64,000 bases of DNA from Armatimonadota bacterium (GTDB lineage: Bacteria; Armatimonadota; Fimbriimonadia; Fimbriimonadales; GBS-DC): contig JABWCR010000017.1 of assembly GCA_013359125.1 (NCBI GenBank), positions 1 through 64,000 of the forward strand, in the 5' to 3' direction. Both the position numbers and the translations under genes were made by a program. The notes under the pieces are model-generated. The model saw nothing but the letters and a program-made list of their open reading frames with translations, made no database searches and had not been told where the DNA came from. This document shows positions 1 to 64,000 of this stretch, piece by piece (the stretch's first letter is position 1; the number at the start of each line of letters is the position of its first letter).

Positions 1-9
1 CTTAGGATC

Positions 10-53
10 GATTCGTACTCAGTTTTGTGCTACATTCGCGCAGATTCCCGTTC
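10..53 (+). promoter_or_regulatory. Conserved 44-nt three-block upstream element, copy 1
   Basis: The sequence reads GATTCGTAC (10-18), seven variable bases, TTGTGCTACA-type block (25-34), 11 unrelated bases, then TCCCGTTC (46-53). The same blocks with the same spacing occur at 45392-45435 (+) and 51752-51795 (-). This copy points to the transporter gene whose ATG is at 211. The second block ends in TGC-TACATT, which resembles an extended -10 box, but no good -35 box lies 17 nt upstream. It could be a promoter or a regulator site. Confidence 0.55.
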
Positions 54-75
54 AGCTTGCGGTTCCAGGTCTTTT

Positions 76-118
76 GCCAGGCGGAAGCCTGGCGTTCCGG
101 GAGGCGGTCTCGCGCAAA
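76..118 (+). repeat. Perfect GGAA-loop hairpin plus sequence related to the REP-array spacer
   Basis: GCCAGGC (76-82) pairs exactly with GCCTGGC (87-93) around a GGAA loop. The following CTGGCGTTCC (89-98) and TCTCGCGCA (109-117) segments reappear in the spacers of the REP array at 4541-4577 and 4616-4649, in the same order. It lies in the likely 5' leader of the downstream transporter. Confidence 0.5.
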
Positions 119-210
119 GGGCGCCAAGGATGCTGCCGGAATGGGGGCGATCCCTGTTGCTTCTTAGGCGAAAGGAACCAAGCATTCGCCGGGGAATCAC
201 TTCGGTGTTC

Positions 211-1572
211 ATGGCACTCTTGGGCTTGGTCGTCATCGCAGCGGCGGTCTATCTGGTCGTTCGCCGAGTCGATGTGCGGCTGGCGCTCATCCCAGCGGGT
301 CTGCTGATGGGTTTGCTGGCGGGCGATCCGTTCGCCATCGTTCGTACCCTATTCACAACGCTGGTCGATCAGAAGTTCGTGATCCCGATCTGTTTTGCCA
401 TGGGTTTCGCCTATGTGCTGAGGGAGACGGGCTGCGATAAGCACCTGGTGCGGCTGCTGGCCAACCCGTTGCGCAACGCCAAAGCCGCGCTGATACCGGG
501 CGCGGTGTTGGTCGGTTTTCTGGTCAACATCCCCATCATCAGTCAGACCAGCACCGCTGTTGCGATCGGCGCCGTCTTGGTGCCTCTAATGATGGCCGCA
601 GGCGTCAGTCCGGTCATTGCGGGCTCAGCGCTGTTGCTGGGCGCATCGGTCGGCGGCGAACTGTTGAACCCCGGCGCGCCCGAATATGGCACGGTAACCG
701 TAGCCATCGGCGAATTGACGGGCCAGACGGTCAGCCGTTCGTCCATGCCGAAATATGCATTGCCATTGTTGCTCGTGCAACTCTCGGTCAGCGCCGCTGT
801 TTTCACGATCATGAGCTGGCGATACGAGAAGCGTCAAGAGGGCGCCAAGGCCGAGCCCCTCGAGTCATTCAGGCCGAACCTGCTCAAGGCGATGGTGCCG
901 CTGTTTCCTATTGCGCTGTTGTTCTTGACCGCCGAACCGTTCCGGCTCTTTGCGCCCTCTCCCGATTGGCTGGTGGGCGCGAAGGAGGTCGCCGGTCTGT
1001 CGGACGAGGCGGGCGCAAGGAAGAGCGCCGAACTGTTCGACAGTCGTTGGATCGGGGCGGCGATGCTGTTGGGAGCGCTGGTCGCCATGGCGACGGCTCC
1101 CAAGGCGGCACTGGGCGCAGGCAAGGCGTTTTTCGAAGGGATGGGCTATGCCTACAAAGAGATTATCGGGATCATTGTCGCGGCGTCCTGCTTTGCCGAG
1201 GGCGTTAAGCTGATCGGCGTTGGCGAGTTGTTCAGCCAGTTGGTGGGCGGTTCGCCGCAGACTTTGGTTCCGGCGTCTGGCTATGTGCCGATGCTGTTTG
1301 CGGCTCTCAGCGGTTCGGGCATGGCGTCTACTCAGGGTTTATACGCGCTGTTCGCCGAGCCCGGCATAGCGCATGGTTTGAACTTAGAAAGGTTGGGAGC
1401 GATCGTTTCGATCGGTGCGGCGGCGGGGCGCACGATGTCGCCTGTCGCGGCGGTCGCGCTGATGTCGGCCAAACTGACAGGCACCGATTCGCCCGAACTG
1501 TGCAGACGGGTAGCGTTGCCCTTGATCATTGGGCTGACCGCCACGCTGCTATACGCATTGGCGCTTTTCTGA
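211..1572 (+). CDS. DcuC/gluconate-permease-like anion transporter
   Basis: A polytopic inner-membrane protein of about 454 residues, hydrophobic from its first residues, with roughly 10-12 predicted helices. Features typical of the DcuC/ArsB-NhaD ion transporter group are a glycine-rich re-entrant region (near residues 100-165, with NIPIISQTSTAVAIG and GASVGGELLNPGAPE) and a second one near the C-terminus (SGSGMASTQGLYALFAEPG). The family imports or exchanges C4-dicarboxylates or related organic anions; the substrate here cannot be read. I place the start at ATG 211 because the open frame upstream is hydrophilic and contains a hairpin repeat; GTG 205 is an alternative. The next gene follows after 13 nt but has its own -10 box. 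Family call fairly sure, substrate unknown. Confidence 0.75.
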   Translation: MALLGLVVIAAAVYLVVRRVDVRLALIPAGLLMGLLAGDPFAIVRTLFTTLVDQKFVIPICFAMGFAYVLRETGCDKHLVRLLANPLRNAKAALIPGAVLVGFLVNIPIISQTSTAVAIGAVLVPLMMAAGVSPVIAGSALLLGASVGGELLNPGAPEYGTVTVAIGELTGQTVSRSSMPKYALPLLLVQLSVSAAVFTIMSWRYEKRQEGAKAEPLESFRPNLLKAMVPLFPIALLFLTAEPFRLFAPSPDWLVGAKEVAGLSDEAGARKSAELFDSRWIGAAMLLGALVAMATAPKAALGAGKAFFEGMGYAYKEIIGIIVAASCFAEGVKLIGVGELFSQLVGGSPQTLVPASGYVPMLFAALSGSGMASTQGLYALFAEPGIAHGLNLERLGAIVSIGAAAGRTMSPVAAVALMSAKLTGTDSPELCRRVALPLIIGLTATLLYALALF

Positions 1573-1578
1573 TATAAT
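1573..1578 (+). promoter_or_regulatory. TATAAT -10 box, 7 nt before the start codon
   Basis: Perfect TATAAT, beginning inside the stop codon region of the upstream gene. Transcription starting about 7 nt after the box would begin at or next to the A of ATG 1586, giving a leaderless mRNA. No clear -35 box is visible. Confidence 0.55.
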
Positions 1579-1585
1579 CCGCGCA

Positions 1586-2482
1586 ATGGCGGAGATAACG
1601 GTCGGGATTGCGCAGATCGCGCCGATCAAGGGCAATATCCAGGCGAACTTGGACAAGGTCGGCGCCTTGATGCGTCAGATAAGCGACGAGGGATTGGAGG
1701 TCGATCTGCTTACGCTGCCGGAGACCGCTACGACCGGCTACTTCTTAGAGGGCGGGGTGGTCGAAGCCGCCTTGGATGCGCGATCGCTGGCGAATATGCT
1801 GGCGCAACAGTACCAATCTTCTGGGCTTCAGCGCGCGCTCGATGTGTCGATGGGATTTTACCAGAAAGAGAACGGCCACCTCTATAACTCGGCGATCTAT
1901 GTCGAACTGCCGTCGGGCGAGATCAAGCACGTTCATCGGAAGTTCTTCCTGCCGACTTATGGCGTGTTTGACGAGGAGCGATTCGTCAGCCGAGGGGTTC
2001 GCATAGAAGCGTTCGATACGCGCTTCGGGCGGGGTGCGATGCTGATCTGCGAGGATGTTTGGCATTCGGTTTGCGCGACGATAGCGGCGCTCAAGGGCGC
2101 CTGGTTTATCCTGGCGCCGGTTGCATCGCCTGCGCGCGGTTTTGGCGGCGAGATTCCAGACAATCTGGTTCAATACGAGCGAATTGTTGGAAGGATGTCG
2201 GAGGAGCACGGCCTATACACAGTGATGACGGCGCTGGTCGGATTTGAAGGGGGCAAGGGATTCTCGGGCGGTTCGATGCTGGCCGCGCCGAACGGCGAAG
2301 TAGCGTTGAAGGCGCCCATTGGCGAAGAGGCTCTGGCTATTGGAAAGATGAGTTTTGACGAAGTCGAGGTCGCTCGCGCGCGGCTGCCTTTGTTGAGCGA
2401 TTTACAATCGGCGCTGTGCGACGTGATCAACCAGATGTGCTCAGGTGCAATTGTATACAATCAAGATCGAATGGAGGAGTAG
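1586..2482 (+). CDS. Nitrilase-superfamily carbon-nitrogen hydrolase
   Basis: A 298-residue cytosolic amidase of the CN-hydrolase fold. The Glu-Lys-Cys catalytic set is visible: E46 in LPETATTGYF, K119 in HRKFFLPTYGVFDE and C155 in LICEDVWHS. The pattern is closest to the glutaminase-like or simple amidase branches (as in the N-terminal half of NAD synthetase), but no synthetase domain follows. The substrate cannot be assigned. The start follows a perfect TATAAT by 7 nt with no Shine-Dalgarno sequence, so it is probably read from a leaderless message. A short signal-peptide remnant begins 2 nt downstream behind a GGAGGAG ribosome site that overlaps the end of this gene. Confidence 0.8.
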   Translation: MAEITVGIAQIAPIKGNIQANLDKVGALMRQISDEGLEVDLLTLPETATTGYFLEGGVVEAALDARSLANMLAQQYQSSGLQRALDVSMGFYQKENGHLYNSAIYVELPSGEIKHVHRKFFLPTYGVFDEERFVSRGVRIEAFDTRFGRGAMLICEDVWHSVCATIAALKGAWFILAPVASPARGFGGEIPDNLVQYERIVGRMSEEHGLYTVMTALVGFEGGKGFSGGSMLAAPNGEVALKAPIGEEALAIGKMSFDEVEVARARLPLLSDLQSALCDVINQMCSGAIVYNQDRMEE

Positions 2483-2484
2483 AG

Positions 2485-2583
2485 ATGAAGACGATGACTT
2501 TGCTTTTGGCTTGTTTGGTTGCCGGAATTGCTGTTGCTCAGCCTAGTATGACGCTGCCCGCCGAGTTGAAAGCCCTGGATTGA
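2485..2583 (+). pseudogene. Stub of a secreted protein: signal peptide only
   Basis: A strong ribosome site (GGAGGAG, 2471-2477) precedes ATG 2485. The 32-codon frame starts MKTMTLLLACLVAGIAVAQ, a textbook signal peptide with an A-x-A-like cleavage site, adds about 13 residues and hits TGA. The sequence beyond belongs to unrelated gene fragments, one of them inverted. I read this as the 5' end of a secreted-protein gene whose body was lost by rearrangement. A functional micro-peptide is possible but less likely. Confidence 0.55.
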
Positions 2584-2905
2584 ATGAAGGGAGAATGGAC
2601 GGGCGCCTTGTCGTCGTGCCCGAGGTCTCGTCGAAAGTAACGGCGTAGTCTTCGCCGTCCGCGTCGAGGGTCGTGTCGTTCTCCGCAAAGTTGCGGTCGT
2701 TAATTGATGTCTCAATCCCTTCGAAACCCCCATAGGCCTTTACTCCGTCGGGGATTTCGATCTGTTCTAGATAGGGCGTCGTGTCGTCGCCGGCGACCCA
2801 GACCGAGTCGCCCGAGGACGAAGCGGCGAGCGCGGATCCGATGGCGGCTTTGGCGTTGGCCCAACTGAGGCCGTTGTTCGCGTCGTTGCCGTCCGGCTTC
2901 TTCAT
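2543..2905 (-). pseudogene. N-terminal fragment of a beta-helix (pectin-lyase-like) surface protein, inverted
   Basis: Reading leftward from 2905, the frame encodes KKPDGNDANNGLSWANAK, then IEIPDGVKAYGGFEGIET and FAENDTTLDADGED. This is the opening of bacterial right-handed beta-helix repeat proteins, where a GNDxNNGLSWxxAKxTI segment precedes the helix coils. Recognisable similarity stops near position 2610; the rest is antisense to the neighbouring signal-peptide stub. There is no signal peptide before it and no helix body after it, so it is a broken piece of a longer gene. Confidence 0.55.
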
Positions 2906-2965
2906 CCTGAGGGCGTTCTACAATCATGGGGAAGGTCTTCGGGCGTAGGAATCCTGGTCGGCCGC

Positions 2966-3478
2966 GTGGGTACACCAGAGACAATACATGCGGTGCGGTT
3001 TGGATATGACGGGCAATTTACGCCGTTGACGCCGCCTGCTGCAAACAGTTCGCGCATTCTTGCCGTGTCTGGCTTGGTAGGCGTCGGTAACGTCCAGAGT
3101 TCTGGAGTGGGGAGGGCCATATTGTGGAACCTTCAGACCGGCGACTATCAGGCGGGTTGGGCCTACTGGCCCGCGCGCAAAGCGGTCTTGTGGCACGGTT
3201 CGGCCGAGTCGGCGATGGAGCTTCACTCCTTGCTGCCTCCCGAATACACCCATTCGGAGGCGGAAGGCATCGAGGTGGACGCCTTTGGCAACGTTACGGT
3301 CGTCGGATGGGCCTACAACGGCATGCATGGTCGGAACGAGGCGATCGTCTGGCAGATGGCCGTGCCCGAACCCGGCTCGCTGACCGTCCTCAGCTTTGCA
3401 ACCCTCTCCGCCCTAATTTTCCGCCGAAGACTGAAAGCGCATCGCATACCAGGCGCAAAACGGCGCGAGAGGAGTTAG
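2966..3478 (+). pseudogene. C-terminal fragment of a HAF-repeat protein with PEP-CTERM tail
   Basis: The 170-codon frame contains HAF-type repeat phrases (AILWNLQTGDYQAGWAY, AVLWHGSAESAMELH, EAIVWQM) and ends in VPEPGSLTVLSFATL followed by a hydrophobic stretch and FRRRLK. That is a PEP-CTERM sorting signal: VPEP, one transmembrane helix, basic tail. No signal peptide or ribosome site is present at its 5' end and the frame is open upstream of GTG 2966, so this is the 3' part of a gene that lost its front. No exosortase gene is in the window. Confidence 0.55.
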
Positions 3479-3602
3479 GAGGCGGGTGGGGAGTTCCCGC
3501 CTCCGTGGGGGTAGGGGAGGTGCGACCAAGTCTTCTACACAACTCTGCCCCCAACCGCATTATCGGTCGTGCGCTTGCGAATTATCAGACTTAGCGCCCT
3601 TA

Positions 3603-3795
3603 GTACCGCCGGCGTCCTCGCCGGCCCTCCTCCAACCCAGACGGGCCACACCCCAAGTACCGCCGGCGTCCCCGCCGGCTTTCCTCCAACCCAGACGGGC
3701 CACACCCCAAGTACCGCCGGCGTCCTCGTCGGCTTTCCTCCAACCCAGACGGGCCACACCCCAAGTACCGCCGGCGTCCTCGCCGGCCCTCCGTC
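3603..3795 (+). repeat. REP array, four units of 54 nt
   Basis: Units start at 3603, 3657, 3711 and 3765, exactly 54 nt apart. Each begins GTACC and then forms a hairpin, GCCGGCG-TCCY-CGCCGGC; the third copy has one stem mismatch. A constant 30-nt linker follows the first three hairpins. The GTAC foot 5' of the hairpin matches the layout of REP sequences recognised by RAYT transposases. Because 54 is divisible by three, every frame shows repeated peptides, but none looks like a real protein. Confidence 0.8.
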
Positions 3796-3880
3796 GGGTT
3801 CTGATAGTTAAGGAGATCCTAAAGACGTTCTTGACAGACATACTGGAGCATTAGGTAGAGTCAGTTGTTGCATTTAGACA

Positions 3881-4513
3881 ATGGCAAACCAAGAAGAGAA
3901 AAAGCCGATCGATTCGGATCCCTCTAAGCTGAACTTCGTGAGCCTCAAAGGCTCGGTGAGTATCCGCGACCGTAGATATCTTCCTCATTGGGAGAAGGAA
4001 GGCGCGACCTATTTTGTTACTTTCCGGCTGGCTAATTCAATGCCAAGGCATGTAATCGAACTCTGGGCTGAGGAGTTGGCGAACCTGGATGCTTCAGTTA
4101 GAAAATGGCAGATGATCAAGAAGATCGAGCGATATCTGGATATTGGCGGCAAAGGCTGTTTGTTGTTGGACGGTCGCTGTGCGGATATAGTGGCGGGCGC
4201 ATTGCAGTTTTACGAAGGCGAAAGGTACATTCACTTTGCATGGTGCGTCATGCCGAATCACGTACACACGGTGTTCCAACTTTTGGGCGACCAAAGGTTG
4301 TCCAAGGTCATTCAGAATTGGAAGTCGTATACAAGCCACAGCATTAACAAGGTACTTGGCTCGAAAGGCGAAGTCTGGCATAGAGAATATTTCGATCACA
4401 TAGTTCGAAGTCCACAGCAGTTAGAGAAAGCAATACGTTACGTGCAGACGAATCCGATGAGGGCGGGTTTGACGGATTGGAAGTGGGTCTATCCAAGCAT
4501 ATCGGATGGATAG
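3881..4513 (+). CDS. REP-associated tyrosine transposase (RAYT, TnpA_REP)
   Basis: A 210-residue HUH single-strand nuclease of the Y1_Tnp family. The HUH motif is visible as MPNHVH (H127 and H129), and the likely nucleophile is Y170 in HREYFDHIV, followed by the usual helix reading RYVQTNPMRAGL. The family nicks and joins REP hairpins as single-stranded DNA and is thought to spread them. The gene is flanked closely on both sides by REP arrays (3603-3795 and 4517-4707) in opposite orientations, which strongly supports the call. The start at ATG 3881 lacks a clear ribosome site. The frame looks intact, so it may be active. Confidence 0.85.
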   Translation: MANQEEKKPIDSDPSKLNFVSLKGSVSIRDRRYLPHWEKEGATYFVTFRLANSMPRHVIELWAEELANLDASVRKWQMIKKIERYLDIGGKGCLLLDGRCADIVAGALQFYEGERYIHFAWCVMPNHVHTVFQLLGDQRLSKVIQNWKSYTSHSINKVLGSKGEVWHREYFDHIVRSPQQLEKAIRYVQTNPMRAGLTDWKWVYPSISDG

Positions 4514-4516
4514 GAA

Positions 4517-4707
4517 GGCCGGCGGGGACGCCGGCGGTACTCTGGCGTTCCAACGGCAAGGTTTCGCGCAGAGGGCCGGCGGGGACGCCGGCGGTACTTA
4601 GCTTCCGGCGGTACTCTGGCGTTCCAACGGCATAGTCTCGCGCAGAGGGCCGGCGGGGACGCCGGCGGTACTTAGCTTCCGGCGGTACTTAGCTTCCGGC
4701 GGTACTT
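4517..4707 (-). repeat. REP array downstream of the RAYT gene, inverted
   Basis: Three full cores, the reverse complement of the upstream units, lie at 4517-4540, 4574-4597 and 4648-4671. Each is a GCCGGCG/CGCCGGC hairpin ending in GTAC. Partial copies (CCGGCGGTACT) follow at 4604-4615, 4679-4689 and 4696-4706. Spacers contain TCTGGCGTTCC and TCGCGCAGAGGG, absent from the upstream array but related to the repeat at 76-118. The array ends about 12 nt before the stop codon of the convergent gene. Confidence 0.8.
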
Positions 4708-4718
4708 TGGCAAGGGGG

Positions 4719-5468
4719 TTATGCGATCGCTTTAGCGATCATTCTGATTGCCAGAAGGATCATGGTAGCGGCAAAGATGCGCCTGAGGACGATCAAGGGC
4801 GCACGGGCGCCTAGCGAGCTTCCGATGCGCGCGCCGACCATGATGCCCAGCACAACCGGAGCGACGATATGGCCGAGCATCGCGCCCTTGGCCAGGTAGA
4901 CCAAACCGCTGGCCGCGCCCGTTGCCCCGATCAGAAAGACGCTGGTCGCGATCGCCTTCCTCATGCCCAGCTTCAGCAGAAGGTGCATCATGGGCGTCTG
5001 GACGATGCCGCCGCCGACGCCCAAAAGCGCCGATACCGCTCCGGCGCCCATGCTCAGCCCCATCCCGATATAAAGGCGCGATCGGTCCCAGTCTCCACCT
5101 TCGTCGGAGGCGTCCTTTGACGCCAGCAACTGGATCGAAACGACCACCATTAGGACGGCAAAAAGACCGGCCAGGACGTTCTGTGGCGCCCAATAGCCTA
5201 ACTTGGCGCCCAGAATAGCCCCGATTACGGTCGGAAGAAGCAGGTAGACGCCCAAATCCAAGTCGACCAGCCCTTTGCGAAGGTAACCGAGCGAGCCGAC
5301 GCAAGAGGTGGCGACGACGGCTGCTAAGCTGGCTGGAATCATCTCTTTGATCTCGTACCCCAGCGCAATGGTCGCGACCGGGGTTAGAATGATGCCACCC
5401 CCCAAGCCAAGCATCGCGCCAAATGCGCCGGCCCCGAGCGCTGTCAGAAAGAGATAGAACTGCTCCAA
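4719..5468 (-). CDS. TauE/SafE-family membrane permease
   Basis: A 249-residue protein with about eight predicted helices in two homologous halves. The halves are marked by the repeated glycine motifs GAMLGLGGGIILTP and SALLGVGGGIVQTP, which define the TauE/SafE (DUF81) family of sulfite or organosulfonate exporters. The substrate is not readable. The frame opens with TTG at 5468, one base after the stop of the upstream gene and behind a GGGGATGAG stretch, which suggests translational coupling in a two-gene operon. There is no in-frame ATG upstream, and starting at the next internal Met would remove part of the first glycine-rich helix. Confidence 0.8.
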   Translation of the reverse strand: MEQFYLFLTALGAGAFGAMLGLGGGIILTPVATIALGYEIKEMIPASLAAVVATSCVGSLGYLRKGLVDLDLGVYLLLPTVIGAILGAKLGYWAPQNVLAGLFAVLMVVVSIQLLASKDASDEGGDWDRSRLYIGMGLSMGAGAVSALLGVGGGIVQTPMMHLLLKLGMRKAIATSVFLIGATGAASGLVYLAKGAMLGHIVAPVVLGIMVGARIGSSLGARAPLIVLRRIFAATMILLAIRMIAKAIA

Positions 5469-5469
5469 C

Positions 5470-6606
5470 TCATCCCCGGCGGTTTCGCGGCAACCTTTCG
5501 ATAACCGGCGGCATGGGCGTCAGGGGCGGATGGCCCGGCGTTTGATACCAGTAGGCGACGCTGGAGTAGTCGTTCTCCTGCAAGTTCGCGTGGCCGTGCT
5601 CGATCGAAAGGCGAAGGGATCTTTCAAACATGACCGGGTCTTCTAAATGGAATCGATAGGAGGTGCACTGCCGGCGGTCGGGGAATTTGGGATCGCGCTC
5701 GGGGATCGACGTGCCCGCATAAAGATGGCCTCTCGGGTGCATGCCCCAGGCTTGGCAAAGATAATCTTCAGAGCCAGTCCCGTGCAGGGACGGAGGCCAT
5801 GGCTCGCCATCGATAAAGAACATATCGTCGCCCTCGCCCCACCAGGTGTATTCCGGCTCTTCTCGAACCGAGTTGCCGATCGTAACTTTCTTAGGCAGAG
5901 GATCGATGTTATCGACCGACAGAACGCAACCGACGTAGTGTCCGGCGCCCTGGGTATCCAAGATCAGATAGTTGCCTGCATCGCTCAAGCAGGGTTCGTC
6001 CATCTTTTCCCAATAATTTTCGCCCAGCGCATAGAGGCTGCCGCGATCGGCTTTGGTCGGATACTCTTGGCGGTAGTGGGCGCAGAATCGCAATGCGTCG
6101 TCGTTCACGCGGTCGTGGGTTTCGTAGTCCACATAGTAGTAAAAGTGCCCGATGTCGCCGTCGCACTCGTTCAGGACTTCTATGCGGGCACCATCGGCAA
6201 ACGGCATGGCGAAGTAACAGTTCATAGCCACGCCGCCACCGTATCTACCTTCGTTATCGACGTGGGTTACCGTATTGAGCGGGATAGAGTTGAAAGAGCG
6301 GGCAATGCCGTGCCCCATGCCGAAAAAGTCGCCCAGCGGGGCTAATACGCTCGGTTCGCTATTGCCGTCCCAATAGCACCTCAGGATGACCTTGCGCAGA
6401 TAAAGATCGTCGGAGCATCCAACCGTGATCCAGACATGGCGGATAACGCCCGCGCCTTCGATTCGGGCTAACTCGGCGACCTCGCCTTTACCAATGGTCA
6501 GATAGTCGCGATTGCCGCCCGTTCTGTCCCAACTGGATTGTCTTTTGGTGCGCCCGGAACGCTTAAGAGTTAGTCGTCCCATCATCCCTGCAGCATAGTT
6601 CTCCAT
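5470..6606 (-). CDS. GH172/DUF2961 family glycoside-active enzyme
   Basis: A 378-residue protein with DUF2961 (now GH172) features: an early IRHVWITVG segment, PLGDFFGMGHG, NCYFAMPFADGARI and, near the C-terminus, HGTGSEDYL. In characterised members, glutamates in these strands act on fructofuranosyl or arabinofuranosyl linkages, and the proteins form rings of jelly-roll domains. No signal peptide is present, so it appears cytosolic. The start is set by a good AGGAGG site 6 nt before ATG 6606. It is transcribed away from uvrC, and a GATAAT box overlaps the uvrC -10 on the other strand. Family solid, substrate unknown. Confidence 0.8.
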   Translation of the reverse strand: MENYAAGMMGRLTLKRSGRTKRQSSWDRTGGNRDYLTIGKGEVAELARIEGAGVIRHVWITVGCSDDLYLRKVILRCYWDGNSEPSVLAPLGDFFGMGHGIARSFNSIPLNTVTHVDNEGRYGGGVAMNCYFAMPFADGARIEVLNECDGDIGHFYYYVDYETHDRVNDDALRFCAHYRQEYPTKADRGSLYALGENYWEKMDEPCLSDAGNYLILDTQGAGHYVGCVLSVDNIDPLPKKVTIGNSVREEPEYTWWGEGDDMFFIDGEPWPPSLHGTGSEDYLCQAWGMHPRGHLYAGTSIPERDPKFPDRRQCTSYRFHLEDPVMFERSLRLSIEHGHANLQENDYSSVAYWYQTPGHPPLTPMPPVIERLPRNRRG

Positions 6607-6660
6607 CCCTGCCTCCTGTGCGCATTAGGTTTCTCTGTTCGCCTCGGCGTTCCTACCGTC

Positions 6661-6670
6661 TACAATTATC
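6661..6670. promoter_or_regulatory. Overlapping divergent -10 boxes of uvrC and the GH172 gene
   Basis: On the plus strand TACAAT (6661-6666) lies 6 nt before GTG 6673, implying a leaderless uvrC mRNA. On the minus strand GATAAT (6670-6665) overlaps it and would give the GH172 gene a leader of about 50 nt containing its AGGAGG site. The two polymerase sites share bases and could not be opened together. Confidence 0.45.
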
Positions 6671-6672
6671 CC

Positions 6673-8496
6673 GTGAGCGAGCTGAAGCAAAAACTGGCGG
6701 GACTGCCCAAGGCGCCGGGATGTTATCTGTTCAAGGACGAATCGGGTGAAATTCTCTACGTCGGCAAGGCGGCGTCGTTGCGGAGTCGGGTGCGAAGCTA
6801 CTTTACCAAGTCGGCCGACCCGTCGAACAAGACGCGCCGATTGGTCAAGCGAATCACGGATTTAGAGTGGATTGTAACGGACAGCGAGTTAGAGGCGCTG
6901 ATCCTTGAATGCAATTTGATCAAGAAGCACCGACCCTACTACAACGTGCGGCTGAGGGATGACAAAAGCTACCCGTATCTGTGCATTACGACTAGCGAGA
7001 AGTTTCCCCGTCTGATGGTAACGCGGCGGGTTCGACAGGATGGCAATCGCTACTTTGGGCCGTTCGCCAGCGCCTATGCCATGCGGCAGACCTACAACCT
7101 GCTGCACCGTGCTTTTACGCTCATTCCGTGCGGCAAGGTGTGGAGCGGCGAGGCAGTCCAGCGGCCGTGCCTGTACCATCACATTGGGCGATGCATGGCG
7201 CCCTGCGCCGGATTGGCGGATCGGGAAGCCTATCTTGCGGTCATCGAGGACGTGAGCGCGTTCTTGAAAGGCAAGGGTGAGAGCTTGATCGATCCTCTGA
7301 AAGAGAAGATGCAGGCGGCGGCCGAGGCGTTGGAGTTCGAGAAAGCGGCGGCTGTCCGAGATCAGATCGCTCACTTGGAAGAGGCTCTGCAAAGGCAGAA
7401 GGTGGTCAGCGCGGATCGGAACGACGAGGACGTGGTTGCGGTGGTGAAGGACGATCGCACCGCGCTGGTGCAAATGTTCTATGTGCGCGGGGGTAAGTTG
7501 GTGGGGCAAAAGTCGTTTATGGTTGACGGCGCCCAAGATGAGAATCCTGGATTGATAGTGCAGGAATTTTTGAAACAGTACTACCAGACTGCGCCGGATG
7601 TGCCCGATCGAATCTTGTTGCCTTATGAGATCGAGGAGATGCGGATCGTGCAGTCTTGGCTGCGGCAGAAGCGGGGCGCAGGAGTTGAGATCAAGGTGCC
7701 TCATAGAGGCGAGGGCGCTCAACTGATCGAGATGGCTGCGCAGAACGCCGAACTGTCGCTGAACAGCCTGAGGCAGCAGATGGAGGAAAGCGCGGAATCG
7801 GCCGCAGAATCGTTGGCCGAGCTTCAGGAGGCGTTAGATTTGGCCGAGCCGCCGACACGGATAGAGGCGTACGACATTTCCAACATTCAAGGCACTGCGC
7901 CTGTCGGCAGCATGGTGGTGTTGGAGGACGGCGAGCCTAAGAAGTCTGAGTATCGTCGGTTCAAGATTCGCTGGCATCCCGAAAGCCCGGACGACTTTGC
8001 GATGATGTCAGAGGTGATTACACGGCGGTTGAAGGAGGCGTTAGGCGGGGATGAGAAGTGGTCGCGATTGCCTCAACTGATACTGATCGATGGAGGCAAG
8101 GGCCAGTTGTCGGCGGCGCAAGAGGCCATGAAGAAGCTCGGCTTTGAGGTTCCTATGATCGGGCTGGCCAAAAGGGAGGAGCTGATCTACTTGCCCGATC
8201 GCTCGGAGCCGATCGATTTGCCAAGAGGGAGCAAAGCGCTCCACTTGCTTCAGCGGATTAGGGACGAGGCGCATCGGTTTGCACTGCAATACCATCGGAA
8301 AGTGCGGGACAAACGCGCGGTCGGATCGGTATTAGAAGAGATACCCCATGTAGGGGCTAAGCGGCGGAGGAATCTGTTAAGGCTTTTTGGCAGCGTGGAG
8401 CGGATCAGATCGGCCTCTGTCGAGGAGTTAGCCAGCGTGCCGGGCATGACGCGGCGAGTGGCGGAGCAGATTTTGACTTATCTGAACGAGGCCTGA
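6673..8496 (+). CDS. uvrC: Excinuclease ABC subunit C
   Basis: The 607-residue UvrC makes the dual incisions around bulky DNA lesions in nucleotide excision repair after UvrA-UvrB loading. The GIY-YIG nuclease domain is at the N-terminus (GCYLFKDESGEILYVGKA, residues 16-33). The UVR/UvrB-contact motif lies near 205-235 (LEFEKAAAVRDQI). The RNase H-like second nuclease is in the middle, with YDISNIQG and LILIDGGKGQL. Tandem helix-hairpin-helix motifs close the protein (IPHVGAKRRRNLL, SVPGMTRRVAEQI). Length is normal for the family. The start is GTG, 6 nt after a TACAAT box with no ribosome site, so it is probably leaderless. No uvrA or uvrB is in the window. Confidence 0.95.
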   Translation: MSELKQKLAGLPKAPGCYLFKDESGEILYVGKAASLRSRVRSYFTKSADPSNKTRRLVKRITDLEWIVTDSELEALILECNLIKKHRPYYNVRLRDDKSYPYLCITTSEKFPRLMVTRRVRQDGNRYFGPFASAYAMRQTYNLLHRAFTLIPCGKVWSGEAVQRPCLYHHIGRCMAPCAGLADREAYLAVIEDVSAFLKGKGESLIDPLKEKMQAAAEALEFEKAAAVRDQIAHLEEALQRQKVVSADRNDEDVVAVVKDDRTALVQMFYVRGGKLVGQKSFMVDGAQDENPGLIVQEFLKQYYQTAPDVPDRILLPYEIEEMRIVQSWLRQKRGAGVEIKVPHRGEGAQLIEMAAQNAELSLNSLRQQMEESAESAAESLAELQEALDLAEPPTRIEAYDISNIQGTAPVGSMVVLEDGEPKKSEYRRFKIRWHPESPDDFAMMSEVITRRLKEALGGDEKWSRLPQLILIDGGKGQLSAAQEAMKKLGFEVPMIGLAKREELIYLPDRSEPIDLPRGSKALHLLQRIRDEAHRFALQYHRKVRDKRAVGSVLEEIPHVGAKRRRNLLRLFGSVERIRSASVEELASVPGMTRRVAEQILTYLNEA

Positions 8497-8550
8497 AAAA
8501 TACGTCTTTCGGCGTATGCGAGGACGTAGAAACCGGCGCATACTTTTTCT

Positions 8551-11472
8551 ATGATGAAGACCATTATCGCTCTTTCGATATTGCTGCTTGCTTGTTCGTC
8601 GGCGATTGCGGCAGCCAAGACATGGACCGGCGCAATCTCTACATCATGGGGATTGGCGAACAACTGGAGCCCTTCAGGCGCTCCGTTGGATGGGGACGAC
8701 GTTACGATCTCAAGCGTAACTGTTAGGCAGCCCACTTTCTCATCGGGCACGGTTACGCTCAACTCGATCTCTTGCTCTGGGACATTGACTATAACCGGCG
8801 GTTCTTTGTCGGTGTCTTTGGCATCGTCTATAGCCAACCTGAACTTGAACGGGGGAATCTTTGGAGGCACCGGCAACGTTCAGATCACCGGCAACTTCAA
8901 CTGGACGGACGGCATTCTGTCTGGCACAGGGACTTTCTCGATTAACGGTAGCGCGACAGGCGTCCTCTCGGGCTCTGGGACCAAGACGCTGAGCAGCAAG
9001 ACGTTCTCGAACAGCGGGACAATCAACTGGTCCGGTACGGGCAATATCGATGGATTGGGGTCCTCGCAGTTCATCAACCAAGGCACGGGCGCGCTGAATA
9101 TTCAGTCGGCCGCGGATTTTACCGGTGCTATTAGAGTAGAGAACCGCAGGATTACCATCAGCGGCAATACCTTTAGGGGTCAGATGACAAAGTCTGCCAG
9201 TTCGGGGCTGACGACTATTTCTGGCGAGTTCATCAATAACGGCGATCTTCTTATTAACCTCGGTGCGTCGCTCCAACTCTTGGCCGGAGGGAGCGGAACC
9301 GGGGATTTCAGCCTCAATGGCGGCAACCTCAATTTTTCGGGCGGTACCTATGACTGCGATGCGGGATCGGCCGTGCATGGAGGCGGCCAAGTACAGGTAT
9401 CCGGCGGAACCGTCAATGTTTCAGGCGTCTTTAATATGACCAGACCCCTGGCCAATGGGATTGCGACGGCGTGCACAGGCGGCACGCTCAACCTGCTCGC
9501 AGCCTCTACTTTGTCGTCGTTGGGCGCCCATACATTTGTGTCGTTAGGAACGTTAAATCTTAGCAGCGGCGAAACGGCGTTCGTCGAAAGGCTTCAGATT
9601 TCCGGAGGCACATTGACCGGTTCCGATCTCATCCGGGTCTCTGTGCTCATGGAGTGGTCGGGCGGAGCCATGACCGGGATAGGAAGAACTGAGATTCGAA
9701 CGACTGCGGACTTGAATATCAGCGGGGCGAGTCTGAAGACAATGTCGGGCAGCCGCATCTTGGAGAACTACGGCGACGTCTTCTTTGCCGGAACGGGCGT
9801 CTTGGTGGGTTCTGGCTCGCCCATTATCCACAATATGCCAGACGCGGATTTTCACATTCAGACCGATTCGAACATTTCGGGCACTGGCACATTCAATAAC
9901 CATGGGAACGGCTTTGAAGGACCTTTCGGCGAAGTGTTTAAGGAAGCCGGTCCGCTCAGCCACTTTGCGATCGAGTGGGTTTTCAACAACGACGGTCGGG
10001 TGGAGTGCCAACAGGGGCCTGGCCTCAGTCTCGCCGGAGGCGGCACTAGCTCGGGCCGATTTGATATTCTGACCAACTCGGCGCTGCGGTTCGAAGGCGG
10101 CATGCACACCCTCACCGATCAGTCGTCCATATTCGGCCCTGGGGCTTTGATCATGAGCGGCGGAGTGGCCAACATTTCTGGATTTGTAACGTTAACCCGA
10201 CCCATGCCTAACATCTCGTTGAACGTGGCCAGTGGAACGATCAACTTTCTTGCGGCTGCGACCATTCAACAGATCGGCGGTTACGTAAAAATCCAAGGTG
10301 GGACCGCCAACTTTAGCGCTGGGCAGGTTGTTACGATGGAGCAGTTGGACATAGAGTCCGGAACTTTGACCGGCTCAGACACGGTAAAAGTAACCGACCT
10401 TATGAACTGGTCGGGCGGCACGATGCGAGGGTCAGGAAACACGCAGGTGGACGCAGGGGGGCACCTCAGTATCTCTGGCAGCAGCGTGAAGCGGCTTGAC
10501 GACGCGCGCCTTCTCGAAACGCTTTTTGTATTAGGCGACACAACGATTTGGACGGGAACGGGCAACGTTGAGAGCGGCCCCAACGCGCGATTCGACAGTA
10601 GGGGAGACTGGAGAATCGAGACGGACGCCGACTGGCTGGGCGGCACGGTCCGGAACATAACTCAGATGAGAAAGATGCCTGGTTTTGGCGAAACCTTGTT
10701 CACGGCGAACGTTACGAACCAGAACCTCCTCATCGTGGATGTTGGCGCGCATCTTCGTTTTGGAGGCGCGTTTATTCAGTCGCTCAGTATCGCGAACACA
10801 CGTTTGCACGAAGATGCGGTGTTGACCGGCCCGCCCCTCTTGACCTATAATGCTGGCGCGCTCAGGACCGATACCCTCCGAGAATCTCCAGTCGTCGGGA
10901 TTCTCGACATGGTGGGATCGTCCCTTGTGCTGGGAGCAGACCCCAATGCTCCAGGAAGGTTGCTATTGGATGGCGGATTGCGCTTTGGTGCGAACGCGCG
11001 CCTGGTGGTTACTATTTTAGGAACAAACAACTCGAATCCTGATTCGATCGAGTTTAGTCAGATCATAGCGACATCCAATGCCGCTCCGGGCATCGACTTG
11101 GCGGGCCAACTGAAGATTGTCCGTAACTCCGCGTACCTCCCGACCGTGTGCGACACCATTCCGATCATCATGATGGAAGATTCGAGCGAGCAGATCGAGG
11201 GCGAGTTTGACAGCATCGTGTTGGAGGGTTTCGGCGGAGTCTTTCTGGAACCTGTTTTAGTCTACGAGCCGCAGCAGGTCAACCTCGTTATGCGGCCGTT
11301 GAGACCTGGCGATGCCAATGCCAACGGTTGCGTCGACGATGTCGATTTAGCCATCGTTCTTGGGTCGTTCGGAAGCACATGCGGTTGTTGCCCTGCCGAC
11401 ATCAATCGAGACGGGTTGGTCGACGATACCGATCTTGCGATCGTGCTCGAGAACTTTGGCCTGGGGTGTTAG
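8551..11472 (+). CDS. Giant secreted repeat protein with C-terminal dockerin-like module
   Basis: A 973-residue exported protein with a clear signal peptide (TIIALSILLLACSSAIAAA). The body is rich in Gly, Ser, Thr and Asn in short beta-strand repeats (GTLTLSGG-like), typical of a beta-helix or autotransporter-like fold. A larger internal unit recurs about 252 residues apart: GTLTGSD..RV..LMEWSGG near residue 354 and GTLTGSD..KV..LMNWSGG near 606. The last 55 residues hold two dockerin/EF-hand-like calcium loops (GDANANGCVDDVDLAIVL and INRDGLVDDTDLAIVL). Role unknown; likely cell-surface or matrix. A CATACT box lies 6 nt before ATG 8551. Its paralog follows directly downstream. Confidence 0.75.
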   Translation: MMKTIIALSILLLACSSAIAAAKTWTGAISTSWGLANNWSPSGAPLDGDDVTISSVTVRQPTFSSGTVTLNSISCSGTLTITGGSLSVSLASSIANLNLNGGIFGGTGNVQITGNFNWTDGILSGTGTFSINGSATGVLSGSGTKTLSSKTFSNSGTINWSGTGNIDGLGSSQFINQGTGALNIQSAADFTGAIRVENRRITISGNTFRGQMTKSASSGLTTISGEFINNGDLLINLGASLQLLAGGSGTGDFSLNGGNLNFSGGTYDCDAGSAVHGGGQVQVSGGTVNVSGVFNMTRPLANGIATACTGGTLNLLAASTLSSLGAHTFVSLGTLNLSSGETAFVERLQISGGTLTGSDLIRVSVLMEWSGGAMTGIGRTEIRTTADLNISGASLKTMSGSRILENYGDVFFAGTGVLVGSGSPIIHNMPDADFHIQTDSNISGTGTFNNHGNGFEGPFGEVFKEAGPLSHFAIEWVFNNDGRVECQQGPGLSLAGGGTSSGRFDILTNSALRFEGGMHTLTDQSSIFGPGALIMSGGVANISGFVTLTRPMPNISLNVASGTINFLAAATIQQIGGYVKIQGGTANFSAGQVVTMEQLDIESGTLTGSDTVKVTDLMNWSGGTMRGSGNTQVDAGGHLSISGSSVKRLDDARLLETLFVLGDTTIWTGTGNVESGPNARFDSRGDWRIETDADWLGGTVRNITQMRKMPGFGETLFTANVTNQNLLIVDVGAHLRFGGAFIQSLSIANTRLHEDAVLTGPPLLTYNAGALRTDTLRESPVVGILDMVGSSLVLGADPNAPGRLLLDGGLRFGANARLVVTILGTNNSNPDSIEFSQIIATSNAAPGIDLAGQLKIVRNSAYLPTVCDTIPIIMMEDSSEQIEGEFDSIVLEGFGGVFLEPVLVYEPQQVNLVMRPLRPGDANANGCVDDVDLAIVLGSFGSTCGCCPADINRDGLVDDTDLAIVLENFGLGC

Positions 11473-11531
11473 CCCGCGTATTTCCAGGCAAAATCTGCCC
11501 AACGATGCACCATTAACCAGAGAAATCGGAT

Positions 11532-11544
11532 TACAATCTACAAT
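11532..11544 (+). promoter_or_regulatory. Two candidate TACAAT -10 boxes
   Basis: TACAAT occurs at 11532-11537 and again at 11539-11544. Either would give a leader of about 20-30 nt containing the strong TTGGAGGTG ribosome site (11557-11565) used by ATG 11571. This shows the downstream paralog can be transcribed independently of its upstream copy. Confidence 0.45.
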
Positions 11545-11570
11545 ATGCAGGTTTGATTGGAGGTGTTTCT

Positions 11571-14456
11571 ATGAAGATCGTTCTCGCTCTTTTGCTTATG
11601 CTCGGGGCTGTTGCTTCAAGCTTCGCTATCTTGCGCACATGGACGGGAAACGTGAGCACGAGTTGGCACACGTCCGGCAATTGGTCGCCAAGCGGCATTC
11701 CGGCGGCTGGCGACGATGTTACCGTGCCATCCTCTGCGCCCAGAATGCCCAGTTTCTTCTCCGGTACGACCAACCTCAACTCGCTGACTGTTGACGGTAC
11801 GTTGACAGTCTCCGGCGGCACGCTTACCGTCGCCGTCGACTCGACCGTAGAGAACTTGAACTTAGCGGGCGGCACAATCGGCGGAACGGGCGCGTGGACG
11901 ATACTGAACGACATGAACTGGACGCAAGGCTCGGTGATCGGAAACGGCGATCTGGTGATCCCTGGCGGGTCGACGTTGGACATGTCCGGTTCGAACACCA
12001 AGACGCTCGACCAGCGCCGAATTCTCAATTCTGGGGTTGCAACCTGGACCGGAACGGGAGATATCTCAGCGCTCAACAGCCCCCAGTTCGTGAACACCTT
12101 TAGCGGCGATTGGAACATTAATACCGACGGCAATTGGGTAGGGGGCGGCGTCGTTACCAATCAGCGCTTTGTTTCTGGAGCGAATACCTTCAGAGGCGAG
12201 ATTGTCGTGTCAACTTTGGGGCCGAATATCGGCGCGCAGTTTAATAATGCGGGCAGGTTGGATCTGATTAATGGGGCGGGAATGCAACTGAGCGGCGGAG
12301 GCACTAGCAGCGGTATCTTCAACCTGGTCGGAGCCAATTTCACCTTTCAACAGGGCGACTTTGTATTGACAAGCGCGTCAACCATTCAGGGAACAAGCCA
12401 GATACAAGTGCTATCGGGGAATGTGACGATCGAAGGCGTTTACAATATGACAAGCGCTGCCAGTCCAAGCTTAACGATCGGACAAGCCAACTTGACGTTT
12501 GCTCCGTCAGCGACCTTAGCTTCGCTCGGCACGGCCGTCTATATCAACGCTGGCAATCTTACTCTCACGAGCGGCGAGTTCGTTTCTATCTCGGTGCTGA
12601 CAATGGCAGGCGTGAACTCGCTCGTTACCGGCAGCGATCGGCTGAGGGTAACCGGCTTAACGACCTGGGAGTTAGGCAAATTTGGCGGCTCGGGAGTCCT
12701 TGAGATTCCCGCTACTGGCGACCTCAACATCATCGGCGCTTTTCCGAAGCAGCTGCTCGGCACGCGCGTCATCGAGGTTACAGGCGATGTGTTCTGGACC
12801 GGCTCCGGCAACATTGAAGCGGAGGCAGGAACGCGATTCGACATAATGCCGAACGGCGACTTTTTCATTAACACCTCGGGAGACATTACGGGGGCTGGAA
12901 CTTTGAACGTTCTAGGCGACGTGTTGGAAGGTCAGTTTGGCGAAGTGATCAAGATGAACACGACCATCGATACTACAGAAGTGTCTATGGTCTATAACTG
13001 TGCCGGACTTACTAATGTCCAGTCGGGCGTCGGATTGACGCTTCAAAACGGAGGGTCGAACAGCGGCCACTTTGAGGTTGCCGGAAACCTTACGTTAGGC
13101 GGAGGCGCGCACACGTTCGCCGCTTCGTCAAGAATCGCAGGCGCTGGGTTCGTCGTCTGTACCGCTGGCGCTGTCCATTTCAACGGAACGCTAAACATTG
13201 CGAATCCTGGAGGCGGGCCTGCATTGAGCTGCACTGGCGGGGTTTTCAACTTCCTAGCGCCTTCGACCATTCAAGCGCTTGGTCAAAGGGTTTTTATTGA
13301 AGGAGGCGTCCTCAATTTCAGTTGTGGAGAGATCGTTACTTTGCCCGTACTCATGCTCGTGTCTGGCACGTTGACTGGAAGCGATCACGTGCGGGTCTCG
13401 ACAAGTTTTGATTGGACGGGCGGCATCATGAGAGGGTCTGGACGCACCGAAATCCTTTCCAGCGGGATCTTCAGAATCCAGGGAGCTACAGTCAAATCGA
13501 TGATGGATGCTCGCGCGCTTGAAATCGAATCGGACACGCAATGGACGGGTACGGGCAACGTTGTCTGCTCTGCTGGAAACCAAACGATCAATCGAGGACA
13601 GTTCACGATTTCGACCGACGCGGACTGGCTTGGCGGACAATTCGAGAACATAAGGACGGTTCACAAGGCTGTAGGCTCGTCGGGCACTCAATTTTCATCG
13701 GTCTTTACAAATCGAAGCGAGGTTTACGCATCGGCGAATACCCTCCTTCAATTTGCTGGAGGATATACTCAATCGTCCGGCCTGAGTTTGACCGATCTTG
13801 GTGAGTATGCAACTCTTCAGGGGTCTTCGGCGATCACAATCACCAATGGGACGCTTCAAACCTTCGGTGGAAACTACAGCAGTATCAATGCGAATGTTGT
13901 GATCGATAGCAGCGAACTCAAAGTTGGTCGAATAGACAATGCGGGCATTCTATTCTTGGATGGAGACTTGAGTTTGGATATTGGGGCTAACCTTCGAATC
14001 AGTGCCGAAGGTACGGACAACGGCGATGTCAACTCGCCTCAGTACGGGCAAATCGTTGTAACAGGAGACGGCCGCACCATCAACTTAGGTCAATCTGCAC
14101 TGAGGGTCGACCGGGTAGCGGGCTACAACCCTCGCGTTTGCGATGAGTTTGACGTTATCTTGCTTCGCGGCAACGATTCAAGGATTGAGGACGAGTTTCG
14201 CATCGTCGTGGCTGTCAACTTTGTGAATGTCCGCCTGATACCCATCTACAGGTCGGACAAGGTCGTCATCCGCATCGTGCCGTTGCGTGCGGGCGATGTG
14301 AACGCGGACGGCTGCGTCGACGATACGGACCTTAGCAGCGTACTGACCGCTTTCGGTCAATCTGCATCGTGCCTGCCCGAGGACCTGGACGGCAACGGCA
14401 TCGTTGACGACACCGACCTGGCAATCGTGCTCGGTGCCTTTGGCTTCGGTTGCTGA
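11571..14456 (+). CDS. Giant secreted repeat protein, tandem paralog
   Basis: A 961-residue paralog of the preceding gene, collinear throughout: signal peptide (MKIVLALLLMLGAVASSFA), an N-terminal WTGN.STSWHTSGNWSPSG segment, glycine-serine-rich beta repeats, the ~250-residue internal duplication (VTGSDRLRVTGL near 351 and LTGSDHVRVSTSF near 600), and the C-terminal double calcium-loop module (GDVNADGCVDDTDLSSVL and LDGNGIVDDTDLAIVL). The start is fixed by GGAGGTG 5 nt before ATG 11571; an in-frame start at 11553 would put the signal peptide out of place. Its stop TGA abuts the TCA stop of the convergent peptidase gene. Function unknown; surface adhesion or matrix is a guess from composition. 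Confidence 0.75.
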   Translation: MKIVLALLLMLGAVASSFAILRTWTGNVSTSWHTSGNWSPSGIPAAGDDVTVPSSAPRMPSFFSGTTNLNSLTVDGTLTVSGGTLTVAVDSTVENLNLAGGTIGGTGAWTILNDMNWTQGSVIGNGDLVIPGGSTLDMSGSNTKTLDQRRILNSGVATWTGTGDISALNSPQFVNTFSGDWNINTDGNWVGGGVVTNQRFVSGANTFRGEIVVSTLGPNIGAQFNNAGRLDLINGAGMQLSGGGTSSGIFNLVGANFTFQQGDFVLTSASTIQGTSQIQVLSGNVTIEGVYNMTSAASPSLTIGQANLTFAPSATLASLGTAVYINAGNLTLTSGEFVSISVLTMAGVNSLVTGSDRLRVTGLTTWELGKFGGSGVLEIPATGDLNIIGAFPKQLLGTRVIEVTGDVFWTGSGNIEAEAGTRFDIMPNGDFFINTSGDITGAGTLNVLGDVLEGQFGEVIKMNTTIDTTEVSMVYNCAGLTNVQSGVGLTLQNGGSNSGHFEVAGNLTLGGGAHTFAASSRIAGAGFVVCTAGAVHFNGTLNIANPGGGPALSCTGGVFNFLAPSTIQALGQRVFIEGGVLNFSCGEIVTLPVLMLVSGTLTGSDHVRVSTSFDWTGGIMRGSGRTEILSSGIFRIQGATVKSMMDARALEIESDTQWTGTGNVVCSAGNQTINRGQFTISTDADWLGGQFENIRTVHKAVGSSGTQFSSVFTNRSEVYASANTLLQFAGGYTQSSGLSLTDLGEYATLQGSSAITITNGTLQTFGGNYSSINANVVIDSSELKVGRIDNAGILFLDGDLSLDIGANLRISAEGTDNGDVNSPQYGQIVVTGDGRTINLGQSALRVDRVAGYNPRVCDEFDVILLRGNDSRIEDEFRIVVAVNFVNVRLIPIYRSDKVVIRIVPLRAGDVNADGCVDDTDLSSVLTAFGQSASCLPEDLDGNGIVDDTDLAIVLGAFGFGC

Positions 14457-16235
14457 TCAGCGCTTGCCAAGGTCGTCGCGTTCGGGCTTCTTGCCCGCAT
14501 AGAACCAGGCTTCGCGCGCTCGAGCCTTGGTCGGATCGTCCTGTTCGACGATTCTTGTAACCGTTCGATTGCGCGATGTCGGCATTACGGAGACTTCTTT
14601 GGCCTCTCCGCTTCGACGCACTTTCAGATTGATCGCGCTGTCGGGCTTGGCTTGGTCGATGTGGGCGGTCATGAGCGCTTCCATTTCGGTCTTATTCTTG
14701 CCTTCTAAACTGGAGCCATTGACCGAGAGGATCAAGTCGTCGGTCTCAAGCGCGTCGCTGGCCGCGCCTCGGGTGAAGCGCACCTTCGGATAGGCGCCTT
14801 CTTCAACCAGGTAGGTTATCCCAGAATCGACGGTCGTCTCGACCTTGTTCTCAAGCACGAGGCCGACTTTGGCCAGTTGCTCGTCGATGTTCATGTCGCC
14901 CGGCGTTCGGATAATCTTGTCGTAATAAGCGCCCATCGCCTCGCCGCCAAAGCGGACCATTTGTTTGCGAATTTCATCCTCTTCGAATCCGGGCTTGTCG
15001 TCCTTGCATATCTCCCAAAGTGCCCGCATAACGTCGTCAAGAGAATGGCGATTGTTGGTCAAACTTCGCAGTTCGATGTCGAGGCACATGCCGGCGACCC
15101 AGCCGCCTGTGTAATAGTTGATGCGAAAGCCGCTGCTGTTGCCCCGTCCGTTGTTCGCGTCGCCCACTTTCTCGCTGGCTTCGTACAGGCTGACCTCGGT
15201 TCGGGCCGCCATGCTGCGATAACTGCGGACTTGGCCGATGACATCGTTGAAGAAGAGCTCTTTGCCCCACCATCCGCCTCGGAACAGCAAGAGATGGGCA
15301 TAGTAGTCGGTTACTCCCTCCAGCCACCACAGCGCGCCGGTGCGAGGGAGAATTGTGTAATCAAATGGCCCTAAGGTTTTCGAGCGGATCCGCTTGACGT
15401 TCCAAAGGTGAAAATATTCGTGGGAGAAGACCGACACCGCCGAGTTCGTAACGTTCGATCCAAAGCTGATCTGGGTGCTTGTCAAATGTTCTAGACCGCC
15501 CGCGCCGCCTCCGCCGCGGCTGACGTTGAAGTGCCAGACAAACTTGTTGAACGGGGCGCCGCCGAAAAAGGCGATCTGAAAGTCGGAGATATGCTTGCAA
15601 GCGCGTTTGACGTAGTCTCTATCGACAACGCTCGCCCCCGCTCCTCGATAGACGATAAAGTGCGGTTTGCCGCCCGACCGATACTCGTCGATGATCAGAT
15701 CGCCCATGCTGACTGGATTGTCGGCCAATATGTCATAGCTGTCGGCAATATAGTCGTTTGACCCAGGTTCGAGTTCGTCCAATCCGATCGCGGTTTTCCA
15801 GCCTTGCGGCACGGAGAGGCGCAAAAGGCAGGGTTCCGTTTTCCTGCCAACCGCGTATAGATAGGTGGAAGGTCCGCTGTAGTGGACGGCTCCATTGGTT
15901 ATCGCAGCTCGAATATGGTAACTGAGGACGATCGCGCTTTGCCCCGGATGGCTCACGCGCCATGTGTAGTTGTTGGGCTTTTCAAAGGTCAGTTCTTTGC
16001 TGTCGTCGTCAGTTACTTTGAAGTTCTCAACTCGGCGGTGGTTTTCTGCCAAGATGTAGGCGCCCGGCGCCCAATTGGGCATTTGGTAGTCGGAAGAGTC
16101 GCCGCTGACCGGCGTCCGGATGCTGATCTCCAATCGCTGCTCGTCCGGGTTCATCTTGACCGTGTACTCAAACTTGGCTTCTGCCGCTAAGCACAGAGAG
16201 ACCAATGCAAGCAAAAGGGCGCTTGTCTTTCTCAT
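14457..16235 (-). CDS. Secreted M61-type (glycyl aminopeptidase-like) metallopeptidase with PDZ domain
   Basis: A 592-residue exported protein with signal peptide MRKTSALLLALVSLCLAAEA. The N-terminal domain is the M61 beta-domain, and the zinc site is H272-E273-x-x-H276 in SHEYFHLWN, with a downstream glutamate in WWLEGVTDYYA as third ligand. A PDZ domain is near the C-terminus (TRGAASDALETDDLILSVNG). Family members cleave N-terminal glycine or act as periplasmic proteases. The gene converges on the giant repeat protein with no gap at all: TGA at 14454-14456 and TCA at 14457-14459. Confidence 0.85.
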   Translation of the reverse strand: MRKTSALLLALVSLCLAAEAKFEYTVKMNPDEQRLEISIRTPVSGDSSDYQMPNWAPGAYILAENHRRVENFKVTDDDSKELTFEKPNNYTWRVSHPGQSAIVLSYHIRAAITNGAVHYSGPSTYLYAVGRKTEPCLLRLSVPQGWKTAIGLDELEPGSNDYIADSYDILADNPVSMGDLIIDEYRSGGKPHFIVYRGAGASVVDRDYVKRACKHISDFQIAFFGGAPFNKFVWHFNVSRGGGGAGGLEHLTSTQISFGSNVTNSAVSVFSHEYFHLWNVKRIRSKTLGPFDYTILPRTGALWWLEGVTDYYAHLLLFRGGWWGKELFFNDVIGQVRSYRSMAARTEVSLYEASEKVGDANNGRGNSSGFRINYYTGGWVAGMCLDIELRSLTNNRHSLDDVMRALWEICKDDKPGFEEDEIRKQMVRFGGEAMGAYYDKIIRTPGDMNIDEQLAKVGLVLENKVETTVDSGITYLVEEGAYPKVRFTRGAASDALETDDLILSVNGSSLEGKNKTEMEALMTAHIDQAKPDSAINLKVRRSGEAKEVSVMPTSRNRTVTRIVEQDDPTKARAREAWFYAGKKPERDDLGKR

Positions 16236-16275
16236 CAGCGAGCTGCTCCTCCGAATGGGTTGTTATACGAACGAA

Positions 16276-16839
16276 TCAGGGCTTTGGATCCGGCTTGTCG
16301 TCGCCCGAACGTCGGCGCGGGTTGCGCAACCGATCCTCGATGGCAGCCAGTTGTTCGCCCGTTAGCTTCGGTCCGGCACGACGAATGATCGTCATATAGT
16401 GCTGGATCTCTTCCGGTTTGACCGGATGGCCGATGTTCTCTTGCTTTCCGTCGACGGCTCGGTTAGAGTTTGCGATGAGGCGACCGTCGGGCGTAACAAA
16501 GGCGACAAAGGGGATGCCTTGCTTCTCGCCGCCCAGGGCTTTAAGCAATTCGGCCCCGCCTTTGGTCTCTTTGTCCTTATGCTCGGCCGATTCCTGAACT
16601 CGAACGAAGGCGATCGTGAAGTTCTCGACCATCGTCTCCTTGAGCGACGGGTCTAGAACGAAAGCCTCGTGCTGTTTGCACCAAGTGCACCAAGACGCCC
16701 AGAAGATCACCATCACGTTCTGGTTTTGCTGCTTGGCCTTGTCCAACCAGGGCTTAAGGGTTGTCTGGACAACGTTGTTCTGCTGCGCGCCTGCCGTAAG
16801 AGCGAGGCAGATCGAAAGGACGGTCGCTAATTGTTTCAA
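16276..16839 (-). CDS. Exported thioredoxin-like protein
   Basis: A 188-residue protein with a signal peptide (LATVLSICLALTAGAQ) and a thioredoxin fold. The redox motif is W-C-T-W-C in FWASWCTWCKQHEAF, about residue 54, and a cis-proline region follows (GIPFVAFVTPDG). It resembles the DUF255/Thioredoxin_7 group that manages disulfides outside the cytoplasm. A longer frame opens at 17013, but I choose TTG 16839. It begins the signal peptide and has GGAGG 11 nt upstream, with a TACAAT box (minus strand, 16881-16876) correctly placed before it. The C-terminal tail is basic and proline-rich. The partner protein is not evident from the neighbourhood. Confidence 0.7.
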   Translation of the reverse strand: MKQLATVLSICLALTAGAQQNNVVQTTLKPWLDKAKQQNQNVMVIFWASWCTWCKQHEAFVLDPSLKETMVENFTIAFVRVQESAEHKDKETKGGAELLKALGGEKQGIPFVAFVTPDGRLIANSNRAVDGKQENIGHPVKPEEIQHYMTIIRRAGPKLTGEQLAAIEDRLRNPRRRSGDDKPDPKP

Positions 16840-16881
16840 AGTTGGCGTTGCCTCCAGTTTTGTATGTCGACGAATATTGTA

Positions 16882-17104
16882 CCGCGACTGGTACCCCGTG
16901 TATTTATTCGGTTCGGCATGGAATAAACCTTTGCTTGGGGGCTTGCCGCCGCCGGCCAACCGCGCGCCCATACTACCGATGCGCGGCCCGCCCCCAACGC
17001 AACAAACATCCAAAGTTCTCGAATCCCGGCAAAATCCCGGTGAAGCCAGACCCGGATGGATGGAATAAACCGTTGATAACTCGATATATCGGGAGGTAGA
17101 TCAG
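16882..17104. other. Intergenic region with 12-bp direct repeats
   Basis: No gene is apparent. ATGGAATAAACC occurs at 16918-16929 and again at 17060-17071. The first copy also forms an inverted repeat with TTTATTC at 16902-16908. A good ribosome site (GGGAGGTAG, 17090-17098) serves the pilin gene at 17105. The repeats could be operator half-sites, but nothing proves it. Confidence 0.35.
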
Positions 17105-17449
17105 ATGCGAAAGTATCGAAACATGAGAGAAAAGGGCTTTACGCTCGTCGAGATCATGATCGTCGTCTTGATCATCGGCATTCTGTTGGCTATTGCAGTG
17201 CCCAACTTTGTCAACGCTCGCGAGAAGTCGCGCGCCAAGTCGTGCGTGGCCAACCTCAAGCAGATCGACGCGGGCAAAGAGCAGTACGCCATGGACAATA
17301 ACCGAGCCGACGGCGACCCGGTGGCCTGGAACAACCTGACGCCCACCTACATGAAGTCCCAGCCCGGATGTCCGTCGGGCGGCACCTACACCATCGGCAA
17401 CGTCGGTACCAACCCGACCTGCAGCACGGGCGGTCAGCACAGTCTGTAA
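17105..17449 (+). CDS. Type II secretion/type IV pilin-like pseudopilin (GspG-like)
   Basis: A 114-residue protein with a class III prepilin leader. The basic MRKYRNMREKG is followed by FTLVEIMIVVLIIGILLAIA, so cleavage is expected after the glycine and before F, with E at +5. The mature N-terminal helix would polymerise in a pseudopilus or pilus. The segment after it (NFVNAREKSRAKSCVANLKQ, then KEQYAMDN) is like GspG-type pilins of Armatimonadota and Planctomycetota. The C-terminal region is small and cysteine-containing (GCPSGG, TCSTGG). GGGAGGTAG supports the ATG at 17105; an internal ATG at residue 7 also exists. It is a single-gene unit ended by a strong terminator. No prepilin peptidase or assembly ATPase is in the window. 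Confidence 0.85.
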   Translation: MRKYRNMREKGFTLVEIMIVVLIIGILLAIAVPNFVNAREKSRAKSCVANLKQIDAGKEQYAMDNNRADGDPVAWNNLTPTYMKSQPGCPSGGTYTIGNVGTNPTCSTGGQHSL

Positions 17450-17474
17450 GACTTAGATAGGCGGCAGACTCTTG

Positions 17475-17505
17475 AAGGCGGTCGTCGCAAGCGACCGCCT
17501 TTTTT
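17475..17505 (+). terminator. Rho-independent terminator after the GspG-like gene
   Basis: AAGGCGGTCG (17475-17484) pairs perfectly with CGACCGCCTT (17492-17501) around a 7-nt loop and runs into a T tract (to 17505). Confidence 0.9.
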
Positions 17506-17654
17506 CTTTGGGTTGACGGAACCAACCGCGCTTCTCCTACGTTATATCCCTTAACCCGGCTAACAACCATGCAAATTGGTCAATCTAATCAAGCCGGTAT
17601 ATTGAGGCAGGAGCATTTACTGTACGCTCGCCTCTGTATTAGGAGCAGCGCGTT

Positions 17655-18551
17655 ATGAATGTTCGCAAAGGCTTTACGCTTATCGAGCTGTTGGTCGTTA
17701 TCGCAATCATCGCGATCTTAGCCGCGATCCTCTTCCCAGTGTTTGCGCAGGCGCGCGAGAAAGCGCGCCAGACTTCGTGCACAAGCAATTCGAAGCAGCT
17801 TGGCACTGCGGCTATGATGTATCTTCAGGATTACGAAGACAACGGTCCTCTGGCCTATGGTCTTCGAGTTCCGGGCGCCCCGGCAGACATCTATCTGTAC
17901 GGTCAATTGGCGCCGCACGACTGGCCCAATTCGCAAGGCTCTCAAGCCAATCATTTCCGCGGACTGTCTTCCTTAGTCTCGTGGGTCAATACGCTTCAGG
18001 CTTATACCAAGAACTGGGGCATTTACGGCTGTCCTTCGGCCAGCGAGATTAGGTCCGCGACGTTTACTTCCGATTATGCAGCGCCGCGGCGCCAGCCGGC
18101 GCCCGGAAGCTACACCTACAACGGTCTGCTGCACGACTATCCAATGGCTCGAGTAGCCATGTCCGCCGATCTGCCCATGTTTTTTGAGGGCAGGGGAAAG
18201 GCCTATACCCTTGGGATTGCCAACGCGAACCCTGTCTTGACCTGCAACCCGACTTCTGCATTGCCTTGCCGCTACTTTAGCTGCACCTATGGAGCTTCGG
18301 GCACGCCCTATCCGACTTCGGTCATGTTTACGCTCAACGGCACCGCCCACGTGCATAGCGGAGGCCAGATGTTCGTAATGGCCGATGGCCATGCCGCATG
18401 GCGAAAGATGGGGGCTCAAACGACGCCTCAAGATACCAACTATCGGGTTGACCCTTACACTGGGTACACCGCAGACGGCTTCCCCGCCTCTTACTGGTGG
18501 GACGGCTGCAACGCCTGGCTGTTCCGACCCGACTACGAGTTCAACATATGA
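17655..18551 (+). CDS. Prepilin-leader H-X9-DG protein, copy 1 of 3
   Basis: A 298-residue protein starting with a prepilin leader (MNVRKG, then [20 protein letters not shown]) and the [12 protein letters not shown] helix typical of this large family (DUF1559/SBP_bac_10-like). Near the C-terminus is the H-X9-DG signature (H, nine residues, DG, in [13 protein letters not shown]). It is flanked by features shared by all three tandem copies: [12 protein letters not shown] and a [17 protein letters not shown] end. Conserved cysteines suggest disulfides in a secreted globular head. Likely a minor pilin or surface protein anchored by its N-terminal helix; the exact role of the family is not established. 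AGGAGCAG precedes ATG 17655. Slightly more divergent than copies 2 and 3. Confidence 0.75.
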
Positions 18552-18570
18552 GATAACGACAGCGCAAAGG

Positions 18571-18599
18571 GCGGCGGGCTGAGAAGTTCGCCGCCTGTT
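18571..18599 (+). terminator. Probable weak terminator after copy 1
   Basis: GGCGGCG (18571-18577) pairs with CGCCGCC (18590-18596) across a 12-nt loop and is followed by TGTTT. The T tract is poor, so read-through is likely. Confidence 0.45.
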
Positions 18600-18670
18600 T
18601 GGAACTTTCTGCCTCCTTCGGGTAGTCTTTATCCTATGGATGGGGCCGAAAAGGAACTTTTCGCGGACCC

Positions 18671-18699
18671 TTGCGTAAAATGAACTTTTCGGTTATAAT
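18671..18699 (+). promoter_or_regulatory. Promoter of copy 2: TTGCGT-N17-TATAAT
   Basis: TTGCGT (18671-18676) and a perfect TATAAT (18694-18699) are separated by exactly 17 nt. The predicted leader is about 60 nt and contains the CAGGAGGT ribosome site of ATG 18767. Confidence 0.65.
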
Positions 18700-18766
18700 A
18701 TCCATTGGCAGGAATCTTTGCCGTAAGGCAGAATCCTGACCTAAACCTTTCACAGGAGGTAGTACC

Positions 18767-19663
18767 ATGAAAGTCCGAAAGGGCTTTACTCTGATCGAGC
18801 TGTTGGTTGTAATCGCGATCATCGCCATCCTGGCGGCCATTCTTTTCCCGGTCTTTGCACAGGCCCGGGAGAAGGCTCGCCAGACTGCTTGCTTGAGCAA
18901 CAACAAGCAGATGGGCACCGCAGGCATGATGTATCTGCAGGACTACGACGAGTTGTTCCCCAATGCAATGGGGCTTCGAGTCCCCGGCGCGCCCGCCAAT
19001 CCGTGGCAGTTTGCCATGCTGATCCCCCACGACTGGTCGACCAGTCAGGGTTCGCAGTCTGGCGCATTCAGAGGACTTGCCTCGCAAGTTACCTGGATGA
19101 ACACTTTGCAGCCCTACGTAAAGAACTGGGGCGTGATGGACTGCCCGTCCTCGCGCGAAACTCGCCGAGCTGGGTTCGAGGCGGATTATGCCGCTCCTCG
19201 CAAGCCGATCGGTCGAACGAACATCAGCTACAACGGCATTCTGCACGACTATCCGCAGGCTCGAATCGCCAAAGTTGCCGAGCTTCCGCTGTTCTGGGAG
19301 GGTCGCGGCAAGGGCCAGCAGTTGGGCTTCACCATTTCGAGCCCGACTCTGATGTGCGATCCGGCCAACACGGCGCCGTGCCGCTACTTTAGCTGCACCT
19401 ACGGAGCCTCGGGCACGCCCTATCCGCAGTCAGCCATGTTCGTGCTGGAGGGTTCTGCCTGGGTGCACAATGGCGGCGTTATCATGACGTTTGCCGACGG
19501 CCATGCCGGATGGCGCCGTTTGGGCGCTCAATTGACTCCCCAGGACACCAACTGGCGCGTCGATCCGTTCACCGGTTACAGCAACGACGGGTTCCCCGGG
19601 TTCTACTGGTGGGATGGTTGCAACGCGTGGCTGTTCCGACCTGACTACGAGTTCAACATTTAA
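18767..19663 (+). CDS. Prepilin-leader H-X9-DG protein, copy 2 of 3
   Basis: 298 residues, with leader MKVRKG and [20 protein letters not shown] as in copy 1. The body is closest to copy 3: shared [17 protein letters not shown]-like text, [19 protein letters not shown], and [19 protein letters not shown]. The H-X9-DG motif is [13 protein letters not shown] and the protein ends [27 protein letters not shown], 6 nt before ATG 18767, fixes the start. It has its own promoter and is followed by a perfect terminator, so each copy can be expressed separately, which suggests different conditions or dosage. Role as for copy 1, not proven. Confidence 0.75.
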
Positions 19664-19687
19664 CTCTCAGGTCTGACCTGTAGTTCC

Positions 19688-19717
19688 AAAACGGGGCGGG
19701 GCAACCCGCCCCGTTTT
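19688..19717. terminator. Perfect 13-bp GCAA-loop terminator after copy 2
   Basis: AAAACGGGGCGGG (19688-19700), GCAA tetraloop, then CCCGCCCCGTTTT (19705-19717). The A run on one side and T run on the other allow it to work in both directions. Confidence 0.9.
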
Positions 19718-19720
19718 CTA

Positions 19721-19729
19721 TGCTATACT
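19721..19729 (+). promoter_or_regulatory. Extended -10 promoter of copy 3 (TGC-TATACT)
   Basis: TG at 19721-19722 plus TATACT at 19724-19729 form an extended -10 box four bases after the preceding terminator. The predicted leader is about 37 nt and includes the AGGAGGT ribosome site of ATG 19773. Confidence 0.55.
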
Positions 19730-19772
19730 CTTTCTGTAGCGCCAACTAATATCCAAACCAGGAGGTTTCGTC

Positions 19773-20669
19773 ATGAAGCGCATCAAGGCGTTCACACTGA
19801 TCGAGCTGCTGGTCGTCATCGCAATTATCGCGATATTGGCCGCAATTCTATTCCCCGTCTTTGCCCAAGCGCGCGACAAAGCGCGGCAGACTGCCTGCCT
19901 CAGCAACAGCAAGCAGATGGGTATTTCGACTATGATGTATTTGCAGGATTGGGACGAGCTCTTTCCCAATGCGATGGGCCTTCACGTACCTGGCGCGCCT
20001 GCCAATCCATGGCAGTTCGCCATGCTGATCCCGCACGATTGGTCGAACACGGAAGGGTCGCACACCGGCGCTTTTCGCGGCCTTGCGTCCCAAGTTACTT
20101 GGATGAACACCCTTCAGCCCTACGTCAAGAACTGGGGCGTGATGGATTGCCCGTCGTCCCCGCATCGTCAGCGTGCCGGCTGGCCGCTAAGCGATTACAC
20201 CAGCCCGCGCAGACCGCCCGGCGCCACCAACATGACTTACAACGGAATCTTGCACGACTTTCCGCAAGCCCGAGTGGCCAGGCCGGCAAACCTGCCGCTC
20301 TTCTTTGAGGGTCGAGGCAAAGCGCAGGAGATCGGGTTCATCATTTCTAATCCGACCATTCGATGCGATCCCTCAGACGCTCGACCGTGCCGGTACTTTA
20401 GCTGCACGTACGGCGCCAGTGGAACGCCCTACCCGACTTCGGCCATGTTCCTCAAACTGGCTAGCGCCTGGATCCACGCGGGCGGAATGATCTTTGTCCA
20501 TGCGGACGGTCATGCAGCATGGCGACGGCTGGGCGCAACCCTTGCTCCCAATCCGACCGACCATCGCGTCGACCCGAGCACCAACTACGACTTTACGGGC
20601 AACTCCACTCACTACTGGTGGGACGGATGCAATGCCTGGCTGTTCCGACCCGACTACGAGTTTAACTGA
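19773..20669 (+). CDS. Prepilin-leader H-X9-DG protein, copy 3 of 3
   Basis: 298 residues. Leader MKRIKA is followed by [20 protein letters not shown]; note that the residue before F is alanine, not the usual glycine. Prepilin peptidases generally want glycine at -1 and tolerate alanine, so processing may be slower. The rest follows copy 2 closely ([29 protein letters not shown] for H-X9-[19 protein letters not shown] end). CCAGGAGGT precedes ATG 19773. It has its own promoter. A GC-rich hairpin without T tract follows. Confidence 0.75.
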
Positions 20670-20679
20670 GAAGCGTCTA

Positions 20680-20705
20680 CCGGCGGGGGCGACCGCTCCC
20701 GCCGG
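20680..20705. other. GC-rich hairpin between copy 3 and the ATL gene
   Basis: CCGGCGGG (20680-20687) pairs with CCCGCCGG (20698-20705). There is no T tract. It ends 5 nt before the ATG at 20711, so it may reduce translation of that gene or serve as an RNA 3' end. Confidence 0.45.
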
Positions 20706-20710
20706 CCCCA

Positions 20711-21034
20711 ATGAAGTTTGAACCCCTCTATCGTATTGTGCGAAGGATTCCCGTTGGCCGCGTTGTCGGCTATGGTCAGTTAGGCGAGTTGTCCGATCCG
20801 CCGTTCTCCCCAAGAGCCGTTGGGCGGGCTATGGCTTATTGTCCCGACGATGTGCCTTGGTGGCGCGTTTTGGGCGGTAATGGCCTCATTCTCACCTATC
20901 GACGAGACCCTGTGCTGGGCGCGTTGCAGATCGCTCGCCTGAAGGACGAAGGCGTCCCGGTCGACGAACTGAGGCGCGTCGACATGGATCGCTTTCAGTG
21001 GTTGCCGACCGACAATGAACTTCGTGACGATTGA
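20711..21034 (+). CDS. Alkyltransferase-like protein (ATL), cysteine-less MGMT homolog
   Basis: A 107-residue protein consisting of only the DNA-binding domain of O6-methylguanine-DNA methyltransferase. The family motif PCHRV, which holds the methyl-accepting cysteine, reads P49-W50-W51-R52-V here, so it cannot transfer alkyl groups. The arginine-finger helix is kept (SPRAVGRAM). ATL proteins bind O6-alkylguanine, bend the DNA and hand the lesion to nucleotide excision repair; uvrC is encoded elsewhere in this window. In most ATLs the second position is W and the third H, so the WW form is slightly unusual. The gene overlaps the next one by 20 nt, suggesting coupling. Confidence 0.85.
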   Translation: MKFEPLYRIVRRIPVGRVVGYGQLGELSDPPFSPRAVGRAMAYCPDDVPWWRVLGGNGLILTYRRDPVLGALQIARLKDEGVPVDELRRVDMDRFQWLPTDNELRDD

Positions 21035-22535
21035 ACAGGCATCGCGCGTTCAGTGCTCGTTCGCAAAGCTCGACCTTAGAGAGCGCGCCCGATTGCTCCG
21101 GCGCTTGCGTCGCGCTATTGTCGCAAGGCGAGACGAAATCGTCCGAACGATCACGGAAGAGCAGGGAAAGCCGCGATTCGAAGCGCTGGTTATGGAGCTC
21201 TTTCCGGTACTGGATATGGCATCGTACCTCATCGAGCAGGCGCCCAAAGTTCTGAAGGCGCGATCGGCGGATCGACATCAGCCTTTCTTACAAACCCATT
21301 CGGGCTGCTTTGCTCCGAGACCCTATGGTCTCTGGGCGGTCATATCGCCCTGGAACTACCCGTTTTCGATCCCCATGATCTCAGCGATGACGTTTGTAAT
21401 GGGAGGCAACGGAGTCGTGCTGAAGCCCTCGCCCGTTACCCCGCGCTGTGCCGATTTGATCGTTCAGTTGTTCGAAGAGGCCGGGTTCCCAGATGGTTTG
21501 GTTTCTGTGCTGCATGGCGGCGTAGAAGCCGCGCAAGCGTTGATAGACGATGAGCATATTGCCGCGGTTTGCTTCACCGGCAGCGTGGAAGGCGGCAGAA
21601 GCGTGATGGCTCAGTGCGCCAAGGCGCCCAAGAAAGCACTATTGGAACTAGGCGGCAAAGATGCGGCGATCGTTTTGGCCGACGCCGATCTAGAACGGGC
21701 GGCCAAAGGTATTGCATGGGCATCGATGGCGAATGCGGGACAGACCTGCGCTTCGATAGAAAGATGTTTGGTCGAGCGGCAGGTTTACGATCGGTTCGTA
21801 GACTTGCTAGCAAGAGAGATCGAGCAAATCCGGCTGGGCGATCCGTTTGACGAATCGACCGACATGGGACCGTTAACGACGCAAGCGCAGTTCGACATCG
21901 TCCGGTCGCATGTAAAGCAGGCGGTATCGCAAGGCGCAAAGGCGCTCGTCGGGGGCCAGGCACGGCCCGACTTGGGCGAACGGTACTTTGAACCAACGCT
22001 GATCGCGGACGCGCCCTTGGATTGCGATTTGATGCAGAAAGAGACCTTCGGGCCGGTCGTCTCCGTTCGGCCGTTCGATGATCTGACCGAAGCGACAGAA
22101 ATCGCCAACGGAGCGCCCTTTGGATTGACGGCGTCGATTTGGACAAAGAGCCAAAAGGCTGTGCTGGAGATCGCATCGCGACTGGAAACGGGCGTCGTAT
22201 CGATGAACACCCACATGACGACCTATGGAGAGGCCAACAGCGCTTGGGGCGGCTTTAAGCGGTCGGGCATAGGCCGCACGCATGGGTATAGCGGGCTGAT
22301 GGAAGGCGTGCAGATGCAGTACATCGACATCGACGAAGGCGGTAAGCCGGAGATTTGGTGGTATCCGTATAGCGAGCGCGCCAAGACGGTGGTAGACGAT
22401 CTGTTTATGTTCCTATCAGAGAGTTCTTGGCCTCAGCGGATTGCCGTCTCGCGCCGATTCCTTCCGCAGTTGGGTTTCTTGAGCCGATTCTTTCCATTGC
22501 ACCGCATGATGCCTAAGCTCCTGAAGTACCTGTAA
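21015..22535 (+). CDS. NAD(P)-dependent aldehyde dehydrogenase
   Basis: A 506-residue aldehyde dehydrogenase. The catalytic pair is visible at the usual 34-residue spacing: general base E211 in ALLELGGKDA and nucleophile C245 in NAGQTCASIERC. The cofactor-binding segment SPWNYPFSIP and the FTGSVEGG loop are present. The group (succinate-semialdehyde/medium-chain ALDH-like) oxidises aldehydes to acids; the substrate is unknown. The C-terminal ~70 residues extend past the core and may be a membrane-associating tail, as in some fatty-aldehyde dehydrogenases. It starts inside the ATL gene with no good ribosome site of its own. Confidence 0.85.
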   Translation: MNFVTIEQASRVQCSFAKLDLRERARLLRRLRRAIVARRDEIVRTITEEQGKPRFEALVMELFPVLDMASYLIEQAPKVLKARSADRHQPFLQTHSGCFAPRPYGLWAVISPWNYPFSIPMISAMTFVMGGNGVVLKPSPVTPRCADLIVQLFEEAGFPDGLVSVLHGGVEAAQALIDDEHIAAVCFTGSVEGGRSVMAQCAKAPKKALLELGGKDAAIVLADADLERAAKGIAWASMANAGQTCASIERCLVERQVYDRFVDLLAREIEQIRLGDPFDESTDMGPLTTQAQFDIVRSHVKQAVSQGAKALVGGQARPDLGERYFEPTLIADAPLDCDLMQKETFGPVVSVRPFDDLTEATEIANGAPFGLTASIWTKSQKAVLEIASRLETGVVSMNTHMTTYGEANSAWGGFKRSGIGRTHGYSGLMEGVQMQYIDIDEGGKPEIWWYPYSERAKTVVDDLFMFLSESSWPQRIAVSRRFLPQLGFLSRFFPLHRMMPKLLKYL

Positions 22536-22575
22536 GGCAGGAGGAGGCGCGCGTCTGGCGAATCTATCGCCCATC

Positions 22576-24762
22576 ATGAACCGCGCATTCTTGGTCGGCT
22601 CCATTGCTCTTTTGCCCGCGCTCCTCATTGGCGCGCGATTGTTGGACGCTTATCCCGGCTTGGTCGAAAAGAACGGCGCATTGGTGCCTTCGGTAATCGC
22701 ATCCAAGTTTGCGCCGGAGACGGGACTGCAGAAACCGTTTCCTCAACCTATCGTCGAGGTGGAGAATCCAACGACCGTCAAGCGCGTCGAATTAGGGCGA
22801 CTGCTCTTTTTCGACCCCGTTTTGTCGGTTGACGAATCGACCTCCTGCGCCAGTTGCCATCATCCAGACTTAGGATTCGGGGATGGCCTGCCCAGGTCGA
22901 TCGGTTTAGGCGGCAAGGGCGCTGGGGCAGAGCGAAAGGGCGGCAAGGAACTTACACGCGCGGCGCCGACGTTGTGGAACTCGATGTTCAATCACAGACA
23001 ATTTTGGGACGGTCGAGCCAAGACTCTTGAAGAGCAAGCCAAAGGCCCGATCAGCGATCCGGACGAGATGGCTAACGATCCGCAGAAGTTGGTCGGTCGA
23101 TTGAAAACGATTCCAGAGTATGTGAGGCATTTCGACGAGGCATTCGGAGGCGAGATTAGTTTTGACAAGGTCGTTATGGCGATTGCTGCGTTCGAGCGGA
23201 CTTTGGTGAGCTTCAACTCTCGATTCGATCAGTATGCCTCGGGCAATGGCGCAGCGCTGTCGCCGACCGAGAAGCGGGGATTGAAACTCTACCTCTCTAC
23301 AAAAGCTCGGTGTTCCGAATGCCACGGCATGCCAACCTTTGCCAATCCCGACTTTAAGGTGATCGGAGTGCCCGATCCGCCGGACGGGCCCAAAGACGTT
23401 CACAAGGAACCCGCCGAAAAAGGTCGCGGCGGCGGGCCGACCGGTGCTTTTAAGGTCCCGACGTTGCGAAATGTTGCTCTGACAGCGCCCTACATGCACA
23501 ACGGCGCTTTCAAAACGCTCGAAGAAGTGGTCGATTTCTACTCGAACGGCGGCGGGCGAGGCAAAGGCTTGGACATCCCCCTTCAGGACGACAAAATTCG
23601 CAAGTTCCAGTTGACCAAGCAAGAACGGGCGGATCTAGTCGCGTTCATGCACAGTCTGACCGATGTCTCGGCGATGCCGGCCATACCGGATCGTGTTCCT
23701 TCTGGCTTGCCGGTCGTTAAGCGGATTTCCGATCCGGTGCGACAGCGAGCCGTGCGGGCTTCAAGGGCGGTCAAGACGCCCGATCGTCCAATGGTCGTCG
23801 AGATTGGCCCCGGACAAAGCCTGCAGGAGGCCGTCGATCGAGCGGGTCGAGGCGGAACGGTCAAGATGCGATCCGGCGTTTACCACGAGAACGTCTTGGT
23901 CATTCATCATGGAGTTACGATAGAAGGCATCGGGCCGACCAAGCCGATCATCGATGGCCGCAATCGTTTGCCCGATGCTATTGTCGGCCTCGGCAACGAC
24001 TTTACGGTGCGGAATCTCGAAGTGCGCAACTATCAGGGCAACGGCATCGTCGTGCACGGCGCCCGAAATGTGCGCTATGATGGCATCAAGTGCGTCAACA
24101 CGGGTGTGTACGGCATTTATCCTGTAGGCTGCGACGGCGTGCTGATCGAAAACTGCGAGGTAACCCAGGTGGCCGACGCCGGAATCTATGTCGGACAATC
24201 CAAAAACGTGGTCGTTCGCAATTCGGTCGCGTACAAAAACGTCGCCGGCATCGAGATCGAGAACTGCGAGAATTCGCTGGTCGAGGGTAACTACTGCTAC
24301 GAAAACACGGGCGGGCTGTTAGTCTTCGTCTTGCCGTTCAATCCGTCCAAAGTCTGCGTCAATACGGTCGTTCGGAACAACAGGCTGATCAATAACAACA
24401 CGCCCAACTTTGGCGATCCGGACGCGATCGTCTCCAAGATTCCAAAGGGCAGCGGGCTGATCATTCTCGCGGCTGACAACACGTTGATATACGACAACGC
24501 GATCGAGGGCAATTCTACTTTTGGGATCGCGATGCTAGGGCTTAATTCTATTTTTCCTGCAGGCACCAAGTACGACGTCGATCCTTCGCCGGACGGCAAT
24601 CAGATATACGGAAACAAGATTTCGGGCAATGGCTTAGACCCCGATCCGACAATCGTTAAGATGGGGTTGCCAGGGCGCGATCTGTTTTGGGATCTGAGCG
24701 GCAAGGGTAACCGCTGGATGCAGCCGGGCGCGTCGAGTTTTCCGCCTAGCTTGCCAAAGTAA
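22576..24762 (+). CDS. Di-haem cytochrome c peroxidase (MauG/CcpA-like) fused to a NosD-type beta-helix
   Basis: A 728-residue exported protein. After an N-terminal signal/anchor helix, residues ~55-390 form a bacterial di-haem peroxidase with two haem-binding motifs, C91-A-S-C94-H95 and C246-S-E-C249-H250. The surrounding text is typical of the family (ELGRLLFFDPVLS, LTAPYMHNGAFKTLEEVVDFY). From about residue 407 a right-handed parallel beta-helix begins (GPGQSLQEAVDRAGRGGTV), with short coils such as NGIVVHGARNVRYDGI and GIYVGQSKNVVVRNSVAYKN. Both halves are normally separate proteins. The peroxidase half should reduce H2O2 or oxidise a protein side chain outside the cytoplasm; the helix may bind a polysaccharide or metal. 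The frame is continuous, so the fusion is real unless assembly is wrong. Confidence 0.85.
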   Translation: MNRAFLVGSIALLPALLIGARLLDAYPGLVEKNGALVPSVIASKFAPETGLQKPFPQPIVEVENPTTVKRVELGRLLFFDPVLSVDESTSCASCHHPDLGFGDGLPRSIGLGGKGAGAERKGGKELTRAAPTLWNSMFNHRQFWDGRAKTLEEQAKGPISDPDEMANDPQKLVGRLKTIPEYVRHFDEAFGGEISFDKVVMAIAAFERTLVSFNSRFDQYASGNGAALSPTEKRGLKLYLSTKARCSECHGMPTFANPDFKVIGVPDPPDGPKDVHKEPAEKGRGGGPTGAFKVPTLRNVALTAPYMHNGAFKTLEEVVDFYSNGGGRGKGLDIPLQDDKIRKFQLTKQERADLVAFMHSLTDVSAMPAIPDRVPSGLPVVKRISDPVRQRAVRASRAVKTPDRPMVVEIGPGQSLQEAVDRAGRGGTVKMRSGVYHENVLVIHHGVTIEGIGPTKPIIDGRNRLPDAIVGLGNDFTVRNLEVRNYQGNGIVVHGARNVRYDGIKCVNTGVYGIYPVGCDGVLIENCEVTQVADAGIYVGQSKNVVVRNSVAYKNVAGIEIENCENSLVEGNYCYENTGGLLVFVLPFNPSKVCVNTVVRNNRLINNNTPNFGDPDAIVSKIPKGSGLIILAADNTLIYDNAIEGNSTFGIAMLGLNSIFPAGTKYDVDPSPDGNQIYGNKISGNGLDPDPTIVKMGLPGRDLFWDLSGKGNRWMQPGASSFPPSLPK

Positions 24763-24765
24763 GCT

Positions 24766-25416
24766 TTATCTTCTGCGGATGGCTTCGATCTCGGCCTGGC
24801 GGATCGCCTCGTCGATCGCATTGCGGGCAAAAAGCTGGATACCGATGGCGAACAGGCAACTCAAGAGAGCCACAACGCCCCAGAATCGGGCGCCTTTCAG
24901 AATCGCGTACATCGCTAACAAAGCGCCGATACCAGCCGGCGTCGCGCCTGCGCAACAGCCTATCGAGCCCAAGAGCATGGCAAAGGCGGCTTCGACGCAA
25001 CCGCCTTGCTGACGGAGGCTGGTCGCCGGTATCACCGATGCGACGGATTGACCTTGGGCCGGCTGGCCGACATGCGGGCGAAGATTAGCCGCGGCGGTTT
25101 GAGCGACGACGAGCGAAGGATCGTACTTGAGCGCCGTCTCGTATGCCGCGATAGCCTCCAAATATTTGCTCTGCTGGTGAAGCGCGCAGCCCAGATTATA
25201 ATGCGCCAGCGAATCGGTCGGGTGGATGTGGGCCGCTTGACGAAAGGCCTGTTCCGCTCGCACCGTCTCGCCCAGCGCCGCCAATGCCAGCCCAAGGTGC
25301 ATGGCCACTTGGAAGTCGTAAGGATGCCGCTGAAAGGCGGTCTCTAAATAGGGCAAAGCCTCGGCATACTGCCTGTTTCGGGCTAAGTCTATCGCTCGCC
25401 GGACCCAGCTTTCCAC
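24766..25416 (-). CDS. TPR protein with C-terminal membrane segments
   Basis: A 216-residue protein. Residues ~1-105 form three tetratricopeptide repeats (ARNRQYAEALPYLETAF, ALGETVRAEQAFRQAAHI, HQQSKYLEAIAAYETAL). A linker leads to two hydrophobic segments near 150-200 (ALLAMYAILKGA, VVALLSCLFAIGIQLF) and a charged tail. Probably an inner-membrane scaffold with the repeats in the cytoplasm. The start is GTG 25416, 6 nt after a TAGAAT box on the minus strand, with no ribosome site: another candidate leaderless gene. It is divergent from the E2 gene, with start codons 37 nt apart. Confidence 0.75.
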   Translation of the reverse strand: MESWVRRAIDLARNRQYAEALPYLETAFQRHPYDFQVAMHLGLALAALGETVRAEQAFRQAAHIHPTDSLAHYNLGCALHQQSKYLEAIAAYETALKYDPSLVVAQTAAANLRPHVGQPAQGQSVASVIPATSLRQQGGCVEAAFAMLLGSIGCCAGATPAGIGALLAMYAILKGARFWGVVALLSCLFAIGIQLFARNAIDEAIRQAEIEAIRRR

Positions 25417-25422
25417 GAGGAT

Positions 25423-25446
25423 ATTCTACATGGCGGTCGGTATAAT
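25423..25446. promoter_or_regulatory. Divergent leaderless -10 pair
   Basis: On the minus strand TAGAAT (25428-25423) is 6 nt before GTG 25416. On the plus strand TATAAT (25441-25446) is 7 nt before ATG 25454. The whole divergent promoter region fits in 37 nt between the two start codons, so each gene's -35 region would overlap the other gene's -10. Confidence 0.6.
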
Positions 25447-25453
25447 CGCCGAT

Positions 25454-26449
25454 ATGCAAAGGGTTGTAACGCTCCCGATGATGGGCCAGACGATGGAAGA
25501 AGGCGTCATCGTCAAGTGGTTCAAGCAGATCGGCGACCGAGTAGAGAAGGGCGATCTGCTCTTTGAAGTTCTTACCGACAAGACCAACATCGAGGTCGAT
25601 TCGACCGAGCAGGGATATTTACGAAAGGTGCTGGTTCCGCTTGAGACAACCGTTCCGGTCGGCGCGCCGATCGCCATCCTGACCGATACAGCGGACGAAC
25701 CGATTGAAGAGACAATCGATCGGAGATTAGCTTCTCCCAGAGCGCGGACGGTGGCTGCCGAGAAAGGCATCGACCTGAGGACGGTCGAAGTTTCCGATGG
25801 TGGCGTAATTCGGGCGTCGCAAGTAGAGGGATTGCAGGGAGCCATTGGGAGCTACTGGCGAAGGCAGACGGCAGAGGCTGTCAGCAGAAGCTGGCGAGAG
25901 GCGCCCCACGTTACCTTGTTCGCCGAGGCAGTAATGCCGAATGAGACGGGCGTGTTAGCTCGGATCGCACAAGCCTGCGGAAGGGCGTTGGCGCAAATGC
26001 CCGAGATAAACGTCCGATGGAGCGGGCAGGGCATTGTGCCGTTCGACGAGGTCAACGTCGGCCTGGCGGTCGCATTGGACGACGGTCTGGCCGTTGCGAG
26101 CCTTGTCGAGCCGCACAGATCGGAAACCATCAAGGTCGAGTCGGAGATCAAACGACTGGCGGAACTCGCCAGGCAGAACAAACTAGGTCCAAACGATACC
26201 CAACCGGCCGCGATAACGGTTTCCAATCTCGGAGCGTTTGGCATCGATGGGTTCACCCCCATCATCACGCCTGGCCAGACGTTCATTCTTGGCGTTGGGG
26301 CACGAAAGCAGCGTCCCATCGTGCTCGATGGGCAGGTCGTCGCGGCTTTCACCGTGCCTCTCAGCCTCTCGTTCGACCATCGGGCTGTGGACGGCGTGCC
26401 AGCCGCCCGCCTGTTGGGTTTGATCAAACTGGGGCTTGAGGAAGAATGA
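25454..26449 (+). CDS. 2-oxoacid dehydrogenase E2 component (lipoyl acyltransferase)
   Basis: A 331-residue E2: one lipoyl domain (lipoylated K43 in LTDKTNIEV), a peripheral-subunit-binding domain near 85-125 (ASPRARTVAAEKGIDL), then a catalytic acyltransferase domain ending with H309 in FDHRAVDGVPAARLL. It transfers acyl groups from E1 to CoA in a pyruvate or branched-chain 2-oxoacid dehydrogenase complex. At 331 residues it is shorter than most E2s, with short linkers. E1 and E3 genes are not adjacent. I choose ATG 25454 over an in-frame ATG at 25430 because the latter lies upstream of the TATAAT box. Confidence 0.8.
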   Translation: MQRVVTLPMMGQTMEEGVIVKWFKQIGDRVEKGDLLFEVLTDKTNIEVDSTEQGYLRKVLVPLETTVPVGAPIAILTDTADEPIEETIDRRLASPRARTVAAEKGIDLRTVEVSDGGVIRASQVEGLQGAIGSYWRRQTAEAVSRSWREAPHVTLFAEAVMPNETGVLARIAQACGRALAQMPEINVRWSGQGIVPFDEVNVGLAVALDDGLAVASLVEPHRSETIKVESEIKRLAELARQNKLGPNDTQPAAITVSNLGAFGIDGFTPIITPGQTFILGVGARKQRPIVLDGQVVAAFTVPLSLSFDHRAVDGVPAARLLGLIKLGLEEE

Positions 26450-26474
26450 AGTTTGGCAAATCTCCCCGGCGCTC

Positions 26475-26504
26475 TTGACTTTTCTGCCAAGCATCGTTCA
26501 TAAT
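26475..26504 (+). promoter_or_regulatory. Promoter of the ribosomal operon: TTGACT-N18-CATAAT
   Basis: TTGACT (26475-26480) and CATAAT (26499-26504) with an 18-nt spacer, just downstream of the E2 gene. Transcription would start near 26511 and leave a leader of about 250 nt before rpsL. Confidence 0.65.
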
Positions 26505-26510
26505 TCCGTT

Positions 26511-26761
26511 TCGCTGATCGGCTTTGCCGGTCGGCGCCGTCCGTGCGCAAGCGCGGAGCGTTGGGCAGCTGGGGCCGTAATAGCATACACAACCCGATGC
26601 CAAGACAAAAAATGCCCGGAAGGGGTCAAGGTTGGAGGAGGCGGAACGCGAGCCGAAACAGGCTCGATAAGGGATAACCCTGAAGCGCTCCAGAGCAAAT
26701 CGCGCCCCTCCGCCGCCGATGCAGCGAGGGGTTTTTTGTTATCAGTCGCAAGGAGAATCGA
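26511..26761 (+). other. Long structured 5' leader of the rpsL operon
   Basis: No gene is apparent in these 250 nt. A perfect hairpin, CGAGCC (26649-26654)/GGCTCG (26661-26666), is followed by a small GGG/CCC hairpin, then a terminator (26705-26737), then AAGGAG before rpsL. GGCGGA (26640-26645) can pair with TCCGCC (26709-26714), which overlaps the terminator's 5' arm. Two exclusive folds are therefore possible. I infer transcription attenuation. The ligand is unknown, and I recognise no known riboswitch, T-box or SRP RNA. Confidence 0.5.
26705..26737 (+). terminator. Terminator hairpin inside the rpsL leader (candidate attenuator)
   Basis: CCCCTC (26705-26710) pairs with GAGGGG (26726-26731), followed directly by TTTTTT (26732-26737). 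It lies downstream of the operon promoter and 24 nt before ATG 26762, so unregulated termination would silence the whole operon. Confidence 0.7.
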
Positions 26762-27160
26762 ATGCCGACCATCAATCAACTGGTGCGCAAAAAGAGAAAG
26801 CCGAAACCGGTGAAGTCAAAGTCGCCGGCGCTTCGCAACAACCCGCAAAAGCGCGGCGTCTGCACCATCGTGCGGACGATGACGCCCAAGAAGCCAAACT
26901 CGGCATTGCGCAAAGTCGCTCGCGTGAGATTGACCAACGGCACCGAGGTAACCGCCTATATCCCCGGCATTGGACATAATCTTCAAGAGCACTCCGTCGT
27001 TCTGGTTCGAGGCGGAAGAGTGAAAGACCTTCCCGGCGTCCGCTACCACATTGTTCGAGGCACGCTCGATTGTTCTGGCGTAGAAAATCAATCGACCACG
27101 CGCGATCAGGATCGACGACGGCAGGGGCGATCCAAGTACGGCTCCAAGAGGCCCAAGTAA
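26762..27160 (+). CDS. rpsL: Ribosomal protein S12
   Basis: 132 residues, decoding-centre protein of the 30S subunit. The streptomycin loop is conserved ([19 protein letters not shown]), as is [11 protein letters not shown]. The C-terminal tail ([15 protein letters not shown]) is usual. AAGGAG precedes ATG 26762. First gene of the ribosomal operon, behind a leader with a terminator hairpin. The lysine and proline at the classical resistance positions look wild type. Confidence 0.97.
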
Positions 27161-27170
27161 GAGGCGATTT

Positions 27171-27644
27171 ATGGCGAGAAAAGGACAGATCCCGAAGAGA
27201 CAAGTACTGCCCGACCCAGTGCACAACAGCGAGATGTTGGCGCGCTTCATCAATCGCGTTATGCGCGGCGGAAAGAAAAGCGTCGCGGAGCGCATGGTCT
27301 ATACCGCGCTGAGCATGGTGGAAGAGAAGGCCGGCAAGCCCGCTATCGAGGTTTTTGACACCGCAATGGCCAATATCTCCCCCCAGGTCGAGGTTCGACC
27401 CAGGCGCGTCGGCGGCCAGACGTACCAAGTGCCGATCGAAGTGACGCCCAGCCGAAAGCGCGCGCTCGCCATGCGCTGGCTGGCTGCGTCCGTTCAAAAG
27501 AAAAAGTCAGGTCGCACGGCGGCCAGCCGATTAGCGCAGGAGCTTTTGGACGCATTCAATAAGACCGGCGCCGCCTACAAGAAGAGGGAAGACACCCACA
27601 AAATGGCCGAGGCCAATCGCGCCTTCGCTCATTACCGGTGGTAA
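27171..27644 (+). CDS. rpsG: Ribosomal protein S7
   Basis: 157 residues. S7 nucleates assembly of the 30S head and contacts tRNA in the E site. Typical sequences are visible: FINRVMRGGKKSVAERMVY, VEVRPRRVGGQTYQVP, RKRALAMRWL, and a C-terminal HKMAEANRAFAHYRW. It begins 10 nt after rpsL. The order rpsL-rpsG-fusA is the classical str operon. Confidence 0.97.
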   Translation: MARKGQIPKRQVLPDPVHNSEMLARFINRVMRGGKKSVAERMVYTALSMVEEKAGKPAIEVFDTAMANISPQVEVRPRRVGGQTYQVPIEVTPSRKRALAMRWLAASVQKKKSGRTAASRLAQELLDAFNKTGAAYKKREDTHKMAEANRAFAHYRW

Positions 27645-27660
27645 TCATTAGGAACCGATC

Positions 27661-29757
27661 ATGCCAAGAACCGCTCCGTTAGAGAAAGTCAGGAACATTG
27701 GGATTGCCGCGCATATCGATGCGGGCAAAACGACCACTACTGAGCGGATCCTCTACTACACCGGGCGAATCCACCGAGTCGGAGAGGTGCACGACGGCTC
27801 TGCCACCATGGACTGGATGGAGCAGGAGCAAGAGCGCGGGATCACGATCACTTCGGCCGCGACGACCTGCGATTGGAACGGCCACCGAATCAACATCATC
27901 GATACTCCCGGCCACGTGGACTTTACGGTCGAGGTCGAACGATCGATGCGCGTGCTGGACGGCGCCGTCGCCATTTTCTGCGCGGTGGGCGGCGTTCAGC
28001 CCCAGTCCGAAACGGTTTGGCGCCAGGCGAATCGCTACAAAGTGCCTCGCATGTGCTACGTCAACAAGATGGACCGGCTCGGCGCCGACTTCTACAAGGT
28101 CGTCGAGCGGATCGTCGACCGCCTGGGCTCGCGCGCGGTGCCGATTCAACTCCCGATAGGCGCGGAGAGCGAGTTTGCGGGCATTATCGACCTGATCACG
28201 ATGCGAGCGTTTTTCTATCGCGACGATCAAGGCAACCAGATTGACGAGACCGACATCCCGGCGGATATGGCGGGCCTGGCAAGCGAGTGGCGCGACAAGA
28301 TGCTCGAGGCCTGCGCCGAAATGGACGACGCGGTCATGGAGAAGTACCTTGAAGGCGCGGAACTGACCGTTGAAGAGATCAAGCGATGCTTGCGCAAGGG
28401 CACATGCGAACTTAAGATTGTGCCTGTCGTCTGCGGCTCCAGTTTTAAGAACAAAGGCGTTCAGCCTCTGCTCGACGCGGTCATCGATTACCTTCCGTCT
28501 CCATTAGATGTCGAGGAAGTCAAAGGCGTTCATCCCAAGACCGGGGAAGAAGTGGTTCGACGTCCCGCGGACGACGAGCCGGCCTGCGCGCTGGCCTTTA
28601 AGATACAGACCGATCCGTTCGTCGGCAAGCTGACCTATATTCGCGTCTATTCGGGCGTGATCAAGAAAGGCTCCTACATCTATAACGCGACCAAGAACGA
28701 GCGCGAGCGCGTGGCGCGCATCCTGCAAATGCACGCCAATCGTCGCGAAGATTTGGAGGAAGCGAACGCCGGCGACATCGTCGGCGTTATCGGCTTTACC
28801 TCGACGACCACGGGCGATACGCTCTGCCCTGAAAGTCATCCGATGCTGTTGGAGCCGCCGCAATTCCCCGAACCCGTCATTTCCATCGCAATCGAGCCGA
28901 AAACCAAATCCGACCAGGACAAACTGACCAACGCCCTTCAGAGACTTGCCGCAGAAGACCCGACTTTCCGACTTTCTACCGATCACGAGACCGGGCAGAC
29001 TCTCATCTCGGGCATGGGCGAGCTGCACCTGGAGATCATTCTCGACCGACTTCAGCGCGAGTTCAGCGTATTGGCCAACCAGGGCCGGCCCCAAGTCGCG
29101 TACAAAGAGACGATCCGGACTCTGGCCAAGGCGGAAGGCAAGTTCGTTCGACAGTCCGGCGGCAAGGGCCAATACGGCCATGTCGTCCTGCAGGTCGAAC
29201 CCAACGAGCCGGGCGCCGGGTACAAGTTTCATAACAAGGTCGTCGGCGGCGCAATCCCGAGAGAGTTCTTTAACCCGATCGAGGCGGGCATCAAGGAAGC
29301 TTTGGAGACCGGAGTCGTTGCAGGCTACCCGATGGTCGACGTGGTCGTAACCCTGCTCGACGGATCGTATCACGATGTGGACTCGAGCGAAATGGCCTTC
29401 AAGATCGCCGGTTCGATGGGTCTCAAAGCGGCTGCTCAGCGCGCTAATCCGGTTCTCTTAGAGCCTTACATGGCGCTTGAAGTCACCGCGCCCGAGACGA
29501 ATGTAGGCGACGTCATGGGAGACTTGAACGCCCGACGAGCTCGAATCGAGGGCATCGAGCCCGGTCCGGGCAACATACAGATCATAAAAGCCGTTGTGCC
29601 GCTCGCAGAGATGTTTGGCTATGCCACCGCCGTTCGGTCGCTCTCGCAGGGTCGGGCGACCTATGTGCTGCACCCATCCCACTATGAGGAGGCGCCGCCG
29701 CACGTGGCGCAGGCCGTTACCGAAAGGAACGCGACCCTGCAACCGGTTGGCCGCTAA
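27661..29757 (+). CDS. fusA: Elongation factor G (canonical)
   Basis: 698 residues, the GTPase that drives translocation and, with RRF, ribosome recycling. G1 is [15 protein letters not shown], switch II is [15 protein letters not shown] with the catalytic histidine in place, and [10 protein letters not shown] is G4. Domains II-V follow, with the domain IV loop region ([13 protein letters not shown]) conserved. Length is standard. This is the housekeeping copy; compare the paralog at 36440-38527. The gene after it should be tuf in a classical str operon but is rpsJ. Confidence 0.97.
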
Positions 29758-29784
29758 GTCCCAAGGAAGGCAACGAGGAAGCAT

Positions 29785-30093
29785 ATGAAGCGCGACAAAA
29801 TCAGAATCAGACTCAGGGCGTACGACTTTCGAGTGCTCGACGAATCGGTCAAGCGCATCGTCGATCAGGTTGTTCGGAGCGGCGCCCGAATCAAAGGTCC
29901 GGTGCCGTTGCCGACCGACATTCGACGCTTCTGCGTGATCCGAGGCCCGCACATCGACAAGATCGGGATGGAGCACTTCGAAGTGCGCACCCACAAGCGA
30001 TTGATCGACATTGTAGAACCGACCAACCGCACCATCGACGCGCTGATGAGGCTCGATCTTCCAAGCGGCGTCGATATCGAGATCAAACTTTAA
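29785..30093 (+). CDS. rpsJ: Ribosomal protein S10 / NusE
   Basis: 102 residues. A 30S head protein that also joins NusB in antitermination. Motifs [40 protein letters not shown] and [11 protein letters not shown] are typical. It starts the S10 cluster 27 nt after fusA with AAGGAAGG-type ribosome-site sequence upstream. No promoter or tuf gene separates the str and S10 parts. Confidence 0.97.
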
Positions 30094-30104
30094 CGGAGAG
30101 ACCT

Positions 30105-30737
30105 ATGATAGGCGGACTGATAGGACGAAAGTTAGGGATGACGCAAATCTTCGATGAAGCGGGGCGCTATGTGCCGGTTACGGTCATCGAGGTTGGTCCG
30201 TGCTTCGTCACCCAGCTTCGCACGGCAGAGCGCGACGGCTACTCGGCCGTTCAACTCGGCTTTGGCGCGATGAAGAAGAATCGGCTGACCAAGCCGAAGG
30301 CCGGGCACCTGGAGAAGGCTGGTCTGAAGGACAAGCCGGTGCGAAAGTTGGCCGAGTTTCCGACCCTAGGCGCAGAGTTGGAGCTAGGGCAGCAGATTCG
30401 GGCCGAAGATGTGTTCCAGCCGGGCGACGTGATCAAAGTTACAGGCACGAGCAAGGGCAAAGGCTTTGCAGGCGTCGTGAAGCGATATCATCACCACGGC
30501 GGACCGATGACTCATGGCTCGATGACCCACCGCCGACCTCTATCGAGCGGCGCGACGGGGCCTCAAAGAGTTATGAAAAACCACAACATGCCAGGCCGAA
30601 TGGGCGCCGAGACGACCACTCAGCCTTCTGTAACGGTGGTTCGAGTGGACGCCGAGCGCAATCTGGTCTTGATCAAGGGCGCTGCGCCGGGCGGCAACAA
30701 CGGTATCGTCTACCTTTGGAAGGCGCGGCGAGACTAA
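30105..30737 (+). CDS. rplC: Ribosomal protein L3
   Basis: 210 residues. An early 50S assembly protein near the peptidyl transferase centre. Recognised by MIGGLIGRKLGMTQIF at the start, TGTSKGKGFAGVVKRY, and GRMGAETTTQPSVTVV near the methylation-site glutamine of other bacteria. It begins 11 nt after rpsJ in the conserved S10 order. Confidence 0.96.
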   Translation: MIGGLIGRKLGMTQIFDEAGRYVPVTVIEVGPCFVTQLRTAERDGYSAVQLGFGAMKKNRLTKPKAGHLEKAGLKDKPVRKLAEFPTLGAELELGQQIRAEDVFQPGDVIKVTGTSKGKGFAGVVKRYHHHGGPMTHGSMTHRRPLSSGATGPQRVMKNHNMPGRMGAETTTQPSVTVVRVDAERNLVLIKGAAPGGNNGIVYLWKARRD

Positions 30738-30771
30738 ACGAGTTAGAGAGAGAGAACGGAGCATAAGGACC

Positions 30772-31401
30772 ATGCCAACGATAAAACTGCACGGAGCGGA
30801 CGGTAAAGAGAGCGGCAATCTCAAACTGGACGATAAGCTTTTTGGCCTCGAACCAAACGTGGCCGTCATGCATCGCAAAATGGTGGCCGAGCGCAACAAT
30901 GCCCGAGTAGGGTCGCACGATACGCTGACTCGCGCCGAGGTCGCTGGCGGCGGCAAGAAGCCTTGGAAGCAAAAGCATACCGGCCGCGCGCGGCACGGCT
31001 CGTTCCGCTCTCCAATCTTTAGGCACGGCGGTATCGCTCATGGGCCCCATCCGCGAAGCTACGCGCAAGACGTGAACAAGAAGGAGAAGCGACTGGCATT
31101 GCAGAGCGCCCTTTCGGCGCGCATCGCCGATGGCAGCGTCGTCGCGGTTAAAAACATCCCGATCACCGAGATCAAGACCAAAGCCGCGGCCGAGTTCTTA
31201 ACAACAATGGGCGCCGGAGGTCAAAAAACCCTCGTCTTGATCGAAAGCCCAGACGCTGTCTTGCTGAAGTCTTTCAGGAATCTGCCGGGAGTCGTCGTGA
31301 GGACGGCGCCGGCTTTTTCTTTGATCGATGTGTTGGACGCAGAGCGCATTATCGCGACGGAGCAGGCGCTCAAGAACACCGAGGAGGTCTGGTCGAAATG
31401 A
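30772..31401 (+). CDS. rplD: Ribosomal protein L4
   Basis: 209 residues. It lines the exit tunnel with an extended loop, visible here as GGGKKPWKQKHTGRARHGS followed by SPIFRHGGIAHGP. In some bacteria L4 represses its own S10 operon; nothing here shows that. The stop overlaps the rplW start by 4 nt (ATGA), so the two are translationally coupled. Confidence 0.96.
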   Translation: MPTIKLHGADGKESGNLKLDDKLFGLEPNVAVMHRKMVAERNNARVGSHDTLTRAEVAGGGKKPWKQKHTGRARHGSFRSPIFRHGGIAHGPHPRSYAQDVNKKEKRLALQSALSARIADGSVVAVKNIPITEIKTKAAAEFLTTMGAGGQKTLVLIESPDAVLLKSFRNLPGVVVRTAPAFSLIDVLDAERIIATEQALKNTEEVWSK

Positions 31402-31691
31402 AAGCCCTGAGCGACGTGCTTATTCGCCCGCTGATCACCGAAAAGGGCACCAATCAGACCGCGGATCACAACCAGTATGCATTCGAGGTCGCCTCCGACG
31501 CCACGAAGATCGACATCGCGAACGCGGTGCGACAAGTCTACAAGGTGCAGGTTGTCAAGGTGCAGACCCTGTGGGTCAAGGGGCGTCCAAAGCGACTGGC
31601 CTCTCAACGCAGGATGGGACGCACATCGAACTGGAAGAAAGCCGTTGTGCGCTTGGCGCCCGGACAACAGATCTCGGACGCGACGCAATAG
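31398..31691 (+). CDS. rplW: Ribosomal protein L23
   Basis: 97 residues. It sits at the tunnel exit and docks trigger factor and SRP. Typical segments: IRPLITEKGT, YAFEVASDATKIDIANAV and VWVKGRPKRL-like text. The start ATG overlaps the rplD stop (ATGA). Confidence 0.95.
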   Translation: MKALSDVLIRPLITEKGTNQTADHNQYAFEVASDATKIDIANAVRQVYKVQVVKVQTLWVKGRPKRLASQRRMGRTSNWKKAVVRLAPGQQISDATQ

Positions 31692-31709
31692 CCTGACGGA
31701 GAATAGAAA

Positions 31710-32537
31710 ATGCCGACCAAACAGTGGAAACCGACATCGCCGGGCCGAAGGTTTATGATAACCTCTTCGTTCGAGGATATCACGACCGACGAGCCCGAAA
31801 AGAGCCTGACCATCGGCCTCAGGAAGACCGGGGGCCGAAACAATCAAGGCCGCAAAACCGCACGAAACCGCGGCGGCGGGCACAAGAGGCTCTATCGGAT
31901 CATCGATTTTAAGCGCAATAAGGAGAACGTGCCGGGCAAGGTCGCCGAGATCGAGTACGATCCGAACCGCTCGTCCCGCATTGCGCTGATCCACTATGCA
32001 GACGGCGAAAAACGGTACATCTTAGCGCCGGTCGGTCTGTCGCAGGGCGACACAGTGGTCAGTTCGACGGAGGCAGACATCAAGCCGGGCAATGCGCTGC
32101 CGTTGCGCAACATCCCGGTCGGCACGGTCGTTCACAATATCGAATTGACGGTCGGCAAGGGCGGTCAGATCGTTCGGAGCGCAGGGTCGTCTGCTCAGAT
32201 TGTGGCAAAGGAAGGCAACTACGCGCAGATTCGCCTGCCCAGCGGCGAGAACCGCTTAGTTCACCTACAGTGCCGAGCCTCGATCGGGCAGGTAGGCAAT
32301 GTGGATCATGAGAACGAATCGTGGGGCAAGGCCGGTAAGAGCCGATGGAAGGGCCGCAAGCCCAAGGTTCGCGGATCGGCCATGACCCCCAGAGACCATC
32401 CGCACGGCGGCGGAGAGGGCAAGACGGGCGTCGGAATGAAGCATCCCAAGACGCCGTGGGGCAAGCCTGCCATGGGCGTCAAAACGCGCAAGAACAAGCG
32501 CACCGACAAGTTTATCGTTAGAAGGCGCGAGAAGTAA
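31710..32537 (+). CDS. rplB: Ribosomal protein L2
   Basis: 275 residues. Needed for subunit joining and peptidyl transferase function. The C-terminal signature [19 protein letters not shown] contains the conserved histidine important for activity, and [19 protein letters not shown] is the N-terminal RNA-binding stretch. Standard length and position. Confidence 0.97.
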
Positions 32538-32549
32538 TCTGGAGGCAAG

Positions 32550-32834
32550 ATGGGACGCTCACTGAAAAAAGGGCCTTTCGTCGATGAAAAGCTGATGGAC
32601 CGCGTTCGATCGATGAACGCCAGCAACGACAAACGGCCGATCAAGACTTGGTCCAGACGCAGCACGATCGTGCCGGAAATGATCGGGCATACGTTCAACG
32701 TGCACGACGGGCGCAAGCATGTGCCGGTTTATGTTTCAGAACAGATGATCGGGCACAAGTTAGGCGAGTTTGTGCCCACCCGAACGTTTCGCAGCCACCC
32801 GGGCGGAAGCGAAAGAACCAGCCGGGTTAGGTAA
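32550..32834 (+). CDS. rpsS: Ribosomal protein S19
   Basis: 94 residues. Head protein of the 30S subunit paired with S13. It starts [15 protein letters not shown] and has the [20 protein letters not shown] block and the [12 protein letters not shown] end region. It lies 12 nt after rplB with a GGAGG ribosome site. Confidence 0.97.
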
Positions 32835-32861
32835 CCAAGAGATCAAACGAGGAGCAACGAG

Positions 32862-33203
32862 ATGTCAGTGAGAGCAACGGCAAAGAATGTGAAGATACCG
32901 GCGACCAAAGCAAGGCTCGTGGTCGACCTGGTAAGGGGCAAGCCGGTGGACGAGGCTCGCGCCATCCTGGCCAGCCTGCCCAACAAAGCCGCGCGCCTAA
33001 CGGCCAAAGTGCTGGAATCGGCGGCCGCCAATGCCGCCAACACTCACAATCTTGACCCCGACCGCCTCTTTGTTTCACGGGCCTTCGTCGACGAAGGCCT
33101 GGTGATGAAGCGCATTCAACCGAAAGATCGCGGTCGGGCGTTCCGCATCCTTAAGCGCTCCAGCCACATCACGCTCTACGTAGACGAAGCGGGGGGACGC
33201 TAA
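32862..33203 (+). CDS. rplV: Ribosomal protein L22
   Basis: 113 residues. Its beta-hairpin reaches into the exit tunnel. Recognised by KVRLVVDLVRGK-like text (KARLVVDLVRGKPVDEA), the ANAANTHNLDPDRL segment and the hairpin region KRIQPKDRGRAFRILKR. ATG 32862 follows GAGGAGCAACGAG. Confidence 0.95.
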   Translation: MSVRATAKNVKIPATKARLVVDLVRGKPVDEARAILASLPNKAARLTAKVLESAAANAANTHNLDPDRLFVSRAFVDEGLVMKRIQPKDRGRAFRILKRSSHITLYVDEAGGR

Positions 33204-33206
33204 GCT

Positions 33207-34088
33207 ATGGGACAGAAAATTCATCCGGTCGGCTTCCGGGTCGGCATCACGAGAGACTGGGACAGCCGCTGGTTCGCCCCCAAGAAGCAGTACGGCGCAA
33301 ACGTCTATGAGGATTACACTATACGCAAGGCGATCAAGACCAAGTACTACAGTTCGGGCGTGTCGCGCATCGAGATCGAGCGCGCGGTTGCGGCGCTGAA
33401 GGTGATCGTGTACGCTCAACGGCCCGGCCAACTGATCGGTCGAGGCGGCAAAGGCATCGAAGAGATCACCCAGATGATCGCCCGTATCGTCAAGCCCAAC
33501 AGCCCGGAGACTCGGGTTCAAGTCGATATTCAAGACGTGCGACAGCCAGAAACCGACGCCCAACTCTTAGCGGAGAACATTGCCACGCAGCTCGAAAAAC
33601 GAATTTCCCATCGACGAGCCATTCGACAGACCATGACCCGAGCGCAGCGCAATAACGTAAAGGGCATCCGAGTCGCCGTTGCCGGACGACTGAACGGCGC
33701 AGAGATCGCAAGGCGCGAATGGGACCGCAACGGCCGCGTTCCGCTTCACACCCTTAGGGCCGACATCGACTTTGGCCAAGCGATCGCGTACACGATTTTT
33801 GGCACCGTCGGTGTCAAGGTCTGGGTCTATAAAGGAGAAGTGCCCCGAACGCGAGGATTCCACGAGGCGCTTCGCGGCGTGAGCGACGTGGACGAAAACC
33901 GAAGAACAGAAAGAACGAGAGCGCCCAAGCGAAGCGCGGGCGGCCGGACGAAGGCGGAAGGCGGCGCGCCAAGACCCCGGCGAGGGGCAACCGCGGCTCC
34001 GGCAGAAGAAGCGCCCGTAACCGAGACCGCTCCGATGCCCGAGCCAGTAGCGGAGCCAACGCCAGTTAGTGAACCCAGCAGCGAATAA
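33207..34088 (+). CDS. rpsC: Ribosomal protein S3 with long C-terminal extension
   Basis: 293 residues, against roughly 210-240 in most bacteria. The core is normal: MGQKIHPVGFRVGI at the start, a KH domain with GQLIGRGGKGIEEI, and EWDRNGRVPLHTLRADIDF. From about residue 225 a low-complexity tail rich in R, A, P and E runs to the end (PRRGATAAPAEEAPV, EPVAEPTPVSEPS). Such tails are common in Armatimonadota-like and some other phyla and are probably disordered. The start is 3 nt after rplV. Confidence 0.95.
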   Translation: MGQKIHPVGFRVGITRDWDSRWFAPKKQYGANVYEDYTIRKAIKTKYYSSGVSRIEIERAVAALKVIVYAQRPGQLIGRGGKGIEEITQMIARIVKPNSPETRVQVDIQDVRQPETDAQLLAENIATQLEKRISHRRAIRQTMTRAQRNNVKGIRVAVAGRLNGAEIARREWDRNGRVPLHTLRADIDFGQAIAYTIFGTVGVKVWVYKGEVPRTRGFHEALRGVSDVDENRRTERTRAPKRSAGGRTKAEGGAPRPRRGATAAPAEEAPVTETAPMPEPVAEPTPVSEPSSE

Positions 34089-34106
34089 GCAAGAGGCCAG
34101 AACGAT

Positions 34107-34565
34107 ATGTTAATGCCAAAGAGACTAAAGCATAGAAAGCACCACCGAGGACGCATGAAAGGCGTCGCCAAAGGCGCTACCGAAGTCCATTTCGGGCAGT
34201 GGGGCATTCAGGCGCTCGAGCCATGCTGGCTGACGAACCGTCAGATGGAGGCGGCGCGCGTCGCCATCGTTCGACATCTGCGCCGAGGCGGAAAGATCAC
34301 GTTTCGCATCTTTCCCGACAAACCTTACACCAAGCGGGCCGCAGAGACGCGAATGGGGTCTGGAAAGGGCAGCGTGGAGGGTTGGGTGGCCGTGGTCAAG
34401 CGCGGCCGGATCATCTTGGAATTGGCCGGCGTTCCCGAAGCGGACGCGATGGAAGCGTTGCGTCGAGCCTGTCATAAGCTTCCGATCAAGACAAAGATTG
34501 TGGGACGGCTGGATGTCAGCGCCCATGCTGCAAAGGAGGTCAAGGATGAGAGCGACGAAAGCTAA
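34107..34565 (+). CDS. rplP: Ribosomal protein L16
   Basis: 152 residues. It binds near the A-site tRNA. Typical parts: [53 protein letters not shown] and the KLPIKTKIV end. ATG 34107 is preceded by AGAGG; ATG 34113 is an alternative. The C-terminal ~12 residues form an acidic tail encoded where the gene overlaps rpmC by 20 nt. Confidence 0.95.
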
Positions 34566-34752
34566 AGACTACCGATCGATGGCTTACAACGACCTCTTGG
34601 AAGAGTTAGAGGACAAGAAAAAGGCGCTCTATCGTTTGCGCGTACAGGTGAGCCTGATGCAGATGAAGGATACGGCCAGTCTGAACTATGCCAAAAAGGA
34701 CATCGCGCGGATCATGACCGTCATTAACGAGAAGCAGCGCGAGCAGGCGTAA
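34546..34752 (+). CDS. rpmC: Ribosomal protein L29
   Basis: 68 residues, two-helix protein at the tunnel exit. The text [20 protein letters not shown] followed by [16 protein letters not shown] and [13 protein letters not shown] is typical. ATG 34546 has a good AAAGGAGGT site and lies inside the end of rplP (20-nt overlap). The longer open frame upstream is antisense-free but has no ribosome site. Confidence 0.93.
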
Positions 34753-34764
34753 GGAAAAGAGGAA

Positions 34765-35058
34765 ATGAGCGAAAAGGAAACTCGAACCCTAGAAGAGGCT
34801 GGCGAGTACGCGGGCAAGAAAAAGACCCGCATCGGTCGCGTCGTCAGCGACAAGATGGACAAAACGGTCGTCGTGCTGATCGAGCGGACGATGCGACACC
34901 CCATCTATCACAAAACCGTGCGCCGATCCACCAAGTATCAAGCGCACAGCGAAAACAACGATTGCCATGTGGGCGATCTGGTCGAAATAGTTGAGACGAG
35001 GCCCATGAGCCGCCACAAGAGGTGGCGCGTGCGGGCCGTTATCGAGAAGGCAAAGTAA
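34765..35058 (+). CDS. rpsQ: Ribosomal protein S17 with N-terminal extension
   Basis: 97 residues. The core begins at [20 protein letters not shown], preceded by about 17 extra, mostly acidic residues ([17 protein letters not shown]). The OB-fold motifs [17 protein letters not shown] and [19 protein letters not shown] are normal. A GGAAAAGAGG stretch precedes ATG 34765, supporting the extended start. Confidence 0.93.
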
Positions 35059-35078
35059 GAAAGGCTAGGTGAACGACA

Positions 35079-35447
35079 ATGGTACAGCAATATTCCCGGT
35101 TGCGCGTGGCGGACAATTCCGGCGCTCGCGAGGTGTTAGTCATCCGCGTTATGAAGGGCTCCAACGCCCGATATGGCGGCGTGGGCGACATCATCGTGGC
35201 GGCGGTCAAGGATGCCGCGCCTAATATGCCGGTGAAGAAGGGCGAAGTGGTCAAGGCCGTCATCGTAAGGACCAAGCACGTCATCAAGCGGCCCGACGGC
35301 ACCAGTTTGCGGTTTGACGACAACGCCTGCGTGCTGATCAACCCGGCCTTAGAGCCGAGAGGCACTCGCATCTTCGGCCCCGTCGCAAGAGAGCTGCGCG
35401 AGAGGAACTTCATGCGAATCGTCTCGCTCGCTCCCGAGGTGCTTTGA
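35079..35447 (+). CDS. rplN: Ribosomal protein L14
   Basis: 122 residues. Intersubunit-bridge protein. It shows [44 protein letters not shown] and [20 protein letters not shown], all standard. First gene of the spc part, 20 nt after rpsQ, with no separate promoter evident. Confidence 0.97.
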
Positions 35448-35449
35448 CA

Positions 35450-35806
35450 ATGATCAAGAAACTGAGCAAGCCGTTAAGAATGAAGATCAAGCGCGGCGAT
35501 ACCGTAACGGTCATCGCTGGCAAAGACAAAGGCAAACAGGGCAAAGTGCTGCGCGTTCTGCCGACCGTCAATCGCGTCGTCGTCGAAGGCGTGAACATGG
35601 TAACCAAGCACAAGAAGAAAGTTCCGACGGCCAAAGGCGCTCAGGAGTTCGGACGCTTTCAGATGCCCGCGCCGCTGCACGCCAGCAACCTGATGGTGGT
35701 GGATAAGGATACGGGCAAACCGACGAGAGTGCGCCGAGCCCGAAACGCCGAGGGCAAACTGGTGCGCGTTTCAAAGGCCGGTCAGATATTGGACGCGGAG
35801 TCGTAA
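35450..35806 (+). CDS. rplX: Ribosomal protein L24
   Basis: 118 residues. An assembly initiator with the KOW motif visible in [20 protein letters not shown]. The tail reads [20 protein letters not shown] 35450 is 2 nt after the rplN stop, with GAGG about 9 nt upstream inside rplN. An in-frame TTG at 35444 overlapping the stop is less likely. Confidence 0.94.
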
Positions 35807-35821
35807 TCGAGGCGATAAAGA

Positions 35822-36439
35822 ATGGCAAAGAAAGAAACGCAAGAGAAAAAGCAGAAGGGCGCCGCGGTCGCAGAGGGGCGCGCGCAGGCGGGCTTCGAAA
35901 CCCAGTTAAAAAAGCGATACGCCACCGAGATCGCGCCAGAGCTGGCCAAACAGTTCAACCTGGCTAACCCGATGGAGATCCCGAAACTGACCAAAGTCGT
36001 GCTGAACATGGGCGTCGGCGAGGGCGAAAAAGACTCCAAGCAACTGGACAACGCCGTGCGCGAGATGACCATCATCTCGGCTCAAAAGCCGGTCGTAACG
36101 GTTGCCAAGAAGCCAATCTCGAACTTCAAGATTCGCGAAAACTACAAGATCGGTTGCAAAGTAACGCTGCGAGGCGACCGAATGTACGTCTTTTTGGAGA
36201 AGCTGATCAACATCGTGCTGCCGCGCATACGCGACTTCAACGGCGTCTCGCCCAAGTCGTTCGACGGCCGGGGCAACTACTCTCTAGGGGTTAAGGAGCA
36301 GATCATCTTCCCCGAGATCGTATACGACGAAATCGACCGAGCGCGAGGCATGGACATCACGATCTGTACCTCGGCGCGCACCGACGAGATGGCTTACGCG
36401 CTGCTAAAACAACTGGGAATGCCCTTCAGAGAGCGATAA
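35822..36439 (+). CDS. rplE: Ribosomal protein L5 with N-terminal extension
   Basis: 205 residues, against about 180 in most bacteria. Roughly 25 lysine- and alanine-rich residues ([19 protein letters not shown]) precede the core that starts at [17 protein letters not shown]. Conserved parts include [46 protein letters not shown] and [15 protein letters not shown]. Its TAA stop is followed with no gap by the ATG of the second EF-G gene. Confidence 0.95.
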
Positions 36440-38527
36440 ATGAAACCTTATCCTATCGACAACATCCGAAACGTAGCGCTGGTCGGCCATGGCGGCTCGG
36501 GAAAGACGACCCTTGCCGAGCACATCTTGCATCTATCCGGAGCCACGGACAGAATAGGCTCGGTAGAGGCGGGAACCACCGTTTCGGACTTCGATCAGGA
36601 AGAAGTCAAACGCAAGATCAGTTTGAGCGTTTCGGTCCTGCCGGTCGAGTGGGAAGGGAACAAGGTCAACTTGATCGATGTGCCGGGGTTTCCAGACTTT
36701 ATCGGCGACATGTATGGCGCTTTGCGCGTGGTCGATTCGGCGATCATCGTTGCGCCCGCTCAGGCCGACTTGGACGTTGGGTTTGAGAACGCTTGGGAGC
36801 AGTGCGAGGAGCAAGGCTTGCCGCGCTTTGTGTTCGTCAACAAGATGGAGCGCGACAATGCCGACTATCCGGGATTGCTCGCCACCCTGCAAAGCCTCTA
36901 CGGTCGGAGGATCGTACCGATCCAGATTCCCGTTGGCGCTCAGACCGGTTTCAAAGGCGTGGTCGATTTGCTCCACATGAAGGCTTACGTCGGTCATGAC
37001 AAAGAGGGCGTGGCGACCGAAATCCCGGCAGAATTAGTTGCAGAAGCGACCAACGCGCGCGACGCATTGATCGAGGCCGCCGCCGAATCGGAGGACGATC
37101 TGGCCGCTAAGTATTTGGACGGCATTACGCTGACCGAGGACGAAATTCTGCACGGTCTACAGATGGGCATCAACGCCGGAACGCTGGTTCCGCTGATGGT
37201 CGGGTCGGCCGGCCAAGGCATCGGCACACGACGGTTGCTGGAGACCATCATCGAATTCGCCCCGTCGCCCACGCACCATCGGGCTATCGTGGCTAAAGAC
37301 AAGAACGGCCAAGAGGTCGAATTAGCGCCCGATCCCAATGGCCCTCTCTGCGCGTTCGTCTTCAAAACGACCGCCGATCCTTACGTCGGCAAGCTGACCT
37401 ACTTCCGCGTTTTCTCGGGCACTTTCCACGGCGATTCGACGGTCTACAACTCGCGCAAGGAGCGCGACGAGCGCATCGGCCAAGTCTACTATATTCGAGG
37501 CAAGAACCAAGTCGCAACGCCCGGGATACCGGCGGGCGACATTGCCGCAACGGCCAAGCTACAGGAAACCAGCACGGGCGACACGCTGGGCGACAAGGCG
37601 AAACCGTTGACCTTAGAGCCAGTCCACTTTCCCGATCCGATCTATCAGGTCGCCATCGCCGCCAAATCAAAGGCCGACGAAGACAAAATGGGCCCGGCCT
37701 TGGCGCGCCTGCACGAAGAGGACCCGACGCTGCACGTGCGCCGCGACCCCGAAACGCATCAGACGCTGCTCCTAGGCATGGGCGATTTGCATCTCGATAT
37801 CGTGATGGAGAAGCTGAAGCGCAAGTTCAGCGCCGAGGTGGTGTCTGAGGAGTTCCGCATCCCGTTTCGCGAGACCGTGGTCGGCTCGGCCAAAGCGCAA
37901 GGCAAGTTCAAGCGTCAGAGCGGCGGTCGCGGCCAATACGGCGACTGTTGGATCGAGCTAGAGGCCTTGCCGCGCGGATCGGGCATCGAGTTTGGCGAGA
38001 AGATCGTCGGTGGCGCGATACCGAAGAACTACATACCTTCGATCGAAAAGGGCATCCGAGAAACAGCCGAAAAAGGCCTTATCGCAGGCTATCCTTTGGT
38101 CGACTTTAAGGCGGTCGTATACGACGGCTCCTATCACGACGTCGACTCGTCTGACGCTGCATTTAGGATGGCGGGCAACATGGCGCTCAAGGCTGCCAGC
38201 GAGAAAACGGGCGTTGTGATGTTAGAGCCGGAGTTGGAAGTGGAAATCAGCGTGCCCGACGCGTACACTGGCGACGTGATGGGCGATATGAACGGTCGCA
38301 GGGGCCGCATCCTTGGCATGGAGCCGGCCGGTAAGGGAAGGCAAACGGTTCGCGCCATTGTGCCAATGGCCGAGATGCTAAAATATGCGCTCGAACTGAG
38401 ATCGATCACTCGTGGGCGCGGGCGATTTAAGACTAAGCTTGCGGGCTACACCGAAATGCCGCACAATGTCGCGGCCCCGCTGATCGAGAAAGCCAAAAAA
38501 GAGCGCGAAGCGCAACAGGATCATTAG
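36440..38527 (+). CDS. EF-G paralog (EF-G2-like GTPase) embedded in the spc operon
   Basis: 695 residues with the complete EF-G domain order. G1 reads GHGGSGKTTLAEHIL instead of HIDAGKTT. Switch II reads DVPGFPDFIGD, so the histidine that activates water in EF-G and EF-Tu is replaced by phenylalanine. NKMERDNAD is G4. Domain IV keeps [13 protein letters not shown]. These changes mark the EF-G2-like group known from Thermus and others, whose role is unsettled; it is not a TetM-type protection protein. The ATG abuts the rplE stop and rpsN follows 20 nt later, so it must be co-transcribed with ribosomal genes. Confidence 0.9.
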   Translation: MKPYPIDNIRNVALVGHGGSGKTTLAEHILHLSGATDRIGSVEAGTTVSDFDQEEVKRKISLSVSVLPVEWEGNKVNLIDVPGFPDFIGDMYGALRVVDSAIIVAPAQADLDVGFENAWEQCEEQGLPRFVFVNKMERDNADYPGLLATLQSLYGRRIVPIQIPVGAQTGFKGVVDLLHMKAYVGHDKEGVATEIPAELVAEATNARDALIEAAAESEDDLAAKYLDGITLTEDEILHGLQMGINAGTLVPLMVGSAGQGIGTRRLLETIIEFAPSPTHHRAIVAKDKNGQEVELAPDPNGPLCAFVFKTTADPYVGKLTYFRVFSGTFHGDSTVYNSRKERDERIGQVYYIRGKNQVATPGIPAGDIAATAKLQETSTGDTLGDKAKPLTLEPVHFPDPIYQVAIAAKSKADEDKMGPALARLHEEDPTLHVRRDPETHQTLLLGMGDLHLDIVMEKLKRKFSAEVVSEEFRIPFRETVVGSAKAQGKFKRQSGGRGQYGDCWIELEALPRGSGIEFGEKIVGGAIPKNYIPSIEKGIRETAEKGLIAGYPLVDFKAVVYDGSYHDVDSSDAAFRMAGNMALKAASEKTGVVMLEPELEVEISVPDAYTGDVMGDMNGRRGRILGMEPAGKGRQTVRAIVPMAEMLKYALELRSITRGRGRFKTKLAGYTEMPHNVAAPLIEKAKKEREAQQDH

Positions 38528-38547
38528 AGGAACAGAGAGGACGATAA

Positions 38548-38733
38548 ATGGCCAAAACCACGTGGATTGTCAAAGCTCGACTAAAGCCAAAGTATTCGAC
38601 CCGCAAGGTCAACCGGTGCAACGTTTGCGGGCGGCGGCACGGCTACATTCGTTTCTTTAGCCTTTGCCGAATCTGCCTGCGCGAAATGGCGCACAGGGGC
38701 CTGTTGCCCGGCGTCAAGAAGTCGAGCTGGTAA
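38548..38733 (+). CDS. rpsN: Ribosomal protein S14, zinc-binding type Z
   Basis: 61 residues. Two CxxC pairs ([10 protein letters not shown] and CRICLREMA) bind zinc, placing it in the short C+ class. The ending [17 protein letters not shown] is typical. A GAGGACG sequence precedes ATG 38548. Confidence 0.96.
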
Positions 38734-38747
38734 GGAGCGCAAAAGAA

Positions 38748-39143
38748 ATGATGACTGACCCTATAGCCGATATGCTCACCCGACTGCGAAACGCGGCGCG
38801 GGCCGAAATGCCCAGCGTCAGCATGCCGCATAGCGCGGCAAAAGAGCGTTTGGCGAACGTACTGAAAGAGGAAGGCTTTGTGCGAGCCGTCAACGTGGAT
38901 CGCAGCAAGCAGTTTCCAATCTTGCAGATCGCGCTGCAATACGGCAAGAACGGCGATTGCGCCATCGCTCACATCGAACGAGTGAGCAAACCCGGACGCC
39001 GGATCTATCGAGATGTAAAAGGGCTTAGACCCGTTCGGCGCGGCTTGGGTAGCGCGATCGTATCGACCTCGCAAGGCCTTATGCCAGACCGCGAGTGCCG
39101 CAAGCGAAACATAGGCGGCGAGGTTGTCTGCATCCTCTGGTAG
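38748..39143 (+). CDS. rpsH: Ribosomal protein S8
   Basis: 131 residues. Central-domain 30S assembly protein. It starts MMTDPIADMLTRLRNAARA and ends with the conserved GSAIVSTSQGLMPDREC..NIGGEVVCILW. Two ATGs stand in tandem (38748 and 38751); AAGGAGCG lies 9-12 nt upstream. The longer frame from 38664 is within rpsN and rejected. Confidence 0.95.
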   Translation: MMTDPIADMLTRLRNAARAEMPSVSMPHSAAKERLANVLKEEGFVRAVNVDRSKQFPILQIALQYGKNGDCAIAHIERVSKPGRRIYRDVKGLRPVRRGLGSAIVSTSQGLMPDRECRKRNIGGEVVCILW

Positions 39144-39172
39144 GCCGAAAGACGAATTAGGAGAAAAAGACC

Positions 39173-39736
39173 ATGTCAAGAATAGGCAAAGCGCCCATAA
39201 CAGTGCCGAACGGCGTAGAGATCAAGGTCGATGGCCTTGCTGTAACCGTCAAGGGGCCAAAAGGGCAACTGAGCCACGACTTGCCCGAAACGATCACCCT
39301 CGAGCAGCAGAACGGTACGCTTCATGTCAAGCGGCAAGACGACGAGCGCAATAATCGATGCCAGCACGGCTTACAGCGCACGCTTATCAACAACATGGTT
39401 CAAGGCGTTAGCGAGGGCTTCGAAAAGGCGCTCGAGATCGTTGGCGTCGGCTATCGCGCCTCGATGGAGGGCCCGACGCTGGTGCTGCAGATCGGCTTCT
39501 CGCACTTGGTCAAGGTGCCGCCTATGGAGGGCATTTCCTTTGAGCTGGCGCAGGACCCTCAGTCCAAGAACGGTCTAATACTGGTGCGCGGCATCGACAA
39601 GCAGCGCGTCGGTCAGCAAGCCGCCGACATCCGAGCCATCCGCCCGCCGGACGCTTATAAAGGCAAGGGCATCCGATACAAAGGCGAGGTCATCAAGACC
39701 AAGGCCGGAAAGAGCGCGATCGGAGCCAAGAAGTAG
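39173..39736 (+). CDS. rplF: Ribosomal protein L6
   Basis: 187 residues. Two related alpha/beta domains, with MSRIGKAPITVPNGVEIKV at the start and the signature near the C-terminus (RAIRPPDAYKGKGIRYKGEVI). It is the last ribosomal gene here. In most bacteria rplR, rpsE, rpmD, rplO and secY follow; here greA follows with its own -10 box, so the cluster has been broken. Confidence 0.96.
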   Translation: MSRIGKAPITVPNGVEIKVDGLAVTVKGPKGQLSHDLPETITLEQQNGTLHVKRQDDERNNRCQHGLQRTLINNMVQGVSEGFEKALEIVGVGYRASMEGPTLVLQIGFSHLVKVPPMEGISFELAQDPQSKNGLILVRGIDKQRVGQQAADIRAIRPPDAYKGKGIRYKGEVIKTKAGKSAIGAKK

Positions 39737-39753
39737 CCGCGTCGGCAATAGGG

Positions 39754-39759
39754 TATAGT
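39754..39759 (+). promoter_or_regulatory. Candidate -10 box (TATAGT) of greA
   Basis: TATAGT lies between rplF and greA and would give a leader of about 33 nt. No convincing -35 box is visible, so greA may also be read through from the ribosomal operon. Confidence 0.4.
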
Positions 39760-39798
39760 ATCTGACCATTCGTTCCTGGCTGACTGCCGGAGACTCCT

Positions 39799-40278
39799 AT
39801 GAAAGACGACCCCAAACTCTATCTGACAGAAGAAGGCTATCGAGCATTAGAAGCGGAACTAAAGCAACTGACCACCGTTGAAAGACATCGAGTGGCCGAT
39901 CAGTTTCGAGAGTATAAAGAACATGGCGAAACAGGCGACGAGGCCGAGTTCGAGAGCCTCAAGAGCCAGCAAGCGATGCTTGAGTCCCGGATACACGACG
40001 TAAAGGCCATTCTGGCTCGGGCCACCGTGGTGAAACCGTCCGACGTGCCGACCGACCATGTAAGCGTGGGCTGTTTGGTCGAGATCCAAGACGCGGAGAC
40101 CAACAAGAAGCAGAAAGTGCAGGTGGTCGGCGCTGCAGAGGCGGACCCGCTAAAGGGACGGATCTCCTACCTGGCGCCGCTCGGCGAGGCGCTGATGGGT
40201 AGAAAAAAGGGCGATTCCGTGGACGTTAAACTGCCGCACGGACGCGCCCGTTACAAGGTGCTCAAGATTTCGAAGTAG
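39799..40278 (+). CDS. greA: Transcription elongation factor GreA
   Basis: 159 residues. It rescues backtracked RNA polymerase by stimulating transcript cleavage. The N-terminal coiled coil carries the acidic tip in GETGDEAEFESLKSQQ, and the C-terminal FKBP-like domain includes ISYLAPLGEALMGRKKGDSV. The spacing and length match GreA rather than GreB. It sits right after the ribosomal operon and converges on a secreted-protein gene with only 3 nt between stops. Confidence 0.95.
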   Translation: MKDDPKLYLTEEGYRALEAELKQLTTVERHRVADQFREYKEHGETGDEAEFESLKSQQAMLESRIHDVKAILARATVVKPSDVPTDHVSVGCLVEIQDAETNKKQKVQVVGAAEADPLKGRISYLAPLGEALMGRKKGDSVDVKLPHGRARYKVLKISK

Positions 40279-40281
40279 CCC

Positions 40282-41406
40282 TTAGATGCTGTCTCCCGCC
40301 TTGCCAAAGTTCGACAGCACGATCGCCAAATCCAAGTCGTCGACCACGCCGTTGCCCGTTATGTCGGCGTCAACGTTGTTGGTGCCAAATCGGGTTAGAA
40401 TGCGCGACAGATCGGTGTCGTCGATGAGGTTGTCGTCGACCGAATCGCCGTTGACAAGCGGAAAATCGATGTTCAGCGTTCCGCCCGAAAGGCTTGCGCC
40501 GACCGTCCTTCGCAGCCCAGAACCCATCTTTGTGCTGACCAACACCGCGCCATTGATCTGGGTCGAAAGCGTGTAACTTCCGTCGGCGGCCAGCGTTACG
40601 GTGTGGTTTTCCGTTGTTGCGCCTTGCTTGATGGTGACAACGGCCTGGCGGTTTTGATAGGAGGCCTGATAGCCCTCTAGAGTCAGCCGCCCCGAGATCT
40701 GAGTAGCCGGCAAATCGGGCGCGCCATAAAGGCTAAAGAAGAATCCCGCATGAATGGCCCCAAAATAGTATGCGTCGTACTGCGTACCGTTCCACTGCAC
40801 GAAGTAATCCAGGTTCGCATCGCCTTGAGCCGTCGCCCAGGCGCCAGGCGAGGTAACTTGCACGCCCAAATAGCAACTGAAGTAGTCGTCCTCGATTCTT
40901 CCGCACTGTACGGTGAAGACGTTGGACATGGTGTTCGTGCGCAAGCGCCAGACGCCCGATTGAGGCACATAGAGCACGTGGGGCCCTCGATTGCTTCCAT
41001 TAAACGTCTGCGGCTCCCCGATCGGCTCGGGCGGAAAGTCGCCCGTGGCCGGCGCATAGAAGCCCTGAATCGTGTAAAAGCCCGGATTCGGAAAATAAAT
41101 CCCGATATCCACCTGACTGATTCGAAATCGGCCAACGCCGGATGGATCCATCGACTGGTTGATCAGCACGTCGTCCAAGACGATGGCGCTGCCGCCTTCA
41201 TAAGCGTAGTTGGTCGCAATCTCGTGATAATAAAGGCGAGAATCCTGCACTCGCGCGCCGGTCCAGTTGATAATCGGCTTCTCAAAGGGGTTTGAAACAG
41301 CATCGGCCATAAGAGCCTTCGAATCGATGCGTTCTATCAACTGCCAGCCTTGCCCGAAGCCAGCCGCCGTTACAAACGCGCTCAAAAGCAGTCCGATCTT
41401 CCGCAT
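40282..41406 (-). CDS. Secreted protein with C-terminal dockerin-like module
   Basis: 374 residues after a signal peptide (MRKIGLLLSAFVTAAGFGQG). The first ~210 residues are a beta-rich domain I do not recognise. Residues ~225-310 resemble a carboxypeptidase-regulatory/Ig-like fold (SGRLTLEGYQASYQNRQA). The end carries two calcium-loop repeats, VDDNLIDDTDLSRILTRFG and ITGNGVVDDLDLAIVLSNFG. I choose ATG 41406: the AGGAGG site touches the ATG at 41415 and is correctly spaced only for 41406. A TAGAAT box (minus strand, 41439-41434) lies upstream. Confidence 0.7.
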   Translation of the reverse strand: MRKIGLLLSAFVTAAGFGQGWQLIERIDSKALMADAVSNPFEKPIINWTGARVQDSRLYYHEIATNYAYEGGSAIVLDDVLINQSMDPSGVGRFRISQVDIGIYFPNPGFYTIQGFYAPATGDFPPEPIGEPQTFNGSNRGPHVLYVPQSGVWRLRTNTMSNVFTVQCGRIEDDYFSCYLGVQVTSPGAWATAQGDANLDYFVQWNGTQYDAYYFGAIHAGFFFSLYGAPDLPATQISGRLTLEGYQASYQNRQAVVTIKQGATTENHTVTLAADGSYTLSTQINGAVLVSTKMGSGLRRTVGASLSGGTLNIDFPLVNGDSVDDNLIDDTDLSRILTRFGTNNVDADITGNGVVDDLDLAIVLSNFGKAGDSI

Positions 41407-41455
41407 TTGGTTCATCCTCCTCGGTTTGGTAATATTCTAACCTGTTTTTTGACGA

Positions 41456-42100
41456 TCAATTCTCTGTTCCTGTTCCAGTATCGCGCGGATCGCGAGGAAC
41501 CATCCTCATCCTCTCGGGCGGCGGGGCGCCGATCAGGCGGTCCACCTCGTTTGCCCGTTGCAGATCAGGGCTCAGCCATGCGTCATAGTCGTCCGGGTGA
41601 ATGATGACCGGCATTCGGTCGTGCGCTTGTGCGACCAGTTCGTTCGGCTCCATGGTCAGGATCGCGCAACTCTCGATCAGCGAGCCGTCCGGCGAATGCC
41701 ATCGGTCGTAAAGCCCGCCCAAGCCCATCAGTGGGGAGTCAGTCATCGAAATGAGATACGGCTGTTTCTTGGAACCTTCTTTCTTCCATTCGTAGAATCC
41801 AGAGGCGGGAATCAGACAGCGCTTATGCCGCATCGCGCCCTTAAACGAGGGCTTCTCCCATGCCGTCTCAGATCGGGCATTAAACATTTTGTATCCAATC
41901 GTCGGATCCTTTGCCCAAAAGGGAATCAGCCCCCAAACCAGATGGGTCAGTTCGCGCTGCTTGGCGTCATTGATGCGGACTGCGAGCACGGGCTCGGCGG
42001 GAGAGATATTGTATCGAGGCTCGATCTCGAAGGCTAAGTCCAGACGGAACTGTCTGGCCAGTTCGTTCGCGGTGGCGCATAGGGCAAATCGGCCGCACAT
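41456..42100 (-). CDS. SRAP-family DNA-protein crosslink protein (YedK/HMCES)
   Basis: 214 residues starting MCGRFAL, where Cys2 becomes the N-terminal nucleophile that covalently traps abasic sites in single-stranded DNA. Other conserved SRAP parts are the NISPAEPVLAV arginine/asparagine region, WGLIPFWAKDP, FNARSETAWEKPSF, RCLIPASGFYEWK and the active-site histidine in AHDRMPVII. The start at 42100 is dictated by the need for Cys2; an in-frame ATG at 42136 would destroy it. It follows the transporter gene with a 2-nt gap, probably as the last gene of that operon. Confidence 0.9.
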   Translation of the reverse strand: MCGRFALCATANELARQFRLDLAFEIEPRYNISPAEPVLAVRINDAKQRELTHLVWGLIPFWAKDPTIGYKMFNARSETAWEKPSFKGAMRHKRCLIPASGFYEWKKEGSKKQPYLISMTDSPLMGLGGLYDRWHSPDGSLIESCAILTMEPNELVAQAHDRMPVIIHPDDYDAWLSPDLQRANEVDRLIGAPPPERMRMVPRDPRDTGTGTEN

Positions 42101-42102
42101 GG

Positions 42103-44487
42103 CTAACCTCTCTTCTCCGCTTCGTAATGCACCCAACGCGGGGCGAGTTTGAACTGTATCAGCGTCAGCGCAAGGATAATGGCAAAGATGATCCAGGCCA
42201 ACGCCGAAGCATAGCCCATCTTAAAATAGGTAAAGGCGTTGCTGAACAAGTACATCACGGGCACCAGCATGCTATCGACCGGACCGGAGCCGCCCTGACC
42301 GCCTCCCAAGACGTAGATACGGTCGAACTCCTGCAGCGCGCCGATGGTGCCCATGATCAGGTTGAAAAAGACGTAAGGCGACAGCATGGGCAGTGTGATG
42401 CGGCGAAACACTTCGGCCTTGCTGGCGCCGTCGATCTCGGCGGCTTCGTATAGGTGTTGCGGGATGCCCTGAAGACCGGCCAGCCAGAGTATCATGCCGC
42501 CGCCTGCGCCCCAAAGCCCCATCACGATCAGGCCGGGCTTGGCCCATTCGGGCACGCTGAACCAGCCGGGAGGCGTCCAACCGAACCACTCCGTCAGGGT
42601 CGCTTGCCACGCCGCATTGATCAGCCCCCGGCTCGGATCGCCGCTCAGCGCCCAACCCCAGAGCACCGCAGCAGCAATGGTCGGCACGATGGCCGGCATA
42701 TAGTAGGCCGTCCGATAGCCCGTCATCCCGCTAACGCCCGTATTCAGCAGCATCGCGATCGCCAATCCGGTCGCCATATTGAGCGGAATGCCGATCACCG
42801 CTAAGTAAAAGGCGTTGTAAAAGGCTTTCGACAAAAACTCGTAGTCCTCGGTCAGCAGCAGCGCATAGTTGTTCAGACCGACCCACCGAGCGGGATGAAG
42901 CACGTCGTAATCGCAAAAACTGAGCATGAGCGACGCGATCATCGGCCCGGCGGTAAAGGCCAAAAAACCGATCAGCCAAGGCGAGACGAACGCATAGCCG
43001 TAGTAGGCCTCCTGTTTGGCCATGCGCGGCAAGCGATGCGACCGCCACCTTGACACTAGATAGGCCGTCAGAAAGAGGCCGAGTAAACCAAGCGAGATCA
43101 AGACCGGGCGCCACTCGATTATCGGGTTGCTTTCGCGGCTGTAGACTTTGTCCAACTCGCGCTGAACTTTCGACTGCGACTCGGCAAGCGCCGCTTCCGG
43201 AGACTTGACCAAGTGCACAGCTTGGTCGAAAGCGCGGACATGCTCGTCCCAAAGCCGCTGCCCCACGAACGTAACCGGTCTGAATCGCGCGACAGGGAGC
43301 AGATCGATATAGGTCTGCACGACCTGTCGAAACTTTGGATCCTTGGGCATATACTGGGCGTATACAGCCTCGTTGACGCGCATATTGGCCGAAAATCGAG
43401 GCACGTACATGCGCCCTTTCGTCCGGTAGTAGGCTGCCTGAGCCTCCGAGCTGATCAGGGCGCTCTCGACGCCCGCCATCCATTTGACAAACTTCCAAGC
43501 GGCCTCTACATTTCGCGAGCCGGCCGGAATGGCGTAGGAAAAGCCGCCGTTCCACGTGATGAAGCGGTCCTTGCCGGCAAAGCGTCCGCGCTGATGATAG
43601 CGATCCGTCGGCACTGGGGGCGGGGCTGCGGCAAAGTCAAGATCGGGAGCATAGCGGGCGATACCGTTGAGCACCCAATCCCCATCGATTTTCATCGCGA
43701 CTTTGCCCACAAAGAAGGGGTCTTGCTCGCGTCCAAGGAAGCCTGACTGAAACTTGTCGATCTCGTTGATGCCGCCGAGCTCCTTGTAAACGCGCACCAT
43801 AAACTCGAGCGCCTCTCGTGTCTGCGGATTGTTGATCGTGCAGGTGCGGCCATCGGGCGACATGAACTCGCCCTCGTTCTGCCACGAATAGAGATAGAGC
43901 CAAGAGTTGCCAAAGTTGGGGATGAAGCCGATGCGTTCCAACTGGCCGTTCTTGTTGCGCTTAGTCAGTTTCTTGCCGTATTCCAGCAACTCGTCCCAGG
44001 TGCGGGGCGGTCGATCGGGATCAAGGCCGACCTCTCGGAAGATCGCGCGATTGTAGAGGAGCGCGCGGTCGTCTGTGCCCGCCGGCACTGCGTACACCTT
44101 GCCTTTGTAGACCGCCTCGTTCCAACAGGCCGGATAGTAATCGTCTTGCCGCACGCCCTCTTTAAGATGCTTGTCCCGCTCGATCAGGTCGTCCAAAGCG
44201 CGGAAGGCCGAGCGAGAGGCCCAGTCGCCGATGGTGAAGCGGTCTTGAAAGATGACATCGGGGGGCGCTTTGCCCACAATGGCCGTCATCAGTTTTTGCG
44301 GGTTCATCCTGCCAGCGCCCATCGACAGCAATTGCACCTTGATGTCGGGATTGCGCCGTTCGAACTCTTTGATCTGGGCTGCCAGTCCTTGTTGTTCTTC
44401 TCCCAAAGACAAGCCCCATACGATCAATCGCGTTTCTTGCGCATGGGCCACGGCGAACAGGGCGACGAGCGCGACCAGCAGTCTCAT
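42103..44487 (-). CDS. Sugar ABC transporter: binding protein fused to MalF-type permease
   Basis: 794 residues in one frame. Residues ~1-18 are a signal peptide (MRLLVALVALFAVAHAQ) and ~20-450 a family 1 solute-binding protein (LIVWGLSLGEEQQGLAAQ, FQDRFTIGDWASRSAF, WAWKFVKWMAG-like text). A transmembrane helix near 460-480 (VLISLGLLGLFLTAYLVS) leads into a MalF/UgpA-type permease (~495-785) with the EAA loop AAEIDGASKAEVFRRITLP that contacts the ATPase. Normally these are two polypeptides. No MalG-type permease or ATPase is adjacent. The ATG overlaps the stop of the upstream hydrolase (ATGA). The frame's extension to 44961 is antisense to nothing useful and rejected. Substrate probably a carbohydrate. 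Confidence 0.85.
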   Translation of the reverse strand: MRLLVALVALFAVAHAQETRLIVWGLSLGEEQQGLAAQIKEFERRNPDIKVQLLSMGAGRMNPQKLMTAIVGKAPPDVIFQDRFTIGDWASRSAFRALDDLIERDKHLKEGVRQDDYYPACWNEAVYKGKVYAVPAGTDDRALLYNRAIFREVGLDPDRPPRTWDELLEYGKKLTKRNKNGQLERIGFIPNFGNSWLYLYSWQNEGEFMSPDGRTCTINNPQTREALEFMVRVYKELGGINEIDKFQSGFLGREQDPFFVGKVAMKIDGDWVLNGIARYAPDLDFAAAPPPVPTDRYHQRGRFAGKDRFITWNGGFSYAIPAGSRNVEAAWKFVKWMAGVESALISSEAQAAYYRTKGRMYVPRFSANMRVNEAVYAQYMPKDPKFRQVVQTYIDLLPVARFRPVTFVGQRLWDEHVRAFDQAVHLVKSPEAALAESQSKVQRELDKVYSRESNPIIEWRPVLISLGLLGLFLTAYLVSRWRSHRLPRMAKQEAYYGYAFVSPWLIGFLAFTAGPMIASLMLSFCDYDVLHPARWVGLNNYALLLTEDYEFLSKAFYNAFYLAVIGIPLNMATGLAIAMLLNTGVSGMTGYRTAYYMPAIVPTIAAAVLWGWALSGDPSRGLINAAWQATLTEWFGWTPPGWFSVPEWAKPGLIVMGLWGAGGGMILWLAGLQGIPQHLYEAAEIDGASKAEVFRRITLPMLSPYVFFNLIMGTIGALQEFDRIYVLGGGQGGSGPVDSMLVPVMYLFSNAFTYFKMGYASALAWIIFAIILALTLIQFKLAPRWVHYEAEKRG

Positions 44488-45350
44488 AGTGCGTCGTGCC
44501 CGGGCGGAGGCGACCACTTTTCGCGCGGATGATAATGTTGGTACACCTTGCGGGCGATGGCCTTGATCATCTTTTGGCTTTCGTTTTCTTTGCTCCAGCG
44601 GCGATCTTCTATCTCCTTCGCATAGACAGCGAGAATGTAAGGCCCGCTGGGAGAGAAGACGATCGCGATGTCGGAGCGCGAAGCATCGATAGAGCCGCTC
44701 TTGCTGGCGACCGGCACCCAGGGCGGCGACTGTGCGGCGATCAGATCGTCGAAATATTGATGGGTAAGGATGCGGATCATCGCTTCGCAGGCGGCGACGG
44801 TGCCCGCCTTGTTCGTGCGGATGGCGTCGAGCAAGGCGACCATTTCGTTCGGCGTTGCCATGCCCATCCCCCATTTTTCTCGCAATGCAAGGAGTTCTTT
44901 CTCTTCGGGCGGGATAGCCGACAAGAGCCGGGTGTCCTTCAGATTCAGCCTGGAAAGCCATTCGTTGATCGCTACAACGCCGAGTTTCTTGGCCAGCATG
45001 ATGGTCGCCGTATTGTCGCTGACCGTGATCATCAGGTGGATCAGTTCCTTGATCTCCGGCTTGGCGTCGTCCTTATAGAACTGCAGGAAGCCAGCGCCGC
45101 CGCGCCGATCGTCCGGCGCGATGGCGAGTTTATCCAGGTAGCCGAGCCGACCCGATGTCACCTCCTCGAACGCTTTGCCCATGACTGCGACCTTTATCGT
45201 GCTGGCCGTGGGGAAGATCTCGTCGCCGTTGAGCGCGATGCGGTGATTTTGCCGCGTGTGATAGAGGCTGTAGCCCACGATACCCTTGACAGGCTTTGCA
45301 AGGGCGTCTAACTCGGCTTTGAGCCTGCGTTCCGAAGCGCTCTGGTTCAC
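44484..45350 (-). CDS. Class A beta-lactamase-fold serine hydrolase without signal peptide
   Basis: 288 residues with the penicillin-recognising set: S50-T-I-K53 (ASTIKVAVMGK), SDN in TVSDNTATIML, and KSG in ASKSGSIDASRSDIAIV. The class A omega-loop glutamate is not obvious, so true beta-lactamase activity is uncertain; it may cleave another ester or amide. I choose GTG 45350. The alternative ATG 45425 would force translation through a conserved 44-nt regulatory element. No signal peptide is visible in either version, odd for this family. Its stop overlaps the start of the fused sugar transporter (ATGA), so the two are coupled. Confidence 0.7.
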   Translation of the reverse strand: MNQSASERRLKAELDALAKPVKGIVGYSLYHTRQNHRIALNGDEIFPTASTIKVAVMGKAFEEVTSGRLGYLDKLAIAPDDRRGGAGFLQFYKDDAKPEIKELIHLMITVSDNTATIMLAKKLGVVAINEWLSRLNLKDTRLLSAIPPEEKELLALREKWGMGMATPNEMVALLDAIRTNKAGTVAACEAMIRILTHQYFDDLIAAQSPPWVPVASKSGSIDASRSDIAIVFSPSGPYILAVYAKEIEDRRWSKENESQKMIKAIARKVYQHYHPREKWSPPPGHDAL

Positions 45351-45391
45351 GTGGTCAGAGATTCGCCGTCCAGCCTTCGTTTCCTGGCGGC

Positions 45392-45435
45392 GATTCGTAC
45401 CTAAAATTGTGCTACAAATCTTCATTTTCCCGTTC
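45392..45435 (+). promoter_or_regulatory. Conserved 44-nt three-block upstream element, copy 2
   Basis: GATTCGTAC (45392-45400), TTGTGCTACA (45407-45416), 11 nt, TCCCGTTC (45428-45435). It points to the secreted-protein gene at 45538, 102 nt downstream. It also lies just upstream of the minus-strand hydrolase start at 45350. Confidence 0.6.
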
Positions 45436-45537
45436 GAAGCCCGAATCCGTAGATTTGGGACTAAAGTCTATAGGAATCAAGCCTCCCGACGACGTATTCT
45501 TTGGCATGGAACCCATGGAGGTTCAAGGGAGGGCCGT

Positions 45538-48081
45538 ATGAAAGCAGCAATTCTGGCTGTATTAGCCACAGTGGCCATAGGATCGGCTTTTGCGCAAGAC
45601 GCGGAGCATCATGAATCAAGATGGATGGGCTACGCCAATCCGATATCCGACGCAGAAAGGGCGATCAAGCATCCGCCATTAGATGTACCGAAGTACTTCA
45701 AGCGCATCAACCCGACGTTGCCTAAGGACAACCGCGGCATGGGCGACGAGGCCGCCTACGACGATCAATCCGAGCCGCAAATCCAGTTTGCGAACATGTT
45801 TCGCAACTTCAGCGGCGGATCGACAGGTTGGTTTCCGCCCGATCCAGTGGTAGCCTCGGGCATAGACCGAATCATCGTCGGCGTGAACAGCGACATCTTC
45901 ATTCGCAACAAGAACGGCGGCTTGATCGGTCGCATCTCTTCTGACAACTTGTTCGGAGGCAGCACGTTCAAGTTCGACCCGCGTGTGGCCTGGGACCCCT
46001 GGCGAAGTCGATTCTTAGTGCTCTACATGGCCAAGAGCGAATCGCCCAGGCAGTCGTTCTGGGCCCTAGCAATCTCAAAGACTGCCACGCCGACCGCCGT
46101 CGCATCCGACTGGCACACCTACTTTTTTAGCACGGCTCCTGGCGATAACTGGGGAGACTACGGCTACATGGGATTTGACGAGAACGCCGTCTTTCTCAGT
46201 TGCACGATGATTCCTTACGGCTTGGGTTTCCGCGCCAATCGTTTCTTGACTTTGAACAAGGACGAGATCTATAGCGGCTTGCCGGCAGGAAGCTGGATGG
46301 ATTCGGACTTCAGTCTGGATTACATGGCTCCTGCGCAAATGTGGACAGGCGCCGGCAGAGGCTACATCGTCGGGTTTTCGGACGGTGGCGGAAGCCAAAT
46401 GAAGGTCTGGCGCATCAATTGGACGGGCACGACATGGGCGCAAAAATGGGCGAACAGTCCGGGCTTTACACGCACGGATGTGAGCGTGCCGACGTACATT
46501 GTGCCGCCCAATGCCACACAGCCGGGCGGACTGAGCCGATTGGACACAGGCGACACCCGAGTGAGAGACGCTGTGTTCTACAACGGCACGCTCTACACGG
46601 TTCAGAGCGTTGCGGTCAACTTTGGAAGCGGCAATCGCACCGGATACCGAGCCTACCGTGTCAATGCCGCCAGCCCGACCACTTTCTCTCACTCGACATC
46701 CGGCGCGAATGGGTTCGACTGCTACTACCCGGCGATCTTTCCGACTTCGGGCGGCGATGCAGTGATCGTCTTCGGACGCTCCAGCTCGTCGGAGTTTGCA
46801 TCGCTGCGCTACACCACGTGGCGCAACGGCGTGGCACAAGTCGATAACAGCACGCCCATTCGCGGCAGCAGCGTTGGCTACGTTCGCATCGACGATCAGG
46901 ATCGAAATCGGTTTGGCGACTATTTTGGCGCCGCCCTCGACCCGTGGGACTTACAAACCATCTGGGTCGTTGGCGAGTACGTTACCGGTTCGACCACCTG
47001 GGACACGTGGGTGGCAGAGACCAACTTCAAACCCACAACGACCCTAACCTCCGACCCCATTGTTGGACAGTTGGGTCAGACGGTGAACCTCCGATCTACG
47101 CTCAGACGCAACGACACAGGAGCGTTCGTGGCCGGTCAGACGATCCAGTTTAAAGTGAACGGCCTGACTGTAGGCAATGGCGTTACGGACAGCAACGGTG
47201 TGGCCACTGTGCCTTACACAGTCCCTATGAACGCGCCGGTCGGAGGTCTGTTTCCAATCGTTGCGACATTTGAGCGTACGACGGCCTTGAACGGTTCGGG
47301 CGCTGGAAGCGATCTTTTCATCCGCAAGCGCGATCCACAGGTCCTTGTAACCTGGGTCTATGTGTCCGACGGCCAAGACGTAACGCTCTATGCTCGACTG
47401 CAGTGGCCGGCTGGGCCGGAAATGGTGGCCGGAAAGAGCCTGGATTTCTATGTGCGAGATGTCTATCGCGGAAGCGCGATCACCGATTCGGTGGGATTGG
47501 CTCGATTGCCGTTCCATGTTACGGGACTGCCTGCCGGCAGCAACCAGATCAGGGTTGAATTTGCAGGCGACGCGATCTACAATCCAGCCAGCAATACCGG
47601 GGTCATGCGAGTGGAGCCACCGACTTCCTTGGTTCTGACTGTAACGCCTACCTTGGTCAGGCAGGGCCGCTATACTGCGACGATATCTGCGACGCTCAGA
47701 GACAGCGCTGGCCAGCCCATTAACGCAGCCGAGATCGAGTTCTTCATGAACGGTCAGTACTTCTTTTCTCGAAACACCTCGTTTAACGGGCAAGTAAACT
47801 TCACCATCCAGTTTTCTAGCGGGCACCCTTGCGGCGAGAACCAGTTGCTCGCTCGATTCTGGGGCGAATTCGGCCTTGCAAGTTCGCGCGACACCAAGAT
47901 CATCACCGTTCGCCTCGCCGAGGACTTGGACATGAACGGTATTGTGGACGACGCCGATCTGGCGATGGCGCTGACCGACTTTGGTACAAACCTGTTCCGG
48001 TCGGACGTGGACAAGAACGGCGTGGTGGACGATATCGATCTGTCGCGCATTCTCGAAAGGTTCGGACACGTAGGCTGCTAA
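45538..48081 (+). CDS. Secreted Ig-like/dockerin-type surface protein
   Basis: 847 residues after start ATG 45538 (GGGAGGGCCGT upstream). Signal peptide MKAAILAVLATVAIGSAFAQ. Residues ~50-500 form a beta-propeller-like domain with recurrent aromatic strands (WDPWRSRFLVLYMA, VFYNGTLYTVQSVAV, FGDYFGAALDPWD). Residues ~505-770 hold three bacterial Ig-like domains (big3/invasin type: GQTIQFKVNGLTVGNGVTD, AGKSLDFYVRDVYRGSAITD, INAAEIEFFMNGQYFF). The C-terminus carries the dockerin-like pair (DMNGIVDDADLAMALTDFG, DKNGVVDDIDLSRILERFG). Partner unknown. The longer upstream frame from 45286 is not used. Confidence 0.75.
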   Translation: MKAAILAVLATVAIGSAFAQDAEHHESRWMGYANPISDAERAIKHPPLDVPKYFKRINPTLPKDNRGMGDEAAYDDQSEPQIQFANMFRNFSGGSTGWFPPDPVVASGIDRIIVGVNSDIFIRNKNGGLIGRISSDNLFGGSTFKFDPRVAWDPWRSRFLVLYMAKSESPRQSFWALAISKTATPTAVASDWHTYFFSTAPGDNWGDYGYMGFDENAVFLSCTMIPYGLGFRANRFLTLNKDEIYSGLPAGSWMDSDFSLDYMAPAQMWTGAGRGYIVGFSDGGGSQMKVWRINWTGTTWAQKWANSPGFTRTDVSVPTYIVPPNATQPGGLSRLDTGDTRVRDAVFYNGTLYTVQSVAVNFGSGNRTGYRAYRVNAASPTTFSHSTSGANGFDCYYPAIFPTSGGDAVIVFGRSSSSEFASLRYTTWRNGVAQVDNSTPIRGSSVGYVRIDDQDRNRFGDYFGAALDPWDLQTIWVVGEYVTGSTTWDTWVAETNFKPTTTLTSDPIVGQLGQTVNLRSTLRRNDTGAFVAGQTIQFKVNGLTVGNGVTDSNGVATVPYTVPMNAPVGGLFPIVATFERTTALNGSGAGSDLFIRKRDPQVLVTWVYVSDGQDVTLYARLQWPAGPEMVAGKSLDFYVRDVYRGSAITDSVGLARLPFHVTGLPAGSNQIRVEFAGDAIYNPASNTGVMRVEPPTSLVLTVTPTLVRQGRYTATISATLRDSAGQPINAAEIEFFMNGQYFFSRNTSFNGQVNFTIQFSSGHPCGENQLLARFWGEFGLASSRDTKIITVRLAEDLDMNGIVDDADLAMALTDFGTNLFRSDVDKNGVVDDIDLSRILERFGHVGC

Positions 48082-48093
48082 GTCGAGCGTAGG

Positions 48094-48099
48094 TATAAT
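48094..48099 (+). promoter_or_regulatory. TATAAT -10 box 9 nt before a TTG start
   Basis: Perfect TATAAT after the stop of the dockerin-type gene. A start site 7-9 nt downstream would give no leader or a leader of only about two bases before TTG 48109. Confidence 0.45.
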
Positions 48100-48108
48100 T
48101 CGCGCGGT

Positions 48109-48972
48109 TTGAAGGGATCGCGCGAATTTACCTTTATCGGCGCAGCAATCGGCAGCGTTGTCGGGCTGTTGGCGGGCGTCAGCATCGCACTGGCCGCAGG
48201 CATCGGACTGCTATGGGGCGCTCTCTTGAGTCTGGGTCTGGCGCTCTCTTTGGCCGGTATCGGCGGCGGTATCGGCTATGCGATTGCCAATCGCTTGCCG
48301 CCGATGTTGCCGGCCTACCGATCCGAGCACGACAAACTGCGCCAAACGGCGAAAAGAGTCCGCAAAACGCTTAAGAAGATCCAGATGGGAGAGGATGGGG
48401 GAAGAACCCTTGATCGGATCCTCAACAAGGACGCCGAGCTTCGCCATCGCGCCAGCAAACTGAAAGAAGCCATCGCCGCCCTCGCGCACGAGAACTTAGG
48501 CTGGTCGGACCGAATCGTCGGCGGCATCGATGTGCTGAGCGGCGCCATGAACCAACGCCCGGGCAAGAGGCTGACCAAGATCGATTGGGAGATTCAGTCC
48601 TACCGAGCCAAACTGGAGCGAGAAGCCGATCGTCTGGACAAGGAGACTCGAAAGACGACCGATTTGCGCGCCAAAACGGAGCTGGAATCGGCTTTGGCGA
48701 TGAAGCTGAAGGAGAAGACAGCATTCGAACAGATCGACGGCGCGGTGCAGTTTATCGAAGCGCAGCTGGCGCGCAACCGCGCAAGCCTAGAGGCCGTGCA
48801 TGGCCGTGCGACCCGCTTGATCCACCTCGATGCGCCGCTCCCCACAGCCCAGCAAGATTTGGCGCAGGAGTTGGACGAGCAACTGCACGCTTACGAGCGC
48901 GCATTGGAAGAGGCGCGATTCGAACGCCTTTACGACATCGACTCCCAGGAGCATTTGAGACTCAATGAATAG
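48109..48972 (+). CDS. Membrane-anchored coiled-coil protein of unknown function
   Basis: 287 residues that I do not recognise. Two adjacent glycine-rich hydrophobic helices lie at ~8-65 (FIGAAIGSVVGLLAGVSIAL and LLSLGLALSLAGIGGGIGYA), then a long cytoplasmic helical region rich in K, R, E and A (~80-287), probably coiled coil (LREKA-like heptads, EREADRLDKETRKTTDL). The start is TTG at 48109; no ATG fits, and the TATAAT box lies just upstream. Its 3' end overlaps the DUF885 gene by 8 nt, suggesting coupled expression. Confidence 0.6.
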   Translation: MKGSREFTFIGAAIGSVVGLLAGVSIALAAGIGLLWGALLSLGLALSLAGIGGGIGYAIANRLPPMLPAYRSEHDKLRQTAKRVRKTLKKIQMGEDGGRTLDRILNKDAELRHRASKLKEAIAALAHENLGWSDRIVGGIDVLSGAMNQRPGKRLTKIDWEIQSYRAKLEREADRLDKETRKTTDLRAKTELESALAMKLKEKTAFEQIDGAVQFIEAQLARNRASLEAVHGRATRLIHLDAPLPTAQQDLAQELDEQLHAYERALEEARFERLYDIDSQEHLRLNE

Positions 48973-50620
48973 CCTGAATGAGATTATCCAGGTCGATTGG
49001 GAACGACGAATGCGGTCGAATCCCGAGCGCGCATCGTCCATGGGCGATCGGCGATACGACGATCAATGGACCGACTACAGCCTAGACGCTTTCGATAGGC
49101 GGTATCGAGAGATCGAATCTGAGCTACAGATGCTGAACAGAATCGATATCGGCGTATTGAGCGACGAAGAACGGCTGAACTGTGAACTCCTGAAGTTAGA
49201 ACTGGAAACAGAGTTAGAAGGCGAGCAGTATCGGCTCTACCTGATGCCATTGAACCAGCGACGCGGCCCGCAGAGCCTGGACGACATGGCCGGATATCTG
49301 AGGCTGGAAACAGAACAAGACTTTGAAAACTGGCTGGCGCGGCTGGACAAACTGCCCGTGTTGGTCGATCAGCATATTGAACTCTTGAGAGAGGGCATGC
49401 GATCGGGCATGATGCTGCCCAAGGTCGTTCTGAGCCGCGTGCCCGCCCAGATCGAAAAGCAAGTCGTATCGTCGCCCGAAGAAAGCCCCTTTTTCCACGC
49501 TTTTAAGAAAGCCCCAAACGATGCGCTGAGGGAAAAGGCCAAGGCGATCATAGGCCAAAGCGTGCTCCCCGCCATGCAGAAGTTCCAACGCTTCTTTGTG
49601 GACGAGCACTTGCCCGCTTGTCCGGACGAGATCGGATTTAGCCATCTGCCCAACGGCGAAACGATCTATGCCTATCTGGCCCGAGTGCACACCACGACCA
49701 GTCTGACGCCCGACCAGATTCACGAGACTGGCCTGTTAGAGGTTGCAAGGATTACCCAAGAAATGGAGCAGTGCAAGGATCGAGCTGGCTTTGCAGGCGA
49801 CATGGCTTCGTTTTTCGCCTTTTTGCGCTCCGATCCACAGTTTTTCTACAAGACGGGGCAGGAACTCTTGGATGCTTACCGGGCCATGAGCAAGAAGATC
49901 GACCCCGAACTGGTGCGCTTGTTCCGAACCTTGCCGCGGACCCCATACGGCGTCGAGCCGATTCCGATGAACATCGCGCCCGATACGACCACGGCCTACT
50001 ATCGGCCCGCGGCGGCGGACGGCTCTCGCGCCGGAAGCTACTTTGTCAACCTTTACAAGCCGGAAAGCCGCCCAAAATGGGAGATGATGGCGCTCTCGCT
50101 GCACGAGGCCGTGCCCGGGCATCATCTGCAGATCGCGCTCGCCATGGAGCAGACGCATTTGCCCAACTTCCGCCGTCATGCCTACTTTAACGGCTACTTG
50201 GAGGGTTGGGCGCTCTCCGCCGAAAAATTGGGCGAGGAGATGGGACTGTACGAGGACGAGTACTCGCGCTTTGGCCGACTTACGTACGAGATGTGGCGCT
50301 CTGTGAGACTAGTCGTGGATACCGGGATGCACGTGAAGGGCTGGTCGCGCGAGAAAGCGATCGAATACTTCATGCAGAAGGCGGCCAAGACCGAACTCGA
50401 TGTGGTCAACGAGATCGACCGCTACATCGCTTGGCCCGGCCAGGCGCTCGCCTATAAGATCGGCGAGATCAAAATGCAGGCCATCCGTGCGAAGTGCGAG
50501 AAGGCGTTAGGCGACCGGTTCGACATCAAGGCCTATCACGACGCAATCTTGCTGGACGGCGCCATGCCGCTCAACGCCCTCGAACGAAAGATCGACCGCT
50601 GGCTGGCTAATCCAGTCTGA
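48965..50620 (+). CDS. DUF885-family metallopeptidase-like protein
   Basis: 551 residues of the DUF885 (M3/M32-related zinc peptidase-like) family. The putative zinc site is H380-E-A-V-P-G-H-H387 in SLHEAVPGHHLQIALAME, with a downstream EGWALSAEKLGEEMG glutamate as probable third ligand. The rest is helical with the usual GYLEGWA and WPGQALAYKIGE blocks. Most DUF885 proteins are exported; this one has no signal peptide, so it probably acts in the cytoplasm. It overlaps the upstream membrane protein by 8 nt, and its end overlaps the convergent oxidoreductase by 14 nt. Confidence 0.8.
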   Translation: MNSLNEIIQVDWERRMRSNPERASSMGDRRYDDQWTDYSLDAFDRRYREIESELQMLNRIDIGVLSDEERLNCELLKLELETELEGEQYRLYLMPLNQRRGPQSLDDMAGYLRLETEQDFENWLARLDKLPVLVDQHIELLREGMRSGMMLPKVVLSRVPAQIEKQVVSSPEESPFFHAFKKAPNDALREKAKAIIGQSVLPAMQKFQRFFVDEHLPACPDEIGFSHLPNGETIYAYLARVHTTTSLTPDQIHETGLLEVARITQEMEQCKDRAGFAGDMASFFAFLRSDPQFFYKTGQELLDAYRAMSKKIDPELVRLFRTLPRTPYGVEPIPMNIAPDTTTAYYRPAAADGSRAGSYFVNLYKPESRPKWEMMALSLHEAVPGHHLQIALAMEQTHLPNFRRHAYFNGYLEGWALSAEKLGEEMGLYEDEYSRFGRLTYEMWRSVRLVVDTGMHVKGWSREKAIEYFMQKAAKTELDVVNEIDRYIAWPGQALAYKIGEIKMQAIRAKCEKALGDRFDIKAYHDAILLDGAMPLNALERKIDRWLANPV

Positions 50621-51659
50621 TCTCCTTGCCCTCGTCAGCGCTGCGATAGAGACCGTCCAGGATCGTGATCACATCCAGCGACTGCTCGGCCGGTACGGGC
50701 GAGGGAAGACCGTTGGCGACCGCTTCGGCAAAGGCCATGCACTCCTTAGCATGAGGCTCGCCGCCTTCCGCATTGACCAAGGTCGCGTTGCTATGCTGGC
50801 GCGTCTCGTTGTGCGTGCGCAGTATCTCGTTGTTCGGCCAGTGCGCGCCGCCTTTCTCGCCATACAGCCACATCTGCATATCCTCGCTCAAGGTTTTGTG
50901 GTGCAGAAGCCAGCTCACCTCCAGCATCAGCGTCGCGCCGTTATCGAACCGCACAAAGGCTGCGGCAAACTCTTCCACGTCCCAATATTCGGGGATCGGG
51001 CCGCCCCAATTGCTAAACGCGCCCGGCTGTCGGCGCAAACGGTCTTGGGTTATGCCCGATACGGCGACAGGCTTGGGATGTCCCATCATCCATAAGGTCA
51101 AGTCTAAAATGTGCACGCCGATATCGATGCAAGGGCCGCCGCCTGCGTGTTGCTTCATCACGAACCCTGGGCCGGTGGGCGCGCCCGATCGGCGCAGCAT
51201 CCACGACCGCGCATGGTAGACCTGGCCAAGGGCGCCACCGTCGATCTCAGTTTTGAGCGCCTTGGCCGTACCCGTGTATCGAAAGTGCTGGGCGGTCATC
51301 AGCATCTTGCCGCTACGATCGCGCGCCTCGATCATCTGCCGAATGTCGGCGGGCGTCGGGGCCAGCGGCTTTTCGCAGATAACGTGCTTGCCGGCGTTGA
51401 GCGCAGCGACCGTGAGCGGCGCGTGATACATGTTAGGAGTGCAAACGTCCACAATATCGATCTCTGGGTCGGCGATCAGCGCTTCGCCCGAGTCGTAAAG
51501 CCGATCGATGTCCTGTTCTGCGCCGATTTTGCGCAGATTGTCGGCGTTGTTGTCTGCCAGGGCATAGAGTTCGGTATGGGGGCTTTCGCGCCATCCAGGG
51601 AAATGTGTGCGGGCGATGCCGGCGACGCCAATGACGCCGACTTTGAGCGATTTTGACAT
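50607..51659 (-). CDS. Gfo/Idh/MocA-family NAD(P)-dependent oxidoreductase
   Basis: 350 residues. The N-terminal Rossmann domain begins KVGVIGVAGIARTHFPGW and contains the EKP motif (HVICEKPLAPTP) that binds the nicotinamide. The C-terminal beta-sheet domain carries the dimer and substrate site, including GGGPCIDIGVHILDLTLWMMG with the catalytic D/H pair. Substrates are typically sugars or inositols; not identifiable here. ATG 51659 has GAGG 8 nt upstream. A copy of the 44-nt element lies about 90 nt further upstream in the same orientation, and the 3' end overlaps the DUF885 gene by 14 nt. Confidence 0.88.
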   Translation of the reverse strand: MSKSLKVGVIGVAGIARTHFPGWRESPHTELYALADNNADNLRKIGAEQDIDRLYDSGEALIADPEIDIVDVCTPNMYHAPLTVAALNAGKHVICEKPLAPTPADIRQMIEARDRSGKMLMTAQHFRYTGTAKALKTEIDGGALGQVYHARSWMLRRSGAPTGPGFVMKQHAGGGPCIDIGVHILDLTLWMMGHPKPVAVSGITQDRLRRQPGAFSNWGGPIPEYWDVEEFAAAFVRFDNGATLMLEVSWLLHHKTLSEDMQMWLYGEKGGAHWPNNEILRTHNETRQHSNATLVNAEGGEPHAKECMAFAEAVANGLPSPVPAEQSLDVITILDGLYRSADEGKEIRLD

Positions 51660-51751
51660 TCAGAAACCTCGGTGATAAGGGATTGCGGTTTAGTTTCGAG
51701 CGCTGGAGGCGAATCCCTTCTCCTTGTCTGGCGGCCCAATGAAATTCGCCC

Positions 51752-51795
51752 GAACGGGATTTTTTTCAAATGTAGCACAATTTTGAGTACGAATC
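51752..51795 (-). promoter_or_regulatory. Conserved 44-nt three-block upstream element, copy 3
   Basis: Read on the minus strand: GATTCGTAC (51795-51787), TTGTGCTACA (51780-51771), 11 nt including an A tract, TCCCGTTC (51759-51752). It points to the oxidoreductase start at 51659. Its first bases overlap the stop codon of the msrC-like gene. Confidence 0.6.
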
Positions 51796-52243
51796 ACGGC
51801 CAGCGCAAGGCGAGCAACGGCGCGATCTCCTCCAATAGAGCCTCGTGCCGCTCGTCAAATTGTCCGACCTCCGTGCCGTCCAAATCGATCTGCCCGATCA
51901 CCGATCCAGCCTCATCGCGCACCAAAACCACAATCTCCGAGCGCGTCTCCAAATTGCACGCCAAGTAGTTCGACCGCTCCCGCACGTCTCGAACAATCTG
52001 GTTCGCGTCCTCCGCCACCGCCGTGCCGCAGACTCCCTGTCCAATCGCGATCCGAGTATGCTCCGTAGGCGGGCCGACAAAAGGCCCCAAATGCAACTCC
52101 CCATTGCGCAACAGATAAACTCCCGCCCAATGGCAGTTCAATCGCCGATGCAACACCTGCATGGCGGCCAAAATCGCAGCCTCATTGGACTCCTCAGAAT
52201 CCATTGCCGAACCGACTTCGCTAACTATGGCCTCTCGATCCAT
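51794..52243 (-). CDS. msrC: Free methionine-(R)-sulfoxide reductase (GAF domain)
   Basis: 149 residues, a single GAF domain. It reduces free methionine-R-sulfoxide using thioredoxin. Two key cysteines match E. coli fRMsr: GQGVCGTAVAEDANQ and YLACNLETRSEIVV, the second being the presumed catalytic one. The third family cysteine (before RIPVGRG) is replaced: here the text is EHTRIAIGQG. Typical DIDG region: GQIDLDGTEVGQF. ATG 52243 is only 17 nt from the divergent start at 52261; an AATTAT/TATACT stretch lies between, so its mRNA is probably leaderless or nearly so. Confidence 0.85.
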   Translation of the reverse strand: MDREAIVSEVGSAMDSEESNEAAILAAMQVLHRRLNCHWAGVYLLRNGELHLGPFVGPPTEHTRIAIGQGVCGTAVAEDANQIVRDVRERSNYLACNLETRSEIVVLVRDEAGSVIGQIDLDGTEVGQFDERHEALLEEIAPLLALRWP

Positions 52244-52248
52244 CCAAG

Positions 52249-52254
52249 TATAAT
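52249..52254 (+). promoter_or_regulatory. TATAAT in a 17-nt divergent gap
   Basis: Perfect TATAAT, 6 nt before ATG 52261, so transcription should start on the A of the start codon. On the opposite strand the same bases give AATTAT, 6 nt before the msrC-like ATG at 52243. The two genes therefore share overlapping -10 boxes. Confidence 0.6.
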
Positions 52255-52260
52255 TCTGAC

Positions 52261-53139
52261 ATGCTCTATGCAGGTCTGGCGGCCTTAGGCGCCGCGATTG
52301 CGGCGCTCATCGGCAACTGGATCATCCTCCGTGCAGCGCTCAAGCCGCCCCGAACGCCGCTGTTCCTAACTCCGCTCGATCTGGACCTGCCTTATATCGA
52401 TGTGCGATTCGGCAAGGAGATCGAACTGGCCGGATGGTGGATTCCGGCGGACAATGCGGTCGGCACGGTCGTTTTGTGCCACGGCTACTTCATGAATCGC
52501 AGCGAACCGCTGGTCGTCGCCAAACGATTGTGGCCCTTGGGCTTCAATTGCTTGACGTTCGATTTTCGCGCCTGTGGCAAGAGCGGAGGCGATCTCTGCA
52601 GCCTTGGCTATCACGAATCAAACGATGTGACAGCCGCGGTAGACGAGGCAGAGAGACGGACGCCCGGGCTGCCGATCATCGCGTTCGGCGCATCGATGGG
52701 CGCGGTCGCTTCGATCTTTGCCGCCAGCCGCGATCGCCGAATCGCGGCCATCGTTGCCGATTCGCCCTACGCTCGGCTCAGCGACGCCGTGGACGACTGG
52801 TGGAAGGGAAGCGTCGGACCCTTGGCGATGTGGCTGCTGAAGCCGGCGAAGTTAGTCGGCATCTTGATGACCAAGGTCTCGCCCTATAGCGTGCGGCCCG
52901 ATATGGCCGTCCAGGCGATAGACCGACCGATTCTGCTGCTGCACGGCGAGCGCGATCGCTTGATCCCGGCGCATCACTCGCGCCGCATTTACGCCGTGGC
53001 CAACGAACCGAAAGAGGCGCTCTTCTTCGAACAGAGCGACCACGTGCAAGCGCGATTCGACCATCCGGAGCGGTACTATCAAGCGCTGACGTCGTTTGTG
53101 CAAAGCGTTGTCAAAAGGGAGGCGGGCTGTGAAGTTTGA
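52261..53139 (+). CDS. Membrane-anchored alpha/beta hydrolase
   Basis: 292 residues. An N-terminal hydrophobic helix (MLYAGLAALGAAIAALIGNW) is followed by an alpha/beta hydrolase core. The oxyanion region is VVLCHGYFMNRSEP, the nucleophile elbow G-A-S-M-G (IAFGASMGAVASIF, serine about residue 145), and the late acid and histidine lie in LLHGERDRLIP and QSDHVQARFDHPE. Probably an esterase or acyl hydrolase facing the envelope; substrate unknown. The 3' end overlaps the AAA gene by 11 nt. Confidence 0.8.
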   Translation: MLYAGLAALGAAIAALIGNWIILRAALKPPRTPLFLTPLDLDLPYIDVRFGKEIELAGWWIPADNAVGTVVLCHGYFMNRSEPLVVAKRLWPLGFNCLTFDFRACGKSGGDLCSLGYHESNDVTAAVDEAERRTPGLPIIAFGASMGAVASIFAASRDRRIAAIVADSPYARLSDAVDDWWKGSVGPLAMWLLKPAKLVGILMTKVSPYSVRPDMAVQAIDRPILLLHGERDRLIPAHHSRRIYAVANEPKEALFFEQSDHVQARFDHPERYYQALTSFVQSVVKREAGCEV

Positions 53140-54643
53140 TCAACAGATTGAGTATTTGGTTCGATCTCGTCATGCGCTGATCTACGTCCAGACGGCAGAG
53201 GAGCGCCGCGCCGAAACGGAACTAAGGGTAGTGGCAGAAAGGCTCAAGCGGCCGTTGCACGTCTGGACGAACACGCAGGGCTTGCTGCCGCCCCTAACCG
53301 ACGAAAAACCCAGCAAACTCGCGCCCGACCTGGAAGCGCTCACCCAAATCTGGCAGCACAAGGGCAACGGCCTCTTCATGCTCAAGGACTTTCACGCCAG
53401 CCTCAACGATAGTCGCGTCATTCGCCTGTTGCGCGATCTGAACCCCAGAGCCGCCAAGAACGGGCAAACCCTTCTCATCGTCAGCCCCGTGCTCAAACTG
53501 CCCGTCGAATTGGAAAAGGAGATCACGGTCGTCGAGATGCCCTTGCCCGACCGAACCGCCATCGAAGCGCGAATCCGCGATCTTTTAGTCGTCATGCAAG
53601 GCAAGGACGGCATCGACACCCAGATCGAACCGCAGCGTTTCGAGGAGATCGTGCTGGCGGCGCAAGGGCTAACCATGGAGGAGATCGAAAACGTCTGCCT
53701 CAAGTCGTTCGTGCAGTTCAAAGCGCTCAACGTCGAGGCGATCCTAGAAGAAAAGCAGCAGATCGTCCGCAAGTCCGGCGTGTTGGAGTATTACGCCTCG
53801 CAAGAGGAATTGAAAAACGTCGGCGGCATGGACTCGTTGAAAGAGTGGCTCCGAAAGCGCCGAGCATCGCTCACTGACAAGGCGCGCGAGTTCGGACTGC
53901 CGGCGCCAAAGGGCATGCTGCTGTTGGGCGTGCAGGGCTGCGGCAAAAGCCTCGTCGCCAAATCGATCGCCACGCTATGGGGCTTGCCGATGCTGCGATT
54001 CGACGTGGGCCGGGTGTTCGGCAGCCTGGTCGGATCGTCCGAGCAGAACATGCGCATGGCCATCCGCACCGCCGAGGCGGTCGCCCCCTGCGTGCTCTGG
54101 ATCGACGAGATGGAGAAGGCCTTTGCGGGCGTGCAAAGCTCCGGCATGAGCGACTCGGGCACCACCGCGCGCGTCTTCGCAACCTTCCTCACCTGGCTGC
54201 AAGAGAAAAAAGCCAGCGTCTTCGTGGTCGCCACGGCCAACGACGTGTCGCTCCTGCCGCCCGAACTGTTGCGCAAGGGCCGCTTCGACGAGATCTTCTT
54301 CATCGATCTGCCGACCCAGGCCGAGCGCGAGGCTATCTTCACCATCCACATCGCCAAGCGCAAGCGCGACCCCAAAAAGTTCAACCTCAAAAAGCTCGGC
54401 CAAGCCACCGAGGGCTTCTCCGGCGCCGAGATCGAGCAGATCATTGTGGCCGGGCTGTTCAGCGCGTTCGACGCCGGTCGAGATTTGACCACCGACGACC
54501 TGCAGACCGAAGCCGCCAACATGGTGCCCCTATCGGTGATGATGCGCGAGGAGATCGACGAGCTGAGATCGTGGGCCAAGATGCGCGCCCGCCCCGCCAG
54601 CGGCCACGAGGCGAGCCCCAAAAAGCGCTCGGCTCAGGCTTGA
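53129..54643 (+). CDS. Ycf46-like AAA+ ATPase
   Basis: 504 residues. The N-terminal ~230 residues form the Ycf46-type regulatory region ([19 protein letters not shown], then HVWTNTQGL). The AAA core has Walker A GVQGCGKS (267-274), Walker [10 protein letters not shown] (about 323-331), sensor VVATAND and the arginine finger region [12 protein letters not shown]. The family is common in cyanobacteria and chloroplasts, where Ycf46 has been linked to carbon/photosynthesis regulation; its biochemical role elsewhere is not settled. The start is GTG 53129 with GGGAGG upstream; the frame opens earlier inside the hydrolase gene. Confidence 0.85.
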
Positions 54644-54949
54644 CGCCCGATCCCTCGACGCCCGTAGGTTGGAGGGATCACTTCGTTCCCCTCCTTAAAC
54701 GCGCAGCGTTGGAGGGGGCTTTTCGCTCTGTCCGTATAGCCGAAAATCGGTCTTTCGCGGTCGGCTTGCCCCCCTTCTGTATCTTCCCCCCAAAATCTTC
54801 GATTTTAGGGGGAAGAACGAATCCAAACCCTCCGCACCCGCTTGCCTGATCCCTTGTATCCTTATAGGTCGAGGGACTCCACACCTGCGGGCGTGGAGGG
54901 ATCAAGGTTCGCTCATTCGCAGGATGGCGTCGGTTTTCGCTTGTGCGGC
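54644..54949. repeat. Intergenic region with three palindromes
   Basis: No gene is seen. Three imperfect or perfect palindromes lie here: GGAGGG (54671-54676)/CCCTCC (54689-54694); a 15-bp stem with a TTC loop and one mismatch, CTTCCCCCCAAAATC (54783-54797)/54801-54815; and CTCCAC (54877-54882)/GTGGAG (54893-54898). Two GGAGGGATCA strings (54671 and 54895) recur. They could be terminators or small mobile repeats. The middle one has the T/A runs of a bidirectional terminator. Confidence 0.45.
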
Positions 54950-55102
54950 CTATTGCCGAATCGAGCCGGGCGCGTCGGGCATCTGGAGAACCTGGTCGTA
55001 GCAGGCGATCGCCGCGTCGTCCTGGCCCTGAACGACGAGCGCGCGCCCCTTGATCATGAGCGCCCAGGCGCGCGCCTCATGGTCATTGTCTATCGAGAAG
55101 TT
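54950..55102 (-). pseudogene. TPR remnant in frame after the serine hydrolase stop
   Basis: Directly after the TAA of the hydrolase, in the same frame, about 50 codons remain open to TAG at 54952-54950. They encode text such as HEARAWALMIKGRALVVQGQ and DDAAIACYDQVLQMPDA, one clear tetratricopeptide repeat. There is no start codon or ribosome site. Some serine hydrolases of this family carry C-terminal TPRs, so this may be a tail cut off by a nonsense mutation or a joined fragment of a second gene. Confidence 0.45.
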
Positions 55103-56398
55103 TTATTCCTGACGCTGGCAGGGCGTCGATACGCCGCCTTGGACGATGGTTAGCGTTTCGCTCTTGCCGTCCGCCGGATCGGAGAATATAAGCCTGGCGC
55201 CGACTTTCGATACTTCGAACGTCCGGTTGTCCTGAGCTTGCAATCGGAACGGCGGTTGCCCGGTTACCTGGGCGTAGAGCGAACCGTTTTTGAGGCTGAT
55301 CTCGATGATTGTGTCGCCCATGATTTTGTACTTGCCGACAAACGGCTTTAGATCGTCCTCGGCGAGTTTCAGGTCGAGTACCGCTTTCGGCATCTCGAAC
55401 GGCCTGCCAAAGGCGATCTGACTGAGATCGTAGGCGGTTCGATCGGCGTCCCCCTCTTCACTATTAGAAATCGCTGCGACAACGGTCTTTTCGTCGGGGA
55501 ATGTGAGCAGACAGGAGACAAATCCGTCGATGCCGCCATTGTGCCAGACGCGCCGATGGCCGTGCGGCTTATCGATCACCCAGCCGTAGCCCATCGGTCC
55601 GCCCGCATTCGTCCACATCTTGTCGATGGCGCTCTTGGGCAGGGCTTTTCCGCTCCAGAGCGCCTGGACCCATCTGTTCAGGTCGCCCACGGTAGAGCTG
55701 ATCGCCCCGGCGGCATGGGGCACGATCATGTTGATGGGGTCTGCAACCACGACTTTAGGCTGTATCGATTCGTAGCCGACCGCCATCCAGCGCTGGAACG
55801 ACTTTTCGTGCCCGGTGCGCGATAGGCCGTTCGGCTTAAAGAATGTCGCGCCCAGATAGTCGAAGTAGCTCTTGCCCGTAACGCGCTCGATGATCATCCC
55901 GAGCGCGATGTAGCCAGAGTTGCTGTACTCCTGTTTCGCGCCCGGCTCAAAGACCAACGGCTTGTCCTTGGCCCATTGAAGCGTCTTGACCGGTCCATGG
56001 TCTGCGTTCTTGACTCGCCCATAGATCGGGTCGGCCGTCAGGCTATACAGCCCGGATGTATGGCTTAGGAGGTGATGAATGGTAATCGGCTCCCACGCCT
56101 TTACCGGGTCTTTCAGAAACTTGTTCAGTTTGTCCGTAGTCTTGAGCTTGCCGTCTAATTCGAGCTTCATGATAGCGGCAGCGGTGAACTGCTTAGTGAT
56201 TGAGCCGATTCGAAAGACGGTATCCGGCTTGTTGGGGGCTTTCTGCGCGTGGTTGGCCATGCCGTGTGCAGAAAGGACTGCGATTGAGCCGTCGATCGAG
56301 ATCAGCGCGGAGCCTGTAAAGCCTCTATGCTCCGTCGCCGCCTTTAGGTAGGCTTCCGCGTTCTCCTTGATCTTCCCGTTCGTCTTCAATTGGCTCAT
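55103..56398 (-). CDS. Class C beta-lactamase-like serine hydrolase with DUF3471-like tail
   Basis: 431 residues. Class C/DD-peptidase motifs are present: S66-I-T-K69 (FRIGSITKQFTAA), YSN in EYSNSGYIALG and HNGG in VWHNGGIDGFVSC. The C-terminal ~90 residues form a lipocalin-like DUF3471 domain (LKPFVGKYKIMGDTIIEI). No signal peptide is visible, so it may be cytosolic. I use ATG 56398 because the in-frame ATG at 56419 lies on top of a TAGAAT box. It is the last gene of a minus-strand operon and overlaps the small ORF before it. A TPR remnant follows in frame after the stop. Confidence 0.8.
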   Translation of the reverse strand: MSQLKTNGKIKENAEAYLKAATEHRGFTGSALISIDGSIAVLSAHGMANHAQKAPNKPDTVFRIGSITKQFTAAAIMKLELDGKLKTTDKLNKFLKDPVKAWEPITIHHLLSHTSGLYSLTADPIYGRVKNADHGPVKTLQWAKDKPLVFEPGAKQEYSNSGYIALGMIIERVTGKSYFDYLGATFFKPNGLSRTGHEKSFQRWMAVGYESIQPKVVVADPINMIVPHAAGAISSTVGDLNRWVQALWSGKALPKSAIDKMWTNAGGPMGYGWVIDKPHGHRRVWHNGGIDGFVSCLLTFPDEKTVVAAISNSEEGDADRTAYDLSQIAFGRPFEMPKAVLDLKLAEDDLKPFVGKYKIMGDTIIEISLKNGSLYAQVTGQPPFRLQAQDNRTFEVSKVGARLIFSDPADGKSETLTIVQGGVSTPCQRQE

Positions 56399-56462
56399 AG
56401 TAGATGATGATTCTACCATCCGGCATTCTTTCGACCCGCTTCTTGACCTGGGGCTTGGTCAT
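56325..56462 (-). CDS. Small hypothetical protein, 45 residues
   Basis: The ATG overlaps the stop of the ROK kinase gene (ATGA at 56462-56459). The frame begins MTKPQVKKRVERMPDGRIII, continues YYEPIEDERED, and ends with a low-complexity tail. The basic start and PDGRxxIYY phrase look like a real short beta-strand protein. It overlaps the start of the hydrolase gene by 74 nt in another frame. I do not know the family. It may instead be a coupling peptide or chance frame; the conserved-looking first 28 residues favour a real gene. Confidence 0.4.
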   Translation of the reverse strand: MTKPQVKKRVERMPDGRIIIYYEPIEDEREDQGERGSLPKGGDGA

Positions 56463-57478
56463 GGCTTCATCTGTCGCGCCAGGGCAGCGGCGCCGACAAC
56501 TCCGGCATCGTCCAGCCGCTCTGCTTGTACGATGCGGCAGGTTTCCATAAGCGTCGGGATGGCAAAGTCGGTGGCCGCGCGCCTCGCAGGCTCTAGCAAC
56601 AGGTCGCCCGCCTTGCTAATCTGACCGCCCACAGCCACAATTTCGGGATTGAAAATGTTGATGTAAGTCGCGATAGCCACGCCCAGCCAGTAGCCGGTCT
56701 CGTCCCAGGTCTCTATAGCCGCCGGATCGCCCGCCAACGCGCCCTCGTGCAAGGTGCGAGGCGTAACCCGTTCCAAGTCGCCGCCCGCAAACTCCAGCGT
56801 TCTGCCTTTGCGACCACGGCGAACGACTTTCTGTCGGCCTCTTGCGCTGATGGCGACCTTTTGGATGATGCCTTCGATACAGCCCATTGCGCCGCACGGG
56901 CATCTGGGGCCGCCTGCCAGTACGATGGCATGGCCCAATTCGCCTCCGCCGCCGTTTGCCCCCACCAAAAGCGAAGCGCCTTGCCACCCCATGCCGTGCA
57001 ACTGCTTGCCGCTCAAAACGACGCCGCCCCCAATCCCGGTTCCGACAGTGATCAGTACCAGTCCGGCCGCTGTGCCTTTGCCGCTGCCGTAGTAATACTC
57101 TCCCAATGCCGCCAGATTCGCATCGTTGCCCAGGAAGACGGGCACGCCCATCTGCGCTTCGATCTCGGCAGCGAGCGGCACGTCTCTCCAAACTTCCAAC
57201 CGGCCGCCCCGCATTTCGCCTAGATTGGGCGCCCAGCGCACAATGCCAGATTGTGCGTCGACATGGCCAGGGGCTGCCAGGCCGATCGCGGTTGGCCGAA
57301 CTTCAGCGCCCAGCGCTTCACGAATGGTCGCCACAATGGCTTCGACCGTTCTCTTGTAGCCCTGCTGGCCTTGAGAACTGCGCTCGGCAACGCGGCCGAC
57401 GATTTGACCCTGATCGTCTACTATGCCGGCGCGGACGTTGGTGCCGCCTAGATCGATGCCGACATATGCAGGCGCCAT
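56459..57478 (-). CDS. ROK-family sugar kinase (glucokinase-like)
   Basis: 339 residues. The phosphate-binding loop is VGIDLGGTNVRAGIVDD, the catalytic aspartate lies in LGNDANLAALGE, and the ROK zinc motif is ELGHAIVL...CPCGAMGCIEG. A second ATP-binding glycine block is ITVGTGIGGGVVLSG. ROK kinases phosphorylate glucose, N-acetylated sugars or fructose; the sequence does not decide which. No helix-turn-helix domain is attached, so it is a kinase rather than a repressor. It starts 4 nt after the DUF4139 gene and its stop overlaps the small ORF. Confidence 0.88.
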   Translation of the reverse strand: MAPAYVGIDLGGTNVRAGIVDDQGQIVGRVAERSSQGQQGYKRTVEAIVATIREALGAEVRPTAIGLAAPGHVDAQSGIVRWAPNLGEMRGGRLEVWRDVPLAAEIEAQMGVPVFLGNDANLAALGEYYYGSGKGTAAGLVLITVGTGIGGGVVLSGKQLHGMGWQGASLLVGANGGGGELGHAIVLAGGPRCPCGAMGCIEGIIQKVAISARGRQKVVRRGRKGRTLEFAGGDLERVTPRTLHEGALAGDPAAIETWDETGYWLGVAIATYINIFNPEIVAVGGQISKAGDLLLEPARRAATDFAIPTLMETCRIVQAERLDDAGVVGAAALARQMKP

Positions 57479-57482
57479 GGAT

Positions 57483-59468
57483 TTAGGAAGTGTTGAGGTT
57501 GGAAATGAAGTCTCGAAGCTGCACTCGCGCCGAATCGATCTCTTCCTGAAGCTTCTCGGTCTTGGAGCGAATCTCGTCCAGCTCTTTTTCCTGTGCGGTC
57601 AACCGGGTTACGTACTCGTTGTAGAGCGCGCTCTGCTGGTTCAGTCGCGCCATGTTCTCCCTGATTCTGGACTGATCCTGTTCGATAGTCCGGCGTCGAG
57701 CCTCTTGCGCCCGCTTTTGCTCTTCCAGCGAGCGGATGGTGTTTAGGCGCTGCTGAATGTTGGTCAGCGCCTGCCGAACGCCCTGCGACAGTCGCGCATC
57801 TTTAAGATAGAGCGCAATGCGATCTAACTGCTGATCGTCGATCGCGATCATTTCGGAGAGCGTTCGCTCTCGGACGACTGAGAACTTTTGCTGAGATTGG
57901 GCCTTGGATTGGATCAGGAATCGATGAGCGGCAATGGTGTCTTCCATCGGTTTCTGTTCCATTGCCATCTCGTAACCATCCATCTTGGGCACGGTTAGGA
58001 CGATCGATTTCTCTTTGGCGCTGCGGTTGTGCAGGGCGTAGTTAGCCGTATTGCGAGCGCGTCGGGTCTCCTCCAGCACGCCGTTGACGATCTTGACCGA
58101 TGTAATCGTCTCCGTTTCGTCGCCGCCTTCTATCCGGGCGTCCAGTTCCAGGTCGAAAGCATAGGCGATCAAACGCTTCTCCCCTGCGCCGACCGTATCG
58201 ATCAGGCCGTCGCCGCTATAGGTTCCACGGTCAAAAACGGTAACCGGTCCTTCCAGTAGCGTCAATCCCGTGTCGTTGGTCAACTGGACGGCGAACATGG
58301 GCCGTGTTCGTCCTGGCTCGACAACGGTGAATCGAGCGATCGGCGCTGGCTGGTTGACAACGGGCAGCATAGCCGATTGCCGACGGTCCAGGCTCAGCGG
58401 CTGATCGATCCGGTACTCGAAAATGGCGCCCAAGTCCTCGCCCTCTGCCATTGCCTCGACGCCTGCTTCCATTTTGAATCCAAAGTCGGCCGGCGGCGCC
58501 TTTGCAGCGTCCAACATCTCTGCGCGTCCGGCTCGACGCTCAGCGGTTGCCGCTCCGGGCGCTGGCGCCCCGCCGCCCGTAACGCCGCCTCGCAGGACCG
58601 TTGGCTCGGGCGTCGCGAAGATCGAGGTTTGTACTCTTGGCCGAGGCACATAAATCGACTGATAGAGGTCGGCAATGAAGCTCTGGGGCCGACCGGCAAT
58701 CAGCGAAACGCTAACGCCCTTCCAATCCTCGTCGCTGCTGTTTTCCACAATCGCCCAGCCTTGCACCAGCGCCTTTCCGTCCGGATCGAGCGCCAGGCGG
58801 TAGCTCATCTTCCACACGGGCATCTCCACTACATAGGCGATACGGGCGCGGCGACGGCCGACGCCTTCGAAAGCGATATTGACCGGGCGGCGCTGAGCGT
58901 CTAACCCTGCCGCCAAGGCGACCAAAGCGGCGGCCAACTCCGACCGAAGCGTGGGATCGGTTATGCTGAACGCAGATTCGCCATCCAGCGGCAGAGTTTG
59001 AAACCCAGACGTCGTGCTCAGGGTGATTTCGTGTTTCTGGACGACCGTTCGACCATCGGGCGAGGGCACATTCTTGGAATGCACGCCGACCACTCGACCG
59101 ATGACCGTTTTGCCCAAAGCGCTGAACTCGATCTCGGCTCCGCGAAGCCTATTGAGCAACATCTCGCGGGAAGGGTTGTCGGCCAGATTGATGGCGAACG
59201 ACTCAAGCGTCTTCTCGATGGGCGACTTAGAGCCAAAACTGACTGGCAAGGCGCGACCGCCGTCCAAGTCTTGCAGCACGAGCGATTTGAGGATGTCGTC
59301 AAACTGCTCCGCACGAAAATGCAGGGTAACGGATGTCCGATCCTGCACGTAGCCAAGCCGTTCGATATATCCGACCCCGCTGCGATAGAGCGCGACCTTC
59401 GTTACAGGCAACTCCTGGGCAAAGGCCGCTCCAAAGCACAGCGCGACGGCGATCAACAATCTGTTCAT
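57483..59468 (-). CDS. Secreted DUF4139-domain protein with C-terminal coiled coil
   Basis: 661 residues with a signal peptide (MNRLLIAVALCFGAAFAQ). The body has the DUF4139 pattern: VTKVALYRSGVGYIER near the start, ARIAYVVEMPVWKMSYRL and GWAIVENSSDEDWKGVSVSL in the middle, AIVLTVP-like strands later. Residues ~560-655 form a charged coiled coil (RSLEEQKRAQEARRRTIEQD). Function of the family is unknown. The ATG overlaps the stop of the upstream GyrI-like gene (ATGA), making translational coupling likely. Confidence 0.75.
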   Translation of the reverse strand: MNRLLIAVALCFGAAFAQELPVTKVALYRSGVGYIERLGYVQDRTSVTLHFRAEQFDDILKSLVLQDLDGGRALPVSFGSKSPIEKTLESFAINLADNPSREMLLNRLRGAEIEFSALGKTVIGRVVGVHSKNVPSPDGRTVVQKHEITLSTTSGFQTLPLDGESAFSITDPTLRSELAAALVALAAGLDAQRRPVNIAFEGVGRRRARIAYVVEMPVWKMSYRLALDPDGKALVQGWAIVENSSDEDWKGVSVSLIAGRPQSFIADLYQSIYVPRPRVQTSIFATPEPTVLRGGVTGGGAPAPGAATAERRAGRAEMLDAAKAPPADFGFKMEAGVEAMAEGEDLGAIFEYRIDQPLSLDRRQSAMLPVVNQPAPIARFTVVEPGRTRPMFAVQLTNDTGLTLLEGPVTVFDRGTYSGDGLIDTVGAGEKRLIAYAFDLELDARIEGGDETETITSVKIVNGVLEETRRARNTANYALHNRSAKEKSIVLTVPKMDGYEMAMEQKPMEDTIAAHRFLIQSKAQSQQKFSVVRERTLSEMIAIDDQQLDRIALYLKDARLSQGVRQALTNIQQRLNTIRSLEEQKRAQEARRRTIEQDQSRIRENMARLNQQSALYNEYVTRLTAQEKELDEIRSKTEKLQEEIDSARVQLRDFISNLNTS

Positions 59469-59923
59469 TTTAGGGGATAGTAGACCTCGGTCCTCAACGA
59501 TTCGGGCGGCGTCGTTTCAGGATCGTCTATGTAGATCTCGTAGCAGTAAGAGTCGAGCTCCAGGCCGTTCTCGTCGACATGAGCGTGCAGCGCGCCGTGC
59601 GTGTCGTGCAATGCTTCGTAGGGCCCAACGTGTAAAGCAAAGAGCGCCTTGTGACCGCCGATCGGTTCGGAAATCACATCGCCCTCGCCCGCAACGAGCC
59701 GGTCCGTAAACATCCCGCCGTCCATGTCGCAGTCCGATTCGCGCCAATGCGTGTACCGTATGAAAGGCCCCCGTGCCATTGTTGCGCCCGCGGCTTCGGC
59801 AACGGCAAAGCACTTTCGCAATCCATCCATAAAGGTTGGGCCGATGTCTTTGTGCTCGCAGGTGGCTCGGACAAAGAGGGCCGGCGTCGAAGGCGCATCG
59901 ATAACGTCAATCTTTAGGCTCAT
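59465..59923 (-). CDS. GyrI-like/AraC effector-binding domain protein
   Basis: 152 residues, a stand-alone SHS2-type ligand-binding domain. Typical phrases: ARGPFIRYTHW, CDMDGGMFTDRL and the strand pair GPYEALHDTHGALHAHV, plus the closing DPETTPPESLRTEVYYP. Such proteins bind small hydrophobic molecules and some hydrolyse cyclopropanoids or inhibit gyrase; the ligand is unknown here. First gene of the minus-strand operon that continues to 55103. No obvious -10 box was found directly before ATG 59923. Confidence 0.8.
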   Translation of the reverse strand: MSLKIDVIDAPSTPALFVRATCEHKDIGPTFMDGLRKCFAVAEAAGATMARGPFIRYTHWRESDCDMDGGMFTDRLVAGEGDVISEPIGGHKALFALHVGPYEALHDTHGALHAHVDENGLELDSYCYEIYIDDPETTPPESLRTEVYYPLK

Positions 59924-59959
59924 GTGGGCCGAGTTCGGCGCGAATTCGGCGATTCCTGC

Positions 59960-61192
59960 CTAAGGGTGGCTTTCTAACAGTCGCCTGAACGAAGGGCCAT
60001 CGACCGTATGAAGGTAGACCACAGCCAGTTCGTCCTCCGCATTCATCCCGGCCTTAATGTTTGCCGTTGCGCCCGCCGGCCATCGAGGATTCTTGGTCGA
60101 CGCGTCGTACTCAATCTGGACCGTTACAATCGCGCCTTTTTCGGTCCAGGCCGGTTCGGAAAAGTGGTAGGTCGTCTGCCACTTTTTGTCCCAATCGTCG
60201 ATTATGAGCAGTTCGCGCAATGGGTTGTTCGGCGGCTTGATCGTAATGCGCAGCTTGCGCCCATGCCGGCGCATAAACGGCGAAACTGAGGCGATGAATT
60301 GATCCTTGGTCGAGATCCAAGACATTGTCTTCTCATATCGCTCTGCGCCTTTTGGAATCTCCAACATCGGGTCTTGAAGGATTACAGACTGATGCGCGAG
60401 CGGGCTGGCGAAGCTCTTGTCGGCCAAGGTGATGCCGATGCGCGACCGATCCTTCTCGGGCTTGCCTGTCTTCAGATACCGAACGTGCACGACGATGTCC
60501 CAACCTTTGGGCAGCTTGAAAAACGTGCCCGTATGGAGCGCCATGGGGCCGTAGCCCGCCTCCCACATACCCAAATAGGCGGCTGGCACAATGCCGGGCA
60601 GTTCGAACGCCTCTTTGCTGTTCCACTCTCTCGCGCGGCGGGTCGGGTCGGCAAAGACTGTTACATGATGAACGACTCTCGGATTGCCGGGCAGCACGTC
60701 GACAACCTGAACATGGACATCCTCTTCAAACGGATTGTCCAGCACGAAGGCGCGCTGTTCCTCCTCGCCATCGGCGTTCAGGTTGACTTCGGGCAGTTGA
60801 AACTCGTGCGCCACCTTGTAAACGAATGCGCCCTCGCGATAGGGGTTTTCCGTGTCCTCAACGCCTTCGCCTCGCGGGGCGCCCGCTTTTAGCCAGCCCA
60901 GAATCATCTCGCGGTGCTGTTCGCTCATGCGCCGGTCGTTGGCTATCGCGTAGTGATCGCCGGTGCGCGCTCGGAACGGCGGCATCAGGCCCTCGCGGAT
61001 GTACTTTTCAATTTCCTTGATCCACGGCTTCACGTCGTTATAGCTGAGCATCGAAAAGGGCGCAGGCTGGTTGGGACGATGGCAGGGGACGCAGTCGTGC
61101 CTAAGCGCTTGCTGGATGATGATATAGGTGAATCGGTCGGATTGGCCGCCGGCAATGCCGAACAGCGCGACGAATAATAAGAGGGCTTTCAT
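59960..61192 (-). CDS. Exported haem c/PHM-like protein
   Basis: 410 residues with signal peptide MKALLLFVALFGIAGGQ. A single haem-binding motif, CVPCH, is near residue 33 (RHDCVPCHRPNQPAPFSML), followed by the WLKAGAPRGEG end of a small cytochrome-like domain. From ~120 onward the fold resembles peptidylglycine monooxygenase-type copper domains: VVHHVTVFADP and LHTGTFFKLPKGWDI with repeated histidines that could bind copper. Database relatives are usually called cytochrome or thiol-disulfide isomerase; the reaction is unknown. I choose ATG 61192, which starts the signal peptide and is 12 nt after TATAAT. Confidence 0.75.
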   Translation of the reverse strand: MKALLLFVALFGIAGGQSDRFTYIIIQQALRHDCVPCHRPNQPAPFSMLSYNDVKPWIKEIEKYIREGLMPPFRARTGDHYAIANDRRMSEQHREMILGWLKAGAPRGEGVEDTENPYREGAFVYKVAHEFQLPEVNLNADGEEEQRAFVLDNPFEEDVHVQVVDVLPGNPRVVHHVTVFADPTRRAREWNSKEAFELPGIVPAAYLGMWEAGYGPMALHTGTFFKLPKGWDIVVHVRYLKTGKPEKDRSRIGITLADKSFASPLAHQSVILQDPMLEIPKGAERYEKTMSWISTKDQFIASVSPFMRRHGRKLRITIKPPNNPLRELLIIDDWDKKWQTTYHFSEPAWTEKGAIVTVQIEYDASTKNPRWPAGATANIKAGMNAEDELAVVYLHTVDGPSFRRLLESHP

Positions 61193-61204
61193 GCTTCCTG
61201 TCTG

Positions 61205-61235
61205 ATTATACATCGGCATTGCGGCCGGGTATTCT
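61205..61235. promoter_or_regulatory. Divergent promoter region
   Basis: Minus strand: TATAAT (61210-61205), 12 nt before ATG 61192. Plus strand: TATTCT (61230-61235), 6 nt before ATG 61242, suggesting a leaderless pterin dehydratase mRNA. The two starts are 49 nt apart. Confidence 0.5.
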
Positions 61236-61241
61236 GCATAC

Positions 61242-61583
61242 ATGTCAGAACTTCGCCAAACAAAGTGCGAGCCGTGCCGATCCGATTCGCCGCCCGCCAG
61301 TCCCAATCAGATAACTCGATGGCTGGGCGAATTGTCCGGCTGGATAGTTGAAGATGTCGACGGCCAACCGCAGCTTTGTAAGCTCTACCGGTTCAAGGAC
61401 TTTGGCTCGGCCATGGCGTTCGCATCAAAAGCAGGGCAGGCGGCGGACGAAAACGACCACCATCCCAAAATCACGATCGAGTGGGGGAAGGCCGAGGTGC
61501 GATGGTGGACCCATGCGATCCGCGGCCTTCATCAGAACGACTTTGTGATGGCGGCGATCTGCGACGATCTTTACGAAGGTTGA
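61242..61583 (+). CDS. Pterin-4a-carbinolamine dehydratase
   Basis: 113 residues. It recycles pterin after aromatic amino acid hydroxylation or acts in pterin-related metabolism. The core is complete: LCKLYRFKDFGSAMAF, the active-site histidines in ADENDHHPKITIEWGKAEV, and the third histidine plus W in RWWTHAIRGLHQNDF. The N-terminus has an extra cysteine-containing stretch (RQTKCEPCRSDSP). No hydroxylase gene is in the window. The 3' end overlaps the convergent aquaporin gene by 13 nt. Confidence 0.92.
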   Translation: MSELRQTKCEPCRSDSPPASPNQITRWLGELSGWIVEDVDGQPQLCKLYRFKDFGSAMAFASKAGQAADENDHHPKITIEWGKAEVRWWTHAIRGLHQNDFVMAAICDDLYEG

Positions 61584-62236
61584 TCGTCCGTCCAAAAGGC
61601 GACTTTGTGGAGAACGCCCGCCACGCCGCCGCCGATCAATGTGCCGATCAGATAGACCCAGACCTGTCCCATCTCGTTAGCGACAAAGGCAGGGCCGAGC
61701 GTTCTGGCAGGGTTCAGCGACGCGCCCGTTACAGCGCCTCCGGCCAAAATACAGGCCGCCAACGTGAAGCCGATAGCCAAGCCCGCAACGTTGCCCGCCT
61801 TGCCCCTGACTGCCGCCTGTAGCACAACGCTGGCCAGTGCAAAAGTGAGCGTGGCTTCCATTAGCATCGCTCCGCTGACCGTGTGCTTGGTCTCGTCGAA
61901 CGAAAATGCGCCGAACTGTCCAGCCATCCCGGGCAAAATGTAGGCCAAAGCGAACGCGCCTGCCACGCCGCCCAAAATCTGTACAAACCAGTAGGCGATG
62001 GCGGTAGCGGGCGCGATCTTTCCGGCGATGGCGATGGCCAGCGTTACGGCCGGGTTGATGTGCGCTCCCGATATGTGGCCTAGGGTATAGGCGGCAAAGA
62101 CGATAGCCAGGCCATGGGCGAACGCGGGCATGATGGGGCCAGCATCGAGCGGATTGAGCGCGACCGACGCGCAACCCAAGAAGATGAGAAAGAACGTGCC
62201 GATAAACTCGGCCAGCAACGCGGACGGCTTGATCAT
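61571..62236 (-). CDS. Aquaporin (MIP family)
   Basis: 221 residues, six transmembrane helices and two half-helices. Both NPA motifs are present: SGAHINPAVTLA and GASLNPARTLGP, the latter with the pore arginine. A tyrosine-less, small-residue filter region fits a water channel, but glycerol transport is not excluded. The start at ATG 62236 has a strong AGGAGGTG site; an in-frame ATG at 62293 upstream is rejected because its product starts with a long basic tail. It overlaps the pterin dehydratase gene tail to tail by 13 nt. Confidence 0.9.
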   Translation of the reverse strand: MIKPSALLAEFIGTFFLIFLGCASVALNPLDAGPIMPAFAHGLAIVFAAYTLGHISGAHINPAVTLAIAIAGKIAPATAIAYWFVQILGGVAGAFALAYILPGMAGQFGAFSFDETKHTVSGAMLMEATLTFALASVVLQAAVRGKAGNVAGLAIGFTLAACILAGGAVTGASLNPARTLGPAFVANEMGQVWVYLIGTLIGGGVAGVLHKVAFWTDDQPS

Positions 62237-62417
62237 GGATGCACCTCCTGGGCGATATTTCGACGCCTTGCGGGGAATCCTTCTAAATCTCATGTTGCTG
62301 GAATGTATGGTTGACGCTTATAGGCGCTGATCGCCATCTATGTGGGGGAGGCTTTCTTTCGACTGCGAGAGGAGGGTTGCCTTCCACCAAACTTTTAGAA
62401 AACTTCGCGCTAAAGGG

Positions 62418-62446
62418 TTGACAAATCTTGAGAAACTCGTTATACT
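62418..62446 (+). promoter_or_regulatory. Near-consensus promoter: TTGACA-N17-TATACT
   Basis: TTGACA (62418-62423) and TATACT (62441-62446) with a 17-nt spacer. ATG 62453 lies 6 nt after the -10 box, exactly where transcription should begin. This is the clearest leaderless promoter in the window. Confidence 0.8.
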
Positions 62447-62452
62447 ATCGTC

Positions 62453-64000
62453 ATGGCGGCTAATATGAGCGCACTGTTCAGTGTTATTCTGGCGTTCTTT
62501 GCAGTTGCTCTTGGATTCGGCCAGGGCGAGCAAGACATGCCGCCGAGATGCGTAACAGGGCAGTACTGCTTAGTTCAAAACGCCATCTACTTGGGCTCAG
62601 GCACGTACCTTGCCGATGGGATGGGGGCCTATTGTTCGCTTCCTGGGCATCAGCCGTCCGCGGTTCCGCTTGCAGCAACGGGTCAAATGGCCTTCTCTTT
62701 TGCAGCGCCTGCTACCGACTTCAACTTAGGCGGATTCTCTTACCTTTCGTCGCCGACGCCGGGCGGCGCTATTGGGTGCGGCTGGTTTGGATTGGATCGA
62801 ATTCAGATAGTTGTTTCCAAGGAGTACAGCGCCGAGAACAACTTGCTGTACGGCGTCTGGAAGGGTATTCCGACAAACTGGATACTTGAGGATCATGAAG
62901 AATCGACTTATGACCGAATGCGCGAGGTCATCGTCTACGATGCCGATGGGGTAGGCATTCGCTTCTTAGCCACCTTTGACTCGCAGACGGACCAATATAC
63001 CTATGCCTTGCCTAGCAGCGGATCGACCGGCGCGGCCACTGGAAGCCGGGCGATTTTGCTGCACTATCCTCAAGCTGAGCCCAATCACGTCCTGTATGGC
63101 GGCCCGCCAGGCGCTATGGGGTCCCAAGGCGCTTGGAATTATGGTTTTCACCTTACCGATACAGGAGACGGCGCCAAAGCGCTGCTTTCCAGCATCAAAG
63201 ATCCTATCGGCAATCTTGTAATCTTCGGCTTGGACCAGGGCTACAGGCTTGTAACTCCGCAGTTGATCGGCGCCGAGTATCGAATCGACATCGATGGCGG
63301 GGGCGTCGAATACCGAAATAGCCATCGATCAACAAACTGGATCTCGCTGGGGAGCGCGCCCTCGCCTGACGCCGACTGCGAAGGTTCAGAAGGGGTCTTC
63401 GGTTGGAACGGTCGGCAAGGTCAGACCAACGAGCCTTATTGGATCGAGTTGGAAAACGGATCATCAAGCGGTTCCAACTACACCTTGATTACCGAGGGCA
63501 GCGGCAGTTCCACTAGCCAAGTCCAACAAAAGTGGGTCTGGGAAGCGGCAAAGGATGTCGAGAAGCAACTCTACGGCTTCGCTTATGGGTGGACTACCGG
63601 ACAGCAGGATACTCTTCAGCGTCTCAAGACGTTCTACCTCGGCGAGATTCCGACATCGTATCAATATCAATACGACGCCGTCGACGTCAATGGCTGGACG
63701 GTCAATCGGGGTTTCAAAGTTACCATCAAGCCAGGCGTATCCAACCCCGCATCCAGCACGCCTCGAGCCGCCGAACTCTTCTTCGACTACGGCCCTGCGT
63801 CGCAACAGCCTCTTGGCGAGTTCAAAACGCTCAGAGTCAAGCGGCCCAAACTGAACGAAGAGAGCGGCAACGATCTGACTGTACATAGCTTCCAGGGCGG
63901 AACCGCGGCGTTCTCTCAAGTTTCTTACTACTCGGATGCGGAGGATGATCCGGAAGAGTACCGCTGGAGGCGGACTACCTACTTCCAATTTACCGATCTC
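62453..64000 (+). CDS. Large secreted protein, 5' part; runs off the window
   Basis: The frame is open from ATG 62453 to the last base (516 codons, no stop). A signal peptide reads MSALFSVILAFFAVALGFGQ. The exported part has beta-rich, aromatic text: YLGSGTYLADGMGAYCSLPG, IVYDADGVGIRFLATFDSQ and VIFGLDQGYRLVTPQLIGAE. I do not recognise a catalytic site. Phrases such as YDADGVGIRF and a very long open frame are compatible with an RHS/YD-repeat toxin-like or adhesin protein, but no YD repeats are reached before the window ends. The call is therefore only secreted protein of unknown function, partial. Confidence 0.65.
   Translation, partial: MAANMSALFSVILAFFAVALGFGQGEQDMPPRCVTGQYCLVQNAIYLGSGTYLADGMGAYCSLPGHQPSAVPLAATGQMAFSFAAPATDFNLGGFSYLSSPTPGGAIGCGWFGLDRIQIVVSKEYSAENNLLYGVWKGIPTNWILEDHEESTYDRMREVIVYDADGVGIRFLATFDSQTDQYTYALPSSGSTGAATGSRAILLHYPQAEPNHVLYGGPPGAMGSQGAWNYGFHLTDTGDGAKALLSSIKDPIGNLVIFGLDQGYRLVTPQLIGAEYRIDIDGGGVEYRNSHRSTNWISLGSAPSPDADCEGSEGVFGWNGRQGQTNEPYWIELENGSSSGSNYTLITEGSGSSTSQVQQKWVWEAAKDVEKQLYGFAYGWTTGQQDTLQRLKTFYLGEIPTSYQYQYDAVDVNGWTVNRGFKVTIKPGVSNPASSTPRAAELFFDYGPASQQPLGEFKTLRVKRPKLNEESGNDLTVHSFQGGTAAFSQVSYYSDAEDDPEEYRWRRTTYFQFTDL

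Follow-up and report, generated by a model that had tools for sequence, protein, structure and literature searches.

Why would a bacterium carry a second elongation factor G (EF-G) gene in the middle of an operon for ribosomal proteins, and what might the product do there? The 64,000-nucleotide stretch analyzed here (the window) contains a standard ribosomal-protein cluster on its + strand, with rpsL, rpsG, and fusA followed by rpsJ to rplF. The canonical fusA gene (positions 27661 to 29757; TIGR00484, 1,123 bits) lies after rpsL and rpsG and before rpsJ. An EF-G paralog of 695 amino acids (EF-G2; 36440 to 38527), recognized by its open reading frame and its profile and domain matches, separates rplE for ribosomal protein L5 (35822 to 36439; NCBIfam NF000585, 282.7 bits) from rpsN for type Z S14 (38548 to 38733; NF005974, 99.4 bits). 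The TAA stop codon of rplE ends at 36439 and the ATG of EF-G2 begins at 36440, leaving a gap of zero, just as an earlier note on this DNA had reported. Downstream of rpsN, the order continues with rpsH (S8; 38748 to 39143, start read from the sequence), rplF (L6; 39173 to 39736), and greA, all on the + strand. These two genes, fusA and EF-G2, encode the two full-length EF-Gs of the genome, and their products share ∼40% identity. All five EF-G domains were found in EF-G2 with Pfam, and its best NCBIfam model is NF009381 (904 bits, with TIGR00484 scoring 670 bits).

The operon has two further peculiarities. The spc portion is shortened (39737 to 41415), with greA after rplF and then a gene on the opposite strand; in three relatives (L119, L131, and L157), L18, S5, L30, L15, and SecY come after L6. 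The interval between fusA and rpsJ (29758 to 29784) lacks tuf, so that the str and S10 clusters abut.

From rplE to rpsN, no terminator-like sites were found on the + strand, and the two promoter-like sites were no excess over shuffled sequences (mean, 1.7), so nothing argues against a single transcript. An Rfam scan of positions 26000 to 41000 gave no matches to regulatory RNAs. The codon adaptation value of EF-G2 (0.678) compares with 0.695 for EF-G, 0.617 to 0.745 for the ribosomal proteins, and a background mean of 0.635, and 5 of 30 background genes exceed it. Codon usage gives weak backing to a plausible link between EF-G2 and ribosome production.

Judged by its sequence characters, EF-G2 belongs to the EFG II family. 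The tables of Margus, Remm, and Tenson 2011 (PMC3150367) mark EFG II positions in 1WDT numbering, and we could map 11 of them through our alignment. Eight agree exactly, namely, Gly16, Leu25, and Ser61 (G16, L25, and S61 in the window protein) and Thr291, Leu264, Lys471, Glu513, and Gly603 (T310, L266, K491, E536, and G626). A ninth, Lys472, corresponds to Arg492, which keeps the charge with a different residue. Asp216 and Val250 are replaced by E218 and L252; according to the same tables, these two are conserved in 88% and 90% of EFG II and are thus tendencies rather than absolute marks. EFG II proteins also occur as the second EF-G of a genome, as here beside the canonical fusA. In the accessible text of that paper, a conserved context (the str operon) is given for EFG I, and an S10-spc placement is not among the contexts described for EFG II. 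Other models fit less well: the Bacteroides-type EF-G2 model NF058620 (582.5 bits) and the EF-G-like EF-G2 equivalog NF009377 (698 bits) stay below their cutoffs of 1,000 and 890. A tetracycline ribosomal protection protein was rejected on the same grounds (NF012153, 311 bits; cutoff, 775).

We next compared the active site with that of canonical EF-G. EF-G2 shares with the latter (EFG I, fusA) the five domains, the domain IV tips, and coencoding with ribosomal proteins, which for EFG I is in the str operon. Canonical sequences invariably have His in switch II, Asp in the P-loop, Thr in G2, and Asp in G4 (18 of 18 and 27 of 27), whereas all four positions are altered in the EF-G2 of the window. 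The G1 motif, or P-loop, reads GHGGSGKTT (36485 to 36511), with G19 at the Asp position. In G2 (switch I), KRKISLS (36608 to 36628) replaces ERGITIT, exchanging Thr for Ser and leaving RKISL for the canonical RGITI. G3 (switch II) reads DVPGFPDF (36677 to 36700), with Phe84 in place of the catalytic His of canonical EF-G, and G4 is NKME (36839 to 36850) rather than NKMD. The degenerate G2 with Ser, together with a relaxed GTPase domain and a conserved domain IV, is a common trait of EFG II.

The earlier note had singled out the PGF and GHGGSGKTT motifs of this gene. Both are present as described, but they turned out to be general features of EF-G2 rather than peculiarities of the window copy. 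Tyr or Phe replaces the switch II His in 74/74 copies from the window's insertion site (site B, defined below), 41/45 from a second site (site A), and 19/19 other Armatimonadota copies. The same holds for 69 of 72 other named EF-G2s (after setting aside 8 named loci that are Armatimonadota), for 29 of 30 loci in the phylum of L054 and G255 (Candidatus Aquidulcis; taken as Chloroflexota), and, by reading the printed motifs, for 30 of 30 loci in the phylum of L042. An active-site change peculiar to the window protein is thereby excluded. The P-loop Asp is gone from all EF-G2s in the alignment examined.

EF-G2 probably retains nucleotide binding, because none of 210 EF-G2s has lost the P-loop Lys or the Asp or Gly of DxPG. 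Classical catalysis is changed, and guanine specificity is loosening, since a strict NKxD motif is often lost (present in 25/74 site B, 26/45 site A, 1/19 other Armatimonadota, and 56/72 named copies). The G5 motif is badly degenerate in site A proteins (e.g., L195 to L220), with SA in 12 of 45 versus 59 of 74 at site B, hinting that nucleotide binding may erode further in those families. The His change alone does not prove a dead GTPase, because Thermus thermophilus EF-G-2 (PDB 1WDT/2DY1), with the same Gly and Tyr changes, is reported to hydrolyze GTP. That protein resembles the window EF-G2 in its Gly-type P-loop (GHAGSGKTT) and aromatic switch II (DAPGYGDF) but is shorter, at 665 amino acids, and it scores 451.6 bits against the window EF-G2, far below the 615 bits of canonical Thermus EF-G.

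Domain IV shows a different distribution of constraint. It is the part of EF-G that enters the decoding site, and its tip residues, Gln499 in the loop SGGRGQYGDCW (37919 to 37951) and His566 in a second loop (38126 to 38164), are present in 209 of 210 EF-G2s. We calculated mean pairwise identities across 27 genomes (351 pairs), comprising the window and 26 site B relatives (30 were searched, and 4 without a canonical EF-G at 1e-200 were dropped). In the G domain, identity was 70.8% for EF-G versus 49.9% for EF-G2, while in domain IV it was 64.4% versus 65.3%. For 14 genomes, mostly with site A (91 pairs), the corresponding values were 63.9% versus 45.6% in the G domain and 55.0% versus 63.8% in domain IV. 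The GTPase domain of EF-G2 is relaxed, and its domain IV is as conserved as that of EF-G. This pattern points to an action of EF-G2 in the decoding site. A relaxed GTPase domain combined with a conserved domain IV was described as general in EFG II in the available text of Margus, Remm, and Tenson 2011 (PMC3150367); the constraint on domain IV is therefore a trait of the family, confirmed here for a new phylum.

To establish how widespread the placement is, we searched 251 Armatimonadota genomes with EF-G2 and with L5. Matches to both were in hand for 226 genomes; 22 were without an EF-G match (8 with none at 1e-100 and 14 outside the EF-G matches listed), and 3 were without an L5 match. We defined site B as EF-G2 directly after rplE and site A as EF-G2 300 to 1,500 bases before rplE. 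By coordinates, 80 of the 226 genomes have site B, with the order rplE, EF-G2, and rpsN as in the window, and 56 have site A, for which the order rpsQ, EF-G2, and rplN was read in fetched loci. One further genome (G144) has EF-G2 2.3 kb downstream of rplE, and 89 fall elsewhere under the coordinate rule. Direct reading of gene order placed one of these 89 (G090) at site A and one of the three genomes without an L5 match (G134) at site B, and in G088, EF-G2 heads rpsN-rpsH-rplF. Of 44 family groups, 39 carry EF-G2 within the S10-spc operon, 18 at site B and 21 at site A. No group has both sites, and five have neither (f2, f5, f8, f16, and f19). The recurrence of this gene order across the phylum in separate assemblies exceeds chance, and an assembly artifact is excluded by the identical rplE-EF-G2 junction in many of them. 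The survey proposed in the earlier note thus disposes of the concern that the arrangement is unique to one assembly. Its further idea, that EF-G2 dosage is tied to ribosome production, becomes plausible because the gene sits in the operon in 39 of 44 groups and no terminator-like site interrupts the window locus; codon usage adds weakly to it.

In G144 (f16; contig C622, 2446 to 7384), rplE and EF-G2 lie ∼2.3 kb apart with other DNA between them, an arrangement that is perhaps an intermediate in relocation of the gene.

How the gene reached two positions in one operon was addressed with trees of 102 and 68 EF-Gs. In both, all EF-G2s split from canonical EF-G (SH-aLRT, 100), site A sequences form one group (SH-aLRT, 90 and 96, respectively), and most site B sequences form another (SH-aLRT, 99 and 98). 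The site B sequences of f17 fall apart from this main group, near f5, and the position of EF-G2s from other phyla, between A and B, is weakly supported. Holding all Armatimonadota EF-G2s as one clade was not rejected (AU P = 0.47 and 0.31). A host tree of ribosomal proteins shows two changes of site, with site B nested among site A families. Either a single entry was followed by movement within the operon, or there were two or three separate entries.

Outside the phylum, we found no convincing case of EF-G2 inside the S10-spc operon among the loci surveyed, which were the best-scoring ones only, with flanks of 1.5 kb (for named loci, as much as 5 kb), so that rarer cases may escape. None of 103 loci had ribosomal-protein neighbors (73 named loci, L042 to L114, of which L045 and L069 are of the Fimbriimonadaceae type, and 30 from the phylum of G255). 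In the phylum of G251, 1 of 30 loci had such a neighbor, but this S3 match scores 38 bits, lies on the opposite strand, and looks spurious. Our partial coverage of the literature on EF-G or fusA2 in spc or other ribosomal-protein operons, including those of Armatimonadetes, likewise turned up no report.

Within the phylum, the gene is not confined to the operon. EF-G2 lies outside it in f2, f5, and f8 and in three of nine f1 genomes. Family f2 belongs to the same order as the window genome, of which it is the most sampled family, and in its 59 genomes, EF-G2 is found outside the operon. Seven of the 59 (97 to 100% complete) have a single EF-G match with ∼40% identity, the level of the canonical protein. 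The lone EF-G was confirmed as canonical by sequence in G216 (f2), G013 (f16), G062 (f25), and G017 (f19), and in the remaining f2 genomes its canonical identity rests on percent identity. In G062, which is a single 7.6-Mb contig, the rplE-rpsN junction has no insert, and EF-G2 is apparently missing in several near-complete Armatimonadota genomes. EF-G2 is useful but not indispensable, because f2 keeps it elsewhere and 7 of 59 f2 genomes show only the canonical gene. Around four relocated loci, the neighbors identified with Pfam were a carbamoyl-phosphate synthase-like protein, a thioesterase, a proton pyrophosphatase, and a tetratricopeptide repeat (TPR) protein; no translation genes were found by Pfam among the 10 neighbors at these loci, 6 of which had no match.

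The function of EF-G2 cannot be read from its sequence, because the characterized members of the family differ. In the portions of the cited papers available to us, T. thermophilus EF-G-2 binds and hydrolyzes GTP and is active in poly(Phe) synthesis (PMC3150367 and PMC3832671, which disagree on its intrinsic activity), ribosome-dependent GTPase activity was not seen for Mycobacterium smegmatis EF-G2 (PMC3832671), and Bacteroides EF-G2 enables GTP-independent translation (PMC10294740). The Bacteroides protein (fusA2) is likewise a second EF-G, nonessential in culture and with unusual GTP dependence. In contrast to the operon-embedded gene, fusA2 has its own promoter, is induced in starvation by Cur/BT4338, and goes from low expression in growth to a 238-fold increase on carbon limitation (PMC10294740 and PMC6989115), which is the opposite regulatory logic. 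The placement suggests that Armatimonadota EF-G2 is made with ribosomes and not reserved for stress. The basic, nonstress role favored in the earlier note would agree with this reversal of the Bacteroides pattern, but the relocations and losses in f2 speak against any indispensable one.

With moderate confidence, we propose that, early in the evolution of this phylum, an EFG II gene joined the S10-spc operon and that its product would be made with ribosomes, in proportion to their number, as an auxiliary translocase-like factor. EF-G2 would bind GTP and insert domain IV into the A site as EF-G does, supporting the canonical protein on the ordinary ribosome pool, with GTP hydrolysis that may be slow or differently triggered. 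A division of labor in which canonical EF-G translocates and EF-G2, with ribosome recycling factor, splits posttermination ribosomes in the manner of EF-G2mt and Borrelia EF-G2 seems unlikely to us. Such split-function pairs are known (PMC3832671, in its available text), demand for recycling scales with ribosome number in keeping with the operon, and a weakened GTPase center could be enough for splitting. EF-G2, however, bears EFG II marks rather than an spdEFG assignment, the catalytic residues of canonical EF-G are intact in all 27 genomes with nothing to show that recycling was given up, and the strong conservation of the domain IV tips is explained no less well by translocation-like insertion into the A site. 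We also think it rather unlikely that EF-G2 is a slow, GTP-sparing factor for times of scarce GTP, with the operon providing only a basal supply. The lost switch II His in the EF-G2s examined and the eroded guanine-specificity motif (NKxD) would suit such a role, as would the GTP-independent translation permitted by the Bacteroides protein (PMC10294740). Yet fusA2 is starvation induced, whereas expression of the main ribosomal-protein operon should fall in starvation, and Thermus EF-G-2, with its His-to-Tyr change, is reported to hydrolyze GTP.

Eukaryotic EFL1 offers an analogy for a factor that test-drives new ribosomes. A maturation or quality-check role of this kind, with one factor needed per new ribosome, would accord with coencoding at two sites across the phylum and with a conserved domain IV beside a modified GTPase center, but at the loci surveyed, EFG II homologs of other phyla are not in ribosomal-protein operons, and we hold this role to be improbable. 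More improbable still is a frozen accident, in which an old insertion was inherited without functional coupling as ribosomal-protein operons rarely rearrange. Deep inheritance alone can yield wide occurrence, and each site is largely one clade, but the at least two site changes on the host tree stayed within the same operon, which inertia alone predicts poorly; one shared origin is not rejected by the AU tests, so that one entry or several would fit. Beyond the auxiliary translocase that we prefer, EF-G2 might be a constitutive companion needed for each new ribosome, acting mainly by inserting domain IV and hardly depending on rapid GTP hydrolysis. We regard this as rather doubtful; if true, EF-G2 would be a second dedicated or maturation-checking translocase, unlike any characterized EF-G paralog.

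The Thermus, mycobacterial, and Bacteroides assays conflict over the purpose of EFG II, and a phylum that keeps the gene at two sites of its main ribosomal-protein operon gives a strong hint that it serves ordinary ribosomes there. The organisms with embedded genes identified here are ones in which deletion, ribosome profiling, and structures could address that role, and the constrained domain IV set against the relaxed GTPase domain bears on how far EF-G depends on GTP hydrolysis.

We also considered whether EF-G2 could be the sole EF-G of single-match genomes. Searching 19 genomes with one match using canonical EF-G revealed clear canonical fragments in 9 (G141, G006, G057, G007, G075, G021, G175, G109, and G038), many at contig edges, and a short one in G239. 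In the rest (e.g., G240, 95% complete), EF-G2 was accompanied at most by GTPase matches that were weaker and shorter. The fragments speak against the sole-EF-G reading, and the other genomes were treated as presumed assembly gaps. In G038 (f28; contig C57, ∼56631 to 58599), canonical EF-G lies in three adjacent pieces while EF-G2 is intact, reflecting either sequencing errors or a decaying fusA. Finally, a record titled Methanoregulaceae archaeon (JADZEW010000008.1; L037) carries a bacterial EF-G2 of the Fimbriimonadaceae type, and it looks as if either the title is wrong or the bin is mixed.
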